From Bordetella parapertussis (GTDB taxonomy: Bacteria; Pseudomonadota; Gammaproteobacteria; Burkholderiales; Casimicrobiaceae): a stretch of 64,000 nucleotides of DNA. The DNA is taken from assembly GCA_943331295.2 (NCBI GenBank), contig CALQLA020000006.1, positions 1 to 64,000 on the forward strand, written 5' to 3'. The notes beneath the pieces were generated by a model. It was given only the letters and a program-made list of their open reading frames with translations. It did not search any database and was not told where the DNA came from. This document shows, piece after piece, positions 1 through 64,000 of this stretch (position 1 is the stretch's first letter; every line of letters begins with the position of its first letter). A program made the position numbers and the translations under genes.

Positions 1-1261
1 AGTACCCCTTCATCAGCACGTACCCCCGGATGCAGATCTCCCCCACCTCCCCCACCCCCAGCGTCCGGTTGCTCTCCACCTCCGCGATCCGGATCTCCAC
101 CCCGGCCACCGCCCTCCCGTTCGTCGTCGCCCGCTTGGAGAGCGGGTCGTCCCAGCGGGTGCGCACGACCGCGTTCGACGTTTCCGACATGCCGTAGGCG
201 CTGACCAGCTGCGGCACGCCGATCGTGCGACTCACCCAGTAGAACGATTCGGTCGGCAGCGGCGCGCCGGTGCCGGTGCGCAGGCTGGAAAGATCGTAGC
301 GCTCGCGGTCGGCGAATGCCTTGAGGTCCTGCACGATGGTGTCGACGAAGAACGAGACGGTGATCCGCTCGCGCTCGACCAGTTCGCAGAAGCGGCGCGA
401 CTCGTAGTGGTCGACGATCACCATCGTCGCGCCGGACAGCCACATCGCCAGCGTGTAGAACGTGCCGGTGGCGGTGAAGAGCGGCACGCACGAGAGGTAC
501 CGGTCGGCCGGCGAGAGGTCGAGGCAGGTCGTCGCGAAATAGTTGTTCTGCAGCAGCGGGCCGTGGCAGACCATCGCGCCCTTGGGGAAAGACGTCGTGC
601 CCGACGTGTAGAGGATCTGCGCGACGTCCTGCGGCGACACCGCCGCCATCCGCGCCGCGAGCACGCCGTCGCCCGCCAGCGCGCGGCCGGCGGCCTCGAT
701 CGCCGCGAACGCGTGCATGCTGGGCGGCGTCTCCTGCCCGGCGCCGATCACCCGGCGCAGCGCGGGGAACAGCGGGCTCTGCCACTGGTCGCGGGCATGG
801 GCGCGATAGTGCGGGTCGAGCTCGCCCAGGATGCCGAAGTAGCTGACGCCGCGGCTTCCGTCCTCGATGATCAGCGTCTGCGCGTCCGATTGCGCGAGCA
901 CGTACTTGACGTCGTTCTCGCGGAAGCGCGTGTTGACGGGCACCAGCACCGCGCCGATCGCGGGAACGGCCCACCGAGCCACCAGCCACTCGGTGCGGTC
1001 GGACATCCACAGCGCGACGTTCTCGCCGCGCGCGACGCCCAGCGCGATCAGGCCGCGGGCGAACGCGTCGACGCGCGCGGCCAGCTCTGCGAACGACAGG
1101 CGCTCGTCGCCGCAGACGACGGCGGTGTGGTCGCCGTGCGTCGCCGCCGCCCACTGCAGCGCCTGCCCGAACGTGCGGTTCCGCCAGTCGACGGCCGCGG
1201 CAGTAGCGGGAGCGAAAGCGGGCGGCGGCGGCGCGGCGGCCGCGGTGCCGGCATTCGTCAT
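1..1261 (-). CDS. AMP-dependent acyl-CoA synthetase (3' end off window)
   Basis: An ATP-dependent acid-CoA ligase of the ANL superfamily that would activate a carboxylic acid as an acyl-AMP and then a CoA thioester. About 420 codons are visible from an ATG at 1261 (MTNAGTAAAA); the C-terminal lid domain lies beyond base 1. The phosphate-binding motif ILYTSGTTSFPKG falls at about residues 215-230, and YGMSETSN and GEICIRGY follow. The start lies 7 bp after the stop of the upstream solute-binding protein, so the two are probably co-transcribed with the SDR gene. The substrate cannot be read from the sequence. The operon suggests an imported acid. The family is sure, the substrate unknown. Confidence 0.85.
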   Translation of the reverse strand, partial: MTNAGTAAAAPPPPAFAPATAAAVDWRNRTFGQALQWAAATHGDHTAVVCGDERLSFAELAARVDAFARGLIALGVARGENVALWMSDRTEWLVARWAVPAIGAVLVPVNTRFRENDVKYVLAQSDAQTLIIEDGSRGVSYFGILGELDPHYRAHARDQWQSPLFPALRRVIGAGQETPPSMHAFAAIEAAGRALAGDGVLAARMAAVSPQDVAQILYTSGTTSFPKGAMVCHGPLLQNNYFATTCLDLSPADRYLSCVPLFTATGTFYTLAMWLSGATMVIVDHYESRRFCELVERERITVSFFVDTIVQDLKAFADRERYDLSSLRTGTGAPLPTESFYWVSRTIGVPQLVSAYGMSETSNAVVRTRWDDPLSKRATTNGRAVAGVEIRIAEVESNRTLGVGEVGEICIRGYVLMKGY

Positions 1262-1268
1262 CGCCCGG

Positions 1269-2813
1269 TCACTTCCAGCGCACGTTGCGCAGGTTGTAGT
1301 AGCCGCTGCCGGGCTGCGGCTCCCAGTCGAGCTTCGCGTCCTGCCCGAAGGTGTAGTAGAGCTCCGAGATCAGCACCGCGTGGCCGTCGTCGTGCAGCAC
1401 GCGGCCGATCTGGCGGAAGACCTGGTCGCGCTTCTCGCGCGACGCCTCGGCGTTGCCCTGCGCGATCAGCGTCTCGATGTCCGCGTTGAAGTAATCCGAC
1501 CACGTGCCGTCCTTGCTGGCGGCGCCGCCGATCGGATGCGACGGGTCGTAGATCGCGTTGGAGAACTGCATCATCGTCATCGGCCCGCTCTTGTGCGTGT
1601 TGTTGAGCCGGCTCCACGCGCTGTAGTCCAGCACCTTGACCTTCGCCTTGACGCCGACCTGCGACCAGTACGCCGCGATCACCTCGCACAGCTCCTTCGG
1701 CATGTCGCTCGGGCAAAGCAGCTCGGTCTCGAAGCCGTTGGGGTAGCCGGCCTCGGCCAGCAGCTTCTTCGCGAGCGCCGGGTCGTAGGCGTAGGGCTTG
1801 AGCGCCGGGTCGACGCCGTACGGGTAGGAAGATGAGATGTACGAGGCCATCGGCGCGCCGATCCCGTGCAGCACGTTCTTGATGATCGACTGCGTGTCGA
1901 GCGCGTGGTTGAGCGCGAGGCGGACCTGGCGCTTGGCGAGCGGCGTGTCCGGCACGTTGGAATAGAGCCGCACGGCGAGCGGGCTGCCGGTCTGCACCGG
2001 CTTCACCAGCACGCCGGGCGTGGCCTTCAGCCGCGCGACGTCGGCGGCGGCGACATAGTCGACGATGTCGACCTCGCTCGCGAGCAGCGCGTTGACGCGG
2101 CTGCTGGCATCCGGAATGAGCCGGAAGACGAGGCGCTTGACGCCCGGCTTCGGCCCCCAGTAGCCGTCGAAGCGCGCGAACTCCACCGACTGCCCGATCT
2201 TCTGCTCGACGAAGCGGTAGGGGCCCGAGCCCACCGGCGCGCGCGCGAAGGCTTCCGGGCTGCCCAGCGACTCGGTGTACTCCTTGGGCACCAGCTGCAC
2301 GTAGCCCGCGACCTTGTTGAGGAACGCGCCGTCGGCGCGCTTAAGGCGGATCGTCACCGTGCCGTCGGCGTTGGCGTCGACGCCGTCGACGAGGTTGGCG
2401 AAGAACGGCCGGCGCGTGCTCTTCGTTTCCGGGGCGAGGATTCGCTCGACCGAGTACTTGACATCCTTCGCCGTCAGCGTCGCGCCATTGTGGAACTTGA
2501 CGTCCTTGCGCAGCGTGAAGGTGTAGCGCAGGCCGTCGTCGGAGCGCGTGACTGCAGTGGCGACGGACGGCTGCAGGTTGCCCTTGTCGTCGAACCCGTA
2601 CAGCGTGTCGTAGAGCTGCCAGCCGTAGCGCTGCGAGTCACCGGTGGCGGCCACCTGCGCGTCGAGGTTGCTGATTTCCTTGCCGACGCCGAACACGACC
2701 GTGTCGCGGTCGATCGCCGGCTTGCCGTTCAGGGCGGCGGCGAACGGCGCGGCCAGCAGCGTGGCCAGTCCCAGACCGGAGGCAACAATCGTCGCAAGCG
2801 TGCGTGCACCCAT
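1269..2813 (-). CDS. ABC transporter substrate-binding protein, family 5 (first of three paralogs)
   Basis: A periplasmic solute-binding protein of the DppA/OppA family (SBP_bac_5), 514 aa, the usual length. It starts with a Sec signal peptide (hydrophobic run about residues 8-27, Ala-rich cleavage site). The typical blocks are present: LYDTLYGFD, the YTFTLRKDVKFHNG strand, and DVKYSVERI. ATG 2813 is preceded by GGGGAGAG. It closely resembles the products of 4945-6492 and 6561-8171, so the three arose by duplication. No permease or ATPase gene is in the window. Family members bind peptides, but homologs in catabolic operons may bind other small organic solutes. The ligand is unknown. Confidence 0.9.
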   Translation of the reverse strand: MGARTLATIVASGLGLATLLAAPFAAALNGKPAIDRDTVVFGVGKEISNLDAQVAATGDSQRYGWQLYDTLYGFDDKGNLQPSVATAVTRSDDGLRYTFTLRKDVKFHNGATLTAKDVKYSVERILAPETKSTRRPFFANLVDGVDANADGTVTIRLKRADGAFLNKVAGYVQLVPKEYTESLGSPEAFARAPVGSGPYRFVEQKIGQSVEFARFDGYWGPKPGVKRLVFRLIPDASSRVNALLASEVDIVDYVAAADVARLKATPGVLVKPVQTGSPLAVRLYSNVPDTPLAKRQVRLALNHALDTQSIIKNVLHGIGAPMASYISSSYPYGVDPALKPYAYDPALAKKLLAEAGYPNGFETELLCPSDMPKELCEVIAAYWSQVGVKAKVKVLDYSAWSRLNNTHKSGPMTMMQFSNAIYDPSHPIGGAASKDGTWSDYFNADIETLIAQGNAEASREKRDQVFRQIGRVLHDDGHAVLISELYYTFGQDAKLDWEPQPGSGYYNLRNVRWK

Positions 2814-2876
2814 GGCTCTCTCCCCTGGTAGGCCGGCGCCCGGACGGGCGCGGGCCGGCGAATGATCCGGACGCCG

Positions 2877-3653
2877 CTACCGCAGCGTTTCCGGCCCGCC
2901 CTTGACGTAAATGATCTGGCCCGACACGAACGAGGCCTCTTCGCTGCAAAGAAACGCAATGACGTTGGCGATGTCGCGCGGCACGCCCACGCGGCCCAGC
3001 GGGATGTTCTTGGCGCGCAGCGCCATGTAATCCTCGGCGGTGTAGCCACGCCGCGCGGCGGTCTGCCGCGTCATCTCGGTATCGACGAAGCCCGGCGCGA
3101 CGGCGTTGACGTTGATGTTGTAGGGCCCGAGCTCGATGGCGGCGGTGCGCGTGAACGCCTGCAGCCCCGCCTTGGCGGTCGAATAGTTCGCCTGGCCGCG
3201 GTTGCCGAGCGCCGACGTCGACGACAGGCTCACGATCTTGCCGAAGCGCTGCGGCACCATGTGTCGCTGTGCCGCCCGCGTGCACAGGAACGCGCCGCGC
3301 AGGTGGACGCCCATGACGAGGTCCCAGTCGGCGGCGGTCATCTTGAACAGCAGGTTGTCGCGGGTGACGCCGGCGTTGTTGACCAGGATGTCGAGGCCGC
3401 CCAGTTCGGCCAGCACGCGCGCCGTCATCGCGTCGACGCTCTCCTCGTCCGAGACGTCGCAGCCGATGCCGATCGCGCGCACGCCCGTCCGCAACGCGAC
3501 CTGCGCGGCGGCGCTTTCCGCGGCGTCGGCCGCGAGGTCGCAGATGGCGACGGCGGCGCCATCCTCGGCGAGGCGCTCTGCAGTGGCGAGGCCGATGCCG
3601 CGCGCCGCGCCGGTGACCAGCGCAACGCGTCCGGCAAATCGTGGGTGGGTCAC
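2877..3653 (-). CDS. SDR-family NAD(P)-dependent oxidoreductase (FabG-like)
   Basis: A classical short-chain dehydrogenase, 258 aa. The cofactor motif TGAARGIG is at residues 14-21, NNAG at 92-95, and the catalytic triad is Ser144, Tyr157 and Lys161 (YSTAK). A PGFVDTEM segment follows. The open frame runs far upstream, but GTG 3653 is chosen because it gives a normal SDR N-terminus (VTHPRFAGRVALVTG) and has AAGGAG seven bases upstream. It would oxidise a 3-hydroxyacyl-CoA or reduce a 3-ketoacyl-CoA, which fits the neighbouring CoA ligase and enoyl-CoA hydratase. It is probably first in an operon with the solute-binding protein and the CoA ligase downstream. Confidence 0.88.
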   Translation of the reverse strand: MTHPRFAGRVALVTGAARGIGLATAERLAEDGAAVAICDLAADAAESAAAQVALRTGVRAIGIGCDVSDEESVDAMTARVLAELGGLDILVNNAGVTRDNLLFKMTAADWDLVMGVHLRGAFLCTRAAQRHMVPQRFGKIVSLSSTSALGNRGQANYSTAKAGLQAFTRTAAIELGPYNINVNAVAPGFVDTEMTRQTAARRGYTAEDYMALRAKNIPLGRVGVPRDIANVIAFLCSEEASFVSGQIIYVKGGPETLR

Positions 3654-3965
3654 CGTGCTCGCTCCTTGGTTGGTTGCGGCGCCGTCCGTGCGGCACCATT
3701 CGTCGTGCGGATCGGCGCCGTGTACCCGGCACGCGTCCGGACGACAGTGTAGATCGGGCAGTGTCGATCCAGCAACATGTGAAACATCGTTCGCGAAACT
3801 TTCCCGTGCCGGCGGCTGCGCGGGCCCCCGGCGCCGGTGGCCCGGGGCGCCCCGGCGGCGCGCGAGTTCCGACCGCATTTCCCTATGACAATCGATCGCG
3901 TTACGGCGCCGGCGCGGACACCGTCCGGGCCGACCACAGCAGCGCTCCCGCAGCCGGCAATGTAT
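3654..3965. other. Intergenic region upstream of the SDR operon, no gene seen
   Basis: About 310 bp without a convincing gene on either strand. It should hold the leftward promoter for the SDR/binding-protein/CoA-ligase operon. The ribosome binding site of the SDR gene is at its left edge. The candidate operator dyad lies just past its right edge. No strong sigma-70 hexamer pair was found by eye. Confidence 0.5.
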
Positions 3966-3978
3966 TCCACTATATGGA
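3966..3978. promoter_or_regulatory. Candidate operator, TCCA-N5-TGGA copy 1
   Basis: The sequence TCCACTATATGGA is a dyad with an A/T-rich centre in otherwise very G+C-rich DNA. It overlaps the stop codon (3970-3972) of the hydrolase gene and lies about 310 bp upstream of the SDR start. It matches the dyads at 8196-8210 and 8373-8385. The regulator is not in the window. Confidence 0.5.
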
Positions 3979-4908
3979 CTTATTCCGGGTTTCCATCCAG
4001 TCGGACAGGTGCCGCAGGAACGCGGCCGGCGCTTCGTAGGGAAGCCAGTGCCCTGCCCCGGCGACGATCGCCGTCGTGGCATCCGGGCGCGCGGCCAGCA
4101 GCGATGCGACGCGCAGGCGCACGTCCGCGTCGAACGCGTCGCGGTCGCCCCACAGCGCCAGCACGGGCGCCCTGACCTGCGGCAGCACCTCGAGCAGGAA
4201 GTCCGACCGCGTCGTGAAGCGGCCGCGGAAGCGCGCCCGCGCGACATTGGCGTCCTGCACGCGGACGGCAACCGGGTCGATGCGCGCCGGATCGCCGAAC
4301 ATCACCACCGCCAGGTTCTCGCGATGCAGCGCGAAGCGCGTCGCCTCGTCCATCTCCGGGCGCACCCGCGCCAGCGGCGGCGGCAACTGCGGACGGTTGC
4401 CCAGCCCGCCCGGCGACACAAGCACCAGCCGGGACAGCCGCGCGCCGCGCACGCGGCCGGCTTCGAGCTCGCGCGCAAGCCATCCCGCGTACACGGCGCC
4501 CAGCGAGAAACCGCCGACGCTCACCAGTGCGGCACGGCCCAGGAGCTCGGCGCGCGCGGCATCGAGGCCGTCCGCCAGCACCCGCGCGAACGCCATCGGC
4601 GACCGGTCGTCGGGCGCATCGTCCGAGTCGCCGAAGCCCGGGAGGTCCGGCACCACGACGCGATACCGCGCGGCGAGCGGCGCGATGACGGCGAGCCAGT
4701 GCGTCCACGACCCGTAGGAGCCGTGCATCAGCACGATGGCCTCGCGCGCGGCAGCGTCGCCCCAGGCGCGCCAGACGATGGCCCGCCCGTCCGCCCCCCG
4801 CGTGCGCACGACCCGCGCCGCGGCATCGAGCGCCGACGGCGCAGGGGGCTCCGCACCATCGACGGCCGTCGGCAACGCCATCGGCGGAGGCGAGTCAACG
4901 GTCAGCAT
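3970..4908 (-). CDS. Alpha/beta-fold hydrolase
   Basis: An alpha/beta hydrolase of 312 aa. The oxyanion-hole segment LMHGSYGSW is at about residues 60-68, and the nucleophile elbow GFSLG places the catalytic Ser at 135. A downstream GDRDAFD supplies the likely acid and GAGHWLPYE the catalytic His. There is no signal peptide, so the protein is cytoplasmic. It may cleave an ester, or a C-C bond of a ring-fission product, in the same catabolic route as the CoA ligase and SDR genes. The gene lies 36 bp after the upstream solute-binding protein gene, in the same direction, so co-transcription is likely. The substrate is unknown. Confidence 0.82.
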   Translation of the reverse strand: MLTVDSPPPMALPTAVDGAEPPAPSALDAAARVVRTRGADGRAIVWRAWGDAAAREAIVLMHGSYGSWTHWLAVIAPLAARYRVVVPDLPGFGDSDDAPDDRSPMAFARVLADGLDAARAELLGRAALVSVGGFSLGAVYAGWLARELEAGRVRGARLSRLVLVSPGGLGNRPQLPPPLARVRPEMDEATRFALHRENLAVVMFGDPARIDPVAVRVQDANVARARFRGRFTTRSDFLLEVLPQVRAPVLALWGDRDAFDADVRLRVASLLAARPDATTAIVAGAGHWLPYEAPAAFLRHLSDWMETRNKSI

Positions 4909-4944
4909 CGAACCCTGCCGGCGGGCAGGCCTGCGCCGGCGCGG

Positions 4945-6492
4945 CTACTGCCACGCCACCTTGCGGAAGTTGAGGAAGCCCGAGCCCTGCTGCACTTCCC
5001 AGGCGATGTCCTTCTTCTTCGCGAACACGTTGAAGAGCTCGGTGACGAGCAGCGCCGACGCGTCGTCGTGCAGCAGCCGGCCGACCTTCTTGAACAGCGC
5101 GCCGCGGGCCTCGGCGCCGGCCGTGCTGTCCAGCTCGACGATCAGCTTCTCGACCTCGGGGTTGTAGTAGTCGGACCACGTGCCGTCCTTCGAGAACGAG
5201 CCCGCCACCGGGTGGATCGGGTCGTAGATGCCGTTGGTGAACTGCGTGGTCGTCATCGGCCCCGTCTTGTGCGTGTTGTTGAGGCGGCTCCAGGCGGCGT
5301 AGTCGATGCGGTTGATCTTCACCTTGACGCCGACCTGGCCCAGGTAGGCGGCGATCGCCTCGGCGAACTCCTTCGGCGTGCCGACGGCGTCGAACAGCTC
5401 GATCTCGAAGCCGTTCGGGTAGCCGGCCTTCTTCAGGAGCTCCTTCGCCTTCGCCGGGTCGTACGGGTACGGCGCGACGTCGGGGTCGCTGCCGTACGGG
5501 AAGTAGCGCGAGATGAACGTGCCCATCGGCGCGCCGACGCCGTGGAAGACGCCCTTGATGATCGCATTGGCGTCCACCGCGTAGTTGAGCGCCTGCCGGA
5601 CCTCGACCTTGGAGAGCGGCGTGCCGGCGACGTTCGAGTACAGCCGCACGTGCATCGGCGACGACACCGGATTCGTGATCACGTTGAGGGCGGGGTCCTT
5701 CTTCAGCCGCTCGACATCGGACAGCGGGATCATCGCGGAGATGTCGACCTCGCCGGCCAGGATCGCGTTGACGCGGCTGGTCGGCTCCGGGATGTACCGG
5801 AACGTCAGCGTCTTGATCCCGGGCTTCTCGCCGTAGAAGTCGTCGAAGCGCTCCAGTTCCAGGAACTGGCCGATCTTGTTTTCCTTCACCTTGTAGGGCC
5901 CCGTGCCGATGGGGGCGGCGGCGAAGGACTCGGGCGTGGGCAGCTTCGACGTGTAGTTCTTCGGCGCGATGAACAGAAAGCCGGCGATCTTGTTCATGAA
6001 CGCGCCGTCCGGCTTGACCAGCTTGATCAAGACCGTGGACGGGTTCGGCGTCTCGATCGACGCGACCACCGGGGCGAAGAACGGCCGCCGCGTGCTCTTG
6101 TTGACCGGGTCGATGATCCGCTCGATCGAGTACTTTACGTCCTCGGAGGTGAAGGGGTCGCCGTTGTGGAACCGGATGCCCTTCTTCAGCGTGAACGTAT
6201 ACGTGAGCCCGTCCGGCGACAGCTTGAACGACTCGGCCATCCGCGGCACGATGTTGCCCTTGAAGTCGAAGCCGTAGAGGGTGTCGAAGATCTGCATCGC
6301 GTAGCGCTGCGAGTCGCCGCTGGCGGTGATCAGCGCGTCGAGGCTCTGGATCTCCTTGTCCAGCGCCACGATCAGCGTCTCGCGGTTGACCGCGGGCTTC
6401 GTCTTGTCGGCGGCGAGGGCGGGCGTGCCGGCGACCAGGCCGGCGACCAGGATCCCCAGTGCGCCGAGGGATTGAAGGGCGGTTCGTTGCAT
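4945..6492 (-). CDS. ABC transporter substrate-binding protein, family 5 (second paralog)
   Basis: A periplasmic SBP_bac_5 protein of 515 aa. The N-terminal signal peptide ends near ALAADKTKP. The family landmarks are LDALITASGDSQRYAMQIFD, then the VKYSIERI block and a ring of conserved residues around RLNNTHKTGPMTT. It is very like the products of the genes on either side; the C-terminal segments WSDYYNP and QGSGFLNFRK are nearly shared with the third paralog. It lies 68 bp after the third paralog and upstream of the hydrolase. The likely job is solute capture for an ABC importer whose membrane parts are encoded elsewhere. Confidence 0.9.
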   Translation of the reverse strand: MQRTALQSLGALGILVAGLVAGTPALAADKTKPAVNRETLIVALDKEIQSLDALITASGDSQRYAMQIFDTLYGFDFKGNIVPRMAESFKLSPDGLTYTFTLKKGIRFHNGDPFTSEDVKYSIERIIDPVNKSTRRPFFAPVVASIETPNPSTVLIKLVKPDGAFMNKIAGFLFIAPKNYTSKLPTPESFAAAPIGTGPYKVKENKIGQFLELERFDDFYGEKPGIKTLTFRYIPEPTSRVNAILAGEVDISAMIPLSDVERLKKDPALNVITNPVSSPMHVRLYSNVAGTPLSKVEVRQALNYAVDANAIIKGVFHGVGAPMGTFISRYFPYGSDPDVAPYPYDPAKAKELLKKAGYPNGFEIELFDAVGTPKEFAEAIAAYLGQVGVKVKINRIDYAAWSRLNNTHKTGPMTTTQFTNGIYDPIHPVAGSFSKDGTWSDYYNPEVEKLIVELDSTAGAEARGALFKKVGRLLHDDASALLVTELFNVFAKKKDIAWEVQQGSGFLNFRKVAWQ

Positions 6493-6560
6493 CGTTGCCT
6501 CGTCTTCAGGGTGCCGTCAGGCAGGTTGGATGGGGCGCGCCGCCGGGGTTGCCGGCCGCA

Positions 6561-8171
6561 TCAGGGCTTCCACGCCGTCGTGCGGAAGTTCAGGAATCCG
6601 GAGCCCTGCTGGACCTGCCACTGCAGGTCCTTCTTCTTCGCATAGACGTAGACGTGCTCGGAGATGTAGATCGCCGCGGCGTCGTCGTGCAGGATGCGGC
6701 CGATCTTGCGGAACTTCTCGCCGCGCGCCTCGGCGCCCAGCGTGCCTTCGAGCTCGTTGATCAGCGCCTCGACGTCGGGATTGTAGTAGTCGGACCACGT
6801 GCCATCCTTGGAGAACGTGCCGACGATCGGGTGCACGGGATCGTAGATGACGTTGGAGAAGATCGTCACCGTCGCCGGGCCCGCCTTGTGCGTGTTGTTG
6901 AGCCGGATGAACGCCGGGTAGTCCATCCGCACGATCTCGGTCTTGATGCCCACCTGGCTCCAGTACGCGGCGACGGCCTCGGCCAGCTCCTTCGGCTGAT
7001 CGGTACCGCCGTAGAGCTTCACCTCCATGCCGTTCGGGTAGCCGGCCTTCTTCAGCAGTTCCTTCGCCTTGGCCGGGTCGTACGGGTAGGGCTTGATGTC
7101 GGGGTCCGATCCGTACGGGTAGTACTTGGAGATGAACGACCCCATCGGGCTGCCGAAGCCGTACAGCACGCCCTTGATGATGGCGTTGGTGTCGACCGCG
7201 TAGGACAGCGCCTGCCGGACGTCGCGGTTGGCGAACGGGTGGCCCGGCACGTTCGAGTAGAGCCGCACGTGCAGCGGGCCGCCGTTGGGGTTGACGTAGA
7301 CGTCGAGCCCGGCGTCCGCCTTCAGCCGGTTGGCGTCCTGCAGCGGAATGACCGCCGACAGGTCGACCTCTCCGCTCAACAGCGCGTTGACCCGGCTCGC
7401 GGCCTCCGGCACGAACTTCATCACAATCCGCGCCACGCCCGGGCGCTCGCCGATCTCCTTGCCCCAGTAACCGTCGTAGCGCTCGAGCTCGAGGTACTGG
7501 CCGATCTTGAACTCCTTGACGCGGAACGGGCCCGAGCCGATCGGCGCGGCGGCGAAGGCCTCCGGCGTGCCGAGCTTGGTCACGTAGTTCTTCGGCACGA
7601 TGAACAGGAAGCCGGCGACCTTGTTGAGGAACGCGCCGTCGGGCGTCTTCAGCTGGATCGTGACCGTGTTGCCGGACGTCTCGATGCCCTTGACGATCGG
7701 CGCGAAGTAGACGCGCCGCGTGCTCTTGACCGCGGGCTCGAGGATGCGCTCGAGCGAGAACTTCACGTCCTCGGGCGTCAGCGGGTCGCCGTTCTGGAAC
7801 GTGAGCCCGCGCCGCAGCGTGAACGTGTAGCTCATGCGATCGGGCGAGATCTTGACGGCGCTCGCCATTCGCGGGACGAGGTTGCCGACGGGATCGAAGC
7901 CGTACAGCGTATCGTAGACCTGCCAGGCGTAGAGCAGCGAGTCGCCGGTGGACGTGACCTGAGCGTCGAGGTTGCTCACCGACTTCTCGAGCGCGACGAC
8001 CAGCGTGTCCTTGTTGATCGCGGGCTTGTAGTCGGCGGCCAGCGCCGGCAAGGCGCAGGCCGCGATGGCCATCAGGGCCGCCGGGGGGGCCAGCGCCCGC
8101 AGGAAGGCGCGGGCGGCGCGGAACGGCGCAGACGGCGGGACCCGCGGTCGTACGGTAGCGATAGCAGTCAC
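6561..8171 (-). CDS. ABC transporter substrate-binding protein, family 5 (third paralog)
   Basis: A periplasmic SBP_bac_5 protein of 536 aa and the first gene of the leftward operon. A longer open frame reaches 8270, but GTG 8171 is the better start. It is preceded by GGAGGAG seven bases upstream, and the longer version would run through the candidate operator at 8196-8210 and the -10 box at 8260-8265. The N-terminus has a basic stretch, a hydrophobic run (PPAALMAIAACALPALA) and a cleavage site before ADYKPAINKD. The body matches the other two paralogs throughout (GDSLLYAWQVYDTLYGFD, RLNNTHKAG). Ligand unknown. Confidence 0.9.
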   Translation of the reverse strand: MTAIATVRPRVPPSAPFRAARAFLRALAPPAALMAIAACALPALAADYKPAINKDTLVVALEKSVSNLDAQVTSTGDSLLYAWQVYDTLYGFDPVGNLVPRMASAVKISPDRMSYTFTLRRGLTFQNGDPLTPEDVKFSLERILEPAVKSTRRVYFAPIVKGIETSGNTVTIQLKTPDGAFLNKVAGFLFIVPKNYVTKLGTPEAFAAAPIGSGPFRVKEFKIGQYLELERYDGYWGKEIGERPGVARIVMKFVPEAASRVNALLSGEVDLSAVIPLQDANRLKADAGLDVYVNPNGGPLHVRLYSNVPGHPFANRDVRQALSYAVDTNAIIKGVLYGFGSPMGSFISKYYPYGSDPDIKPYPYDPAKAKELLKKAGYPNGMEVKLYGGTDQPKELAEAVAAYWSQVGIKTEIVRMDYPAFIRLNNTHKAGPATVTIFSNVIYDPVHPIVGTFSKDGTWSDYYNPDVEALINELEGTLGAEARGEKFRKIGRILHDDAAAIYISEHVYVYAKKKDLQWQVQQGSGFLNFRTTAWKP

Positions 8172-8195
8172 TTCTGATCTCCTCCGGCGCAATTT

Positions 8196-8210
8196 GTCCA
8201 ATATTTGGAC
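8196..8210. promoter_or_regulatory. Candidate operator, TCCA-N5-TGGA copy 2 (perfect arms)
   Basis: GTCCAATATTTGGAC is a near-perfect 15-bp palindrome. It lies 25 bp upstream of the GTG start of the third solute-binding protein and downstream of that gene's predicted transcription start, where a bound repressor could block elongation. Confidence 0.55.
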
Positions 8211-8259
8211 TATCGTTTGCGGCGCTGCGCGCGGGCCGGGAATGGTCCGCGCACTACCG

Positions 8260-8288
8260 AAATTACGCATTGCACCCTAGAATGTCAA
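8260..8288 (-). promoter_or_regulatory. Sigma-70-type promoter for the leftward operon
   Basis: On the minus strand a consensus -35 TTGACA (8288-8283) is followed by a 17-bp spacer and a -10 TAATTT (8265-8260). Transcription would start near 8253 and give a leader of about 80 nt before GTG 8171. The operator at 8196-8210 lies within this leader. Confidence 0.6.
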
Positions 8289-8372
8289 CCTGCGGGCCTG
8301 CCCGCGACGTTGCGGAAGCCTGCTCCGGAGGGTGCACCGGATCAGGCTTCCACCTTCAGAAGCATTTGTCAT

Positions 8373-8385
8373 TTCAATATATGGA
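8373..8385. promoter_or_regulatory. Candidate operator, TCCA-N5-TGGA copy 3 (one mismatch)
   Basis: TTCAATATATGGA matches the other two dyads except for one base in the left arm. It sits 71 bp upstream of the carboxyltransferase start and just after a TTGTCA hexamer (8366-8371) that could be its -35 box, so binding would occlude the rightward promoter. Confidence 0.45.
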
Positions 8386-8456
8386 CAGATGAATTGAACG
8401 GCGGGGCGGCGCCAGGGTGCCGGTTGCCCTCGTCCCACGCCCGTTCCCCAATCGCC

Positions 8457-9995
8457 ATGGACAAGAAGATCATCGACGAGTTGCACGCCCGCCGGGCGCG
8501 GGTGCGCGGCGCCATGGCGCCCGAGGCCGCGGCGAAGCTTGCGGCGCTGGGGAAGCTCTCAGCGCGCGCCCGGATCGACCTGCTGCTCGACCCGGGGAGC
8601 TTCGTCGAGATGGGGCTCCACGGCCACAGCCAGCACCCCGACCTCGCCGCGCGCACGCCGGCGGACGGCATCGTCACCGGCCACGGCACGATCGACGGCC
8701 GCGTCGTCTACGTCACCTCCGACGACGCCACCGTCCTGGGCGGCACCCGCGGCCGCGTCGGCGAGCTGAAGGCGAGCCGCGTCCGCGCCGCCGCGCTCGC
8801 GCACCGGAAGCCCTTCATCGCGCTGATGGAAGCCGGCGCCGCGCGCGTGCAGGAAACCTACGGCGCGATGGCCGCCGGCATCGGCTCGCGCTTCGGCGAG
8901 CACCTGCGGATGTCGGGCCACGTGCCGCAGGCGGCCGCGATACTCGGCGCCGCGTTCGGCGGCCCGTCGTTCACCGCCGCGCAGTCGGACTTCACGACCA
9001 TCGCCGAGAAGACCGGCTTCATGGGCATGTCGGGACCGGTGGTGGTGAAGGTCGGCATCGGCGAGACCGTCACCAGCGCGGAGCTGGGCGGCGCCGAGAT
9101 CAGCGCGACCGTCACCGGCCAGGTCGACCACGTCGGCGCGACGGAGGCCGATTCGCTGCTCGCGATCCGGCAGTTCCTGTCCTACCTCCCGTCCAGCAGC
9201 GACGAGCTGCCGCCGATCGTCGCGGCGCGGCCCGCGGCGCTCGACACGCCCGAGGGCCGCGACCGGCTCCGCGCGCTGATCCCCGACGCCACGCGCCAGG
9301 CCTACGACATGCGAAAGGTCCTGGCGCTGATCGCCGACGCCGGCGAGGTGTTCCACTACCGCCCGCGCTATGGGCCGAACCTCATCACCGCGCTCGCGCG
9401 CGTCGCCGGCCAGACCGTGGCGTTCGTCGCGTCCAACCCGCAGGCCAAGGGTGGCGTCCTCGACGAGAAGTCGGCGCAGAAGGCGCGCAAGTTCGTCGAC
9501 ATGTGCGACGCGTTCCACATCCCGCTGGTGTTCATCACCGACGTGCCGGGCTTCCTCGTCGGCCCCGAGATCGAGCGCCAGCGGATGGTGTCGCTCGCCG
9601 CGCGCCTGCTCAACACGCTGTGCGCGGCCTCGGTGCCCAAGATCACCATCGTCGCGCGGAAGGCCATCGGCCTCGCGTACATCGCACTGGGCGGCCGCGT
9701 GATGAATCCCGACACGATCGTCGCGTGGCCGACAGCCCACTTCGACGTGATGGGCCCGGAGGCCGGCGTCGAGCTCGTCCACGGCAAGGACCTGGCCGCT
9801 GCCGCCGATCCCGTCGCCCGCCGCGCCGAGATCATGGAAAAACTCGCGCGGCAGTCGTCCGCGTACGAGGCCGCGGGCATGGGCTTCATCGACGACGTGA
9901 TCGACCCGGGCGAGACCCGCGACGTGATCATCGCTGCGCTGGCCAAGCTGGCCGCGTCGCGCCGCCCGGGATTCAAGCACCGCATCGACCCCTAG
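8457..9995 (+). CDS. Acyl-CoA carboxyltransferase (PccB/MmdA-like)
   Basis: A carboxyltransferase-family protein (PF01039) of 512 aa, the usual size for PccB. ATG 8457 (MDKKIIDELHARR) is chosen over the open frame further upstream, which runs through the candidate operator. The N-half carries GKLSARARIDLLLDPGSF and GGTRGRVGELK; the C-half has VLALIADAGEVFHYRPRYG and GGVLDEKSAQKARKF, both standard for the family. In known enzymes this subunit moves a carboxyl group between biotin and an acyl-CoA, but no biotin carboxylase or carrier gene is in the window. It leads a rightward operon with a hydratase and an MFS transporter. It may carboxylate, or decarboxylate, an intermediate of the catabolic route. 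Confidence 0.85.
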   Translation: MDKKIIDELHARRARVRGAMAPEAAAKLAALGKLSARARIDLLLDPGSFVEMGLHGHSQHPDLAARTPADGIVTGHGTIDGRVVYVTSDDATVLGGTRGRVGELKASRVRAAALAHRKPFIALMEAGAARVQETYGAMAAGIGSRFGEHLRMSGHVPQAAAILGAAFGGPSFTAAQSDFTTIAEKTGFMGMSGPVVVKVGIGETVTSAELGGAEISATVTGQVDHVGATEADSLLAIRQFLSYLPSSSDELPPIVAARPAALDTPEGRDRLRALIPDATRQAYDMRKVLALIADAGEVFHYRPRYGPNLITALARVAGQTVAFVASNPQAKGGVLDEKSAQKARKFVDMCDAFHIPLVFITDVPGFLVGPEIERQRMVSLAARLLNTLCAASVPKITIVARKAIGLAYIALGGRVMNPDTIVAWPTAHFDVMGPEAGVELVHGKDLAAAADPVARRAEIMEKLARQSSAYEAAGMGFIDDVIDPGETRDVIIAALAKLAASRRPGFKHRIDP

Positions 9996-10023
9996 CATCC
10001 GACCGCCCCTTCGAGGAATCCCC

Positions 10024-10800
10024 GTGCCGCTCGACATCCACGTCGCCGACCGCATCGCCACCATCACGCTGAACCGCCCCGAGGCTATGAACGCGCTCGA
10101 CTACCCGATGCGGCGCGCGATCCAGGACCTGTGGCGGCGGATCGATGACGACGCCGACATCCACGTCGCGATCATCACCGGCGCCGGCCCCCGCGCGTTC
10201 TGTGCCGGCGCGGACCTCAAGAACACGCCGCCGCCCGCGACGTCGTTCGCCGCCGAGACGTTCGGCGAGGGCATCGACGGCTCGCTGACGGCCGGCCAGT
10301 CGACCGCCAAGCCGCTGATCAGCGCGATCAACGGCGCGGCCTACGGTGGCGGCCTCGAGATCGCGCTCGCCTGCGACATCCGGATCGCGTCGGACAACGC
10401 GCGCTTCGCGCTGTCGGAAGCGCGCGTCGGCACCATCCCCGGCTCCGGCGGCTCGCAGCGGCTGCCGCGCGTCATCAACGAATCCGACGCGATGCTGATG
10501 CTGCTGACCGGCGACCCGATCGACGCCGCGCACGCGCTGCGCATCGGCCTCGTCAGCCAGGTGGTGCCGCTGCCCGAGCTGCCGGCGGCCGCACTCGCGA
10601 TCGCCCGCCGCATCGCGGACAACGCGCCGCTCGCCGTGCGCGCGATCAAGCGCCTCGTCCGCGCCGGCCGCGACCTGCCGCTGGCCGGCGCGCTGGAGAT
10701 GGAGCGGCTCGCCTGGGGCACGCTGCGCGACACCGAGGACCGCCTGGAAGGACGCGCCGCGTTCGCGGAGAAGCGGCCGCCGAAGTACCGCGGCCGCTAG
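10024..10800 (+). CDS. Enoyl-CoA hydratase/isomerase family protein
   Basis: A crotonase-fold enzyme of 258 aa that would add water to a 2-enoyl-CoA. The oxyanion-hole segments AFCAGADLK (about 58-66) and NGAAYGGGLEIALACD (103-118) are present. Both catalytic glutamates of true hydratases are seen: Glu112 in GGGLEIAL and Glu132 in SEARVGTIPGSGGSQRLPR. The GTG start at 10024 follows GAGGAAT. It lies 28 bp after the carboxyltransferase and 23 bp before the MFS gene, so the three form an operon. With the SDR and CoA ligase across the divergent promoter it completes a beta-oxidation-like set. Confidence 0.9.
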   Translation: MPLDIHVADRIATITLNRPEAMNALDYPMRRAIQDLWRRIDDDADIHVAIITGAGPRAFCAGADLKNTPPPATSFAAETFGEGIDGSLTAGQSTAKPLISAINGAAYGGGLEIALACDIRIASDNARFALSEARVGTIPGSGGSQRLPRVINESDAMLMLLTGDPIDAAHALRIGLVSQVVPLPELPAAALAIARRIADNAPLAVRAIKRLVRAGRDLPLAGALEMERLAWGTLRDTEDRLEGRAAFAEKRPPKYRGR

Positions 10801-10823
10801 GCCCGCTGGCACGCGGCCCGGCC

Positions 10824-12035
10824 ATGGCGATCTCGCTCCCCGCGCTGCGGTCACGCAACTACCGCTACTTCCTAGCCGGGCAGGGCATCGGCCTGATCGG
10901 CACCTGGTGCCAGCGGATCGCGATGATCTGGCTCGTCTACCGGACGACGGGCTCGCCGCTCCTGCTGGGGCTCGCCGCGTTCGCCGCCGAGATCCCCTTC
11001 CTGTTCATCGCGCCGTTCGGCGGGCTGATCGCGGACCGCGTGAACCGGCGCCGCGCGCTGATGGCGATGCAGGCGATCTCCTCGCTGCAGGCCTTCGTGC
11101 TGGCGGGCCTCGCCGCCGCCGGGCTCGCGAGCTACCCGGTCATCCTGCTGCTGGCGGCAGTGCTCGGCACGTGCCAGGCGATCGAGAGCCCGCTGCGACA
11201 GTCGATCTACCCGGATCTCATCACCAACCCGCACGACCTCCCGAACGCGATAGCGCTGATGGCGTTCATGAACAACTCCGGCCGCCTGATCGGCCCGACG
11301 GTCGCGGGCTTCCTGATCGGGGTCGTCGGCGAAATCGCCTGCTTCGTCGTGAACGGCTGCGGCTACCTCGTCGTGCTCGCCGTGCTGTGGCGCATGCGCA
11401 TGAAGCCGGCCACGGCGCCGGCGGCCGGCGGCCGGGTGCTCGCCGAGCTGCGGGCCGGCCTCGTCTATGCGTGGGCGACACCGGCCATCCGCGCCAGCCT
11501 GCTGCTGCTGGCGTCGGTCAGCTTCTGCGGACTGCCGTACCTCGTGCTGATGCCGGTCTTCACGCGGGAGGTGCTGCACTCGGACGCGGTCACGCTGGGC
11601 TACCTGCTCAGCATGGCGGGCGTCGGCGCGGTGTTCGGCCTGGTCGGCCTCGCCACGCGGGTCAAGGTGGCGGGCATCCCGCGGCTCCTCTCGGCCAGTG
11701 CCGCATCGACCGGCGTCGCGCTGCTGCTGCTGTCCGGGGCCGCATCGTTCTGGCTCGCCGCGGTGGCGATGGCTTGCATCGGCTTCGGCATCGTCGTCAC
11801 GGCGACGGCGTCCAACATCCTGCTGCAGTCGATCTCGGACGACGACAAGCGGGGCCGCGTGCTGGGGTTCTTCGCGATGATGTTCTTCGGCATCGCGCCG
11901 ATCGGGAATTTCTGCGCGGGCAGCCTGACGGAGGCGATCGGCAGCCGGCCGGCGCTGGGCGTGCTGGGCGCGGCGAGCGTGCTGTGCACGCTGGCGTTCG
12001 AGCGCCACCGGCGCCGGAGCGCTTCATGTGCGTAG
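10824..12035 (+). CDS. MFS transporter
   Basis: A major facilitator of 403 aa with about 12 hydrophobic segments. It resembles the MFS_3 group (EntS-like exporters): SRNYRYFLAGQGIGLIGTW-type N-terminus, then FIAPFGGLIADRVNRRRALM (the loop 2-3 motif). It is last in the carboxyltransferase/hydratase operon, 23 bp downstream of the hydratase. Direction and substrate cannot be read from sequence. The stop codon TAG (12033-12035) lies inside the start of a REP-like repeat, so the repeat end defines the C-terminus. Confidence 0.85.
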   Translation: MAISLPALRSRNYRYFLAGQGIGLIGTWCQRIAMIWLVYRTTGSPLLLGLAAFAAEIPFLFIAPFGGLIADRVNRRRALMAMQAISSLQAFVLAGLAAAGLASYPVILLLAAVLGTCQAIESPLRQSIYPDLITNPHDLPNAIALMAFMNNSGRLIGPTVAGFLIGVVGEIACFVVNGCGYLVVLAVLWRMRMKPATAPAAGGRVLAELRAGLVYAWATPAIRASLLLLASVSFCGLPYLVLMPVFTREVLHSDAVTLGYLLSMAGVGAVFGLVGLATRVKVAGIPRLLSASAASTGVALLLLSGAASFWLAAVAMACIGFGIVVTATASNILLQSISDDDKRGRVLGFFAMMFFGIAPIGNFCAGSLTEAIGSRPALGVLGAASVLCTLAFERHRRRSASCA

Positions 12036-12120
12036 CCCGGGTTGAGCGCGAGCGAAGCCCGGGTGGAAGGTGCCCGCTTGCGCCGCCCCCCGGGCTTCGC
12101 GTTGCCCAACCCGGGGTACG
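12031..12120. repeat. REP-like palindromic repeat pair (site A)
   Basis: Two inverted copies of the window's REP-like unit: CGTAGCCCGGGTTGAGCG followed by GCGAAGCCCGGG at 12031-12063, and the reverse unit at 12088-12120. Each can fold into a hairpin and the pair can form a larger one. It lies between the MFS gene and the convergent metK and may act as a terminator or transcript-stabilising structure. Confidence 0.75.
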
Positions 12121-12138
12121 GAACCCGGCGGGACGTCG

Positions 12139-13305
12139 TTACAGCCCGGCGGCAGCGCGCAGCGCGTCGGCCTTGTCGGTCGCTTCCCAGGTGAACTCGG
12201 GCTCGTCGCGGCCGAAGTGGCCGTAGGCGGCGGTCTTCTGGTAGATCGGGCGCAGCAGGTCGAGCATCCGGACGATGCCCTTCGGCCGCAGGTCGAAATG
12301 GGCGTTGATCAGCTCGACCAGCGTGGCGTCGGAGACCTTGCCCGTGCCTTCGGTGTAGACGGTGACGTTGATCGGCTTCGCGACGCCGATCGCGTACGAG
12401 AGCTGGACCTGGCATTGCGTCGCGAGGCCGGCGGCGACGATGTTCTTCGCGACATAGCGCGCCGCATAGGCAGCCGAGCGGTCGACCTTGGACGGGTCCT
12501 TGCCGGAGAACGCACCGCCGCCGTGCGGCGCCGCGCCGCCGTAGGTGTCGACGATGATCTTGCGGCCGGTGAGGCCGGCGTCGCCGTGCGGGCCGCCGAT
12601 CTCGAACCGTCCGGTCGGGTTGACGAGGTACTTGGTGCCGACGAGCATCGCCGCCGGGAGCACCGGCTTGATGATCTCGTCGATCACCGCCTCGGCCAGC
12701 GCCGCCTGCCGGTCGTTCATGCTCGGATGGTGCTGCGTCGACAGCACCACGGTGTCGATCGCGACCGGCTTGCCGTTGGCGTAGCGGACGGTCACCTGCG
12801 ACTTGGCGTCGGGCCGCAGCCACGGCAGGCGCCCGTCACGCCGCACCTCGGACTGCCGCTGCACCAGCCGGTGCGCGTAGTAGATCGGGAACGGCATCAG
12901 CGTCGGCGTCTCGTCGCAGGCGTAGCCAAACATCAGGCCCTGGTCGCCGGCGCCCTGGTTCAGGTATTCGTCCGACGCGTGATCGACGCCGCGCGCGATG
13001 TCGGGCGACTGCCGGCCGTAGCAGACCATCACCGCGCAGCCGTCCGCGTCGAAGCGCAGTTCGGGGTCGTTGTAGCCGATGCGGCGGATGGTTTCGCGCG
13101 CGATGCGGCCGTAGTCGTGCTTGACCGCGGTGGTTATTTCGCCGGCCATCACGACGAGCCCGGTCGACACCAGCGTCTCGGCGGCAACCCGCCCCGTCGG
13201 GTCTTGCTCTAGAATCGCGTCCAGCACCGCATCCGAGATCTGGTCCGCCACCTTGTCCGGGTGGCCTTCCGAAACCGATTCCGACGTGAACAAAAACTCA
13301 CTCAT
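12139..13305 (-). CDS. metK: S-adenosylmethionine synthetase
   Basis: Forms S-adenosylmethionine from methionine and ATP in the cytoplasm. The protein is 388 aa, the normal length. It begins [18 protein letters not shown] and carries the ATP-binding [15 protein letters not shown] and the [19 protein letters not shown] segment. ATG 13305 is chosen, not the longer frame, because it gives the family N-terminus and has AGGAG at a good distance. A -10-like TAGAAT at 13427-13422 suggests a leader of about 110 nt; no known SAM riboswitch was recognised in it. The gene stands alone and is divergent from the Sua5-like gene. Confidence 0.97.
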
Positions 13306-13490
13306 TGCCGCTCCTGGATACCTGGGTTGCTTGCGCCGCCGGGGGCGCGCTCTCCCAGGCCGTTCTGCCACAGGCGCGGCGCCGACTGGCGAACCGCGTG
13401 GCAGGCCGCGCAAAAACCACGATTCTACTTGAATTCACCACCGGGCCGCAGCCCGTACGGCCGCGCCGACGCCCCTCCCGCAAAGGCCGC

Positions 13491-14495
13491 ATGATCCCGA
13501 ACATCGCCCCGCCGTCACCGGACGCGATCGCCCGCGCCGCGGGCCTGCTCCGCGCCGGCCTGCTGGTGGCGTTCCCGACGGAAACGGTCTACGGCCTCGG
13601 CGCCGACGCCGCCAATCCCGACGCGGTGGCGCGCATCTTCGCCGCCAAGGGACGCCCGGCCGATCACCCGGTGATCGTCCACATCGCGTCCGCGGCGGCG
13701 ATCGGCCACTGGGCGCGCGACGTGCCCGACGGTGCGCGCCGGCTCGCCGATGCCTTCTGGCCGGGACCGCTGACGATGGTCCTGCCGCGCGCCGCGCACG
13801 TGTCCGATCTCGTCACCGGCGGCCAGGACAGCGTGGGCCTGCGCGTGCCGTCGCACCCTGTCGCCCGCGCGCTGCTCGACGCGTTCGGCGGCGGCATCGC
13901 CGGGCCGTCAGCCAACCGGTTCGGGCGGATTTCGCCGACCACCGCGCGCCACGTCGTCGACGACCTGGGCGAGGCCGTGGCGATGACGCTCGACGGCGGC
14001 GCCTGCGCCGTCGGCATCGAGTCGACGATCGTCGCCTTCACCACCGCCACCGGTGCGCCGGTGCTGCTGCGCCCCGGCGGCATCGGCATCGACGCGCTGG
14101 CGCGGGTGCTGGGGGTCGTCCCCGGCGCCCCGGGCGCGACTGCCCCGCGCGCGTCGGGGACGCTTGCCGCGCACTACGCGCCGCGGACGCGGGCGACGCT
14201 CGTCGCCGCGGACGCGCTGCACGCGGAAATCCGGCTGCTGGCCGGCCGCGACGAGCGGATCGCGGTGCTCGCGCATTCGGTCGCGCGCCCCGGCGACTTC
14301 GCGGGAGTGTGGCGCGTCGCGCCGGCCGATCCGGTGCGCTACGCCCACGACCTCTACGCGAGCCTGCGCGCGCTCGACGACGCGAAGGCCGACGTGATCC
14401 TGGTCGAGGCGGTGCCCGGCGACAGCGCGTGGCTCGCAGTGCGCGACCGGCTCGCGCGTGCCACCCACGGCGACGACGACGACGATCGCGACTAG
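13491..14495 (+). CDS. L-threonylcarbamoyladenylate synthase (Sua5/YwlC)
   Basis: Makes threonylcarbamoyl-AMP from threonine, bicarbonate and ATP, the first step of the t6A modification of ANN-decoding tRNAs. The 334-aa protein has the YrdC core (PTETVYGLGADA at about residues 23-34, KGRPADHPVIVH, FWPGPLT, PSANRFGRISPT) and the extra C-terminal Sua5 domain after a linker (APRASGTLAAHYAPRT). ATG 13491 gives the family start. Its TAG shares the palindrome CTAG (14492-14495) with the stop of the convergent hydrolase, so the two genes overlap by 4 bp. Confidence 0.93.
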   Translation: MIPNIAPPSPDAIARAAGLLRAGLLVAFPTETVYGLGADAANPDAVARIFAAKGRPADHPVIVHIASAAAIGHWARDVPDGARRLADAFWPGPLTMVLPRAAHVSDLVTGGQDSVGLRVPSHPVARALLDAFGGGIAGPSANRFGRISPTTARHVVDDLGEAVAMTLDGGACAVGIESTIVAFTTATGAPVLLRPGGIGIDALARVLGVVPGAPGATAPRASGTLAAHYAPRTRATLVAADALHAEIRLLAGRDERIAVLAHSVARPGDFAGVWRVAPADPVRYAHDLYASLRALDDAKADVILVEAVPGDSAWLAVRDRLARATHGDDDDDRD

Positions 14496-15313
14496 CGGCC
14501 GTCGCCCGGCAACGGCGGCGGGCACCGCCCCGCGAACACGGGCTCGAGGAACGCGGCGACCGCCGCCACCAGCTCCTTCTCGCCACGCCGGAAGAAATGG
14601 TCGCTACCGGCGACGACCAGCGCGCGCCGGCAAGCGTCGCCGCCGGCGAGCGTCCTGCGCCCTGGCGCCGCCGCCTTCACCTCGGGCAGGTCGTTGCCGG
14701 CGACGATGTCGAGCACGGGCAGGCGCGGGGGGACGGTGAATCCGGCGGGCATCCCGATCGGGACGAAGGCATCGGGGGCGATGGCGTCGCCGCGCGCGAG
14801 GTACGCGTCGGCCATCACCGCGCCCAGGCTGTGGGCGACGACGGCGATCCTGACGACGCCGCGCGCCTTCAGGAAGCCGATCGCGGCCACGATCCGGTCG
14901 CCGGCCTCGGCGAACGTCGCCGGATAGCCGGAACGCGGCGCATCGGCCGCAAGCACCGGCATCTGCACGGACAACGTCGTGTACCCGGCGTCGGCAAGCC
15001 CCGTTCGCAGCCCGCCGATGAGGCCCCAGTCGGGATGGAGCCCGAGGCCGTGGACGATCACGACGCCGCCCTTGCCGGCGCCCTCGGGTTCGGTCAGCAG
15101 CGCAAGCACCCGGGGGCGCAGCGGCGTCGCCAGGTACACGGCGTCGCCCACCACCAGCCCCGCCGTCACTTCCTGTGCCCAGCGCGACTCGCGGATGTAG
15201 TCGGCCGTCGCCGCCGCGAATGCCGGCGGCATCGCCAGCGCGAGCAACGCGGCGACGCCGAGCGCGCGGCGGAGCCGGCAACGCCAGGGCGTGCAAACTG
15301 CCGCATCGACCAT
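14492..15313 (-). CDS. Secreted alpha/beta hydrolase, DUF3530-like
   Basis: A 273-aa protein with an alpha/beta hydrolase look: GVVIVHGLGLHPDWG is the oxyanion region, AVVAHSLGA contains the nucleophile Ser in a HSLG elbow, and VVAGSDHFFR supplies the late His. It resembles the DUF3530 family. A signal peptide is likely (basic WRCRLRRALG, then ALLALAMPPAFAA). ATG 15313 is chosen because AGGAGGGAGG lies just upstream. It ends inside the last codon of the convergent Sua5-like gene. Function is unknown; periplasmic esterase-like activity is a guess. Confidence 0.75.
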   Translation of the reverse strand: MVDAAVCTPWRCRLRRALGVAALLALAMPPAFAAATADYIRESRWAQEVTAGLVVGDAVYLATPLRPRVLALLTEPEGAGKGGVVIVHGLGLHPDWGLIGGLRTGLADAGYTTLSVQMPVLAADAPRSGYPATFAEAGDRIVAAIGFLKARGVVRIAVVAHSLGAVMADAYLARGDAIAPDAFVPIGMPAGFTVPPRLPVLDIVAGNDLPEVKAAAPGRRTLAGGDACRRALVVAGSDHFFRRGEKELVAAVAAFLEPVFAGRCPPPLPGDGR

Positions 15314-15468
15314 CGGCCTCCCTCCTTCGTCCGCCGCCGCGCGGCGCGCGCAACGCACGCCGCCACCACCCGCGGCGCCATGCGCGAGGCGGCGGCGCGC
15401 CCTACGGTAAACTGAACCCGGTCCCCGCGCAATTCGCGCCGGCCGCCCGTCATCCCGAGACCCCCCCG

Positions 15469-16617
15469 ATGCCGATCATCGTTGTCGCACCCGACAAGTT
15501 CAAAGGCTCCCTCGACGCGCCAGCCGTGTGCAGCGCGATCGCGCGCGGGCTGCGCCGCGTCTGGCCCGACGCGGAAATCCGGCTGTGCCCGATGGCCGAC
15601 GGCGGCGACGGCACGCTCGACGCGGTGCTCTCGCGCGGCGGCATTCGCGCGACCCGGGGCGTGACGGGGGCCGGCGGCAGCGCGTGCGCGGCACCCTACG
15701 GCCGGCTGGGAGAAGCCGACGCCGATGGCGGCGCGGCCGTCATCGAGGTCGCGCAGGTCGTCGGCATCACCGACCCCGCGGGCATGGCCGTCCCGGTCGC
15801 GCACCGCTCGACGACCGGCGTCGGGGAGCTGCTCCGCGCGCTGCTCGACGCCGGCGTGCGCCGGGTGATGATCGGGCTGGGCGGCAGCAGCACCAACGAC
15901 GGCGGCGCCGGGATGCTCGCGGCGCTGGGCCTGCGCCTGCTCGACGCGTCCGGCAAGGCGGTCGCGCCGACGCCGGCCGGGCTCGCTTCCCTCGCGACCG
16001 TCGACGCGGCCGGGCTCGACCCCCGGCTCTCCGGCTGCGCGATCACGATCCTGTCCGACGTCGACAACCCGTTGTGCGGGGCCCGCGGCGCGACGGCGAC
16101 GTTCGGGCCGCAGAAGGGCGTGCAGCCCGGCGAGATCGCCGCCTACGACGCGACGCTCGCGCGATTCGCCGGACTGGTCGAGGCAGCGCTCGGCCGGCGG
16201 GCCGCGACTCACCCCGGCGCCGGCGCCGCGGGCGGCCTGGGCTTCGCGCTGCAGCTCGTCGGCGGCATCCCCCGCGCCGGCGCCGAAGTGGTCGCCGACC
16301 TCGTCGCCCTCGACGCGGCGATGGCGGGCGCCGACTGGCTGATCACCGGCGAGGGCCGCAGCGACACGCAGACGCTCGGCGGGAAGGCGCCGTGCGTCGT
16401 CGCGCAGCGCGCGCGCGCCGCCGGGGTGCCGCCCACGCTGCTGTGCGGCGCCGTCGAGACGGCGGCGCTGCCCGAGCTCGGGCGGCTGTTCGCCGGCACG
16501 TTCACGCTGCCGGCGGGTCCGGCCACGCTGGCCGACTGCGTGGACAACGCGGCGACGCTGCTCGCCGATCGCGCCGAGCAGATCGCGCGCCTCTGGGCTG
16601 CCGCGCGCGGCGGCTGA
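15469..16617 (+). CDS. Glycerate kinase (GlxK/GarK type)
   Basis: Phosphorylates D-glycerate, linking C2 (glyoxylate, glycolate, oxalate-derived) carbon to glycolysis. The 382-aa protein has the family marks: an N-terminal APDKFKGSLDA, MADGGDGTLDAV, GLGGSSTNDGGAGMLAALG and a C-terminal GEGRSDTQTLGGKAP. ATG 15469 gives the family N-terminus MPIIVVAPDKFKGS. It lies alone between a divergent hydrolase and a convergent malonate decarboxylase-like gene. Known members make 2-phosphoglycerate; the position of phosphorylation here is inferred from the family. Confidence 0.93.
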   Translation: MPIIVVAPDKFKGSLDAPAVCSAIARGLRRVWPDAEIRLCPMADGGDGTLDAVLSRGGIRATRGVTGAGGSACAAPYGRLGEADADGGAAVIEVAQVVGITDPAGMAVPVAHRSTTGVGELLRALLDAGVRRVMIGLGGSSTNDGGAGMLAALGLRLLDASGKAVAPTPAGLASLATVDAAGLDPRLSGCAITILSDVDNPLCGARGATATFGPQKGVQPGEIAAYDATLARFAGLVEAALGRRAATHPGAGAAGGLGFALQLVGGIPRAGAEVVADLVALDAAMAGADWLITGEGRSDTQTLGGKAPCVVAQRARAAGVPPTLLCGAVETAALPELGRLFAGTFTLPAGPATLADCVDNAATLLADRAEQIARLWAAARGG

Positions 16618-16645
16618 CGCCGGAACGACCGGCTGCCGTCGCCGG

Positions 16646-18040
16646 TCAGGACACGCCGGCAGGATCGGGCAACGCCCCGCCAAACGCCGGCAGCAGCGTC
16701 ACCCCGCCCCACTGCGCGAAGCAGCGCACCGGCTGGCCCAGCAGCGGATCGTCGTCGATCAGCGCCGCAAGCGCCGCCGGATCGAGCCGCGTGACACGCG
16801 CAACGGCCGCGGGATCCATCGCGATCACGCGGGCGCCCCGCAACGCGTAGAGCACCGGCGCCTGCAGCGCGTTGACGAAGAATGCGGCGCTGTGGCCGGT
16901 GCCGGCCAGGATGCCCGCCATCCGCACGCCGCGGGAGGACAGCAGCGCGAGCACCGCCGCGTGCTGCGCGAGGTACTGCGACAGGCACAGCGTCTCCGCG
17001 GCGCGCGTGGCCTCGTGCCCGGCGGAATCCTCGACCAGGTACAGCGTCCGCGGCCCGGCAGGGCGGTCGTCGGCATCGGGTGCGAACTGCGCGAGGAGCG
17101 CCGCGTCCTGCGCGTGGATCGCCCCGGGGCCCAGCGTCGCGGCCCCGGCCGGTCGCGTGAGCCAGGTCGCCGCCGGCGACTTCGCCGCCCACAGCCAGCC
17201 GGCGGGGTCGACGACCATCGCGGCCGCGAAGTACGGCGCCGCCGGTCCGGCCGGCCGCGGCACCACACCTGGCGGCGCGGGGACAGCCGCGGCGAGCCTG
17301 GCGCCCAGCCGCGCCTGCATCGCCAGCACGCGCGCCGCGAAGGGCACGGGATCGCGCAGGGCCGTCGCGATCCATCCGCGGATCGCCTCCGCGTCGGCGG
17401 CGACGGCGTCGACCTGCCCCGCCGCGGCGCGGGCGGCGCTGCCGAACACGCGGGCAATCGCTTCGGCGTCGCCGGCGTCGAGTTCCGCGCGGCCGTGCGC
17501 GGTCTCGATGACCTTCGGTCCGGAGAGCCCCAGCCGCGTGCCGGGCAGGAGCGCGACACGGTCGGCGGCGCAGGCCAGCACCGACGCGCCGCCGAACACG
17601 TCGCCGACCCCGAGCGTCAGCACCGGGATGCCGGCCGCGCGCGCGGCGAGCGCAGCGGTGAGCGCCTGCGCCAGCGCGCTCTCGGCGGGATTCGCCTCGT
17701 GCAGGCGTACGCCGCCGGAGGCCAGCAGCAGCACGACGGCCGCCGGCCGCTCGCGCCGCGCGCACTCGAACAGCGCGGCGAGCGCGCGCGCGTGGCCGGC
17801 GCCGACGCTGCCGCCCAGGAAACGCTCGTCCTGCGCCGCCACCAGCACCGGCCGGCCGCCGACGCGGGCGCGCGCCAGCGTGACGCCGTCGTCGTCCTGC
17901 GCGGCGATGCCCCAGCGGGCGAGGTGCGGCGACGGCCGCGGCGCTTCGAGCCGGGGGTCGACGGGCGCGACGCTGCCGGGATCGGAGACGGCATCGATCC
18001 GCGCGCGCGGGGGGAGCGACTGGAGCGACGGAGGACTCAC
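16646..18040 (-). CDS. Fused malonate decarboxylase beta/gamma-like protein (MdcD-MdcE fusion)
   Basis: About 464 aa. The first half matches malonate decarboxylase beta subunit (MdcD): SPHLARWGIAAQDDDGVTL, RFLGGSVGAGHARALAALFE, GVRLHEANPAES, and RLGLSGPKVIET. The second half (from about residue 270) matches the gamma subunit (MdcE), with WLWAAKSP and GILAGTGHSAAFFVNALQAP. The pair forms the carboxyltransferase that removes CO2 from malonyl carried on an acyl carrier protein. None of the carrier or transferase subunits is nearby. The start is uncertain: GTG 18040 is used, ATG 18091 is also open. It is divergent from a malonyl-CoA synthetase, which supports a malonate role. Confidence 0.75.
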   Translation of the reverse strand: MSPPSLQSLPPRARIDAVSDPGSVAPVDPRLEAPRPSPHLARWGIAAQDDDGVTLARARVGGRPVLVAAQDERFLGGSVGAGHARALAALFECARRERPAAVVLLLASGGVRLHEANPAESALAQALTAALAARAAGIPVLTLGVGDVFGGASVLACAADRVALLPGTRLGLSGPKVIETAHGRAELDAGDAEAIARVFGSAARAAAGQVDAVAADAEAIRGWIATALRDPVPFAARVLAMQARLGARLAAAVPAPPGVVPRPAGPAAPYFAAAMVVDPAGWLWAAKSPAATWLTRPAGAATLGPGAIHAQDAALLAQFAPDADDRPAGPRTLYLVEDSAGHEATRAAETLCLSQYLAQHAAVLALLSSRGVRMAGILAGTGHSAAFFVNALQAPVLYALRGARVIAMDPAAVARVTRLDPAALAALIDDDPLLGQPVRCFAQWGGVTLLPAFGGALPDPAGVS

Positions 18041-18100
18041 CGGACGACCTTCGGGTTCACTCGACGACCTTTGCGCCGGGAACGAAGGCATTCGCCCCCG
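18036..18100 (-). repeat. Degenerate gene-junction repeat upstream of the malonate decarboxylase-like gene
   Basis: On the minus strand this stretch reads GGGGGCGAATGCC, then two tandem AAGGTCGTC-N2-GTGA units, the last of which supplies the GTG 18040 start. It resembles the junction elements at 48367 and 53460 but is poorly conserved. Confidence 0.35.
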
Positions 18101-18239
18101 GGAGCCCGCGCGGACGCGGAAGTGCTCCGGGCGATCGCCGCGGCGCGTCCTGTGGAATAATTGACCGTCGAAAGAGTATCACTTCCGCCTCGCCGCCCGC
18201 GGTGCCGCAACGCCCTTCGCTCCCCCTCCCCGACCGTCG

Positions 18240-19733
18240 ATGAACGCCAACCTGTACGCGCTGTTCGAGAACCACTTTCCCACCGCCGGCGAGCCCTGCC
18301 TCGTGATTCCCGACGGCCCGGTGGTGACCTACGACGAGCTCGCGGCCCGCTCGGCGCAGATCGCGCACGCGCTGCTCGCGACCGGGTGCACGCGGGGCGA
18401 CCGGGTGGCCGTGCAGACGGACAAGCACTGGCAGGTGCTCGCGCTCTACCTCGGCTGCCTGCGCGCCGGGCTCGTCTACCTGCCGCTCAACACCGGCTAC
18501 CAGCGCGCGGAACTCGCGTACTTCTTCGGCGATGCCGAACCGCGGGTGATCGTCTGCCGGCCCGATGCGCGGGAGACGATCGAGGCGCTGGCGCCGGGCG
18601 CCGCGGTGTTCACCCTCGACGACGACGGCGGCACGCTCTGCGTCGCCGCGGAGGGCGAGCCCGCGTCGTTCGCGACCGTCGCCTCGGCGCCCGACGACCT
18701 CGCCGCGATCCTCTATACGTCCGGCACCACCGGCCGCTCGAAGGGCGCGATGCTGTCGCACCGCAACCTCGCGTCCAACGCCGTCACGCTGGTCGAGGAG
18801 TGGGGTTTCACCCGCGGCGACGTGCTGCTGCACGCGCTGCCCGTCTACCACGTGCACGGCCTGTTCGTGGCGGTGCACTGCGCGCTGCTGTCGGGCTCGC
18901 GGATGCTGTGGCTGCCGAAGTTCGACGCGGCCGAGGTCGTCGCGCTGCTGCCGCACGCGACCGCGATGATGGGCGTGCCGACGTTCTACACGCGCCTCCT
19001 CGCCGACGCCTCGTTCACGCGCGAGGCGTGCCGCAACCTGCGCCTGTTCGTGTCGGGCTCGGCGCCGCTCCTCGCCGAGACCTTCGACGCGTTCCGCGAG
19101 CGCACCGGGCACGCGATCCTCGAGCGCTACGGGATGACCGAGACCGGGATGAACACGAGCAACCCGCTCGCCGGGCCGCGCCTGTCCGGCACCGTCGGCC
19201 CGCCGCTGCCCGGGGTGGAAATCCGCATCGTCGACGAGGCGGGGGCCCCCGTCGCGCCCGGCGCCATCGGCGCGATTGAGGTCAAGGGACACAACGTCTT
19301 CGCCGGCTACTGGCGGATGCCCGGGAAGACGCGCGAGGAATTCGCCGCCGACGGCTTCTTCCGCACCGGCGACATGGGAACGTGGACGCCCGAAGGCTAC
19401 GTGCGGATCGTCGGCCGGGCGAAGGACCTGATCATCACCGGCGGGCTCAACGTCTACCCGAAGGAAATCGAGGATCGCATCGACCTCATTCCGGGCGTGC
19501 AGGAGAGCGCCGTCATCGGCATCCCCGATCCGGACTTCGGCGAGGCCGTCGCGGCGGTCGTCGTCGCGCGGCCCGGCCATGCGCTGGACGCCGACGCGAT
19601 CATCGCGCTCTTGAAGTCGGAGATCGCGCGCTTCAAGGTGCCCAAGCGCGTCCACATCGTGGCCGACCTGCCGCGCAACGCGATGGGCAAGGTGCAGAAG
19701 AACCTGCTGCGCGATCGCTACGGCGACGCCTGA
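18240..19733 (+). CDS. matB: Malonyl-CoA synthetase (MatB-like)
   Basis: An ANL-superfamily ligase of 497 aa that makes malonyl-CoA from malonate, CoA and ATP. The phosphate-binding loop ILYTSGTTGRSKGA is at about residues 157-170, the aromatic YGMTETGMNTSNP at about 300, and the hinge GYVRIVGRAKDLIITGGLN near 387-405. The catalytic Lys lies in PRNAMGKVQKN near the C-terminus. The N-terminal MNANLYALFE and the NPLAGPRLSGTVGPPLPG segment are typical of MatB. The divergent malonate decarboxylase-like gene supports this call. No signal peptide; cytoplasmic. Confidence 0.85.
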   Translation: MNANLYALFENHFPTAGEPCLVIPDGPVVTYDELAARSAQIAHALLATGCTRGDRVAVQTDKHWQVLALYLGCLRAGLVYLPLNTGYQRAELAYFFGDAEPRVIVCRPDARETIEALAPGAAVFTLDDDGGTLCVAAEGEPASFATVASAPDDLAAILYTSGTTGRSKGAMLSHRNLASNAVTLVEEWGFTRGDVLLHALPVYHVHGLFVAVHCALLSGSRMLWLPKFDAAEVVALLPHATAMMGVPTFYTRLLADASFTREACRNLRLFVSGSAPLLAETFDAFRERTGHAILERYGMTETGMNTSNPLAGPRLSGTVGPPLPGVEIRIVDEAGAPVAPGAIGAIEVKGHNVFAGYWRMPGKTREEFAADGFFRTGDMGTWTPEGYVRIVGRAKDLIITGGLNVYPKEIEDRIDLIPGVQESAVIGIPDPDFGEAVAAVVVARPGHALDADAIIALLKSEIARFKVPKRVHIVADLPRNAMGKVQKNLLRDRYGDA

Positions 19734-19739
19734 GCCCGG

Positions 19740-20405
19740 TTACCCGCGGCGGGCGATGATCCCGGCCGCCAGCGCCGCCGCCGCCGCCGGGTCGACCGCC
19801 GCCAGCGTGCCGCCTTCCACCGCCCGGATGCCGGCCTCGGTGACGATGAAGTCCATCGGGATGTCGTGCGGCTGCGGGTGGATCGTCGGCAGGCGCGCGG
19901 CTTCCGTGCCGACGCCGACGGCGAGCGGGCGGGGACGGGCCGCCGCCAGCGTGCGGTCGAAGTAGCCGCCGCCGTAGCCCAGCCGATACCCCTGCCCGTC
20001 GAACCCGACCACCGGCACCAGCGCGACCGCGGGCACGACGAGACCGGTGCCGACGGGCGCCGGGATGCCCAGCGCGCCCGCCGCCATCGGCGCCCCCGGC
20101 CACCACTGGCGGAACTGCAGCGGGCACCCCTTGCCGGCGACCTCGGGCAGCGCGGCGACCGCGCCCCGCCGCCGGAACGCGTACACGGCGAAGCGGACGT
20201 CGACCTCGCCGCGGTAGGGCCAGCAGAACGCCACGATCCCGCCCGGCGGCGGCGCAAAGGCGGCTTCGATCAGCGCATTGACGGCGGCACCTGCCGCGCG
20301 CCGGTCCGCGGTATCGGCAGCCTCGCGCCGCGCGATCAATTCGACGCGCATCGAGCGGCGCCAGGCGTTGACCGCGGGCCAGTCGGCGTTCGTTCCGGGG
20401 ACCAT
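19740..20405 (-). CDS. 5-formyltetrahydrofolate cyclo-ligase
   Basis: Converts 5-formyl-THF to 5,10-methenyl-THF with ATP, returning a dead-end folate to the C1 pool. The 221-aa protein ends with the family motif LGYGGGYFDRTLA and has VVPAVALVPVVGFDGQGYRLG before it. ATG 20405 is used; TTG 20414 is an alternative. It follows the LysR gene with a gap of about 10 bp, so the two are probably co-transcribed. In many proteobacteria this gene lies next to zapA and 6S RNA; here it sits beside the oxalate/C1 cluster instead, which hints at a link with formyl-folate metabolism. Confidence 0.9.
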   Translation of the reverse strand: MVPGTNADWPAVNAWRRSMRVELIARREAADTADRRAAGAAVNALIEAAFAPPPGGIVAFCWPYRGEVDVRFAVYAFRRRGAVAALPEVAGKGCPLQFRQWWPGAPMAAGALGIPAPVGTGLVVPAVALVPVVGFDGQGYRLGYGGGYFDRTLAAARPRPLAVGVGTEAARLPTIHPQPHDIPMDFIVTEAGIRAVEGGTLAAVDPAAAAALAAGIIARRG

Positions 20406-20414
20406 GGCCCGCAA

Positions 20415-21383
20415 CTATGCCCGTTTTTCGCGCGCCGCGCGTCGCGCCGCCCGCGGGGGCGCGATCCGGACCTGGGTGATCTTCTCGATCAGCAAGGCGC
20501 CTTCGTCGCGCAGGAACTCGCTGAACGCGAGCGCGACCGGCGGCAGGCGCTTGTTCCTGCGGTGCACGACGTACCAGTTCAGCATCAGCGGGAACCCCTG
20601 CACGTCGAGGACGGCCAGGCTGCCGTCGCGCATCTCCTTGCCGATCGTGTGCGCCGACAGCACGCTGATGCCCATGCCGGCGACGACCGCCTGCTTGATC
20701 ATCTCGGTGCTGTGGATCTCCATCGCGATGTTGAGCTTCGCGAGGCGCCGGCCGAACGCCTGCTCCATCGAGTTCCACGTGTCGGAGCCGCGCTCGCGCA
20801 CGACGAAGCGCTCCCGCGAAAGCGTCGCGAACGAAATCTTCCGCTCCTTGGACAGCGGGTGGCCGGGCGCAGCGACGATCACGTAGGGATGCGGCGCGAA
20901 TGCCGCGGCGACGGTGTCGGGGCCCTCGGGCGGGCGCACCATGATCGCGAGGTCGGTGAGGTTGTCTGCCATCTGCCGCAGGAGCTCCTCGCGATTGTGG
21001 ACCGCGAGGTTCAGCGACACGCCGGGGTGCCGGCCGGTGAACTCGGCGAGGAGACGCGGAAAGAAATAGTCGCCGGCGCTGATCACCGCGACGTTGAGGC
21101 GGCCGCCCGAGACACCCTTGTGCCGGTCCATCGCCGCCTCGGCCTCGCGGAACTGCTCGATGATGTCCCGGCCGTGCCCGAGGAGCTCGAGGCCCGCCGG
21201 GGTCAGGTAGACCTTCTTGCCGAGGTGCTCGAACAGCGGCACGCCGGCGTGCGTCGACAGCTGCTTCACCTGCGTCGACACCGCCGGCTGCGTCAGGTGC
21301 AGTTCCTCCGCGGCGCGCGAGAAGCTGAGGTGGCGCGCGACCGCCTCGAAGATCTTGAGTTGCCGCAATGTGGCGTTCTTCAT
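20415..21383 (-). CDS. LysR-family transcriptional regulator
   Basis: A DNA-binding regulator of 322 aa. The N-terminal winged helix-turn-helix (residues 1-60) contains ATLRQLKIFEAVARHLSFSRAAEEL and QPAVSTQVKQLS. The co-inducer domain follows, with FVVRERGSDTWNSMEQAF. The N-terminus resembles CbbR-type members. It is divergent from tctC across about 256 bp that holds a T-N11-A-type dyad, so it probably controls the importer and the oxalate genes. The inducer is unknown. Confidence 0.93.
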   Translation of the reverse strand: MKNATLRQLKIFEAVARHLSFSRAAEELHLTQPAVSTQVKQLSTHAGVPLFEHLGKKVYLTPAGLELLGHGRDIIEQFREAEAAMDRHKGVSGGRLNVAVISAGDYFFPRLLAEFTGRHPGVSLNLAVHNREELLRQMADNLTDLAIMVRPPEGPDTVAAAFAPHPYVIVAAPGHPLSKERKISFATLSRERFVVRERGSDTWNSMEQAFGRRLAKLNIAMEIHSTEMIKQAVVAGMGISVLSAHTIGKEMRDGSLAVLDVQGFPLMLNWYVVHRRNKRLPPVALAFSEFLRDEGALLIEKITQVRIAPPRAARRAAREKRA

Positions 21384-21408
21384 CGCCCGAGCGTCCCTGA
21401 TTCATAAT

Positions 21409-21430
21409 TGATACGTTATGGATACTATCA
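21409..21430. promoter_or_regulatory. Candidate LysR-type binding site
   Basis: TGATA-N12-TATCA is a dyad in a short A/T-rich patch starting 26 bp from the LysR start codon. It overlaps the divergent promoter region of lysR and tctC. Its position and T-N11-A form fit autoregulation plus activation of tctC. Confidence 0.5.
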
Positions 21431-21639
21431 AAAACTATAACTGGTTACGATGGTAAGCGCGGCCTAGGATGACTGCCGCGACGGCCGCCCCCAGAAGCGG
21501 CGTCGCCCCCGATTTCAAGCGCGAGGTATTGGAGTACGATGCCCCTGCGCAAAGCGCAGCGACGCGGCGCAACGGGATCGCCGTCCGGGTCGTTCGCCCG
21601 CCGGGGGTCCACCGGATCGGAGTAATTGGAGGAGTGAGA

Positions 21640-22689
21640 ATGGAACTTCATATCGCAGCGAAGCAGGCCCGCGGCGGGCCCGTCCTGGCCCGGTGGATGC
21701 GGGTCGCCGCCGGCGTTGCATGCGCCTCGCTGGCAGGCATCGTCCCCGCGGCGGCAGCCGGCTGGGAACCGACCAAGCCGGTCGAGTTCGTCGTCCCCGC
21801 CGGCACCGGCGGCGGCGCGGACCAGATGGCGCGGCTCCTGCAGGGCGTCATCACCAAGAACAACCTGATGAAGCAGCCGCTCATCGTCGTCAACAAGTCG
21901 GGCGGCGCCGGCGCCGAGGGCTTCCTGTCGGTGAAGGACGCCAAGGGCGATCCGTACAAGATCATCATCACGCTGTCGAACCTGTTCACGACGCCTCTGG
22001 CCACCGGCGTGCCCTTCAGCTGGAAGGACATGACGCCGGTTGCGATGCTGGCGCTCGACCAGTTCGTGCTGTGGGTCAACGCCGACAGCCCGTACAAGAC
22101 CGCCAAGGAGTACCTCGACGCGGTGAAGGCCGCGGGCCCGAACAAGTTCAAGATGGGCGGCACCGGCTCGAAGCAGGAGGACCAGATCATCACGGTCGCC
22201 ATCGAGAAGGCGCTGCCGGGCACCAAGTTCATCTACATCCCGTTCAAGGGCGGCGGCGACGTCGCAGTCCAGCTCGTCGGCAAGCACATCGACTCCACGG
22301 TCAACAACCCGATCGAGGCGGTGGCGCAATGGCGCGCCGGGCAGCTGCGGCCCCTGTGCGTGTTCGACGACGAGCGGATGCCCTACAAGGCCAAGGTCAC
22401 CGACAAGATGTCGTGGAACGACATCCCGCCCTGCAAGCAGTCGGGCGTCCCGGTCGACTACCTGATGCTGCGCGGCATCTTCATGCCGGCCGGCGTGACC
22501 AAGGAACAGGTCGAGTTCTACGTCGACCTGTTCAAGAAGGTCCGCGAGACCGCGGACTGGAAGAAGTTCATGGAAGACGGCGCCTTCAATACGACGTTCA
22601 TGAGCGGCCCGGAATTCACGAAGTGGGTCGAGACGGCCGAGACCACGCATCGCGAGCTGATGCGCGAGGCGGGATTCCTCGCCAAGTAG
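21640..22689 (+). CDS. tctC: Tripartite tricarboxylate transporter substrate-binding protein (Bug family)
   Basis: The periplasmic receptor of a TctCBA importer, 349 aa. ATG 21640 follows GGAGGAG; the frame remains open further upstream but without a better site. A signal peptide (ARWMRVAAGVACASLAG) ends near AAAAGWEP. The Bug family blocks are present: PVEFVVPAGTGGGADQMARLL, NKSGGAGAEGF, KMGGTGSKQEDQI and the FKGGGDVAVQLVGKHID loop that caps the ligand. Family members bind small di- and tricarboxylates. With oxalate enzymes downstream, oxalate or another C2-C4 acid is the likely ligand; this is inference. Confidence 0.92.
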   Translation: MELHIAAKQARGGPVLARWMRVAAGVACASLAGIVPAAAAGWEPTKPVEFVVPAGTGGGADQMARLLQGVITKNNLMKQPLIVVNKSGGAGAEGFLSVKDAKGDPYKIIITLSNLFTTPLATGVPFSWKDMTPVAMLALDQFVLWVNADSPYKTAKEYLDAVKAAGPNKFKMGGTGSKQEDQIITVAIEKALPGTKFIYIPFKGGGDVAVQLVGKHIDSTVNNPIEAVAQWRAGQLRPLCVFDDERMPYKAKVTDKMSWNDIPPCKQSGVPVDYLMLRGIFMPAGVTKEQVEFYVDLFKKVRETADWKKFMEDGAFNTTFMSGPEFTKWVETAETTHRELMREAGFLAK

Positions 22690-22708
22690 TCCGCCGAAAG
22701 GGACGCCG

Positions 22709-22729
22709 GCCGGCGCCAAACGCGCCGGC
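22709..22729. promoter_or_regulatory. Intercistronic hairpin after tctC
   Basis: Perfect 8-bp arms GCCGGCGC and GCGCCGGC flank a 5-nt loop. There is no T-tract. Such a structure could protect the 3' end of tctC mRNA and raise binding-protein levels over TctB and TctA. Confidence 0.5.
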
Positions 22730-22794
22730 GCGGGGTCCCCGCGCGGCCGGCGCGCCGCCGAGCCTTTCTTCCCGCACCGCCACCGGTAACTGAC

Positions 22795-23346
22795 ATGAAT
22801 GAAGACGAATCCGCCGGCGCCGCCGCCGGCATCTCGACACGCACCGTCGAAATCGTGGTCGCGGTGCTGCTGTTCGCATTCGGCGCGGTCGTCGTCTACG
22901 ACAGCCACCGGCTGGGCTCGACCTGGGGCAGCGACGGCCCGGAGGCGGGCTACTTCCCGTTCTACATCGGCGCCTTCATCTGCATCTCGGCCGCGGTGAC
23001 GCTGGGCCAGGTGCTGTTCGACGACTGGAAGCGCCGGCAGCAGCGGTTCACTGGCGCCGTCGAGTGCAAGCGCAACGAGTTCGTCGGACGGGAGCCGCTG
23101 AAGCAGGTGCTGTCCGTGCTGCTCCCGGCGCTCGTCTACGTTGCATTCGTGCAGGTGATCGGCATCTACGTCGCGTCGGCCGTGTACATCGCCATCTTCA
23201 TGGTGTGGCTCGGCAAGTACAGCTGGGGCAAGAGCGCGGCGGTCGGGCTGGCGGTGGTCGCCAGCATCTTCGTGCTGTTCGAGGTGTGGTTCAAGGTGCC
23301 GCTGTACAAGGGCATCGTCGATCCGCTCGCCTTCCTGGGCTACTGA
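22795..23346 (+). CDS. tctB: Tripartite tricarboxylate transporter small membrane protein
   Basis: The small membrane subunit of the TctCBA importer, 183 aa. Four hydrophobic segments are visible: IVVAVLLFAFGAVVVYD, then YFPFYIGAFICISAAVTLG, then VLSVLLPALVYVAFVQVIGIY and AAVGLAVVASIFVLFEVWF. The G-PEAGYFPFY motif is typical. It lies between tctC and tctA in the usual order. No binding function is known for this subunit alone; it pairs with TctA. Confidence 0.9.
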   Translation: MNEDESAGAAAGISTRTVEIVVAVLLFAFGAVVVYDSHRLGSTWGSDGPEAGYFPFYIGAFICISAAVTLGQVLFDDWKRRQQRFTGAVECKRNEFVGREPLKQVLSVLLPALVYVAFVQVIGIYVASAVYIAIFMVWLGKYSWGKSAAVGLAVVASIFVLFEVWFKVPLYKGIVDPLAFLGY

Positions 23347-23404
23347 GGCGCGCGGCGCCCCGGCACAACCTCCCCGCACGCGAACACTTCCACGAGGTTT
23401 TCCC

Positions 23405-24895
23405 TTGGTCGAACTCGGCGCACTGTTCCACGGATTCGCGGTCGTCCTCACGCCGTTCAACATGCTGCTGATGATGATCGGCATCGTGCTGGGCGTCATC
23501 ATCGGCGTCCTTCCCGGCCTGGGCGGCGCCAACGGCGTCGCGATCCTGCTGCCCCTCACCTTCACGATGCCGCCGACGTCGGCGATCATCATGCTCTCCT
23601 GCATCTACTGGGGCGCGCTGTTCGGCGGCGCGATCACGTCGATCCTGTTCAACATCCCGGGGGAGCCCTGGTCGGTCGCGACCACGTTCGACGGCTACCC
23701 GATGGCCCAGCAGGGCCGCGCCGGCGAGGCGTTGACCGCGGCGTTCACGTCGTCGTTCGTCGGCGCGTTCTTCGCGGTCGTGATGATCACGTTCCTGGCG
23801 CCGATGGTCGCCAAGTTCGCACTCCAGTTCGGCCCCCCGGAGTTCTTCGCCGTCTACCTGCTCACGTTCTGCAGCTTCATCGGGATGGGCAAGGGCTCGG
23901 CGTGGAAGACGCTGGCCGCGATGATGCTGGGCTTCGCGCTGGCCGCGGTCGGCATGGACACCGTCACCGGCCAGCTGCGGCTCACCTTCGGCATCGGCGA
24001 GCTGATGCGCGGCTTCGACTTCCTGATCGCGGTGATCGGGCTGTTCGGCATCGGCGAGATTCTGCTGTCGATGGAGGAAGGCCTGTCCTTCACCGGCAAG
24101 AGCGCGAAGATCGATCTCAAGGTGGTGATCACGACGTGGAAGCAGCTGCCGAAGTACTGGGCGACGTCGCTGCGCAGCACGCTGGTCGGCATCTGGATGG
24201 GGATCACCCCCGGCGGCGCGACCCCGGCATCGTTTATGGGCTACGGCATCGCGAAGCGGATGTCGAAGAACGGTGCCAATTTCGGCAAGGGCGAGATCGA
24301 GGGCGTGATCGCGCCGGAAACCGCGGCGCACGCGGCCGGCACCAGTGCGCTGCTGCCGATGCTGGCGCTGGGCATCCCCGGCTCGCCGACAGCGGCCGTG
24401 CTGCTGGGCGGGCTGCTGATCTGGGGCCTCCAGCCAGGGCCCCTGCTGTTCGTCGAGCAGAAGGACTTCGTCTGGGGCCTCATCGCCAGCATGTACCTCG
24501 GCAACCTCGCGGGGCTCATCGTGGTGCTGACCTGCGTCCCGCTGTTCGCGGCGATCCTGCGCATCCCGTTCTCGATCATCGCGCCGGTGATCATCGTGAT
24601 CTGCGCGATCGGCGCCTACACCGTCCACAACGCGATGCTCGACATCTGGCTGATGCTGCTGTTCGGCGTCGTCGGCTACGTCTTCAAGAAGCTCGACTAC
24701 CCGCTCGCGCCGCTGGTGCTGGCGCTGGTGCTGGGGGACCGGGCCGAGGATTCGTTCCGACAGACGATGCTGATGTCGCAGGGCGAGGTCAGCATCTTCT
24801 ACGCCAACTGGCTGGTCGGCGGCATCACGACGCTCGCGCTGGTGATGCTGTTCTGGCCGCTGGCGTCGAAAGTGATCGGAAAGCTGCGCGGCTAG
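23405..24895 (+). CDS. tctA: Tripartite tricarboxylate transporter large permease
   Basis: The large membrane subunit, 496 aa, with about 12 hydrophobic segments and conserved loops GVLPGLGGANGVAILLPLTF and GITPGGATPASFMGYGIAKR. Uptake in this family is thought to be ion-coupled. Translation probably starts at TTG 23405 after a weak GAGG. The stop codon TAG (24893-24895) is made of the target TA duplicated by the IS630 insertion plus the first base of the element. Without the insertion the sequence would also read TAG, so the protein is intact. Confidence 0.93.
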   Translation: MVELGALFHGFAVVLTPFNMLLMMIGIVLGVIIGVLPGLGGANGVAILLPLTFTMPPTSAIIMLSCIYWGALFGGAITSILFNIPGEPWSVATTFDGYPMAQQGRAGEALTAAFTSSFVGAFFAVVMITFLAPMVAKFALQFGPPEFFAVYLLTFCSFIGMGKGSAWKTLAAMMLGFALAAVGMDTVTGQLRLTFGIGELMRGFDFLIAVIGLFGIGEILLSMEEGLSFTGKSAKIDLKVVITTWKQLPKYWATSLRSTLVGIWMGITPGGATPASFMGYGIAKRMSKNGANFGKGEIEGVIAPETAAHAAGTSALLPMLALGIPGSPTAAVLLGGLLIWGLQPGPLLFVEQKDFVWGLIASMYLGNLAGLIVVLTCVPLFAAILRIPFSIIAPVIIVICAIGAYTVHNAMLDIWLMLLFGVVGYVFKKLDYPLAPLVLALVLGDRAEDSFRQTMLMSQGEVSIFYANWLVGGITTLALVMLFWPLASKVIGKLRG

Positions 24896-26045
24896 TGTAG
24901 TGATTCGTAATTAATAGACTATTTATGACCTGCCGAATCCAAGGTGTATACGATGCACTTTGGAGGCGGGGATGCGAAAGGCGACGGCGATTGAACTGGA
25001 CGACGCACAGCGGGATAAGCTGGTGAAGCTGGCGCAATCGAATACGACCGAAGTGCGGTTGGCGCGGCGCGCCAGCACCGTGCTGCTGGCGGCGGACGGG
25101 CTGGATAATCACCGCATCGGCGAGTTGCTCGGCGTTGGTCGGATTCAGGCGGGACGTTGGCGTGAGCGTTATGCGATCGGCGGATTGAAAGCCATCGAGC
25201 AAGATCTGCCGCGCGGCGGGCGCAAGCCCAAGATCGACCCGGCCGAGATCGTGCGCCTGACCAAGCCGGAGGGTGCGACCCAGTGGAGCACGCGGAGCTT
25301 GGCGGCGGTGGTCGGCGTAAGCGACACCGCGATCCAGCGCATTTGGAGCGCGCGTGGTTTGAAGCCGCATCGGGTCAAGCGCTTCAAGGTGTCGCGCGAT
25401 CCCAGGTTTGTCGAGAAGCACGAAGACATCGTCGGGTTGTACATGGCGCCGCCCGAGCACGCGCTGGTGCTCTGTTGCGATGAGAAGAGCCAAGTGCAGG
25501 CGCCGGATCGAACCCAGCCGGGCTTGCCTATGAAGCCGGGTCGTGCGGCCACCATGACCCACGACTACAAGCGCAACGGTACCACCACGCTGTTTGCCGC
25601 CATGAATAGGCTCGACGGCTCGGTCATCTCGCACTGCGAGCAGCGCCACCGCCATGTCGAGTGGCTCGTCTTCCTGCGCCAGATCAACCGCGAAACGCCG
25701 CAAGACAAGTCCCTTCATCTGATCTGCGACAACTACGCCACGCACAAGCATCCGAAGGTCAAGGAGTGGCTGGCCGAGCATCCACGCTTCCAAGTTCATT
25801 TCACCCCGACCTCGGCGTCCTGGCTCAACATGGTCGAGCGGTTCTTCCGCGATATCACGACCCGGCGCTTGCGCAACGGCGTGTTTCGCAGCGTCCCGGA
25901 ACTGACCGCTGCCATCAAGGAGTACATCGTCGCGCATAACGAAAATCCAAAGCCGTTCGTCTGGGCCGCCAGGGCTCACGACATCCTCGCCAAGGTGATT
26001 CGCGCCAATCGCAAGTTAAGTTCCAAACAGAACGAAGCACTACAC
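24895..26045 (+). mobile_element. IS630-family insertion sequence, 1151 bp, intact
   Basis: The element is flanked by TA (24893-24894 and 26046-26047), the TA duplication typical of IS630. Imperfect terminal inverted repeats begin GTGTAGTGATTCGT on the left and GTGTAGTGCTTCGT on the right (13 of 14 identical) at 24895-24908 and 26032-26045. Its base composition is visibly lower in G+C than the neighbours. It separates tctCBA from oxc, frc and the formate genes, so it may change read-through transcription. Confidence 0.93.
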
Positions 26046-26048
26046 TAG
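24972..26048 (+). CDS. IS630-family transposase
   Basis: A single-frame DDE transposase of 358 aa. The N-terminus is a helix-turn-helix region (RLARRASTVLLAADGLDNHRI...). The catalytic acids lie in VLCCDEKSQVQA, in LICDNYATHKHPKV and in SWLNMVERFFRDI. ATG 24972 is chosen since GGAGG lies 5 bp upstream. The stop codon TAG (26046-26048) is outside the element: it is made by the duplicated target TA plus the flanking G, so the reading frame ends correctly only because of the insertion site. The gene appears intact, so the element could still be active. Confidence 0.95.
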   Translation: MRKATAIELDDAQRDKLVKLAQSNTTEVRLARRASTVLLAADGLDNHRIGELLGVGRIQAGRWRERYAIGGLKAIEQDLPRGGRKPKIDPAEIVRLTKPEGATQWSTRSLAAVVGVSDTAIQRIWSARGLKPHRVKRFKVSRDPRFVEKHEDIVGLYMAPPEHALVLCCDEKSQVQAPDRTQPGLPMKPGRAATMTHDYKRNGTTTLFAAMNRLDGSVISHCEQRHRHVEWLVFLRQINRETPQDKSLHLICDNYATHKHPKVKEWLAEHPRFQVHFTPTSASWLNMVERFFRDITTRRLRNGVFRSVPELTAAIKEYIVAHNENPKPFVWAARAHDILAKVIRANRKLSSKQNEALH

Positions 26049-26144
26049 CGACGTCCAAGCCGCCGTCCCGGAATCGATCGCGGGCTGCGCTCGACGGACG
26101 CCGCGACCGGACCCATTCGAAAGTCATCGAGGAGGACAGGAACC

Positions 26145-27935
26145 ATGAGCGAAGCGACAGCGACGACCAGGGAGGCAGGCACCGCCGGCGCCTCGCCCGG
26201 CGCCGGCAGCGGCGGAGAGATCGACCGCCCGGCGCCGGAGACCGACGGCTTCCAGCTCGTCATCGACGCCCTCAAGCTGAACGGCATCGACACGATCTTC
26301 GGGCTCCCCGGCATCCCGATCACCGACCTGACGCGCAAGCTGCAGCGCGCGGGGCTGCGCGTGATCTCGTTCCGCCACGAGCAGAACGCCGGCTACGCCG
26401 CGTCCATCGCCGGCTTCATCACGCAGAAGCCGGGCATCTGCCTGACGGTGTCCGCCCCCGGCTTCCTCAACGGCCTGACGGCGCTCGCCAACGCCACCAC
26501 GAACTGCTTCCCGATGATCCTCATCAGCGGCTCCTCCGAGCGCGAGATCGTCGATCTGCAGCAGGGCGACTACGAGGAGATGGACCAGCTCGCGATCGCC
26601 CGGCCGCACGCGAAGGCCGCGTTCCGGGTCCTGCACGCCGAGGACATCGGTGTCGGCGTGGCGCGCGCGATCCGCGCCGCCGTGTCGGGCCGTCCCGGCG
26701 GCGTGTACCTCGACCTGCCGGCGAAGCTCTTCCCGCAGGCGATCGACGCCGAGCTGGGCCGGAACTCGCTGATCAAGGTCGTCGATCCGGCGCCGCGCCA
26801 GATCCCCGCGCCGGACGCCGTGCAGCGCGCGCTCGACCTCCTGAAGGGCGCGAAGCGGCCGCTGATCCTCCTCGGCAAGGGCGCCGCCTACGCGCAGGCC
26901 GACGCGGACATCCGCGCGCTGGTGGAGCGGACCGGCATCCCCTATCTGTCGATGTCGATGGCCAAGGGCCTGCTGCCCGACACGCACGACCAGTCGGCGT
27001 CGGCGGCTCGGTCGTACGTGCTGCCCGAGGCCGATGTCGTGATGCTGGTCGGCGCGCGGCTCAACTGGCTGCTCTCGCAGGGCAAGGGCAAGACCTGGGG
27101 CGGCAAGACCGCCAAGGCGTGGGGTGGCCAGCGGTTCATCCAGGTCGACATCTCGCCGCAGGAAGCGGACAGCAACGTCCGCATCGAGGCGCCGGTCGTC
27201 GGCGACATCGGCTCCTGCGTCGCGGCGATGCTGGGCGGGATCGGGCCGGACTGGCCGCAGCCGCCGGCCGAGTGGCTCGACGCCATCGCGGAGCGCAAGA
27301 CGACGAACGTGGCGAAAATGGCGGAGTCGCTGGCCAAGGACCCGACGCCGATGAACTACCACAGCGCGCTCAACGTCGTGCGCGACATCATCCGCGCGAA
27401 CCCCGACGCCATGCTGGTCAACGAGGGCGCGAACGCGCTCGACTTCACGCGCAGCATCGTCGACATGTACAAGCCGCGCAAACGCCTCGACGTCGGCACG
27501 TGGGGCGTCATGGGCATCGGCATGGGCTTCGCGGTCGGGGCGGCCGTGGTCAGCGGCGAGCAGGTGATCGCGATCGAGGGCGACAGCGCCTTCGGCTTCT
27601 CGGGCATGGAATGCGAGACGATCTGCCGCTACAACCTGCCGGTCTGCGTAGTGATCCTGAACAACAACGGCGTCTACCGCGGCGACGAGGTGAACCCGAC
27701 CGGGGGCAGCGACCCGTCGCCGCTCGTCTTCGTCAAGGGCGCGCGCTACGAGAAGCTGATGGAGGCCTTCGGCGGCACGGGCGTGGTGGCCACGACGCCG
27801 GCCGCGCTCCGCGCCGCGATGGAGGAGGCGATCCGCACGCGCCGTCCGACGCTGATCAACGCGGTGATCGACGAGAAGGCGGGCACGGAAAGCGGCCGCA
27901 TCACCAGCCTCAATCCCACCGCGAAGAAGAAATAG
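26145..27935 (+). CDS. oxc: Oxalyl-CoA decarboxylase
   Basis: A thiamine-diphosphate enzyme that splits oxalyl-CoA into formyl-CoA and CO2. The protein is 596 aa, slightly long because of an N-terminal tail of about 30 residues. The activating glutamate is Glu79 ([17 protein letters not shown]). The ThDP/Mg motif starts with GDS at 479-481 and ends with NNNG at 506-509. ATG 26145 follows GAGGAGGA. It is the first gene after the IS630 insertion and lies 61 bp before frc. An alternative is a related ThDP decarboxylase, but the frc neighbour makes this call secure. Confidence 0.95.
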
Positions 27936-27996
27936 TCACGGCCATCCCGGGACGGGGCGGCGGGTTCGCAACAACGCAATCGCATAGGGGAACGCA

Positions 27997-29244
27997 ATGA
28001 GCAAGGCATTGGACGGCGTCAAGATCCTCGATTTCACGCACGTGCAGTCGGGCCCGACCTGCACGCAGCTGCTCGCCTGGATGGGCGCCGACGTGATCAA
28101 GGTCGAGCGCGCCGGCGAAGGCGACATCACGCGCGGGCAGCTGCGCGACATCCCGGACGTCGACAGCCTCTACTTCACGATGCTGAACCACAACAAGCGC
28201 TCGATCACCGTCGACGCCAAGCATCCGAAGGGCAAGGAGGTGCTGGAGGCGCTGGTGAAGAAGTGCGACGTGCTGGTCGAGAACTTCGCGCCCGGCGCGC
28301 TCGAGCGGATGGGCCTCACCTGGGAGCACATCCAGTCGCTCAACCCGCGGATGATCGTCGCGTCGGTCAAGGGCTTCGGCCCGGGGCCCTACGAGGACTG
28401 CAAGGTGTACGAGAACGTCGCGCAGTGCGCGGGCGGCGCCGCCTCGACCACCGGCTTCGACGACGGCCCGCCTCTGGTCACCGGCGCGCAGATCGGCGAC
28501 AGCGGCACCGGCCTCCATCTCGCGCTCGGCATCGTCGCGGCGCTCTACCAGCGCAACACCACGGGCCGCGGCCAGAAGGTGCTGGCCGCGATGCAGGACG
28601 GCGTGCTGAACCTCTGCCGCGTGAAGCTGCGCGACCAGCAGCGGCTCGACCGCACCGGCACGATGCAGGAATACCCGCAGTACCCGAACGGCAAGTTCGG
28701 CGCGGCCGTGCCGCGCGCCGGCAACGCCTCGGGCGGCGGGCAGCCGGGCTGGATCCTGAAGTGCAAGGGCTGGGAGACAGATCCCAACGCGTACATCTAC
28801 TTCATCACGCAGGCGCCGGTCTGGAAGGACATCTGCGAGGTGATCGGCAGGCCCGAGTGGCTGACCGACCCGCGCTACGCGACGCCGAAGGCGCGGCTGC
28901 CGCACCTCAAGGACATCTTCGACGACATCGAGAAGTGGACGATGACCAAGACCAAGTTCGAGGCGATGGACATCCTCAACCAGCACGACATCCCCTGCGG
29001 TCCGATCCTGTCGATGAAGGAAATCGCCGAGGAGCCCAGCCTGCGCAAGACCGGCACCGTGGTCGAGGTCGACCACCCGACGCGCGGCAAGTACCTGACC
29101 GTGGGCAACCCGATCAAGATGTCCGACAGCGCGACCGAGGTCACGCGCTCGCCTCTGCTGGGCGAGCACACCGACGAGGTGCTGGCCGAGCTGGGCTACG
29201 GCCCCGCGCAGGTCGCGGAGCTGCGCGCGGCGAAGGCGATCTAA
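27997..29244 (+). CDS. frc: Formyl-CoA:oxalate CoA-transferase
   Basis: A class III CoA-transferase of 415 aa that moves CoA from formyl-CoA to oxalate, so the pair with Oxc cycles CoA. The catalytic Asp is Asp168 in [14 protein letters not shown], one residue from the known Asp169. The glycine loop GGGQPG is near residue 248. The N-terminal [16 protein letters not shown] is a family block. It lies 61 bp after oxc. A REP-like repeat pair follows before the next gene. Confidence 0.96.
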
Positions 29245-29273
29245 GCGGTGAAGTGGCGCGATGGCGCAACGGG

Positions 29274-29381
29274 CCTAGCCCGGGTTGAGCGGCAGCGAAA
29301 CCCGGGCGGACCGCGCGAAGGCTGCACCCGCGCCGATGGCTGCGCCCGCCCGGATTTCGCATTCGCTCAATCCCGGCTACG
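29274..29381. repeat. REP-like palindromic repeat pair (site B)
   Basis: Two inverted REP-like units at 29274-29306 and 29349-29381 (TAGCCCGGGTTGAGCG and the reverse GCTCAATCCCGGCTACG), with about 42 bp between them. It lies between frc and the formyltransferase-like gene, so transcripts crossing this junction would carry a large hairpin. Confidence 0.75.
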
Positions 29382-29399
29382 AACAGAGGAACAACTGAC

Positions 29400-30332
29400 A
29401 TGAAACTCGCGATCATCGGACAGCAGGACTTCGGCAAGGCCGTGCTGGAAGCGTTCCTGGCGCGCGGCGACACCGTCGCGGGCGTGTTCTGCGCGCAGGA
29501 CAAGCCGGGCGCGAAACCCGACCCGCTGAAGACCGCGGCGGTGGAGCGCAACGTCCGGCTGTTCCAGCTCCCGTCGCTGAAAAGTACCGAGGCGCTGGCG
29601 GCGATGCGCGAGCTCGACGTCGAGATCGGCGTGATGGCCTACGTGCTCCAGTTCGCGCCGCAGGACTTCGTCAACATCCCGAAGCACGGGACGATACAGT
29701 ACCACCCGTCGCTGCTGCCGCTGCACCGCGGCCCCAGCTCGATCAACTGGCCGATCATCCGCGGCCGATCGATGACCGGGCTCACGATCTTCCGGCCGAC
29801 CGACGGCCTCGACGAAGGCCCGGTGATCCTGCAGAAGGAAGCCGCGATCGGCCCGGAAGACACGCTGGGCAGCGTCTATTTCGAGCGTCTTTTCCCGCTC
29901 GGCGTGGCGGCCATGCTCGAAGCAGCCGATCAGGTCGTCGCCGGCCGCCACACCGAGACGGTGCAGGACGAGGCGCAGGCGAGCTACGAGGGCTGGTGCC
30001 GCGCCGCCGAAGCGAAGATCTCGTGGCACGACCACGTCGACCACGTCTACGACCTGATCCGCGGCTGCAATCCCGCGCCCGGCGCCTGGACCACGCTCGC
30101 CGGCAAGAAGCTCCAGGTCTTCGACGCGAAGAAACACCCGACACGCACCTTCGGCGCCGTCGTCGGCAAGCCCGGCGAGATCGCCGCGGTCGGCGACGGG
30201 AGCATCCGCGTCACCACCCACGGCGGCCAGATCGAGGTGTTCAAGCTGAAGCACGAGGACGGCAAGAAGATGTCCGCCGCCGACTTCGCGCGCGAAGCCG
30301 GCCTCGTCGCCGGCACGCCGCTCGGCACCTGA
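29400..30332 (+). CDS. Stand-alone 10-formyl-THF dehydrogenase hydrolase-domain protein (formyltransferase family)
   Basis: A 310-aa protein of the formyltransferase fold. It matches the N-terminal hydrolase domain of eukaryotic 10-formyltetrahydrofolate dehydrogenase rather than methionyl-tRNA formyltransferase: MKLAIIGQ start, TIQYHPSLLP, SSINWPII, and TDGLDEGPVILQKE. The catalytic pair is His102 and Asp138, 36 apart, as in the known domain. A C-terminal lobe of the usual length is present, but the aldehyde-dehydrogenase half is absent. It lies between frc and formate dehydrogenase. By context it may release formate from 10-formyl-THF or transfer a formyl group between folate and CoA; this is inference. 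Confidence 0.8.
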   Translation: MKLAIIGQQDFGKAVLEAFLARGDTVAGVFCAQDKPGAKPDPLKTAAVERNVRLFQLPSLKSTEALAAMRELDVEIGVMAYVLQFAPQDFVNIPKHGTIQYHPSLLPLHRGPSSINWPIIRGRSMTGLTIFRPTDGLDEGPVILQKEAAIGPEDTLGSVYFERLFPLGVAAMLEAADQVVAGRHTETVQDEAQASYEGWCRAAEAKISWHDHVDHVYDLIRGCNPAPGAWTTLAGKKLQVFDAKKHPTRTFGAVVGKPGEIAAVGDGSIRVTTHGGQIEVFKLKHEDGKKMSAADFAREAGLVAGTPLGT

Positions 30333-30365
30333 CCGCCTGCCACCCTCCACTTGCGAACGCCCCCC

Positions 30366-32075
30366 ATGACCGATCCGCACGCACTGAAGCGCACCATCCC
30401 GATCGCCGACGCGCGCGGCGGAGGGCGCAAGGTGCGCCCGGTGATGAAGGGGCGCACGCTCGAACCGCGGGCGCTGGATGAAGTCCGGGCGCTGCTGGGC
30501 GGCGACCCGCGACGGCGCGACCTGCTGATCGAGTACCTGCACCGGATCCAGGACCGCTTCGGCCACATCTCGGCCGCGCACATCGTGGCGCTGGCCGCCG
30601 AGATGAAGCTCGCGATGACCGAGGTCTACGAGGTCGCGACCTTCTACCATCACTTCGACGTCGTGAAGGAAGGCGACGCGGTGCCGCCGAGGCTCACGGT
30701 GCGCGTCTGCACGTCGCTGTCCTGCGCGATGGCGGGCTCGGCCGACCTGCTGGCGCGGCTGCCGCAGGTCCTGGGCGCCGACGTGCGCGTGCTTCCCGCG
30801 CCCTGCCTCGGCCGCTGCGACACGGGCCCGGTCGCGGTGGTCGGGCGCAATCCGGTCGACCGCGCGACGCCGGCGAGCGTCGGCGCGGCAGCCGCGGCCA
30901 ACGCCACGGCCCCGGCCGCGCTGCCCTACGTCACGTACGACCAGTACCGCGCGGCTGGCGGCTACCGGACGCTGAAGGCGCTGGCCGGCAACCCCGGCGC
31001 GCTCGACGCCGCGATCACGACGATGGAAGACTCGGGCCTGCGCGGCCTGGGGGGCGCCGGGTTCCCGACCGGCCGCAAGTGGCGGATCGTCCGCGCCGAG
31101 CCCGCGCCGCGCCTCATGGCGGTCAATATCGACGAAGGCGAGCCCGGCACGTTCAAGGACCGTTATTACCTCGAGCGCGATCCGCACCGCTTCATCGAAG
31201 GCATGCTGATCGCCGCGCTGGCGACCGACATCCATGCCGCCTACCTGTACCTGCGCGACGAATACGCCGGCTGCCGCGAGATCCTGACCCGCGAGCTGGC
31301 GGCGCTTGCCGCCGACCCGCCCGTGCCGCTGCCCGAGATCCACCTGCGCCGCGGCGCCGGCGCGTACATCTGCGGCGAAGAGTCGGCGATGATCGAGTCG
31401 ATCGAAGGCAAGCGCGGGATGCCGCGGCTGCGGCCGCCGTACGTCGCGCAGGTGGGCCTGTTCGACCGCCCGACGCTCGAGCACAACATGGAAACGCTGT
31501 ACTGGGTCCGCGACATCCTCGAGCGGGGCGCGCCGTGGTTCGCGAACCAGGGAAGGAACGGCCGCAAGGGCCTGCGCTCGTTCTCGGTGTCGGGCCGCGT
31601 GGCGAAGCCCGGCGTGCACCTCGCGCCGGCGGGCATCACCGTGCGCGAGCTGATCGCCGAGTACTGCGGCGGCATGCTCCCCGGCCACGAGTTCTACGCG
31701 TACCTGCCGGGCGGTGCGTCGGGGGGCATCCTGCCCGCCGCGATGGGCGACATCCCGCTCGATTTCGACACGCTGAACGCGCACGGCTGCTTCATCGGGT
31801 CGGCGGCGGTGATCGTGCTGTCGCAGCACGACCGGGCGCGCGACGCGGCGCTCAACATCATGCGGTTCTTCGCCGACGAGTCCTGCGGGCAATGCACGCC
31901 CTGCCGCGTGGGCACCGAGAAGGCGGCGCGCCTGATGGCCGCGCCGCGCTGGGACGCTCCGCTGCTGGAGGAGCTGTCGCAGGTGATGGCCGACGCGTCG
32001 ATCTGCGGCCTGGGGCAGGCGGCGCCCAACCCGATCCGCTGCGTCGTCAAACATTTTCCGCACGAACTGGGATGA
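30366..32075 (+). CDS. Formate dehydrogenase beta subunit, NuoE-NuoF fusion
   Basis: The diaphorase part of an NAD-linked formate dehydrogenase, 569 aa. Residues 1 to about 160 are NuoE-like with four cysteines (115, 120, 147, 151) for a 2Fe-2S cluster. The rest is NuoF-like: GLRGLGGAGFPTGRKW for NADH/FMN, GAYICGEESAMIESIEGKRG, and SCGQCTPCRVG for a 4Fe-4S cluster. The same fusion is known in the FDH1 type. ATG 30366 is chosen over an upstream TTG. The stop is 10 bp before the alpha subunit start. Confidence 0.92.
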   Translation: MTDPHALKRTIPIADARGGGRKVRPVMKGRTLEPRALDEVRALLGGDPRRRDLLIEYLHRIQDRFGHISAAHIVALAAEMKLAMTEVYEVATFYHHFDVVKEGDAVPPRLTVRVCTSLSCAMAGSADLLARLPQVLGADVRVLPAPCLGRCDTGPVAVVGRNPVDRATPASVGAAAAANATAPAALPYVTYDQYRAAGGYRTLKALAGNPGALDAAITTMEDSGLRGLGGAGFPTGRKWRIVRAEPAPRLMAVNIDEGEPGTFKDRYYLERDPHRFIEGMLIAALATDIHAAYLYLRDEYAGCREILTRELAALAADPPVPLPEIHLRRGAGAYICGEESAMIESIEGKRGMPRLRPPYVAQVGLFDRPTLEHNMETLYWVRDILERGAPWFANQGRNGRKGLRSFSVSGRVAKPGVHLAPAGITVRELIAEYCGGMLPGHEFYAYLPGGASGGILPAAMGDIPLDFDTLNAHGCFIGSAAVIVLSQHDRARDAALNIMRFFADESCGQCTPCRVGTEKAARLMAAPRWDAPLLEELSQVMADASICGLGQAAPNPIRCVVKHFPHELG

Positions 32076-32085
32076 GGGCGCGACC

Positions 32086-34863
32086 ATGATCGAATTCACA
32101 CTGAACGGCCGCGCCGTGGCGGCGCTGCCCGACGAGACGATCCTGCAGGCGGCAGACCGCGCCGGCATCCCGATCCCGCGCCTCTGCTACACCGAGGGCC
32201 TGCGCCCGGACGGCAACTGCCGCGCCTGCGTCGTCGAGATCGACGGCGAGCGGGTGCTGGCGCCGTCGTGCTGCCGCGCGCCGAAGCCGGGCATGAAGGT
32301 TTCGTCCGACAGCCCGCGGGCGACGCACTCGCAGAAGATGGTGCTGGAGCTGCTGCAATCGGACATGCCCTCGCGCGTGTACGACCCGGCGTCGGAGCTC
32401 GACCTCTGGTCCGGACGGATGAAGATCGGCAAGCCGCGCTTCGCGCCGCGGATGTCGCCGGGACCGGACCTGTCGCACCCGGCCATCGCGGTCAACCTCG
32501 ACGCCTGCATCCAGTGCACGCGGTGCGTGCGCGCCTGCCGCGAGTCGCAGGTGAACGACGTCATCGGCTTCGCGTTCCGCGGCGCGCACGCGGAGATCGT
32601 GTTCGACTTAGGCGACCCGATGGGCGAGAGCACCTGCGTGGCCTGCGGTGAATGCGTGCAGGCCTGCCCGACGGGCGCGCTGATGCCCGCGCGCGAGGCC
32701 GGCCTCGTCGCGGCGGACCGCACTGTCGACTCGCTGTGCCCGTACTGCGGCGTGGGCTGCCAGCTCACCTATCACATCAAGGACGACAGCATCGTCCGCG
32801 TCGAGGGCCGCGACGGCCCCGCCAACCACGGGCGGCTGTGCGTCAAGGGCCGCTACGGCTTCGACTACGTGAGCCACCCGCAGCGGCTCACCACGCCGCT
32901 GATCCGCCGCGCCGACGCGCCGAAGTCGGCCGACTTCACGATGGACCCGGACGACATCCACAGGATCTTCCGCGAGGCGACGTGGGAGGAGGCGCTCGCC
33001 GCCGCCGGCGGCAGGCTGCGCGAGATCCGCGACACCCGCGGCCCGCAGGCGCTGGCAGGTTTCGGCTCGGCCAAGGGCAGCAACGAGGAGGCCTACCTGT
33101 TCCAGAAGCTCGTCCGCACCGGCTTTCGCACCAACAACGTCGACCACTGCACCCGGCTGTGCCACGCGTCGAGCGTCGCCGCGCTGCTCGAGGGGATCGG
33201 CTCCGGCGCCGTGTCCAACCCGGTGATGGACGTGCTGCAGGCGGACGTCGTGCTGCTGATCGGCGCCAACCCGGTGGTCAACCACCCGGTCGCCGCGACG
33301 TGGCTCAAGAACGCGGTCAAGCAGGGGACGAAGCTGATCCTCGCCGACCCGCGGCGCTCCGAGCTCGCGCGCCACGCCACCCATTACCTGCAGTTCAAGC
33401 CCGACACCGACGTCGCGCTGCTCAACGCGATGATGCACGTGATCGTCGCCGAGGGGCTCGTGGACAAGGCGTTCGTCGCCGAGCGCACCGACGGCTACGA
33501 GGCACTGCGGAAGAACGTCGAAGGCTTCAGTCCCGAGGCGATGGCGCCGCTGTGCGGCATCCCGGCGGAGACGATCAAGACCGTGGCGCGGCTCTACGCG
33601 ACGTCGAAGGGCTCGATGATCCTCTGGGGGATGGGCATCTCGCAGCATGTGCACGGCACCGACAACGCGCGCTGCCTGATCGCGCTGTCGCTGATGACCG
33701 GGCAGATCGGCCGCCCGGGCACGGGCCTGCATCCGCTGCGCGGCCAGAACAACGTGCAGGGCGCGTCGGACTCGGGCCTGATCCCGATGATGTATCCCGA
33801 CTACCAGCGGGTCGCCAACCCGGACACGCGGCAGAAGTTCGAGCACCTGTGGGGAACGAAGCTCGACCACCAACCCGGGCTGACGGTGGTCGAGATCATG
33901 GACGCCGTCCATGCGGACAAGATCACCGGGATGTACATCATGGGCGAGAACCCGGCGATGTCCGACCCCGATGCGCAGCACGCGCGGGCGGCGCTCGCCC
34001 ATCTCGAGTGCCTCGTCGTGCAGGACATCTTCCTCACCGAGACAGCGTACCTCGCCGACGTGATCCTGCCTGCCTCCGCGTTCCCGGAAAAGACGGGCAC
34101 CTTCACCAACACCGATCGCACCGTGCAGCTCGGCCGGCAGGCGCTGCCGCCGCCGGGCGACGCGCGGGCCGACCTGTGGCTGATCCAGGAGATGGCGCGC
34201 CGGCTGGGCCTCGACTGGAACTACGCCGGCCCCCGCGACGTCTGGAACGAAATGCGCACCGCGATGCCGTCGATCGCGGGCATCACCTGGGAGCGACTCG
34301 AAGCGGAATCCGCGGTCACCTACCCGTGCGAGTTCGAGGGCGATCCGGGCGAGCGCGTGGTATTCACCGAGGAATTCCCGACCGCGACCGGCCTCGCGCG
34401 CTTCGTCCCGGCCGACATCATCCCGGCGGCGGAGCAGCCGGACGCCGACTACCCGATGGTGCTGATCACCGGCCGCCAGCTCGAGCACTGGCACACGGGC
34501 AGCATGACGCGCCGCACCGCGGTGCTCGACGCGATCGAGCCGGAGCCGGTGGCGTCGATGAACTCGGCCGACCTCGCGCGCCTGTCGATCGCGCCCGGCG
34601 ACGTGATCACCGTGGCGTCGCGGCGCGGCCAGATCAGCCTGTTCGCGCGCGCCGACGAGGGCACGCCGGTCGGCGCGCTGTTCGTCCCGTTCTGCTACTA
34701 CGAGGCGGCCGCGAACATGCTGACCAACCCGGCGCTGGATCCGTTCGGCAAGATTCCCGAGTTCAAGTACTGCGCCGTGCGCGTCACCGCCGGCGGCGGA
34801 TTGGCCGCGCACAAGAGCTTCGGCGGCGGGCAGCGCCTCCCCGCCATCGAAACCACGCACTGA
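32086..34863 (+). CDS. Formate dehydrogenase alpha subunit (molybdo/tungstopterin)
   Basis: Oxidises formate to CO2 with a bis-pterin Mo or W centre and passes electrons to the beta subunit. The 925-aa protein begins with a 2Fe-2S domain (Cys34, 45, 48, 62). It continues with two 4Fe-4S motifs ([11 protein letters not shown] and [12 protein letters not shown]) and the CPYCGVGC motif before the pterin domains. The metal ligand is Cys359 in RLCHASS, encoded by TGC, so no selenocysteine is used. ATG 32086 follows GAGGGCG. It is 60 bp before fhs. No maturation gene (fdhD or similar) is in view. Confidence 0.93.
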
Positions 34864-34922
34864 TTGCCCGCACCCGGGCGCCGCCCGGTGCCCGTAGCCA
34901 TCGACAACCACGAGGTCAAGCC

Positions 34923-36596
34923 ATGCCCAGCGACATCGAGATAGCCCAGAAAGCGAAGATGCTCCGCATCAACGACATTGCTGCGAAGCTGGGCATCCCC
35001 GAGGACCACCTCGACGCCTACGGCCGCTACAAGGCCAAGGTCTCGCTCGACTACATCGACACGCTGAAGGACAAGCCGAACGGCAAGCTGATCCTCGTCA
35101 CCGCGATCAGCCCCACCCCGGCCGGCGAAGGGAAAACCACGACCACCGTGGGCCTGGGCGACGCGCTGAACCACATCGGCAAGAAGGCCGTGATCTGCCT
35201 GCGCGAGCCGTCGCTCGGACCGGTGTTCGGCATGAAGGGCGGCGCCGCCGGCGGCGGCTACGCGCAGGTGGTGCCGATGGAGGACATCAACCTCCACTTC
35301 ACCGGCGACTTCAACGCGATCGGGCTCGCCAACAACCTGCTCGCCGCGCTGATCGACAACCACATCCACCACGGCAACGAGCTCGGCTTCGACGTCCGCC
35401 GCATCGCGTGGAAGCGCGTGATGGACATGAACGACCGCGCGCTGCGCGACATCACCGTGTCGCTGGGCGGGCCCGGCAACGGCTACCCGCGCCAGGACGG
35501 CTTCGACATCGTCGTCGCCTCAGAGATCATGGCGATCTTCTGCCTCGCCACCAGCATCAAGGACCTGAAGGAGCGGATCTCGAAGATCGTCGTCGGCTAC
35601 ACGCGCGACCTGAAGCCGATCCTCGCCCGCGACCTCAAGGCACAGGGCGCGATGACCGCGCTGCTCAAGGACGCGCTGCACCCGAACCTCGTGCAGACGC
35701 TGGAGAACAGCCCCGCGTTCATCCACGGCGGCCCGTTCGCCAACATCGCCCACGGCTGCAACTCGGTGATCGCGACGCAGACGGCACTGAAGCTCGCCGA
35801 CTACGTGGTCACCGAGGCCGGCTTCGGCGCCGACCTGGGCGCCGAGAAGTTCATCGACATCAAGTGCCGGAAGAGCGGGCTGCGCCCCGACGCCGTCGTC
35901 ATCGTGGCGACCATCCGCGCGCTCAAGTACCACGGCGGGATCGACCTGAAGGAGCTCAACAAGGAGAACCTGCCGGCGCTGGAGAAGGGCATCGCCAACC
36001 TCGAGCGGCACGTCAACAACATCCGCAACCACTACGGCCTGCCGTGCATCGTGTCGATCAACCACTTCACGTTCGACACCGACGCCGAGATCGACCTCCT
36101 GAAGCGCAAGATGGCGCACCAGAGCGCGCCGGTGATCCTGGCGCGGCACTGGGCCGAGGGCGGCAAGGGCGCCGCCGACGTCGCGCGCGCCGTCGTCCAG
36201 ATGATCGAGACCACGCCCAGCAACTTCAAGTTCGTCTACGAGGAGTCCGCGACGCTGTGGGAGAAGATCAACGCCATCGCGACCAAGATCTACGGCGCCT
36301 CCGAAGTGACCGCCGACAGCAAGGTGCGCGGCCAGATCAAGCGGCTGCAGGACGAGGGCTACGGCCACTACCCGGTGTGCGTGGCGAAGACGCAGTACTC
36401 GTTCTCGACCGACGCATCGCTGCGCGGCGCGCCGTCGGGACACTCGATCAACGTCCGCGAAGTGCGCCTCGCGGCCGGGGCCGAGTTCGTCGTTATGGTC
36501 TGCGGCGACATCATGACGATGCCGGGCCTGCCGAAGGTGCCGTCCGCCAACGCGATCGACGTCAACGACGAAGGCAAGATCGTCGGGCTGTTCTAG
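34923..36596 (+). CDS. fhs: Formate-tetrahydrofolate ligase
   Basis: Activates formate with ATP and joins it to THF, giving 10-formyl-THF. The protein is 557 aa, the normal length. The ATP site is [11 protein letters not shown] (P-loop near residues 65-75), and the conserved [18 protein letters not shown] follows. ATG 34923 begins [12 protein letters not shown]. It ends the oxalate/C1 cluster and offers an assimilatory fate for formate as an alternative to oxidation by the formate dehydrogenase. A short hairpin in the upstream gap and one after the stop are visible. Confidence 0.97.
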
Positions 36597-36605
36597 GCTT
36601 CCGGC

Positions 36606-36625
36606 GCGGCCCCGTCCGGGGCCGC
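36606..36625. terminator. Hairpin after fhs, possible terminator
   Basis: Perfect 8-bp arms GCGGCCCC and GGGGCCGC around a GTCC loop, starting 9 bp after the fhs stop. There is no T-tract, so it may only stabilise the transcript end. Confidence 0.4.
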
Positions 36626-36636
36626 TGCCGCGCCCG

Positions 36637-36676
36637 CCCGGGTTTCGCCTCCGTTCGACCCGGGCCGGGGGCTACG
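36637..36676. repeat. REP-like repeat (site C)
   Basis: A single REP-like unit: CCCGGGTTTCGCC, TTCGACCCGGG, then GGGGGCTACG. It lies between fhs and the convergent EVE gene. The EVE stop codon TAG (minus, 36674-36672) is inside the CGTAG end of the unit. Confidence 0.65.
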
Positions 36677-37139
36677 GGCGACGGGCGGCGAGCTTGACGA
36701 TGAACGCCCATTCCTTGGGATCGACCGGCGTGATCGACAGCCGGTTGCCCTTCTGCAGGATTCGCATCTGCGCGAGCTCGGGATGCGCGCGCAGCTCGGC
36801 GAGCGCGACGAGGCGGGTCTTCTTCCCGAACGTCACATCGACGTTCACCCAGCGCGGCGCGTCGGGGGAGGACTTCGGGTCGCAGTGCTTGTTCTTGGGG
36901 TCGAACTGCGTCGCGTCCGGATACGCCGGCGCCGACACCGTGCAGACCCCGGCAATGCCCGGCTCGGGGCAGCTCGAGTGGTAGAAGAACACCTGGTCGC
37001 CGACCTGCATCTGGTCGCGCATGAAATTGCGCGCCTGGTAGTTGCGCACGCCGAACCAGGGCACGGTCCGGCCGGGTGCGGCGGCGAGGTCGTCGATCGA
37101 GTACTCGTCGGGCTCCGATTTCATCAGCCAGCAGCGCAT
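36672..37139 (-). CDS. EVE domain-containing protein
   Basis: A 155-aa protein of the EVE fold, related to thymocyte nuclear protein 1. The N-terminal block MRCWLMKSEPDEYSIDDL and PWFGVRNYQARNFMRD are family marks. EVE domains are known to bind modified bases in nucleic acids, but the ligand of this bacterial group is unknown. ATG 37139 is chosen over a longer frame, since upstream sequence is not conserved-looking. It lies downstream of 6S RNA on the same strand, a typical placement. The stop falls within a REP-like unit. Confidence 0.88.
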   Translation of the reverse strand: MRCWLMKSEPDEYSIDDLAAAPGRTVPWFGVRNYQARNFMRDQMQVGDQVFFYHSSCPEPGIAGVCTVSAPAYPDATQFDPKNKHCDPKSSPDAPRWVNVDVTFGKKTRLVALAELRAHPELAQMRILQKGNRLSITPVDPKEWAFIVKLAARRP

Positions 37140-37351
37140 GCGCCTGGTCGTCCGTGTGAGCAGTCCGTACAAGCAATGCGGCGCCGTCGCCGGCGCCGCA
37201 CCTGTCTGGGATCCGCTGGGCTCGTCGCCCCGGTCCTTTCGCTTTTCCCGCCGCGCGCGGGGCCCGCTGCTTCGCGGGCCTGTCCACGCGCGGTGGTCGC
37301 CTTGCTGTCGCATCCGCCGGCGCCTGGTGGCACGCCGGCGAATCAAAGGGT

Positions 37352-37528
37352 GTTCCCCACCTGTGCCGTATCGCCCTTTATCTTGAACCTGGGTTCAAGA
37401 GTGGCCGCCTGCCAGGGCCATCAGGCACTTCCGCAAGGGAAGCGCACACCGGCCCGTAAGTAGCTCGGCAGCCGCGCTGGTTGCATTGGTTCAAAGAGTA
37501 TCTGGACGACTCGAACACCGCAGGGAAC
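37352..37528 (-). ncRNA. ssrS: 6S RNA
   Basis: 6S RNA mimics an open promoter and binds sigma-70 RNA polymerase in stationary phase. The minus-strand transcript begins GTTCCCTGCGGTGTTCG and ends ACAGGTGGGGAAC, and the ends pair. The internal hairpin CTTGAACC...GGTTCAAG (about 37398-37382) is shared with E. coli 6S RNA, and GGTGTTCG and GGCAC match its closing stem. It lies just downstream of zapA, its usual place. Ends are estimated from pairing, about 177 nt. A small RNA of unknown type is the less likely alternative. Confidence 0.85.
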
Positions 37529-37568
37529 ATTGATCACGCGCTCTGCGCGACTTTCTCGCGCGATGCGC

Positions 37569-37943
37569 TCAGGAGAGATTCTCGAACCCCGCCAGCGCCT
37601 GATCGATGGTGGAGTGCATGGAAGTAATTCTACGCCGCGCCACCGCGTCGTCAATCGCATTCGCAACGATGCCCGCAGGCTGACGCGTGGCATCGGCGCC
37701 GGACGCGCGCTTCGCGTGCAGGAGCTCGTTGGCGAGATTGAGCGCGGCCATCACCGCGACGCGCTCGGCGCCGGCGATCTTGCCCTGGTCGCGGATCACG
37801 CGCATGCGCGCATCGAGGACCGCCACGGCGGCCTGCAGTTCCGCGCGCTCCGACGGCGCGCAGGCGACCTTGTAGTCGCGGCCCAGCAGGTTGATGTCGA
37901 GCGTGACGGCGCTGTCGGCGGCCGGCGGGGATTTCGCGCTCAT
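37569..37943 (-). CDS. zapA: Cell division protein ZapA
   Basis: A small FtsZ-ring stabiliser, 124 aa. The N-terminal half shows the ZapA strand pattern (VTLDINLLGRDYKVACAPSERAELQAAVAVLD), and the rest is a helical, coiled-coil-type region (VAVMAALNLANELLHAK). Its ATG overlaps the stop of the zapB-like gene by 4 bp (ATGA), so the two are translationally coupled. 6S RNA lies directly downstream. Members bundle FtsZ filaments at midcell. Confidence 0.93.
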   Translation of the reverse strand: MSAKSPPAADSAVTLDINLLGRDYKVACAPSERAELQAAVAVLDARMRVIRDQGKIAGAERVAVMAALNLANELLHAKRASGADATRQPAGIVANAIDDAVARRRITSMHSTIDQALAGFENLS

Positions 37944-38176
37944 CCGGCGCCTTCCGGCAGGCGCGCGAGCAGCGCGTCGACGCGCTCCGTCGCCGCGGCC
38001 ACGCGCTCGGCGAGCGTGCTGTTCCGGTCGTAGGCGGTGGCGAGGTCGCGCCGCAGCGCGACATTGGCGGCGCGCAGTGCGCGCGTGTGCGCGACCAGCG
38101 TCGCGAGCTTTTCCTCCAGCAGCGCGAGCTCGTGATCGATGGAAGGGCCGCGTGCGGCGGCGGGCGTCTGCGTCAT
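37940..38176 (-). CDS. ZapB-like small coiled-coil protein
   Basis: A 78-aa protein with a heptad-like helical core (HELALLEEKLATLVAHTRALRAAN...). Proteins of this type commonly precede zapA and are called TIGR02449 or ZapB-like. It probably pairs with ZapA at the division site, though this is not proven for this group. ATG 38176 begins MTQTPAAARG, and its end overlaps the zapA start by 4 bp. Confidence 0.8.
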   Translation of the reverse strand: MTQTPAAARGPSIDHELALLEEKLATLVAHTRALRAANVALRRDLATAYDRNSTLAERVAAATERVDALLARLPEGAG

Positions 38177-38208
38177 GAGGTCACTATAGGTTCTGCGCAC
38201 GCGCGGCG

Positions 38209-38799
38209 TCAACCGCCGGCGGGCGCACCGGTGGCGAGCGGAATGTAGCGGACCTCTTCGATCGCGAGTTCCTCGACGCCGCCCGGCGTGCGCAGCTGGA
38301 CGGTGTCGCCCTCGCGCGCCTTCAGCAGCGCGCGCGCCATCGGCGAGACCCAGCTGATGTAGCCGCGGTCGGTGTCGATCTCGTCGACGCCGACGATGCT
38401 GATCGTGCGTGCCTCGCCGCGCGTGTCGGAGACGGTGACCGTGGCGCCGAAGAAGACCTGGTCCGCGTTGTCGCCGTCGCGCCGCGCGACGGGGTCGACG
38501 ACCTCCGCGACGTCGAGGCGCCGGATCAGGAAGCGGATCCGGCGGTCGATCTCGCGCAGGCGCTTCTTGCCGTAGATGTAGTCGCCGTTCTCGGAACGGT
38601 CGCCGTTGCCGGCTGCCCACGAGACCACCGCGACGAGCTCGGGCCGCTCCTTGCGCACGAGGCGATCGAGCTCGGCGGAAAGCCGCGCGAAGCCGCCGGG
38701 CGTCATGTAGTTGCGCGCGCCCGCGGGCAGCGGCGGCGCGAGTTCCGCCCCGTCGTCTTCCGGCGCGTCGTCGCCTTCCCTGGTGAACGCCTTGCTCAT
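38209..38799 (-). CDS. greB: Transcription elongation factor GreB
   Basis: Rescues backtracked RNA polymerase by stimulating transcript cleavage. The 196-aa protein has the N-terminal coiled coil with the acidic tip, GDRSENGDYIYGKKRLREIDRRI, and the C-terminal FKBP-like domain ending SPMARALLKAREGDTVQLRTPGG. An extra N-terminal tail of about 25 residues (acidic, EGDDAPEDDGAE) is unusual in length. GreB rather than GreA is supported by the RENGDYIYGKKR-type segment. It is divergent from btuC. Confidence 0.92.
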   Translation of the reverse strand: MSKAFTREGDDAPEDDGAELAPPLPAGARNYMTPGGFARLSAELDRLVRKERPELVAVVSWAAGNGDRSENGDYIYGKKRLREIDRRIRFLIRRLDVAEVVDPVARRDGDNADQVFFGATVTVSDTRGEARTISIVGVDEIDTDRGYISWVSPMARALLKAREGDTVQLRTPGGVEELAIEEVRYIPLATGAPAGG

Positions 38800-38842
38800 G
38801 CGCGTGATCGGGTGCGCCGCGGCGCGTGGTGACTGGAGCGCG

Positions 38843-38903
38843 GATTATAGACGCGCCGGTCGCGGCCGCGGCCGGGTGGCGGCGCCCGCCCCGCCTCTAT
38901 AAT
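38843..38903. promoter_or_regulatory. Divergent -10 boxes for greB and btuC
   Basis: A TATAAT on the minus strand (38848-38843) faces greB and a TATAAT on the plus strand (38898-38903) faces btuC. Neither has a clear -35 hexamer at the usual distance. No cobalamin riboswitch was found on the btuC side. Confidence 0.55.
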
Positions 38904-38946
38904 CGAAGCTCGTAGCGCCCTTGCCGTCCCACTGCCGCCACCCCCG

Positions 38947-39951
38947 ATGCCCGTTCGCGCTTCCCTGCCGCACCCCGCCGCCCGCGCCTTCGCGGTGCTG
39001 GGCGGGCTCGCGCTCGTCGCGGCCGCGGCGATGGCACTCGGACTCGCCGTCGGCAGCGTCCCGGTCGACTTCGCGACCATCACGCGCGCGTTGGCGGGCG
39101 CGACGGACAGCAGCGCCGCGATCGTCAGCGAGCTGAGGCTCCCGCGCGCGCTCGCGGCCTTCGCCACCGGCGGCCTTCTCGCGTTCGCCGGCGCGACGAT
39201 GCAGGTGCTGCTCCGGAATCCGCTGGCCGATCCGTACGTGCTGGGCATTTCCGGCGGCGCCGCCGCGGGCACGCTGGTCGCGATCCTGCTGGGCTTCACG
39301 GCCGCCGCGACGCCGGCGGCCTTCGGCGGCGCGATGGCGTCGACGCTGCTGGTCTTCGGCCTCGCCCGCGGCGGCAGCGACCGCACGGCGTGGACCACCA
39401 GCCGGCTGCTCCTCACCGGCGTCGTCGTCGCGTCCGGCTGGACCGCGCTGATCTCGCTGCTGCTGACGCTGGCACCCGACATCCAGGTGAAGGGCATGCT
39501 GTTCTGGCTGATCGGCGACCTCTCCGCGGTGACGAACCCGTGGCCCGCGCTCGCCACGCTCGTCGTCGTCCTGGCCGTCGCGATGCCGGTCGCGCGCGAC
39601 CTCAACGTGCTCTCGCGCGGCGAGGCGACCGCCGCGGCGCTGGGAGTCGCCGTGCCGAAAGTGACGCTGCTCCTCTACGCGCTCGCCGCGCTCGCCACCG
39701 GCGCCGCGGTGACCACCGCCGGCAGCGTCGGCTTCGTCGGCCTCGTGGTGCCGCACGCGCTGCGCCTCGTCATCGGCAACGACCAGCGGCTGCTGCTGCC
39801 AGCGTCGGCGCTGGCCGGCGGCGCGCTGCTGGTGCTGGCCGACACGCTGGCGCGCACGGCGGCGGCGCCGGTCCAGCTGCCCGTCGGCGTGATCACCGCG
39901 CTGATCGGCGTGCCGCTGTTCCTCTACCTGCTGGGCCGCGGCCGTGGCTGA
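38947..39951 (+). CDS. btuC: Cobalamin/iron-siderophore-type ABC transporter permease (BtuC-like)
   Basis: A FecCD-family permease of 334 aa with about 10 hydrophobic segments. It carries GATMQVLLRNPLADPYVLGISGGA, SRLLLTGVVVASGWTALISLLL and GLVVPHALRLVIGND, all family blocks. It overlaps btuD by 8 bp. The cobalamin assignment comes from the convergent btuBF unit with its riboswitch; an iron-siderophore role cannot be excluded from the permease alone. Confidence 0.85.
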   Translation: MPVRASLPHPAARAFAVLGGLALVAAAAMALGLAVGSVPVDFATITRALAGATDSSAAIVSELRLPRALAAFATGGLLAFAGATMQVLLRNPLADPYVLGISGGAAAGTLVAILLGFTAAATPAAFGGAMASTLLVFGLARGGSDRTAWTTSRLLLTGVVVASGWTALISLLLTLAPDIQVKGMLFWLIGDLSAVTNPWPALATLVVVLAVAMPVARDLNVLSRGEATAAALGVAVPKVTLLLYALAALATGAAVTTAGSVGFVGLVVPHALRLVIGNDQRLLLPASALAGGALLVLADTLARTAAAPVQLPVGVITALIGVPLFLYLLGRGRG

Positions 39952-40732
39952 GCCGACGGCGGCCGCCGCGCCGCCCCTCGCCTGCCGGGCCTTAAGCCTC
40001 GCCGTGCCCGGCCGCGTGCTGTTCCGCGGGCTCGACTTCGCCGTGAACGCCGGCGAGTGCTGGGTGATCGTGGGCCCCAACGGCGCGGGCAAGACGACGC
40101 TGCTGAACGCGCTCGCGGGCCTGGCCGAACCGGCGGCGGGCAGCGTCGAATACGGCGGCGTGCCGCTCGCGTCGCTGCCGCCGCGCGAACGGGCGCGCCG
40201 GCGCGGCTACATGCCGCAGGACAACGTCGACTATTTCCCGGCGACGGTGCGGGAGACCGTGCTGGTGGGCCGCCATCCGCATCTCGCGCGCTGGGCCTGG
40301 GAGGGTGCGCCGGACCTCGAGCGTGCCGAGCGCGCGCTCGCCGACGTCGGGCTCGCCGGGCTGGGCTCGCGGCAGGTCGCTTCGCTGTCCGGCGGCGAGC
40401 GGCGGCGCGTGGCGCTCGCGACGCTGTTCGCGCAGGACCCCGAGCTGCTGCTGCTCGACGAGCCGTCGTCGCACCTCGACCTCGCGCACCAGATCGACGC
40501 GCTCGACGCGGTCGTCCGGCTGGCCCGCGACGGGCGCAAGGCGGTCGTCATGGTGCTGCACGACCTGCATCTCGCGCTGCGCTATGCCGACCGCGCGATC
40601 GCCCTCGGCCGCGACGGCGCGGTCGCGGGCGACGCCGATGCGATCCTCACCGCGGAGCGCCTGTCGGCGCTGTTCGGGCACCGGCTGCTGGCGCTGGGTG
40701 AAGGCCGCCGACGCAGCTTCATCCCGGCATAG
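39944..40732 (+). CDS. btuD: ABC transporter ATP-binding protein (BtuD-like)
   Basis: The ATPase of the importer, 262 aa. The Walker A loop GPNGAGKTT is at residues 44-52, the signature LSGGERRRV near 149, and Walker B LLLLDEPSSHLD near 168. A long N-terminal stretch before the first strand and a GTG start overlap the btuC stop by 8 bp, so the genes are translationally coupled. It pairs with BtuC, and BtuF is encoded in the convergent unit. Confidence 0.9.
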   Translation: MAEPTAAAAPPLACRALSLAVPGRVLFRGLDFAVNAGECWVIVGPNGAGKTTLLNALAGLAEPAAGSVEYGGVPLASLPPRERARRRGYMPQDNVDYFPATVRETVLVGRHPHLARWAWEGAPDLERAERALADVGLAGLGSRQVASLSGGERRRVALATLFAQDPELLLLDEPSSHLDLAHQIDALDAVVRLARDGRKAVVMVLHDLHLALRYADRAIALGRDGAVAGDADAILTAERLSALFGHRLLALGEGRRRSFIPA

Positions 40733-40747
40733 CGCCCCGCCCGCGAC

Positions 40748-41755
40748 TCAGCGCCGGCTGCCGGCCTGCGCCATCGCGTCGTGCCGGCGAGCCACATCCA
40801 GCGCCGCGCACAGCGCTTCGACGCCGTCGATGAAGCGCGGGCCGGGGCGGTGCAGCAGGTTGCCGTCGGCGGTGAGCAGGTTGTCGTTGGCGACCGCCGG
40901 CACCTGCGGCCAGCGCTTCCAAGCCTCGAGCCAGTCGGGCCGCAGCCCGTCGTCGCCGGCGGCGATGATCGCCTCCGGCGCCGCCTTCACGACGGCCTCG
41001 ACGCTGACCATCGGCGCCGGCAGCGACAGCGCCGCGAACACGTTGGTCCCGCCGCAGGCCGCCATCGCCTGCGTGATCAGGTGCGAGCCGCCAATAGTGA
41101 AGAGCGGCGCGGGCCAGATCTCGTAGAACGCGCTGACGGTGCGCTTGCCGGCGCTCGCCTTCGCCTGCCGCGCGAGGCGCGCGCGCAGGCCGGCAGCCGC
41201 GGCATCGGCGCGCGCGCTCGTCCCCAGCAGCGTGCCCAGCCGCTCGAGATTGGTCGCGATGCCGTCGATCGTCGCCGGGTCGGTCACGAAGACGGCGATG
41301 CCGCGCGCGCGCAGCCGCTCGACCTGGCCGGGCGACGTGTAGGGCCAGGTGACGACGAGGTCCGGGCGCAGCGCGAAGATCCGCTCGAGGTCGATGGCGC
41401 GCGAGTCGCCGATCCGCGCGATCGCGCGCGCCTCCTGCGGCCAGTCGGAGGTGTCGACGACGCCGACGACGCGCTTGCCGCCGCCGGCGGCGAAGACAAG
41501 CTCGGTGGCGTGCGGCGCGAGGCTCACGATCCGGCGCGCGGGCGCCTCCAGCCGGACGACGGCGCCGGTATCGTCCTTCGCCGTCACCGCGGCCTGCGCC
41601 GCCCCGGCGGTCAGCGCCAATGCGACGGCCGCAATGGCAATGCGCCATCGCGTAGCCCGCCCGTCCGTAGCCCGGCGTTGAGCGAAGCGAAACCCGGGAC
41701 CGCCCCGGCGAGGCCCGCGAAACACCACCCCCGCCAAGCGCACGCCGCCCGTCAT
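40748..41755 (-). CDS. btuF: Cobalamin-binding periplasmic protein (BtuF-like)
   Basis: A class III periplasmic binding protein of 335 aa. It matches the family at RRIVSLAPHATELVFAAGGG, GDSRAIDLERIFALRPDLVV and GPRFIDGVEALCAALD. ATG 41755 overlaps the btuB stop (ATGA), so translation is coupled. The first 38 residues form an unusually long basic N-region encoded partly by a REP-like unit (41666-41699). The hydrophobic core IAIAAVALALTAGAAQA and its cleavage site follow. No other in-frame start precedes that core except a GTG near residue 10. Confidence 0.85.
   Translation of the reverse strand: MTGGVRLAGVVFRGPRRGGPGFRFAQRRATDGRATRWRIAIAAVALALTAGAAQAAVTAKDDTGAVVRLEAPARRIVSLAPHATELVFAAGGGKRVVGVVDTSDWPQEARAIARIGDSRAIDLERIFALRPDLVVTWPYTSPGQVERLRARGIAVFVTDPATIDGIATNLERLGTLLGTSARADAAAAGLRARLARQAKASAGKRTVSAFYEIWPAPLFTIGGSHLITQAMAACGGTNVFAALSLPAPMVSVEAVVKAAPEAIIAAGDDGLRPDWLEAWKRWPQVPAVANDNLLTADGNLLHRPGPRFIDGVEALCAALDVARRHDAMAQAGSRR
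41666..41699. repeat. REP-like repeat inside the 5' end of btuF (site D)
   Basis: A REP-like unit CGTAGCCCGGCGTTGAGCG then AAGCGAAACCCGGG lies within the coding sequence of btuF, just before its signal-peptide core. It is the only copy found inside a gene in this window. The unit is preceded by a partial GTAGCCCG copy at 41652, as at site E. Confidence 0.75.
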
Positions 41756-43650
41756 TTGAACACCGCCCGCAGCCCCGCGAACACCGTCGCGCCACCCGTC
41801 GCGTAGTCGGCGGCCAGCTCGTAGTTCTTGTCCAACACGTTGTTGCCGCGCGCGAACAGCGTCACGCCGTGGCCCAGTGCCCACTCGGCGGTCAGGTTCA
41901 CGATCGCGTAGCCACCCATCTTCACGAGATTAGCCGCGTCGTCGTAGCGCAGCGACGACGCGACCACCTCGAGCCCCAGCCGCACCGGGCCTACGGGAAA
42001 GCCGGCCGTCAGCGCGCCGTGCTGGCGCGCGCGCCGCGGCAGCAGGTTGCCCGTGCGGTCGTTCTTCGGCGACTGGAGGTCGAGCGATGCGCCGATCGTC
42101 GCGCCGTTCTCGAACCGGGAGTCGAGGCCGAGCGTCACGCCCTCCAGCGTGGCGCGGTCCACGTTCTGCGGCGCGCAGTTGAAGTCGGCGTCGCACTGGA
42201 AGACGATCAGCTCCGAGATCTGGTTGTGATAGCCGATCGCGCGCGCCTCGACGGCGACGCCGGCCAGCGTCTTATTCCAGTAGACGCCGCCTTCCCAGTT
42301 GGTCGAGGTCTCGGGCACGAGGTTGGGATTGGAAAAGCCCGGGTAGTAGAGGTCGTTGAACGACGGCGGCTTGAAGCCAGTGCTGTAGCCCGCGGTCACC
42401 CGCCACTCCGGATCGATCCGGTAGCCATAGGCGAGCGAGCCCGTCGTCTTGCCGCCGTACTGGCTCGAGTCGTCATGGCGCAGGTTGCCCTGCAGCGAGT
42501 GCGGCCCGTAGCGCAGCTGGTAGATGCCGAACAGCGAATCGGTGTCGCGCGCCGTGTTGCTGAACCCCTCTTCGGTGGCGAGCCGCTCGTCGCGGCGCTC
42601 GTAGCCGGCGGTGAGGAGGCCCAGCGGCAGCGTGAACTCGTTCTGCCAGGCGAACTGGCGCTGCGTGGTCTTGAACGGGAAGTTGCCGAAGCCCGTCTCG
42701 GACACGCTGTCGTCGACGCCCTCGCCGGCGGTCAGCTTCGACATCCAGAACGACGCCAGCCGGTTGCTGCTGACCACCGCCCACGTCTCCGCGGTGGTGA
42801 TCGTGCGGTCGTCGAAGTCCGGGCCGCCGTCGTACTGGTTGTTGAGCCGGCTCCTGAAGTACTGCGCGCTCAGCACCTGGTCCTTGGCGAACGTGACGCC
42901 GACGTTCGCCGACACGCTCTGGTTCGTGTAGCCGTCGGGGTCCGGGTTGTAGCTGAAGTTGCGCGGATTCACGATGGCGTTGAAGCCGTTGCTCTCCTTC
43001 GCCGCGACCTGCAATGCGAAGCTGACCGGGCCGGTGCCGCCGCTCACGCCGGCATTGACGTCCCAGGTGTTGTACGTGCCGTAGCCGGCGCTGGCGTTGC
43101 CGGTGACCGCGCCGCTGCCCCGCCGCGTGAACACCTGAATAACGCCGCCCATCGCGTCGGCGCCGTACAGGCTCGACGCCGGCCCGCGCAGGATCTCGAT
43201 CCGGTCGATCTGGTCGAGCGGGATCGCCTCGAGCGACGTCGCGCCGGCGCTCGCCGACGCCATCCGCACCCCGTCGATCAGCACCAGCGTCTGGCCGCGA
43301 TTGGCGCCGCGCAGGAACACGCCCGATGTCGACCCGGGCCCGCCGTTCTGCGTGATTTCGACGCCCGGCTGCCGCTGCAGCAGCTCGGGGAGGCTCTGCA
43401 CGCCGGCACGCAGGATCTCCTCGGCGCCGATGACGGTGAGGTCGGCCAGCACGTCGGAGATCGGTTGCGCCTGCCGCGACGCCGTGACTGCGACGGGATC
43501 GAGGCTCACCGCGCCGGCACCGGGATTCGTCTGCGCTCCGGCAATGCCAGCGGCCAGCACGATGGCGAGCGTCGCGGCGCGACCTGTTGCCCGGATCACG
43601 GCCGGCACCGGGGCCGCGCGCACGCGGCCATTGTTCGAACAAACGGACAT
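41752..43650 (-). CDS. btuB: TonB-dependent cobalamin receptor (BtuB-like)
   Basis: An outer-membrane receptor of 632 aa that takes up cobalamin with TonB energy. After a signal peptide (TLAIVLAAGIAGAQ) comes a TonB-box-like region (LDPVAVTASR). The plug domain has ELLQRQPGVEITQNGGPGSTSGVFLRG, DGVRMAS and RIEILRGPASSLYGADAMGGVIQVFTR. The barrel ends in a C-terminal Phe-Lys (LRAVFK). ATG 43650 follows GAGGAG. A cobalamin riboswitch lies about 200 nt upstream, which supports the substrate. btuF overlaps its stop by 4 bp. Confidence 0.93.
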   Translation of the reverse strand: MSVCSNNGRVRAAPVPAVIRATGRAATLAIVLAAGIAGAQTNPGAGAVSLDPVAVTASRQAQPISDVLADLTVIGAEEILRAGVQSLPELLQRQPGVEITQNGGPGSTSGVFLRGANRGQTLVLIDGVRMASASAGATSLEAIPLDQIDRIEILRGPASSLYGADAMGGVIQVFTRRGSGAVTGNASAGYGTYNTWDVNAGVSGGTGPVSFALQVAAKESNGFNAIVNPRNFSYNPDPDGYTNQSVSANVGVTFAKDQVLSAQYFRSRLNNQYDGGPDFDDRTITTAETWAVVSSNRLASFWMSKLTAGEGVDDSVSETGFGNFPFKTTQRQFAWQNEFTLPLGLLTAGYERRDERLATEEGFSNTARDTDSLFGIYQLRYGPHSLQGNLRHDDSSQYGGKTTGSLAYGYRIDPEWRVTAGYSTGFKPPSFNDLYYPGFSNPNLVPETSTNWEGGVYWNKTLAGVAVEARAIGYHNQISELIVFQCDADFNCAPQNVDRATLEGVTLGLDSRFENGATIGASLDLQSPKNDRTGNLLPRRARQHGALTAGFPVGPVRLGLEVVASSLRYDDAANLVKMGGYAIVNLTAEWALGHGVTLFARGNNVLDKNYELAADYATGGATVFAGLRAVFK

Positions 43651-43849
43651 TGCCACTCCTCACGGCAACCGTGCACCCCGCGCGGCGGCGGCGGCCAAGC
43701 GTGGCGGGGGCGAGGAAACGCGGAGGAAGGATGGCGGAAGGCGCGCCGTCTTGCAGCGCACGGGCACGGGCACCGGCCACCTCGCGACCGCGCCGACGCC
43801 CGTCGCGTCGCGCTTCGTCGCCGGCCCATGCCCGACCCGAAGGCGCGGC

Positions 43850-44025
43850 ACGGACCTGGCGCAGGCCGGTCTCCGGGCTCGTCAGTCTTGACCGCCTGCC
43901 TTCCCATCCGCATGCGCGAACAGTGGCGTCGAGGGCGGCCCGCACTGGCTTACCGTTGCGGGGGCAGCCGCGGAATGGCGCGCTCGAACGTCGCGCGGCA
44001 CCGCGTTCCCGTTTCACCCGCCACG
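43850..44025 (-). promoter_or_regulatory. Cobalamin riboswitch upstream of btuB
   Basis: On the minus strand the leader reads GGTGAAACGGGAA (44018-44006), then the B12 box CTGCCCCCGCAACGGTAA (43967-43950), then GAGCCCGGAGACCGGCCTGC near 43881-43862. These are the conserved blocks of a cobalamin riboswitch in the right order. A -10-like TAGAAT lies at 44060-44055. Adenosylcobalamin should switch off the btuBF mRNA. About 200 nt without a gene separate it from btuB; no other feature is seen there. Confidence 0.92.
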
Positions 44026-44128
44026 AGGAATTCGCGGCGGACACCTGCGTATCCATTCTACCGCAAGCCGCGCGCGGGCGGGGCACCCCGGGGACTTCGG
44101 CCGCAGCCCCGCTGCGATTGCCGCTATC

Positions 44129-44138
44129 CTGCTATAAT
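44129..44138 (+). promoter_or_regulatory. Extended -10 promoter for miaB
   Basis: TGCTATAAT (TG one base before TATAAT at 44133-44138) is an extended -10 element on the plus strand. No -35 box is seen, which is common for extended -10 promoters. It lies about 60 bp upstream of miaB. Confidence 0.6.
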
Positions 44139-44197
44139 CCGCGCCCTTTCAACGACTTGCGGTTTCGCCTCCGGGCGTGCCGCGCGCGCCCCCCGCC

Positions 44198-45547
44198 GTG
44201 ACCAAAAAGCTCTACATCCGCACGTTCGGATGCCAGATGAACGAGTACGACTCGGCCAAGATGGCCGACGTGCTGGGCGTCGCCGACGGCCTCGTGCCTA
44301 CGGATCGCCCCGAGGACGCCGACGTCATCCTGTTCAACACCTGCTCGGTGCGCGAGAAGGCGCAGGAGCGCGTGTTCAGCGACTTAGGGCGAGTCCGCGA
44401 GCTGAAGCTCGCGCGTCCCGACCTCATCATCGGCGTCGGCGGCTGCGTGGCGAGCCAGGAAGGCGCGACGATCGTCCGCCGCGCGCCCTACGTCGACGTG
44501 GTGTTCGGGCCGCAGACGCTGCATCGGCTGCCGCAGTTGATCCGCGACCGGCGCGCCTCCGGCGTGCCGCAGGTCGACATCAGCTTCCCGGAGATCGAGA
44601 AGTTCGACCACCTGCCGCCGCCGCGCGTCGACGGCGCGTCCGCGTTCGTGTCGATCATGGAAGGCTGCAGCAAGTACTGCACGTTCTGCGTGGTCCCCTA
44701 CACGCGGGGCGAGGAGGTCTCGCGGCCGTTCGCCGACGTGCTGACCGAAGTCGCCGACCTGGCCGACCAGGGTGTGGTGGAGGTCACGCTGCTGGGCCAG
44801 AACGTCAATGCCTACCGCGGCGCGCTCGAAGGCGGCGACGGCATCGCCGATTTCGCGCTGCTGATCGAGACGATCGCCGAGTTCCCCGGCATCGAGCGGA
44901 TCCGCTACACGACGTCGCACCCGAAGGAAATGTCGGCGCGGCTGATCGACATCTACCGCAAGGTGGACAAGCTGGTCTCGCACCTGCACCTGCCCGTGCA
45001 GTCGGGCTCCGACCGCGTGCTGGCGCTGATGAAGCGCGGGTACACGGCGATCGAGTACAAGTCGATCGTACGGCGGCTGCGCGCCGCGCGGCCCGACCTG
45101 TCGCTCACCTCCGACTTCATCATCGGCTTCCCGGGCGAGACCGACGCCGACTTCGAGCAGACGATGCGGCTGGTCGAGGAGGTCAACTTCGACGGCGCCT
45201 TCAGCTTCAGCTACAGCGCCCGGCCGGGCACGCCCGCCGCCGAGTTCGCCGACCCGGTGCCGCCCGACGTGCAGCAGGCGCGGCTGATGCGGCTGCAGGC
45301 GCTGCTCGACTCCCAGTACCGCGCGTACAGTGCGGCGATGGCCGGCACCCGCCAGCGCGTGCTGGTGACCGGACCGGCCGTCAAGGACCCGCGCGAGCTC
45401 GCGGCGCGCACCGCCAACAACCGCGTGGTGAACTTTGCCGGCGATCCGTCGCTCATAGGCACCTACGCCGAGGTCACGATCGCCGCCGCGCTGCCGCATT
45501 CGCTGCGCGGCGTGCTCGACGCCCCCGGCACCGCGGCGGCCCGGTGA
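44198..45547 (+). CDS. miaB: tRNA-2-methylthio-N6-dimethylallyladenosine synthase MiaB
   Basis: A radical-SAM methylthiotransferase that adds a methylthio group to i6A37 in tRNA. The 449-aa protein has the N-terminal cluster cysteines Cys12, 49 and 83 and the radical-SAM triad Cys157, 161, 164 (CSKYCTFC). It ends with a TRAM domain ([13 protein letters not shown]). GTG 44198 is used because [22 protein letters not shown] matches the family N-terminus; GTG 44177 is also open. It starts the conserved cluster that continues with phoH, with a metalloprotease gene in between. Confidence 0.97.
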
Positions 45548-45597
45548 CTCTCCGCGACCGGCCTCGCCTCCCGATCCCGAATCTTCCGAGGCTTTCG

Positions 45598-48369
45598 ATG
45601 CACCGCTCGCATTTCTCCCGCGCCTGGCTCGCCGGCGCGCTCGCGCTCGCCGCGGCCGGCGGTCTCCTCTCCGGTTGCGCGACGGCGCCCGGCGCCGGCG
45701 GTACCTCGGGCGCCACGGCGTCCACCACCAACGCCAACGACGCGGCGACCGCCGGCGTCGCCGCCGCGCAGGCCGCGACGACCGCCGGGGCCAAGCCGGG
45801 CGGCGCCAGTTCCGCGCCGGCCGCCGCCGCGGCAGCGGCCGCTGCCGCGGTCGTGGCCCAGGGGCAGGCGAAGCCCTTCGCCGAGGTGATCAAGGACGCC
45901 AGGGAAACCGTCGGGCTGTTCCGCGTCTGGCAGAAGGACGACAAGGTCTGGCTGGAGATCGCGCCGGAACAGTTCGACACGCCGTACTTCTTCTCGGTGA
46001 ACCTGAGCTCGGGCCTCGGCGAGAAGTACTTCTTCGGCGGGCTGATGGACACGAGCCACCTGGTCGCGTTCCGCAAGTCGGGCACGCAGGTGCAGCTGAT
46101 CGCCCTCAACAACCGCTACTTCGCACAGCCGAAGACGCCGCAGGCGCTGGCGGTGAAAGAGGCGTTCTCCGACAGCCTGCTGGCGAGCACGCCGGTCGCG
46201 TCGCAACCGCATCCCGAGCGCAAGTCGATCCTGATCGAGGCGAGCGCGCTGCTGCTCTCCGACATCCCCGGCGCCAACGGCGACCTCGAGCGGACATTCC
46301 GCCAGTCGTACTCGTTCGACGCGCGCAACTCCGGCATCACGAAGATCCGCTCGACGCCCGACCTGACGGCCTTCAACGTCAACGCGCACTATTCGCTCGG
46401 CCGCGTGTCGCAGCCGCCGGCGACCCCCGGCGCCGCGCCGGCCACGCCGCCGCCGGCCACGATCCCCGACATCCGCAGCCTGTTCCTCGGCTACTACTAC
46501 AACTTCGCGAAGCTGCCCGACGCGCCGATGGCCCCGCGCGCCGCTGACGACCGGATCGGGTATTTCGGCACGTCGCGCTTCGACTACACCAATGACAACG
46601 CTCTGACGCCGCGCGTCAACTACATCAACCGCTGGCGCCTCGAGAAGAAGGATCCGGCAGCCGAGCGGTCGGAGCCGAAGCAGCCGATCGTGTTCTGGCT
46701 CGACAAGAACATCCCTCTTCGCTACCGCGACACGGTGATCGCCGGCGTGCTGGAATGGAACAAGGCGTTCGACCGGATCGGGTTCACGAACGCGATCGAG
46801 GCGAAGATCCAGCCCGACGACGCCGACTGGGAAACCGTGGATGCCCGGCACGCGTCGATCCGCTGGATGCCCACCGCCCGGCCGATGTTCGGCGGTATCG
46901 GGCCGTCGCAGGTCGATCCCCGCACCGGCGAGATCCTCGACGCCGACATCGGCATCGACCCGGTGCGGCTGCGCAACCGGCGCATCCAGCGCGTCGAGTA
47001 CGTGCCGCAGCCGATCGCGCCGACGGGACAGCGCGCCGCGATGCTCTGCCAGCAGGCCGATTTCGCCGCGATGGAGCTGGGCTTCGCGCTCGACCTGCTC
47101 GAGGCGCGCGGCGACGTCGAGCCCGACAGCCCCGAGGCCGAGCAGTTCGTCCTCGACGACCTGAAGGACATCGTCACCCACGAGGTCGGCCACACGCTGG
47201 GGCTGCGCCACAACTTCCGCGCGTCGACGATCTACACGCAGGCGCAGCTGAACGACCCCGAGTTCACCCGCGCCAACGGCATCGCCGGGTCGGTGATGGA
47301 GTACAACGCGATCAACATCGCGCTGCCGGGCGAGCGCCAGGGCGCGTACCAGATGCACACGATCGGCCCCTACGACTACTGGGCCATCGAGTACGGCTAC
47401 AAGCCACTGCCGCCCGCCGAGGAAGCCGCGGAGCTGAAGCGCATCGCGGCGCGCAGCTTCGAACGCGAGCTCGCGTACTCGACCGACGAGGATGCCTCCG
47501 CCGCGATCGACCCCGACGCGACGCAGGGCGACCTGTCCGACGACCCGCTCGCCTTCAGCGCGCGCCGGATCACGCTCGCGCGCGAGCTGCTCGACCGCTG
47601 GCAGGACCGGCAGCTGAAGCCCGGCGAGGACTACTCGGTCTATCGGCGCAACATCGGCCGCAGCCTCGCCCAGGTCGGCGCGTCGGGGGCGGTCGCCGCC
47701 CGCTACGTCGGCGGCGTGACCGTGGTGCGCGACCATGCGGGCTCGCCGCGCCCCCCGCTCTATCCCGTGTCGCCGCAGCGCCAGCGCGACGCGCTCAACC
47801 TGCTCGCGGCCAACCTGTTCGCGTTCGACAGCTTCCGCTTCAAGCCGGAGTTCATGCAGCGGCTCTCGATGGACTACCTCGACCGCGGCGACAACTTCGA
47901 CACCGGGCTCTCGACCTCCGGCCTCGACTATTCGCTGCCGACGCAGGTGCTGGCGATCCAGCGCGCGGCGCTGAACCAGGTGATGAGCGACGCCATCGCG
48001 CAGCGGATCCTCGACAGCCAGGCCAAGCTGCCCACATCGGCGCAGCCGTTCCGCCTGTCCGAGCTCCATGCCGGGCTGCGCGTGGCGATCTGGAGCGAGC
48101 TCAAGACGGGCAAGGACATCGACCTCTTCCGCCGCAACCTGCAGCGCGAGCACGCCAACCGCGTCGCGACCGCGCTGGTCCGGCCGTCGGGGTCGATGCC
48201 CGCGGACGCCCGCAGCCTGCTGCGCGTCGAGGCCCGCACGCTGCGCGCCGACATCGCCGCCGCGCAGTCGAAGCCCGGGTTCTCGCCGGAAGCGAAGGCG
48301 CACCTCGCGGAGATGCTGTCCACGCTCGACGAGGCGCTGAAGGCCCCGCTGGTGAGGCAAGGGGTATGA
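45598..48369 (+). CDS. Lipoprotein zinc-dependent metalloprotease (DUF5117/DUF4953-like)
   Basis: A large exported protein of 923 aa. The signal peptide ends at the lipobox LLSGC with Cys27, so it is a lipoprotein. An Ala/Thr/Gly-rich linker fills residues 28 to about 88. The zinc site is HEVGHTLGLRHN, with His528, Glu529, His532 and His538 (an HExxHxxGxxH motif). The family is known from large DUF5117/DUF4953 proteins without a defined substrate. It lies between miaB and phoH, where many relatives have no gene. Its stop codon is the first base set of a junction repeat. Confidence 0.85.
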   Translation: MHRSHFSRAWLAGALALAAAGGLLSGCATAPGAGGTSGATASTTNANDAATAGVAAAQAATTAGAKPGGASSAPAAAAAAAAAAVVAQGQAKPFAEVIKDARETVGLFRVWQKDDKVWLEIAPEQFDTPYFFSVNLSSGLGEKYFFGGLMDTSHLVAFRKSGTQVQLIALNNRYFAQPKTPQALAVKEAFSDSLLASTPVASQPHPERKSILIEASALLLSDIPGANGDLERTFRQSYSFDARNSGITKIRSTPDLTAFNVNAHYSLGRVSQPPATPGAAPATPPPATIPDIRSLFLGYYYNFAKLPDAPMAPRAADDRIGYFGTSRFDYTNDNALTPRVNYINRWRLEKKDPAAERSEPKQPIVFWLDKNIPLRYRDTVIAGVLEWNKAFDRIGFTNAIEAKIQPDDADWETVDARHASIRWMPTARPMFGGIGPSQVDPRTGEILDADIGIDPVRLRNRRIQRVEYVPQPIAPTGQRAAMLCQQADFAAMELGFALDLLEARGDVEPDSPEAEQFVLDDLKDIVTHEVGHTLGLRHNFRASTIYTQAQLNDPEFTRANGIAGSVMEYNAINIALPGERQGAYQMHTIGPYDYWAIEYGYKPLPPAEEAAELKRIAARSFERELAYSTDEDASAAIDPDATQGDLSDDPLAFSARRITLARELLDRWQDRQLKPGEDYSVYRRNIGRSLAQVGASGAVAARYVGGVTVVRDHAGSPRPPLYPVSPQRQRDALNLLAANLFAFDSFRFKPEFMQRLSMDYLDRGDNFDTGLSTSGLDYSLPTQVLAIQRAALNQVMSDAIAQRILDSQAKLPTSAQPFRLSELHAGLRVAIWSELKTGKDIDLFRRNLQREHANRVATALVRPSGSMPADARSLLRVEARTLRADIAAAQSKPGFSPEAKAHLAEMLSTLDEALKAPLVRQGV

Positions 48370-48429
48370 GAGCGCCGGGCCGCCCCAGGCGCGAGTGCCG
48401 GCGTGCGAAGCACGAAGCTCGTCCAGTGA
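48367..48429 (+). repeat. Gene-junction repeat element, copy 1
   Basis: The element starts on the TGA stop of the metalloprotease, runs through GGGCCGCCCC and GTGCGAAGCACGAAGC, and ends in CCAGTGA. A second, weaker end unit (CCGGAGTCCGCAACACGG) follows at 48443-48474 and supplies the GTG start of phoH. Related copies occur at 53460 and 63672. Confidence 0.65.
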
Positions 48430-48469
48430 CCGCCGGCCGCTGCCGGAGTCCGCAACACGGAGGTCTCCA

Positions 48470-49465
48470 GTGAAGGCACATCGCGACCAGGAACAGCTGG
48501 CACTCGTCCCGGTCGACAACCGGATGCTCGCGAACCTGTGCGGTCCGCTCGACTCCAACCTGCGCCAGATCGAGGCGGCGCTCGACGTGACGGTCGGCCA
48601 TCGTGGCGGCACCTTCACGCTGACCGGCACGCCGGCGCAGAGGGCGCGCGCGGCGACGGCGCTGCAGCGGTTCTACGCCGCCGCCGAGAAGCCGCTGTCG
48701 ATCGACGACATCCAGCTGGGGCTGATCGAGCTCCTCGTGCAGCCGGGAACGGCGGCGGCACCGCCTACCGCCGACGACGGGCCGACGCTGCGCACGCGGC
48801 GCGCCGACCTGCACGGCCGGACGCCGAACCAGACGGTGTACCTGAAGGACATCCAGGACCACGACATCACGTTCGGCATCGGGCCGGCCGGGACGGGCAA
48901 GACCTACCTCGCGGTGGCCTGCGCCGTCGACGCGCTGGAACGCGACACCGTGAAGCGACTGGTGCTGGTGCGCCCCGCGGTCGAGGCCGGCGAGCGGCTG
49001 GGCTTCCTGCCGGGGGACTTCGCGCAGAAGGTCGACCCGTACCTGCGCCCGCTCTACGACGCGCTGTACGACCTGATGGGCTTCGACAAGACCGCCAAGC
49101 TGTTCGAGCGGGCGACGATCGAGATCGCGCCCCTCGCCTACATGCGCGGCCGCACGCTCAACCACTCGTTCATCATCCTCGACGAGGCGCAGAACACGAC
49201 GCCCGAGCAGATGAAGATGTTCCTCACCCGGATCGGCTTCGGTACCAAGGCGGTGATCACCGGCGACGTCACGCAGATCGACCTCGCCCGCGGCCAGAAG
49301 AGCGGGCTGATCGAGGCCTCCCGCATCCTGGCGGGCGTCCGCGGCATCGCCTTCACGCGCTTCACCAGCGCCGATGTCGTCCGCCACCCGCTGGTGCAGA
49401 AGATCGTCAACGCCTACGAGCGCGACGCGGCGACGAACAAGCCCGCCGACGGCGACCGCCGGTGA
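48470..49465 (+). CDS. phoH: PhoH family ATPase
   Basis: A PhoH-like ATPase of 331 aa (YbeZ type), often co-encoded with ybeY and linked to RNA metabolism. The Walker A motif GPAGTGKT is at residues 138-145, and Walker B is FIILDEAQN near 227. GTG 48470 follows GGAGG at a good distance. The start overlaps a short upstream frame that begins at GTG 48426 (15 codons) by the GTGA sequence, so translation may be coupled. The stop overlaps the ybeY start (GTGA). The gene is probably in the miaB-lnt transcription unit. Confidence 0.94.
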
Positions 49466-49965
49466 CGCCGCGCCGGCCGCCCCCCGCGGCGAAACCGCCC
49501 CGGCTGTCGCTGTCGGTGCAGTACGCCCTCGCCGCGACGACGCTGCCGGTCGCGGCCACGCTGCGGCGCTGGGCGCGCGCGGCGCTGGAGCGCGACGCCG
49601 CGGTGACGATGCGCTTCGTCGGCACCCGCGAGGGGACGAGGCTCAACGGCGTTTTCCGGGGCCAGGACCACGCGACGAACGTGCTGACCTTCGTGTACGA
49701 TGACGCCACGCCGCTCGCGGGCGACATCGTGCTGTGCGCGCCGGTGGTGCGGCGGGAAGCCCGGGAACAGGGCAAGGCGTTCGAGGCTCACTGCGCGCAT
49801 CTGGTCGTCCACGGCATGCTGCATCTCCAAGGCTACGAGCACGAGACCGACCGCGAGGCCGCGGCGATGGAGGCCCGCGAGACCGCGATTCTGCGGACGC
49901 TCTCCGTCGCCGACCCCTACACACCGACCCCCGCCGCCCGGCCGCGCGCCGCGGCGCGGGCCTGA
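49462..49965 (+). CDS. ybeY: Endoribonuclease YbeY
   Basis: A zinc-dependent endoribonuclease with a role in 16S rRNA 3' maturation and ribosome quality control. The 167-aa protein has the metal motif HGMLHLQGYEHE with His117, His121 and His127. An extended basic/Pro-rich N-terminus (about 15 residues) precedes the core. GTG 49462 overlaps the phoH stop by 4 bp. Context with phoH and corC is the usual one. Confidence 0.94.
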   Translation: MTPRRPPPAAKPPRLSLSVQYALAATTLPVAATLRRWARAALERDAAVTMRFVGTREGTRLNGVFRGQDHATNVLTFVYDDATPLAGDIVLCAPVVRREAREQGKAFEAHCAHLVVHGMLHLQGYEHETDREAAAMEARETAILRTLSVADPYTPTPAARPRAAARA

Positions 49966-49977
49966 CCTGCGCCGACG

Positions 49978-50865
49978 ATGAGCGACTCCAGCGACAAGCC
50001 GGGCCCCAAGCCGACGTTGATCGAGCGGCTCTCCGCGTTCCTGACACGCGAGCCCGAGGACCGCGAGGAACTGCTGGAGCTGCTGCACGGCGCGTTCGAG
50101 CACAAGCTGCTCGACGCCGACGCGCTGTCGATGATCGAGGGCGTGATGTCGGTGTCCGAGATGACGGTGCGCGACATCATGATCCCGCGCTCGCAGATGG
50201 ACGTCGTGTCGGAGGACGACGAGCCGGCCGAGTTCATCCCGCTGGTGCTGGAGACCAAGCACTCGCGCTTCCCGGTGATCGGCGAGAACAAGGACGACGT
50301 CGTCGGCATCCTGCTCGCGAAGGAACTCCTCAACTACTACGCGAACCCGGAGAGCTTCGACCTCAAGGACACCTTCCGGCCCGCCGTGTTCGTGCCCGAG
50401 TCGAAGCGGCTCAACGTGCTGCTGCGCGACTTCCGCGCCAACCGCAACCACATGGCGATCGTCGTCGACGAGTACGGCGGCGTCTCCGGGCTCGTCACCA
50501 TCGAGGACGTGCTGGAGCAGATCGTCGGCGACATCGACGACGAGTACGACTTCGACGAGAACGAGGACAACATCATCGCCGAGGCCAACGGCCGGTTCCG
50601 CGTGAAGGCGCAGACCGAGATCGGCGACTTCAACGAGCATTTCGGCACCGACTTCGCCGACGACGAGTTCGACACCGTCGGCGGCCTCGTGCTGCAGGCG
50701 TTCGGGCGCCTGCCCAAGCGCGGCGAGACCGCCCACATCGGCGACTACCGCTTCCGCGTCGTCCGCGGCGACAGCCGCCGCCTGCACACGCTGCAGGTCG
50801 AGCCGGTGCAGTCGGCCCCGGCCGCCGGCGATGCCGGCGGTCCGCTGCCGCCGGACGCGGCGTGA
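49978..50865 (+). CDS. corC: CorC/HlyC-family CBS-domain protein (YbeX)
   Basis: A cytoplasmic protein of 295 aa with two CBS domains (SVSEMTVRDIMIPRSQMDVV and the following VPESKRLNVLLRDFRANRNHMAIVVDEYGGVSG) and a C-terminal CorC/HlyC domain (TDFADDEFDTVGGLVLQAFGRLPKRGE). No membrane segments are visible, so it is not itself a transporter. The family is linked to Mg/Co handling in enterics, and ybeX to ribosome function. It lies 12 bp after ybeY. Confidence 0.93.
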   Translation: MSDSSDKPGPKPTLIERLSAFLTREPEDREELLELLHGAFEHKLLDADALSMIEGVMSVSEMTVRDIMIPRSQMDVVSEDDEPAEFIPLVLETKHSRFPVIGENKDDVVGILLAKELLNYYANPESFDLKDTFRPAVFVPESKRLNVLLRDFRANRNHMAIVVDEYGGVSGLVTIEDVLEQIVGDIDDEYDFDENEDNIIAEANGRFRVKAQTEIGDFNEHFGTDFADDEFDTVGGLVLQAFGRLPKRGETAHIGDYRFRVVRGDSRRLHTLQVEPVQSAPAAGDAGGPLPPDAA

Positions 50866-50896
50866 TGGCACCGCCGGCGCCCGCGGCGCGCGGCAG

Positions 50897-52450
50897 GTGA
50901 CGGCCGCGGGCGCCGGGCGGGCGAGCCTCGCGCTCGCCGCCGCCGCCGGCGCGGGCAGCGTCTTCGCGTTCGCCCCGTTCGGCTACGCGGGCGTCGCGAT
51001 CGTGATGCTCGCGCTGCTGTTCGGCCTGTGGCAGGTGGCAGCGACCCCGCGCGCCGCCGCGGAACTGGGCTTCGCGTACGGCCTGGGACTCTTCGGCACC
51101 GGCTCGTCGTGGGTCTACATCGCGCTCAACACGTTCGGCGGGATGCCGCTCGTCGTCGCGGTCGTCGGCACCGCGATCTGGTCGGCTTATCTCGCGCTCT
51201 TCCCCGCGCTCGTCGGCTGGATCGCGACGCGATGGACCTCGCCGCAGGCCTGGGGGCGCGCGGTCGCCGCGGCCGGCCTTTGGACCGTCGCGGAACTGCT
51301 CCGCGGCACCGGCTACACCGGGTTCCCGTGGCTGGCGCTGGGCCATGCCCAGCTCCCGGTGGCCGGCGGCGGGCTCGAAAGCCCGCTGGCGGGCTACGCG
51401 ACGCTCGGCGGCACCTGGCTCGTGACGCTCGCGGTCGCACTGTGCGCCGCCCTCCTGGCGGTCGCGATCGACGCGTTCGCGGCGCCCTCGCGCCGGCGCG
51501 GCATGGCCTGCCTCGCCGCGATCGCGGCGATCGCCGGCGGCGGCTTCGCTGCCGGGCGCGTCGAGTGGACCGTCCCCGCCGGGCCGCCCGTCACCGTCTC
51601 GCTGGTGCAGGGCAACGTGCCGCAGGACGTCAAGTTCGAGTCGGACATGCGCGAGGCGACGCTGCAGCTCTACCTCGATCTCGCGGAACAGAGCCGCGGC
51701 CGCCTCATCGTGCTGCCGGAGTCCGCGTTCCCGATGTTCGCCGACGAGGTGCCGGACCGCGTGCTGATGCACCTGCAGCGCATCGCGGGCGATCGCGGCG
51801 GCGACGCGCTGGCCGGCGTGTTCACGACCGACCCACCGCTGCCGGGCAGCACCGACATCCGCTACTACAACAGCGTCGTGAGCCTCGGCAGCAACGAGAT
51901 CCAGCTCTACCGCAAGCGGCACCTGGTGCCGTTCGGCGAGACGATTCCGCTGGAGCCCGTCGTCGGCTGGTTCATCCGGTCGGTGCTTTCGATTCCGCTC
52001 GCGAACCAGACGTCCGGCGACGCGTCGCAGCGGCCGATGGCGCTGGCGGGCCAGCGCGTCGCGGTCGACATCTGCTACGAGGATGCCTTCGGCGGCGAGC
52101 TGCGGCGGCATGCCGCCGAAGCGACGCTGTTCGTCAACGTCACCAACGACGCCTGGTACGGGCGGTCGCTGGCCGCCGAGCAGCACAACCAGATTTCCGC
52201 GATGCGCGCGCTCGAGGCGGGCCGCCCGATGCTGCGCGCGACCAACACCGGCATCACGTCGGCGATCGACCACCACGGGCGCGAGATGGCGCGCCTGCCC
52301 TGGTACACGCGCGGCATCCTCGAAATCGAGGTGACGGGCCGCCAGGGCGTGACGCCGTACGTGCGCTGGGGCGACGCGCTGCCGGCGCTCGCGGCGCTGC
52401 TGGTGGCGGCGCTGGGATTCGCGGCCGGACGCCGGCAGGCGCCGCGATGA
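50897..52450 (+). CDS. lnt: Apolipoprotein N-acyltransferase
   Basis: An inner-membrane enzyme that adds the third acyl chain to lipoproteins. The 517-aa protein has six or more N-terminal membrane segments and a C-terminal nitrilase domain. The catalytic triad is Glu275 (LPESAFP), Lys340 ([11 protein letters not shown]) and Cys393 (DICYEDAF), close to the E. coli numbering (267, 335, 387). GTG 50897 follows GCAG; the frame is open upstream without a better site. The lipoproteins in this window (LptM, MltD, the metalloprotease) are likely substrates. Confidence 0.95.
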
Positions 52451-52553
52451 CGGCTTTGCGCCGGCAGACGGCGTGCGTGCCCGCGATGCCGGTAAAATGG
52501 CGCCTTCCCAGCAACGCCGCCGCGCGAACCGCGGCCTAAAGCCGCCCGCCCCG

Positions 52554-53459
<906 letters not shown>

Positions 53460-53462
<3 letters not shown>

Positions 53463-53521
53463 GCCCGACGGGCCGCCCCGAGGGCGAATACCGGAGTGCG
53501 AAGCACGAAGGTAGTCTAGTG
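53460..53521 (+). repeat. Gene-junction repeat element, copy 2
   Basis: The best copy of the element. It begins on the glyQ stop TGA, has GGGCCGCCCCGAGGGCGAATA and GTGCGAAGCACGAAGG, and ends AGTCTAGTG. Its last three bases (53519-53521) are the GTG start of glyS. The inverted repeat GTGC-GAA-GCAC can form a small hairpin just before the start. Confidence 0.75.
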
Positions 53522-55636
53522 AGCCACGCCACCCTCGCGCTCGAGCTCTTCACCGAGGAACTGCCGCCCAAGGCGCTGAAGGCGCTGGGCGAAGCGTTCG
53601 CGACCGGCATTGCCGACGGCCTGCGTGAGCGCGGCCACCTCGCCCCCGACAGCATCGTGACGTCGTATGCGACGCCGCGCCGCCTCGCCGTCACGATCAC
53701 CGACGTGCTGCCCCTGTCGCCCGACCAGCCGCTGGTGCAGAAGCTGATGCCGGTCGGCGTCGCGCTCGATGCGGCCGGGATGCCGACCGCGGCAATGAAG
53801 AAACGCCTCCATGCACTCGGCCGCGGCCATCTCGCCGACCTCTGGCCGAACGCGGTCGACGGGCCCGACAGCGTGGTGCAGGCGCCGGACGGCAAGGCCG
53901 ACGCGCTGTTCCTGCATTCGATCGCGCGGGGCACCCGGCTGCAGAACGCGCTGCAGGAAGCGCTCGACGCCACGCTCGGGAAGCTGCCGATCCCGAAGCT
54001 GATGACGTACCAGCGCGCCGACGGCAGCAACGTGAAGTTCGTCCGCCCCGCCCACCGGCTGCTGGCGCTGCACGGCGCGGAGGTAGTCGCCGTGGCGGCG
54101 CTCGGCCTCGAGGCCGGGCGGGTCACCGGCGGCCATCGCTTCCTGTCCCGCGGCGACATCACGATCGGGACGGCCGCGGCCTACGAGGAAACGCTGGCGG
54201 CCGAGGGCAAGGTGATCGCCAGCTTCGCCGCCCGGCGCGCGAAGATCGTCGCCGGGCTCGCGGCGGCGGCTGGCGACGCCACGGTGATCATGCCCGACGC
54301 GCTGCTGGACGAGGTGAATTCGCTGGTCGAATGGCCCGTGGTCTACGCCGGCGATTTCGACCCGGCGTTCCTCGCGGTGCCGCAGGAGTGCCTGATCCTG
54401 ACGATGCAGCAGAACCAGAAGTATTTCGCGCTGGCGGACGCCGGCGGCCGGCTCGCCAACCGGTTCCTGCTGGTCAGCAACCTCGAGACGCAGCATCCCG
54501 AGGCGATCATCCAGGGCAACGAGCGCGTGCTGCGCGCGCGGCTCGCCGATGCGCGGTTCTTCTTCGACCAGGACCGGAAGCAGCGGCTCGAGGCACGGGT
54601 GCCGCGGCTCGCGTCGATCGTGTATCACAACAAGCTCGGCAGCCAGCTGGCGCGCGGCGCGCGCGTGATCCGCATCGCCGAGGCGATCGCGCGGCTGTCC
54701 GGCGCCGACGTCGGCGACGCGCATCGGGCCGCTTACCTCGCGAAGGCCGATCTCGTGAGCGAGATGGTCGGCGAGTTTCCCGAGTTGCAGGGGCTGATGG
54801 GCCGCTACTACGCGGCGCACGACGGCGAGACCGCCGCCGTCGCCGCGGCGATTCAAGAGCACTACTGGCCGCGCCACGCCGGCGATGCGCTGCCGGCGGG
54901 ACCGGTCGCGCAGGCGGTGGCGCTCGCCGACAAGCTGGAAACCCTGGCCGGCCTGTTCGGGATCGGCACGGTGCCCACCGGCGACAAGGACCCGCTCGGC
55001 CTGCGCCGGCACGCGATCGGCGTCGTCCGCATCCTCGTCGAGTGCCGGCTGCCGCTCCCGCTCGATGCGCTGGTGGCGATCGCGTTCGACAGCTTCGACG
55101 GCGTCGCGGCGATGAAGGACGCGCGCTTTGATCTCGAAGCCTTCGTCCTCGATCGCCTGCGCGGCTACCTGCGCGACCTCGGGTACACCGCCAACCAGGC
55201 CGAGGCGGTGCTGTGCCAGCGGCCGGTGCGCATCGACCTCGTGCCCGCGCGGACCGACGCCGTGCGCGAGTTCAGCGCGCTGCCGGAGGCGGCGGCGCTC
55301 GCCGCCGCGAACAAGCGGATCATCAACATCCTGAAGAAGTCCGAGGCCGAGGTCGGCGTCGCGGTCGATCCCGCCCGCCTCGCCGACGGCGCGGAGCGCG
55401 ACCTCCATGCCGCGTTCGAGGCGCTGGCGCCCGTCGTAGACGAGCGCTCGGCGCGCGGCGACTACACCGGCGCGCTGAAGGCGCTGGCCGCGGCGCGGCC
55501 GGTGGTCGACCGCTTCTTCGACGACGTGATGGTGATGGCGGATGATCCCGCGGTGCGCGCCAACCGCCTCGCGCTGCTCGCCGCCGTGGCCCGGACGATG
55601 AACCGCGTGGCCGACATTTCCCGGCTGGCGGCCTAG
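53519..55636 (+). CDS. glyS: Glycine-tRNA ligase beta subunit
   Basis: The tRNA-binding beta subunit, 705 aa, the normal length. It begins ATLALELFTEELPPKALKALGEAF, carries VKFVRPAHRLLALHG, and ends with a C-terminal anticodon-binding helical domain. GTG 53519 is the last codon of the junction repeat; the frame is open far upstream but that part belongs to another frame of glyQ. It forms an operon with glyQ, and gmhB and plsC follow. Confidence 0.97.
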   Translation: MSHATLALELFTEELPPKALKALGEAFATGIADGLRERGHLAPDSIVTSYATPRRLAVTITDVLPLSPDQPLVQKLMPVGVALDAAGMPTAAMKKRLHALGRGHLADLWPNAVDGPDSVVQAPDGKADALFLHSIARGTRLQNALQEALDATLGKLPIPKLMTYQRADGSNVKFVRPAHRLLALHGAEVVAVAALGLEAGRVTGGHRFLSRGDITIGTAAAYEETLAAEGKVIASFAARRAKIVAGLAAAAGDATVIMPDALLDEVNSLVEWPVVYAGDFDPAFLAVPQECLILTMQQNQKYFALADAGGRLANRFLLVSNLETQHPEAIIQGNERVLRARLADARFFFDQDRKQRLEARVPRLASIVYHNKLGSQLARGARVIRIAEAIARLSGADVGDAHRAAYLAKADLVSEMVGEFPELQGLMGRYYAAHDGETAAVAAAIQEHYWPRHAGDALPAGPVAQAVALADKLETLAGLFGIGTVPTGDKDPLGLRRHAIGVVRILVECRLPLPLDALVAIAFDSFDGVAAMKDARFDLEAFVLDRLRGYLRDLGYTANQAEAVLCQRPVRIDLVPARTDAVREFSALPEAAALAAANKRIINILKKSEAEVGVAVDPARLADGAERDLHAAFEALAPVVDERSARGDYTGALKALAAARPVVDRFFDDVMVMADDPAVRANRLALLAAVARTMNRVADISRLAA

Positions 55637-55755
55637 CGTGACGCGCCCCGCAACGCGGTGCGACGGCGCGTTTGCTATGCTTCGCGCTTTCGCCCCGAAC
55701 CCGCGATCGGCGCCGCGCCGGGCGCCAACACGACGCGCACCGCGCGACCGATGAC

Positions 55756-56337
55756 ATGGTGCAACTCGCCTCCGAAGCCGTGACGCCCAAGCGCGTGGTC
55801 AAGCTGATCGTGCTGGACCGCGACGGGGTGATCAACCGCGACAGCGACCAGTTCATCAAGTCGCCCGACGAGTGGCGGCCGCTTCCCGGCAGCCTGGAGG
55901 CGATCTCCCGCCTCAACCACGCGGGCTTCCGCGTCGTCGTCGCGACCAACCAGTCCGGCATCGGCCGCGGCCTGTTCGACATGGCGGCGCTGAATGCGAT
56001 CCACGAGAAGTTGCACAAGGCGCTGGGCGCCGTCGGCGGGCGTATCGACGCCTTCTTCTACTGCCCCCACACCGGCGACTCGCAGTGCGAGTGCAGGAAG
56101 CCCAAGCCGGGAATGCTGCGCGAGATCGGCCTGCGGTTCGGCGTGGACCTCGCGGGCGTCCCCTGCATCGGCGATTCGCTGCGCGACCTCGTGGCCGCCG
56201 ACGCCGTCGGCGGGCAGCCCATCCTGGTCCTGACCGGCAAGGGCGAGAATACGCTGCGCGACGGCAACCTGCCGAAGAACACGATCATCTTTCCCGATCT
56301 CGCCTTCGCGGCGTCCGCGCTGCTCGCCGGCGACTGA
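55756..56337 (+). CDS. gmhB: D-glycero-beta-D-manno-heptose 1,7-bisphosphate 7-phosphatase
   Basis: A HAD-superfamily phosphatase of 193 aa in the ADP-heptose route for LPS core. The nucleophile motif VLDRDGVIN has Asp21 and Asp23, and TNQSGIGRG is the second motif. The zinc-binding CPHTGDSQCECRKPKPG loop is the mark of GmhB. ATG 55756 gives a short N-terminal tail; the frame is open upstream. plsC follows 10 bp later. Histidinol-phosphatase-like members exist, but the zinc loop favours GmhB. Confidence 0.9.
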   Translation: MVQLASEAVTPKRVVKLIVLDRDGVINRDSDQFIKSPDEWRPLPGSLEAISRLNHAGFRVVVATNQSGIGRGLFDMAALNAIHEKLHKALGAVGGRIDAFFYCPHTGDSQCECRKPKPGMLREIGLRFGVDLAGVPCIGDSLRDLVAADAVGGQPILVLTGKGENTLRDGNLPKNTIIFPDLAFAASALLAGD

Positions 56338-56346
56338 CCGCGCGCC

Positions 56347-57072
56347 GTGTCCGCCATCCGCTCCCTCGCCTTCGCGCTCTTCCAGCTGGTCTTCACGCCG
56401 CTGTACGCGTTGACCGTGCTCGCGATGTTCTGGCTGCCGCCGCGCCCGCGCTTCCGGTACATCAGCGTCTGGTGCAACACCTGCCTGTGGGCGGCGCGCT
56501 GGATCTGCGGGATCCGCTCGCGGGAGATCGGCACCGAGAACATTCCCTCCGGCCGCGACGTGCCGCCGCACATCGTGATGTGCAAGCACAGCTCGACCTG
56601 GGAAACCCTGGCGCTCAACAACTACTTCCCGCCGCTCGCGTTCGTCGCCAAGAAGGAGCTGCTGTCGCTGCCGTTCTTCGGCTGGGCCTTCGCGCTGGCG
56701 TCGCCGATCACCATCGACCGCAAGGCGGGGACCGACGCGATGGAGCAGATGGTGCGCCAGGGCCGCGAGCGCTTCGCGCAGGGCTTCTGGTTCGTCGTCT
56801 ACCCGGAAGGCACGCGGATCCGGGCGGGCACCCGCGCCAAGTACAAGACCGGCGGCGCGCGCCTCGCGATCGCGCTCGGCGTGCCGATCGTGCCCGTTGC
56901 CCATAACGCCGGCTGGCTGTGGCCCAAGGGCTTCCTGGGCAAGCGGCCGGGCACGGTGACGATCTCGTTCGGCCAGCCGATCGCTCCCGACGGCAAGAGC
57001 GCCCAGGAGCTCACCTCCGAAGTGGAGCGGTGGATCGAAGACGAGGTTGCCCGGCTGGGCAAGCCGTACTGA
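56347..57072 (+). CDS. plsC: 1-acyl-sn-glycerol-3-phosphate acyltransferase
   Basis: Adds the second acyl chain to lysophosphatidic acid. The 241-aa protein has a hydrophobic N-terminal segment (FALFQLVFTPLYALTVLAMFWL). The acyltransferase motif I is KHSSTWETL, an H-x4-E variant rather than the more usual H-x4-D, and motif III is VYPEGTRIRAG. A PIVPVAHNAG segment follows. It starts at GTG 56347, 10 bp after gmhB, and precedes the YgjP-like gene by 5 bp. Confidence 0.93.
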   Translation: MSAIRSLAFALFQLVFTPLYALTVLAMFWLPPRPRFRYISVWCNTCLWAARWICGIRSREIGTENIPSGRDVPPHIVMCKHSSTWETLALNNYFPPLAFVAKKELLSLPFFGWAFALASPITIDRKAGTDAMEQMVRQGRERFAQGFWFVVYPEGTRIRAGTRAKYKTGGARLAIALGVPIVPVAHNAGWLWPKGFLGKRPGTVTISFGQPIAPDGKSAQELTSEVERWIEDEVARLGKPY

Positions 57073-57077
57073 GCGCG

Positions 57078-57821
57078 ATGCAGCCCGCGAGCGCCCGCCT
57101 CCAGAGCGACGAGGGCCCGGCCCGGCGAATACGCCTCGCGGGGCAGGACATCGACTACCGGCTGATCCGCGCGCGGCGGCGCTCGATCGGCATGCAGATC
57201 GGCCTCTCCGGCCTCACCGTGCGCGCGTCGCGCTGGATCACGATCCGCGAGATCGAGGCGGTGCTGACCGAGCGCGCGGCGTGGATCGTGCGTACCGTCG
57301 CCGAATGGGAAAGCCGTCGCCGCGACGTGCTGCCGCGCGTCTGGCGAACCGGCGCGCCGATCCTCTACCGGGGCAGCGAGCTCGCGCTGGCGCTGCATCC
57401 CGCGCGCACGCGGATGATCGCGGCCGACCTGTTCCACCTCACCGTCCTGCACCCGGCGCCGCAGGACGAGCGGCAGGTCGCGGCCTACGTCGGCACCTGG
57501 CTCAAGGAAGAGGCGCTGCGCGCGCTGCTGCCGCGGGTGGAGGCGTTCGCCGCGCAGATCGGTCCCGCCGTGCCGCCGATCAAGCTGTCCAATGGCCGCA
57601 CCGAGTGGGGCAGCTGCAACCACAAGGGCGAGATCCGCCTCAACTGGCGGCTGGTGCACCTGCCGCCCGCGCTGGCCGACTACGTCGTCGCCCACGAGGT
57701 CGCGCACCTCGTCGAGCTCAACCACTCCAAGCGCTTCTGGGCGGTCGTCGAGACGCTGTTCCCGGACCACGCGGAAGCGCGGCGCGCGCTGGGCGAATGG
57801 ACCGCGCTGCTCGAAGCCTGA
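57078..57821 (+). CDS. YgjP-like metal-dependent hydrolase (DUF45/WLM-type)
   Basis: A protein of 247 aa with the zinc site HEVAHLVELNHSKRFW (an HExxH motif and a later His). It also has the family-type SNGRTEWGSCNHKGEIRLNW block. DUF45/SprT-like proteins of this group have no proven substrate. The reading frame begins at ATG 57078, only 5 bp after the plsC stop, so it is in the same operon. A REP-like repeat follows. Confidence 0.85.
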   Translation: MQPASARLQSDEGPARRIRLAGQDIDYRLIRARRRSIGMQIGLSGLTVRASRWITIREIEAVLTERAAWIVRTVAEWESRRRDVLPRVWRTGAPILYRGSELALALHPARTRMIAADLFHLTVLHPAPQDERQVAAYVGTWLKEEALRALLPRVEAFAAQIGPAVPPIKLSNGRTEWGSCNHKGEIRLNWRLVHLPPALADYVVAHEVAHLVELNHSKRFWAVVETLFPDHAEARRALGEWTALLEA

Positions 57822-57840
57822 GCGCGGGCGCCAGGCGCGC

Positions 57841-57888
57841 GTAGCCCGGACGTAGCCCGGCGTTGAGCGAAGCGAAACCCGGGCTACG
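57841..57888. repeat. REP-like repeat (site E)
   Basis: A partial GTAGCCCGG copy is followed by a complete unit, CGTAGCCCGGCGTTGAGCG then AAGCGAAACCCGGGCTACG. It lies between the YgjP-like gene and the convergent cyaY. The same double arrangement occurs at site D inside btuF. Confidence 0.8.
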
Positions 57889-57952
57889 GAACGTTCGGAG
57901 CCGGGGCGATGCGATGGATCGCGGGATCGGGCCAGTCCGCAAGGGGACGCGG

Positions 57953-58306
57953 TCAGTCGAGCGCGGGCGCGATGAGTACGGGAAACGTCACCACGAGGCC
58001 CATCTGGCCCTTGAGCAGCGCCGCTAGCGCGGCGCCCAGCTCGTCGCCGCCCCGGGTGTCGCGCCACGCGCCGGCAACCGCCCTGAAGTGATAGCCACCG
58101 GCGCGCGCCGCCACCCAGATCTCGCGGTTGGGCGTGTGCCGGTTGACGATCAGCTTGCCGCCGTCGTCGCTCTCGATCTCGAGGATGCCGTCGTTGCAGG
58201 TCCAGTCGAGGTCGACGTCGGAATCGGCGAGCGCCGCGTCGAGCGCGGTGCCGATGGCTTCCAGCGTGCGGTCGGCGGCGACGATGAATTCGGTGTCGGT
58301 GATCAT
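57953..58306 (-). CDS. cyaY: Iron donor protein CyaY (frataxin)
   Basis: The bacterial frataxin, 117 aa, linked to iron-sulfur cluster assembly. The acidic first helix (ITDTEFIVAADRTLEAIGTALD) and the DWTCNDGILEIESDDGGKLIVNRH strand region are family marks. AGGYHFRAVAGAWRDTRGG follows. It is divergent from lptM and lysA, the usual order. Confidence 0.95.
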   Translation of the reverse strand: MITDTEFIVAADRTLEAIGTALDAALADSDVDLDWTCNDGILEIESDDGGKLIVNRHTPNREIWVAARAGGYHFRAVAGAWRDTRGGDELGAALAALLKGQMGLVVTFPVLIAPALD

Positions 58307-58429
58307 GTTCGAAGGTACCGGTCAGGGAGCGAGTGCCCGGGGACGCACGCGCGGGCGCCGTGTTAGGATTGCGCCCCGATGTTACGTGAATTCCCCGCCA
58401 CGATCCGCGCCCCGCGCGCCGCCCGCGCC

Positions 58430-58627
58430 ATGCGCCTCATGCTGACCGCGACCGCCGTCGCGATCGTCGGCGTCACCGTCGCCGCCTGCGGGATCAAGGG
58501 GCCGCTCAAGCTGCCGCCGCCACCCGCCGCCGCGCCGTCGTCGACGGCACCGGCAAAGCCCGGCGAAACGCCTGCGCCTCCCGCCGCGGCGGCGCCTGCG
58601 CCGGCACCGGCGACCGCCCCGCAATGA
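58430..58627 (+). CDS. lptM: LptM-like lipoprotein
   Basis: A small lipoprotein (65 aa from ATG 58430) that helps LptD mature in known bacteria. A hydrophobic segment ends at the lipobox VAACG. The sequence GIKGPLKLP directly after the Cys is the family mark, then a Pro/Ala-rich tail. An ATG at 58379 would add 17 residues. Its TGA overlaps the lysA start by 4 bp (ATGA). Confidence 0.85.
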   Translation: MRLMLTATAVAIVGVTVAACGIKGPLKLPPPPAAAPSSTAPAKPGETPAPPAAAAPAPAPATAPQ

Positions 58628-59868
58628 ATGTGCTGACCCGCGTCGACGGCGCGCTGCGGATGGAGGGCGTCCCGCTCTCGGCAATCGCGCAGCGCTACGG
58701 CACGCCGTGCTTCGTCTACTCGCGCGCCGCGCTGGAGAGCGCGTGGACGGAATTCGACGCGGCGTTTTCCGGCGTCCCCCACCTCGTCTGCTACGCGATG
58801 AAGGCGAACTCCAACCTCGCGGTGCTGAACCTGTTCGCGCGCCTCGGCAGCGGCTTCGACATCGTCTCCGCGGGCGAGCTCGCCCGCGTGATCGCGGCGG
58901 GCGGTGACCCGCGCCGCGTCGTCTTCTCCGGCGTCGGCAAGACGGAAGCCGAGATGGAGGCGGCGCTCGCGGCCGGCATCCTCTGCTTCAACGTGGAATC
59001 GGCGGCGGAGCTCGATACGCTCGACCGCGTCGCCGCGCGCATGGGCCGGCAGGCGCCGGTCTCCTTCCGCGTGAACCCCGACGTCGATCCGAAGACGCAT
59101 CCCTACATCTCCACCGGCCTCAGGGAGAGCAAGTTCGGCGTCGCGATCGGTGCCGCGCACGCGCTCTACCGCCGCGCGGCCGGGCTCGCGCACATCGCGG
59201 TCCGCGGCATCGACATGCACATCGGCTCGCAGATCGGCGAGCTCGCGCCCCATCGCGAGGCGGCGATGAAAGTGCGCGGGCTCGTCGACCGGCTCGCCGC
59301 CGACGGCATTCCGCTCTCCCACATCGACGTGGGCGGCGGGCTCGGCATCCGCTACCAGGACGAAGTGCCGCTGCCCGTCGCCGAGTACGCCGCGATGCTG
59401 CGCGAAGTCTTCGGCGGCCGGCGCGAGACGCTGCTGCTGGAGCCGGGCCGCCGGCTGGTCGGCGACGCCGGCGTGATGCTGACCTCCGTCAACTACATCA
59501 AGCCCGGCGACGAGCGCAATTTCGCGATCGTCGATGCGGCGATGAACGACCTCATCCGCCCTGCGCTCTACGACGCCTGGCACGCAGTGGAGCCGGTCGG
59601 TCCGCCGGCCGGCATCGCCCGCCGCTACGACGTGGTCGGCCCCGTCTGCGAGAGCTCCGATTTCATCGCCCGCGACCGCGAGCTCGCAGTCACGGCCGGC
59701 GACCTTCTCGCCGTGCGCTCGGCCGGCGCATACGGGTTCGCGATGAGCTCGAACTACAACTCGCGCCCCCGTGCCTGCGAGGTGATGGTCGACGGCGAAG
59801 CGACGCATCTCATCCGCTCGCGCGAGACGATCGCCGATCTTTTCGCGCGCGAATCGCCGCTGCCCTGA
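58624..59868 (+). CDS. lysA: Diaminopimelate decarboxylase
   Basis: A PLP enzyme that converts meso-diaminopimelate to lysine. The 414-aa protein has the PLP lysine at Lys60 (YAMKANSN). Family blocks follow: GGGLGIRYQ, EPGRRLVGDAGVM and CESSDFIARDREL. ATG 58624 overlaps the lptM stop. A G+C-poor stretch with a 10-bp inverted repeat follows it. Confidence 0.96.
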   Translation: MNVLTRVDGALRMEGVPLSAIAQRYGTPCFVYSRAALESAWTEFDAAFSGVPHLVCYAMKANSNLAVLNLFARLGSGFDIVSAGELARVIAAGGDPRRVVFSGVGKTEAEMEAALAAGILCFNVESAAELDTLDRVAARMGRQAPVSFRVNPDVDPKTHPYISTGLRESKFGVAIGAAHALYRRAAGLAHIAVRGIDMHIGSQIGELAPHREAAMKVRGLVDRLAADGIPLSHIDVGGGLGIRYQDEVPLPVAEYAAMLREVFGGRRETLLLEPGRRLVGDAGVMLTSVNYIKPGDERNFAIVDAAMNDLIRPALYDAWHAVEPVGPPAGIARRYDVVGPVCESSDFIARDRELAVTAGDLLAVRSAGAYGFAMSSNYNSRPRACEVMVDGEATHLIRSRETIADLFARESPLP

Positions 59869-59932
59869 ACGTCGTCGCGCGCGATGCGCGCGGCACGCTC
59901 GCGGCATCGCATCGCGCAGAAAGAAATCGTGG

Positions 59933-59959
59933 TGCGAAAGCGCAACAATCGCTTTCGCA
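59933..59959. promoter_or_regulatory. 10-bp inverted repeat upstream of the histone-like gene promoter
   Basis: TGCGAAAGCG, a 7-nt loop (CAACAAT) and CGCTTTCGCA form a perfect hairpin. It ends 24 bp before the -35 box at 59984. With no T-tract it may be a regulator site or a stabiliser of the lysA transcript end rather than a terminator. Confidence 0.5.
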
Positions 59960-59983
59960 ACATCCGGAACCGTCACGTAATTC

Positions 59984-60011
59984 TTGCAATTAAACAAAAT
60001 GTGGCTAGAAT
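59984..60011 (+). promoter_or_regulatory. Sigma-70-type promoter for the histone-like gene
   Basis: TTGCAA (59984-59989), a 16-bp spacer and TAGAAT (60006-60011). The predicted start near 60018 leaves a long leader of about 130 nt, unusual for a small gene and so possibly regulated after transcription. Confidence 0.6.
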
Positions 60012-60147
60012 TCAGGCAGCAGGTAGCAACAGGTTTGTCAAGAGGCTGTGGTAGTGCTCGAAGTCGTTGATGCTCCTGGCCCGCCTGCGAAGAAGAGTCG
60101 TTGAAGCAACCATAACAGTTACAGCAACTCAGACAGGAGAACTAGCA

Positions 60148-60459
60148 ATGACTGACAACCTTATGTCGATGATGCCGGCGGCGGCAGCCCCGGCGCCCAA
60201 GAAGGCGGCCCCGAAGAAGAAGGCTGCCGCGACGAAGAAGCCCGCGGCGAAGAAGAAGGCGGCCCCGAAGAAGAAGGCCGCGGCGAAGAAGCCCGCGAAG
60301 AAGCCGGCGAAGAAGGCAGCGGCAAAGAAGCCCGCCAAGAAGGCAGCGGCGAAGAAGCCGGCGAAGAAGCCGGCGAAGAAGGCAGCGGCGAAGAAGGCGG
60401 CCCCGAAGAAGAAGGCCGCGGCAAAGAAGCCCGCGAAGAAGGCCGCGAAGAAGAAATAA
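60148..60459 (+). CDS. Histone H1-like Lys/Ala/Pro-rich protein
   Basis: A 103-aa basic protein. After a short N-terminal tail (MTDNLMSMMPAAAAPAP) it consists of repeats such as KKAAAKKPAKKPAKK and APKKKAAAKKP. This composition is like the C-tail of histone H1, AlgP and the HC1/HC2-type bacterial histones, so it probably binds and compacts DNA. The length of such proteins varies with repeat number. ATG 60148 follows CAGGAG. A strong terminator follows at 60502-60539. Confidence 0.85.
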   Translation: MTDNLMSMMPAAAAPAPKKAAPKKKAAATKKPAAKKKAAPKKKAAAKKPAKKPAKKAAAKKPAKKAAAKKPAKKPAKKAAAKKAAPKKKAAAKKPAKKAAKKK

Positions 60460-60501
60460 TTTCTCGCGCGAACTGCCCGCCCCGGAAACGCGGCGGGCAA
60501 G

Positions 60502-60539
60502 AAAAACAGGCGACGTCCAGAACGTCGCCTGTTTTTTTT
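60502..60539. terminator. Rho-independent terminator, bidirectional
   Basis: Perfect 12-bp arms AACAGGCGACGT and ACGTCGCCTGTT around a 5-nt loop, followed by eight T on the plus strand and preceded by an A-run. It ends the histone-like transcript and, from the minus strand, could end mltD. Confidence 0.92.
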
Positions 60540-60575
60540 CGTCCGCCCGCCACCGGGCGGCGAACGCCAGGGCAA

Positions 60576-62174
60576 CTATTGGCGCGGGGCCTTCGCGGGC
60601 GCCTTCACGGGTGCTTTCGCGGGCGCTTTCGCGGGCGCTTTCGCCGGCACCTTCGAATGATTGACCGCCTTCACCGGCTTTGCGGGCCCGCCCGCCGCGC
60701 GCTTCGACGTGGCGGCATTCGGCGCGAGGTCGCTCGTGACGCGAAGCTGCAGGCCGACGGTGATCGCATTCTGGCTGAGGTTGTTCCACCGCCGCAGGTC
60801 CGCGGTGGTCACGCCGTAGCGCGCCGCGACGCCCGCCAGCGTGTCGCCGCGATTCACGCGATAGTAGAACGTCCGCCCCTGCGGCACTGTCGTGAACACG
60901 GCCTGCGCCAGCGTCGCGCCGGGCTCCTGCTCGGGCCGCTGCGAGGGCACCAGCAGCATGTGCCCGGCCGGCACGCGTGCCTTGGCGCCGATCCCGTTTA
61001 CCGCCTGCAGCGTCTCCACCGACAAGCCGAAGCGGGCCGCGACCTGCGGCATCGACTCGCCGCTGCGCAGCCGGTACGCCTGCCACGAGACGAGCGGCTG
61101 GTCGGTGAGTTCGAGCTTGGCGGCGAAGAGCTCGGCCTTGTCGATCGGCAGCAGGATCGCGTGTTCGTCGGCCCCCGCGATCACCGGCCGGTTGTGGTGC
61201 GGGTTGAGGTACCGGAACTCCTCCACCGACATCTCGGCAAGTTCCGCCGCGCGCTTCACGTCCATCTCGCGGCTGGTCCTCACCACCGCGAAGTACGGCG
61301 CGTCGGGAACGTCCGCGAGCGCCAGGTTGAACCGGTCCGGATCGCTGATGATGTTCTTCACCGCCTGCAGCTTGGGCAGGTAGTTGCGCGTCTCGTCGGG
61401 CATCGACAGGCTGGCGTAGTCGGCGGGCTTGCCCGCCCGCTGGTTGCGGTCGATGGCCTTGGCGACATTGCCCTCGCCCCAGTTGTATGCGGCGAGCGCC
61501 AGCTGCCAGTCGCCGAACTGCGCGTAGAGCTTCTGCAGGTACGTGAGCGCGCCATCGGTGGCCGCGATGACGTCGCGCCGCGAGTCGAACCAGAAGTTCT
61601 GCTTGAGGCCGTAGTGCGTGCCGGTCGACGGCATGAACTGCCAGATGCCCGCGGCGCGGCTCGTCGACAACGCGACCGGGTTGAACGCGCTCTCGACCAT
61701 CGGCAGCAGCGCGATCTCGAGGGGCATCCCTCGCTTCTGCACCTCGACCACGATGTAGTAGAGGTAGCGGCGGCTGCGGTCGATCATCCGCGCCACGTAG
61801 TCGGGACGTGACGAGTACCACTCCTCCCATTTCGTCACGTACGGGTCGTCGAGGTTGGCCATGCCGAACCCCAGCCGGATCCGCTCCCACAGGTCGTCGG
61901 CCGGCGGCGGCAACGGTTCCAGCTCGGCGCGGATCGACGACGGGAACGGTTCCAGCATGACGGCAGACAGCGGCCGGTCCACGCCGGCCGGCATCGGCTC
62001 CAGCGCCTGCGGGCCGAGGCTGACGGCGTCCGTGGGCGCGGTGTCGACGGCCGGCGTCGCGCAGCCGGCAAGCGCCGCCGCGACCAGGCAGCCGAGAAGA
62101 GTGAGCGGAGTGCGCAAGTCGGGGCGGCGGGTGGGGGCGAAGCGAACGGACGCGGTCAGAACGCGTTCTTCCAC
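60576..62174 (-). CDS. mltD: Membrane-bound lytic murein transglycosylase D (LysM)
   Basis: A lytic transglycosylase of 532 aa. The signal peptide ends at the lipobox ALAGC, so it is a lipoprotein. The catalytic SLT domain has LPMVESAFNPVALSTSRAAGIW and WQLALAAYNWGEGN. LysM domains follow (for example YRVNRGDTLAGVAARYG). The C-terminal tail is a repeating KAPAKAP run that resembles the neighbouring histone-like protein. GTG 62174 overlaps the gloB end by 19 bp and is the only reasonable start before the signal peptide except a later TTG. Confidence 0.93.
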   Translation of the reverse strand: MEERVLTASVRFAPTRRPDLRTPLTLLGCLVAAALAGCATPAVDTAPTDAVSLGPQALEPMPAGVDRPLSAVMLEPFPSSIRAELEPLPPPADDLWERIRLGFGMANLDDPYVTKWEEWYSSRPDYVARMIDRSRRYLYYIVVEVQKRGMPLEIALLPMVESAFNPVALSTSRAAGIWQFMPSTGTHYGLKQNFWFDSRRDVIAATDGALTYLQKLYAQFGDWQLALAAYNWGEGNVAKAIDRNQRAGKPADYASLSMPDETRNYLPKLQAVKNIISDPDRFNLALADVPDAPYFAVVRTSREMDVKRAAELAEMSVEEFRYLNPHHNRPVIAGADEHAILLPIDKAELFAAKLELTDQPLVSWQAYRLRSGESMPQVAARFGLSVETLQAVNGIGAKARVPAGHMLLVPSQRPEQEPGATLAQAVFTTVPQGRTFYYRVNRGDTLAGVAARYGVTTADLRRWNNLSQNAITVGLQLRVTSDLAPNAATSKRAAGGPAKPVKAVNHSKVPAKAPAKAPAKAPVKAPAKAPRQ

Positions 62175-62938
62175 TCGCGCAGGACGGCAAAGGCGTCGAC
62201 GGGAGAGGCGAGCCGGCGGCCCGCGCGGGCTTCGGCCGCCGCAAACACCTCGGGCACCGCGGCGCGCAGGAACGGATTGGTCGCGAGCTCGTCGGCGATC
62301 GTCGACGGCACGGTGGGCCGGCCGGCGTCACGCGTGGCCTTCGCCTGCCCGGCCCTCGCCACCAGCGCGGCGTTGCCGGGCTCCACCGCCAGCGCGAACC
62401 GGATGTTCGCGAGCGTGTACTCGTGGGCGCAGTACGCAAGCGTCGCCGCGGGCAGCGCGGCGAGCTTCGCCAGCGACGCGGCCATCTGTGCCGGCGTGCC
62501 TTCGAGCACGCGGCCGCAGCCGCACGCGAACAGCGTGTCGCCGACGAAGGCGATCGGCGTGCCGTCGCCGCCATCGGTGCCGGTGTAGACGATGTGGCCG
62601 GCGGTGTGCCCGGGCACGTCGAGCACGGCGAGATCGATGCCGATGCCGGGGACGGTGATCACGTCGCCTTCGACCAGTGCCCGGGTGCGACCCGGTATGT
62701 TCTCGTGCGCGGGCCCGAACACCGGCACGGGTGCGCGCGCGAGCAGCGCCGCGTTGCCGCCGACGTGGTCGGCGTGATGGTGGGTGTTGAGTATCGCCGC
62801 GAGCACGAGCCCTTCGCGGTCGAGGTAAGCCGCGACCGGCGCAGCGTCACCCGGATCGACGACGACCGCGTGACGGCCCTCGCGCAGCAGCCAGATGTAG
62901 TTGTCGGTGAAGGCGGGGATGGGGATAATCGCTGGCAT
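62156..62938 (-). CDS. gloB: Hydroxyacylglutathione hydrolase (glyoxalase II)
   Basis: A metallo-beta-lactamase-fold thioesterase of 260 aa that hydrolyses S-lactoylglutathione. The metal motif NTHHHADHVGGN has His53, His55, Asp57 and His58. A further FVGDTLFACGCGRVLEG block and a C-terminal helical domain with a CAHEYT segment are family marks. Its ATG (62938-62936) shares the palindrome CATG with the start of the divergent methyltransferase gene. The end overlaps mltD by 19 bp. Confidence 0.94.
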   Translation of the reverse strand: MPAIIPIPAFTDNYIWLLREGRHAVVVDPGDAAPVAAYLDREGLVLAAILNTHHHADHVGGNAALLARAPVPVFGPAHENIPGRTRALVEGDVITVPGIGIDLAVLDVPGHTAGHIVYTGTDGGDGTPIAFVGDTLFACGCGRVLEGTPAQMAASLAKLAALPAATLAYCAHEYTLANIRFALAVEPGNAALVARAGQAKATRDAGRPTVPSTIADELATNPFLRAAVPEVFAAAEARAGRRLASPVDAFAVLREWKNAF

Positions 62939-63674
62939 GGACGCATCTTCCGGAGCGAGGGGTACGCTGTCAAATGGGCTCGCCGACTGGTTCGCGACCC
63001 CGCTCGGGCGCTACCTGCTCGAACGCGAGCAGGAGCAGTTCGACCGGACGGTGACCGACATCTTCGGCTTCCACGCCGTCCAGATCGGACTGCCATTGTG
63101 CCCGTTTCTCGCGCAGAGCCGGATTGCGACGCGCTGGACCGTCGACGCAGTGGGTCCGGCAAGCGTGCTGGCCGACCCGCAATGGCTGCCGTTTCCCGAG
63201 AATTCGCTCGACCTCGTCGTGCTTCCGCACGCGCTGGAGTTCGCCGAGGATCCGCACCAGCTGCTGCGCGAAGTCCATCGCAGCATCCGGCCCGAAGGGC
63301 AGGTGGTCATCGCCGGCTTCAACCCGTTCTCGCTGTTCGGCGCGCGGCGGTATTTCGGGCGCGGCGAGACGCCGCCGTGGACCGGCAGCTTCATCGCGCT
63401 CTACCGGCTGAAGGACTGGCTCGCGCTGCTCGGCTTCGACGTCACCGGCGGCAGCCTCGACTGCTACGTGCCGCCGTTCGCCCAGGAGAAGTGGCTGCGG
63501 CGCTGCGGCTTCTTCGAGCACACCGGCGACCGCTGGTGGCCGATCGCGGGCGGCGTGTACTTCCTCCGCGCAACCAAGAAGATCCTCGGCATGCGCGTGA
63601 TCACGCCGGCCTGGGAGCGGCGCGGAGCCGCCATCGCGAGCGCGCCGCGCCAGGCGCGGGAGTGCATCGAATGA
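62937..63674 (+). CDS. Class I SAM-dependent methyltransferase
   Basis: A 245-aa protein of the methyltransferase type-11 class. It has a LASPLGR-like N-terminal block (WFATPLGRYLLEREQEQFD), an acidic motif LADPQWLPFPENSLDLVVLPHALEFAEDP, and HRSIRPEGQVVIAGFNPFSLFG. Close relatives lie between gloB and rnhA in many betaproteobacteria, but their substrate is unknown. ATG 62937 overlaps the gloB start codon; an upstream GTG at 62901 would lie inside gloB. The stop is the first base set of a junction repeat. Confidence 0.85.
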   Translation: MDASSGARGTLSNGLADWFATPLGRYLLEREQEQFDRTVTDIFGFHAVQIGLPLCPFLAQSRIATRWTVDAVGPASVLADPQWLPFPENSLDLVVLPHALEFAEDPHQLLREVHRSIRPEGQVVIAGFNPFSLFGARRYFGRGETPPWTGSFIALYRLKDWLALLGFDVTGGSLDCYVPPFAQEKWLRRCGFFEHTGDRWWPIAGGVYFLRATKKILGMRVITPAWERRGAAIASAPRQARECIE

Positions 63675-63702
63675 GCGCGCCGGGCCGCCCCGAGCGCGAA
63701 CC
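63672..63702 (+). repeat. Gene-junction repeat element, copy 3 (5' part only)
   Basis: The first half of the element, beginning on the TGA stop of the methyltransferase gene and reading GCGCGCCGGGCCGCCCCGAG. The second half, with the hairpin and GTG, is missing. Confidence 0.6.
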
Positions 63703-63739
63703 GCTCCGCCTTGTATGCTGACCACAGCTCGCGATTCCG

Positions 63740-63826
63740 CAGCCCGGGTTGAGCGAACGCGAAACCCGGGTGGGCCGTGCCCGTTTGCGCCTCCCCCCGG
63801 GTTTCGCTGTCGCTCAACCCGGGCCA
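63740..63826. repeat. REP-like palindromic repeat pair (site F)
   Basis: Two inverted units at 63740-63770 (CAGCCCGGGTTGAGCG, GCGAAACCCGGG) and 63796-63826 (CCCGGGTTTCGCTG, GCTCAACCCGGGCC). They lie between the methyltransferase and rnhA genes. Confidence 0.8.
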
Positions 63827-63905
63827 CCCAGGACGACCAAGACCGCGAACCAGGCGGGGCCGCCCCCTTCGGGGGACGACGCGCAGCGCCAGGAGGGACC
63901 CCCGA

Positions 63906-64000
63906 ATGAGCGACGACCCGGTCACTATCCACACGGATGGCGCGTGCAAGGGCAACCCGGGACCCGGCGGCTGGGGCGCGCTGCTCGAGTGGGGCGACCA
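63906..64000 (+). CDS. rnhA: Ribonuclease HI (N-terminal part)
   Basis: Only 31 codons are in the window. The N-terminus [24 protein letters not shown] carries the catalytic Asp in the [15 protein letters not shown] motif. It degrades RNA in RNA/DNA hybrids. ATG 63906 follows CAGGAGGGA. Its position after gloB and the methyltransferase is the usual one. Confidence 0.93.

Follow-up and report, generated by a model that had tools for sequence, protein, structure and literature searches.

Cells contain formate in two activated forms, formyl-CoA and 10-formyl-tetrahydrofolate (10-formyl-THF). An exchange of the formyl group between such carriers has otherwise been proposed only for HypX (PMC6802093) and, on a tethered arm, for ALDH1L1 (PMC8748788), the 10-formyl-THF dehydrogenase (FDH), where the proposed physiological role of the N-terminal domain is to charge the thiol of 4'-phosphopantetheine with the formyl group of 10-formyl-THF (PMC8748788). 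Upon isolation, the same domain hydrolyses 10-formyl-THF in vitro (PMC4388273, PMC8748788), which proceeds only with high, non-physiological thiol (PMC8748788). The N-terminal domain of HypX binds CoA and THF and was proposed to form formyl-CoA from 10-formyl-THF, for which the authors concede that there is no direct proof (PMC6802093). The cycle of Frc and Oxc with ACOCT priming (YfdE) shares the pathway and operon setting of the protein described here, termed FTD, but it moves CoA between acids, whereas FTD would move a formyl group between CoA and folate. The formyltransferase domain itself is already known, and it is its stand-alone use beside oxalate genes that appears to be new.

This arrangement is found in the window, by which we refer to the entire analysed stretch of 64,000 nucleotides, where oxc, frc, FTD, the fused subunits of a NAD-type formate dehydrogenase, fdhA and FTL form a run on the same strand:

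20415..21383, minus strand: LysR-type regulator, divergent from the transporter genes
21469..24895, plus strand: TctC-TctB-TctA tripartite carboxylate transporter (TctC by Pfam, TctB and TctA by position and similarity to relatives)
26145..27935, plus strand: oxc, oxalyl-CoA decarboxylase (TIGR03254, 965 bits, above cut-off)
27997..29244, plus strand: frc, formyl-CoA:oxalate CoA-transferase (TIGR03253, 745 bits, above cut-off)
29400..30332, plus strand: FTD, stand-alone FDH-type formyltransferase of 310 amino acids, similar to the ALDH1L1 N-terminal domain (Pfam, homology, AlphaFold model)
30366..32078, plus strand: NAD-type formate dehydrogenase, fused NuoE-like and NuoF-like subunits (ATG at 30366 taken as start)
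32086..34863, plus strand: fdhA, formate dehydrogenase alpha subunit (TIGR01591, 765 bits, above cut-off)
34920..36596, plus strand: FTL, formate--tetrahydrofolate ligase (PRK13505, 937 bits, above cut-off)

The fused diaphorase subunit is the sole operon neighbour of FTD that does not exceed a curated cut-off. The position between frc and formate dehydrogenase, from which a preliminary description of the locus had started, is confirmed by these assignments, to which FTL and a separate gene for methionyl-tRNA formyltransferase (Fmt) elsewhere in the genome, both absent from that description, have now been added. The open reading frame of FTD extends exactly from 29400 to 30332, starts with ATG and contains no internal stop. 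As anticipated, the dehydrogenase half is missing: Pfam detects Formyl_trans_N (residues 1-160, E 1e-25) and Formyl_trans_C (202-299, E 1e-20), but neither a carrier nor an aldehyde dehydrogenase domain, nor the enoyl-CoA hydratase-like C-terminal domain that is a trait of HypX, and the stop at 30332 is followed by the formate dehydrogenase subunit gene. A broken or truncated ALDH1L could be ruled out, as there are no remnants of the lost domains and many intact stand-alone relatives. An apparent fusion of frc and FTD in one alphaproteobacterial genome (G500, open frame of 730 residues) proved to be false, with two genes residing in different frames.

The nearest solved relatives of FTD are the N-terminal domains of 10-formyl-THF dehydrogenases and not Fmt, in line with the identity initially assigned to the protein. 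In a phmmer search against solved structures, the N-terminal domain of ALDH1L1 (1s3i, E 2e-54) precedes Fmt (E 9e-35), and a profile of 49 FTD sequences yields the same order (ALDH1L1 1e-86, Fmt 4e-62, HypX 2e-20). The match to ALDH1L1 and ALDH1L2 covers the full length at 34-36% identity in structural alignment, and the catalytic residues His102, Ser104, Asp138 and Tyr196 of FTD, which are invariant in all 117 aligned relatives, correspond to His106, Ser108, Asp142 and Tyr200 of FDH. Both share signature residues that are unlike Fmt in the alignment (F85, Y101, P103, S113, F131 and E197 in FTD). The pairing of His102 and Asp138 at a spacing of 36 residues, which had originally been regarded as an ALDH1L pattern, is present but not diagnostic, since Fmt contains the same pair in the same alignment columns, and we have rejected it as a criterion. 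Similarly, the fold alone cannot distinguish FDH from Fmt: in the confident AlphaFold model (pLDDT 94.9) the FDH hydrolase domain ranks first by Foldseek E-value, whereas the TM-scores of Fmt are equal or higher. FTD differs from ALDH1L1 and ALDH1L2 in the lack of carrier-protein and aldehyde dehydrogenase domains, in its genomic setting within formyl-CoA metabolism and at position 100, where the hydrophobic Ile104 of ALDH1L and the Asn of Fmt are replaced by Gln (111 of 117 relatives) or Cys (6 of 117). The N-terminal formyltransferase domain of HypX is homologous, and the same two carriers, 10-formyl-THF and CoA, have been proposed for it, but its identity to FTD is only 17-18% and it is fused to an enoyl-CoA-hydratase-like domain in a protein that makes CO for hydrogenases. 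The formyltetrahydrofolate deformylase PurU also uses 10-formyl-THF and its catalytic domain is related, although the score of FTD against TIGR00655 (25.8 bits, cut-off 285.95) reflects a match only in the catalytic core. Scores against the sugar formyltransferases ArnA (121.6 vs 777 bits) and PRK06988 (123.4 vs 316 bits) fall below the curated cut-offs, and no NCBIfam model accepts FTD.

The association with oxalate genes is conserved. Among the 80 best FTD relatives from 84,980 species genomes, 71 could be tested, having at least 1.3 kb of upstream DNA, and in 55 of these FTD is immediately preceded by frc in the same orientation. In another eight (L027, L034, L060, L076, L079, L087, L091, L093), frc, oxc or a substitute TPP enzyme is located elsewhere in the locus, so that 63 of the 71 reside in oxc/frc or equivalent operons and the remaining eight in loci without any of these genes, contrary to an occurrence of relatives mainly outside oxalate clusters. 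All frc copies tested beside FTD pass the TIGR03253 cut-off. In two broader samples, frc directly precedes FTD in 7 of 9 cases (phylum) and in 13 of 21 (alphaproteobacteria). The co-occurrence of FTD with oxc and frc, a check set beforehand, was positive. In the phylum sample of 397 genomes FTD is found in 10, OXC in 33 and both in 9; excluding the genome of the window, OXC is present in 8 of 9 genomes with FTD compared to 24 of 387 others (P 6e-9, or 3e-6 if counted by genus), and in 289 alphaproteobacterial genomes, 11 of the 24 with FTD are among the 13 with OXC above the cut-off (P 7e-12), with all P values taking no account of shared ancestry beyond genus. Conversely, 24 of 32 OXC genomes of the phylum sample lack FTD, which is therefore not required for oxalate breakdown. 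The identity of FTD across beta- and alphaproteobacteria, at 39-84%, is far above chance, and in a quick tree with many weak branches and a long FDH outgroup branch, the deepest forks within the family have oxalate-linked copies on either side, which makes the linkage look old.

Oxc-Frc-FTD-FTL(-FdhGB-FdhA) is a recurrent gene order at identities of 41-52% (L149, L151, L155, L164 and plasmid CP031587). In distant alphaproteobacteria at about 50% identity (L145, L151, L155), the genes appear as transporter, OXC or TPP enzyme, Frc, FTD, FTL, FdhGB and FdhA, with the transporter part missing from L151. FTL directly follows FTD in many alphaproteobacterial operons and is its only recognised partner in L115. 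A Paracoccaceae plasmid (FTD identity 41%) carries oxc-frc-'fmt_2'-fhs together with genes for a Tct transporter, ketopantoate reductase, PEP carboxylase and succinate/malate-CoA ligase; searches of plasmids and phages contained this single close copy on a plasmid (41%), the rest showing about 32% identity or less, with the annotated plasmid proteins being Fmt. Six loci retain Frc and FTD but contain a substitute TPP enzyme instead of OXC:

L029, 688-2439: substitute TPP enzyme
L057, about 6763-8500: substitute TPP enzyme
L145, 8559-10277: substitute TPP enzyme
L148, 4729-6441: substitute TPP enzyme
L150, 4954-6675: substitute TPP enzyme
L163, 10013-11707: substitute TPP enzyme

This protein, also present in L027, L060 and L079, scores next to models of 2-hydroxyacyl-CoA lyase and acetolactate synthase (OXC score about 243 vs a cut-off of 739) and either replaces OXC upstream of frc and FTD or accompanies frc and an OxlT-like transporter. 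An acetolactate-synthase/HACL-like TPP enzyme likewise adjoins FTD in 6 of the 13 alphaproteobacterial FTD genomes without OXC (G492, G500, G515, G523, G658, G720), each with frc beside FTD. The substitute enzyme is a candidate for either an oxalyl-CoA decarboxylase of a second type or a different lyase that yields formyl-CoA, and formyl-CoA is plausibly the metabolite common to both kinds of operons.

The exceptions comprise, among the best relatives, four loci of Mesorhizobium and Pseudaminobacter and L022, L024, L035 and L086, and 8 of 21 copies in the alphaproteobacterial sample, which adjoin neither frc nor oxc. Several alphaproteobacterial copies neighbour a putative pterin dehydratase or other genes named by eye; the respective genomes include three with OXC elsewhere (G546, G558, G624) and three with a lower-scoring OXC-like protein (G603, G676, G682). 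The exceptions suggest that the activity may exceed oxalate use or that some members may have diverged, and the formyl-CoA handled by the family may have more than one origin.

The described properties are best accounted for by a stand-alone formyltransferase acting on CoA and THF, as it resides beside enzymes that make or use formyl-CoA and often beside FTL. Further neighbours in keeping with this view are serine-cycle-like or PEP carboxylase/CoA-ligase genes (L086, L140) and ketopantoate-reductase-like genes. Since CoA carries the same phosphopantetheine arm as the carrier of ALDH1L1, the chemistry of the latter supports this assignment, which is strengthened further by the fact that 'hydrolase domain' is an in vitro name for a domain whose proposed role in vivo is formyl transfer to a thiol. 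In the proposed mechanism, THF would bind in the N-terminal Rossmann-like domain, while the pantetheine end of formyl-CoA would reach the centre formed by His102, Ser104 and Asp138, similar to the 4'-phosphopantetheine arm proposed in ALDH1L1, so that N10 of THF could take over the formyl group of the thioester (formyl-CoA + THF <-> 10-formyl-THF + CoA). In the operon, Oxc would produce formyl-CoA, most of which would be recycled by Frc by putting CoA on the next oxalate, and FTD would divert a part into the folate pool for biosynthesis, with FTL joining this pool with formate and formate dehydrogenase oxidising formate to yield CO2 and NADH. The best-supported interpretation is that FTD directly links formyl-CoA to the folate pool, as already considered in the preliminary description, whose other suggestion, a formate-releasing role, is the weaker one. 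That FTD exchanges formyl groups between CoA and THF in either direction appears probable to us. Its specific function as formyl-CoA:tetrahydrofolate formyltransferase operating towards THF is proposed with more caution, at somewhat below even chances. By general energetics, a thioester donates its formyl group more readily than 10-formyl-THF, so that this direction should be downhill and would yield C1 units.

These energetics, by which the equilibrium should favour the formylation of THF, weigh against the opposite net direction, where FTL would generate 10-formyl-THF from formate, ATP and THF, and FTD would transfer its formyl group to CoA, to start the Frc cycle and to replace the CoA thioester that is lost when oxalyl-CoA is reduced to glyoxylate. 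The same direction has been proposed for ALDH1L1 and HypX, and it would be in line with FTL being the next gene after FTD in many alphaproteobacterial operons, in one case as sole recognised partner, and with the possible oxalyl-CoA reductases near FTD in several loci. Moreover, Frc needs formyl-CoA as CoA donor, and the need for priming was recognised in E. coli, where YfdE/ACOCT was proposed to fill it (PMC3720670). Other priming enzymes exist, however, and we regard this direction as rather unlikely. Similarly unlikely is a 10-formyl-THF hydrolase that frees formate and THF, thereby feeding formate dehydrogenase and preventing the trapping of folate in its formylated form. The next gene of the operon indeed encodes formate dehydrogenase, the Asn of transferases is missing as in FDH, and the isolated ALDH1L1 domain catalyses this reaction in vitro (PMC4388273, PMC8748788), albeit with the thiol requirement noted above (PMC8748788); however, in combination with FTL it would create a futile ATP-burning loop, and it offers no reason for the finding that the partners seen most constantly are frc and enzymes that produce formyl-CoA.

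The proximity to frc in formyl-CoA operons would also be compatible with a hydrolase that, with or without bound folate, splits formyl-CoA into formate and CoA, and for the related 2-HIBA pathway no specific formyl-CoA hydrolase is known (PMC7176365). This role is very unlikely, since formate is already set free by Frc, which conserves the thioester, formyl-CoA hydrolyses quickly on its own (half-life of 1.9 h in vitro; PMC3720670), and FTD has kept a THF-binding architecture and the FDH catalytic set. Finally, we consider it least probable that FTD is a duplicate Met-tRNA formyltransferase or an amine or sugar N-formyltransferase carried along in the operon, although the homology extends over the full length, with a common two-domain fold and His/Asp centre, and automatic annotation names a relative fmt (L140). 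FTD scores below the curated Fmt cut-off (TIGR00460, 150.1 vs 201.5 bits), contains Gln-x-His instead of Asn-x-His and, in the alignment with reference Fmts, lacks the GRGKKL-type loop insert. This insert has a role in tRNA binding. With a bona fide Fmt located elsewhere in the genome (G000:C3, 274.6 bits), we have rejected FTD as Fmt paralogue, and an activity confined to Met-tRNA is, as judged from sequence, not indicated.

The literature searched, whose scope did not extend to a paper on oxalate use in Methylobacterium (10.1128/JB.00288-12), describes neither a formyl-CoA:THF formyltransferase nor a role of FTD in oxalate operons, and neither there nor in NCBIfam did we find an enzyme dedicated to the exchange between formyl-CoA and 10-formyl-THF. 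If confirmed, the activity would define a new enzyme. We tentatively propose, as a view that may well prove incorrect, that this so far undescribed formyl-CoA:THF formyltransferase is widespread in beta- and alphaproteobacteria and directly joins the one-carbon pools of CoA and folate, forming with FTL a reversible hub of formate, ATP, formyl-CoA and formyl-THF. This hub would serve oxalate operons as well as another kind of formyl-CoA operon, hitherto unrecognised, that is built on a different TPP enzyme. Such an enzyme would account for the supply of folate-bound carbon, or for the restart of the Frc cycle, in organisms that use oxalate. It would also put right the label fmt_2 of the plasmid copy, an apparent misannotation, and could become a component of synthetic pathways from formate or CO2 via formyl-CoA.

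Several further features were observed in the window and in related loci. The Tct transporter is located upstream of oxc in the window and in many relatives and possibly mediates oxalate uptake. Between tctA and oxc, an IS630-type element (24891-26049) with 18-bp inverted ends and a DDE_3 transposase (24960-26048) is absent in the closest relative (L014) and was thus probably inserted recently into the oxalate cluster. REP/BIME-like palindromes of the sequence CCCGGGTTGAGCGNNNGCGAAACCCGGG form a facing pair in the gap between frc and FTD (29279-29306 on the plus and 29349-29376 on the minus strand) and recur at 12036, 36637, 63743 and 63796 (7 matches vs 0 expected by chance). In Mesorhizobium and Pseudaminobacter (L040, L044, L049, L082), FTD directly follows an aldehyde dehydrogenase gene, accompanied by a ModE-like regulator and no frc, a pair that is possibly a split, carrier-less counterpart of ALDH1L. 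In L086 (5972-9677), FTD is found beside genes resembling fchA, mtdA, hydroxypyruvate reductase and serine-glyoxylate aminotransferase, with CoA-ligase genes (sucCD/mtkAB-like) further along, which by eye constitutes a serine-cycle block. Ketopantoate-reductase-like genes near FTD (L015 4603-5628; L016, L022, L029, L032, L034, L079, L140), several of them in loci without adjacent oxc, are candidates for an oxalyl-CoA reductase. Finally, most betaproteobacterial loci encode, in divergent orientation ahead of oxc or frc, a small regulator that resembles CRP by eye and has no NCBIfam match (L063 6102-6833 and equivalents in 56 loci); it is likely a conserved regulator of oxc/frc/FTD operons.
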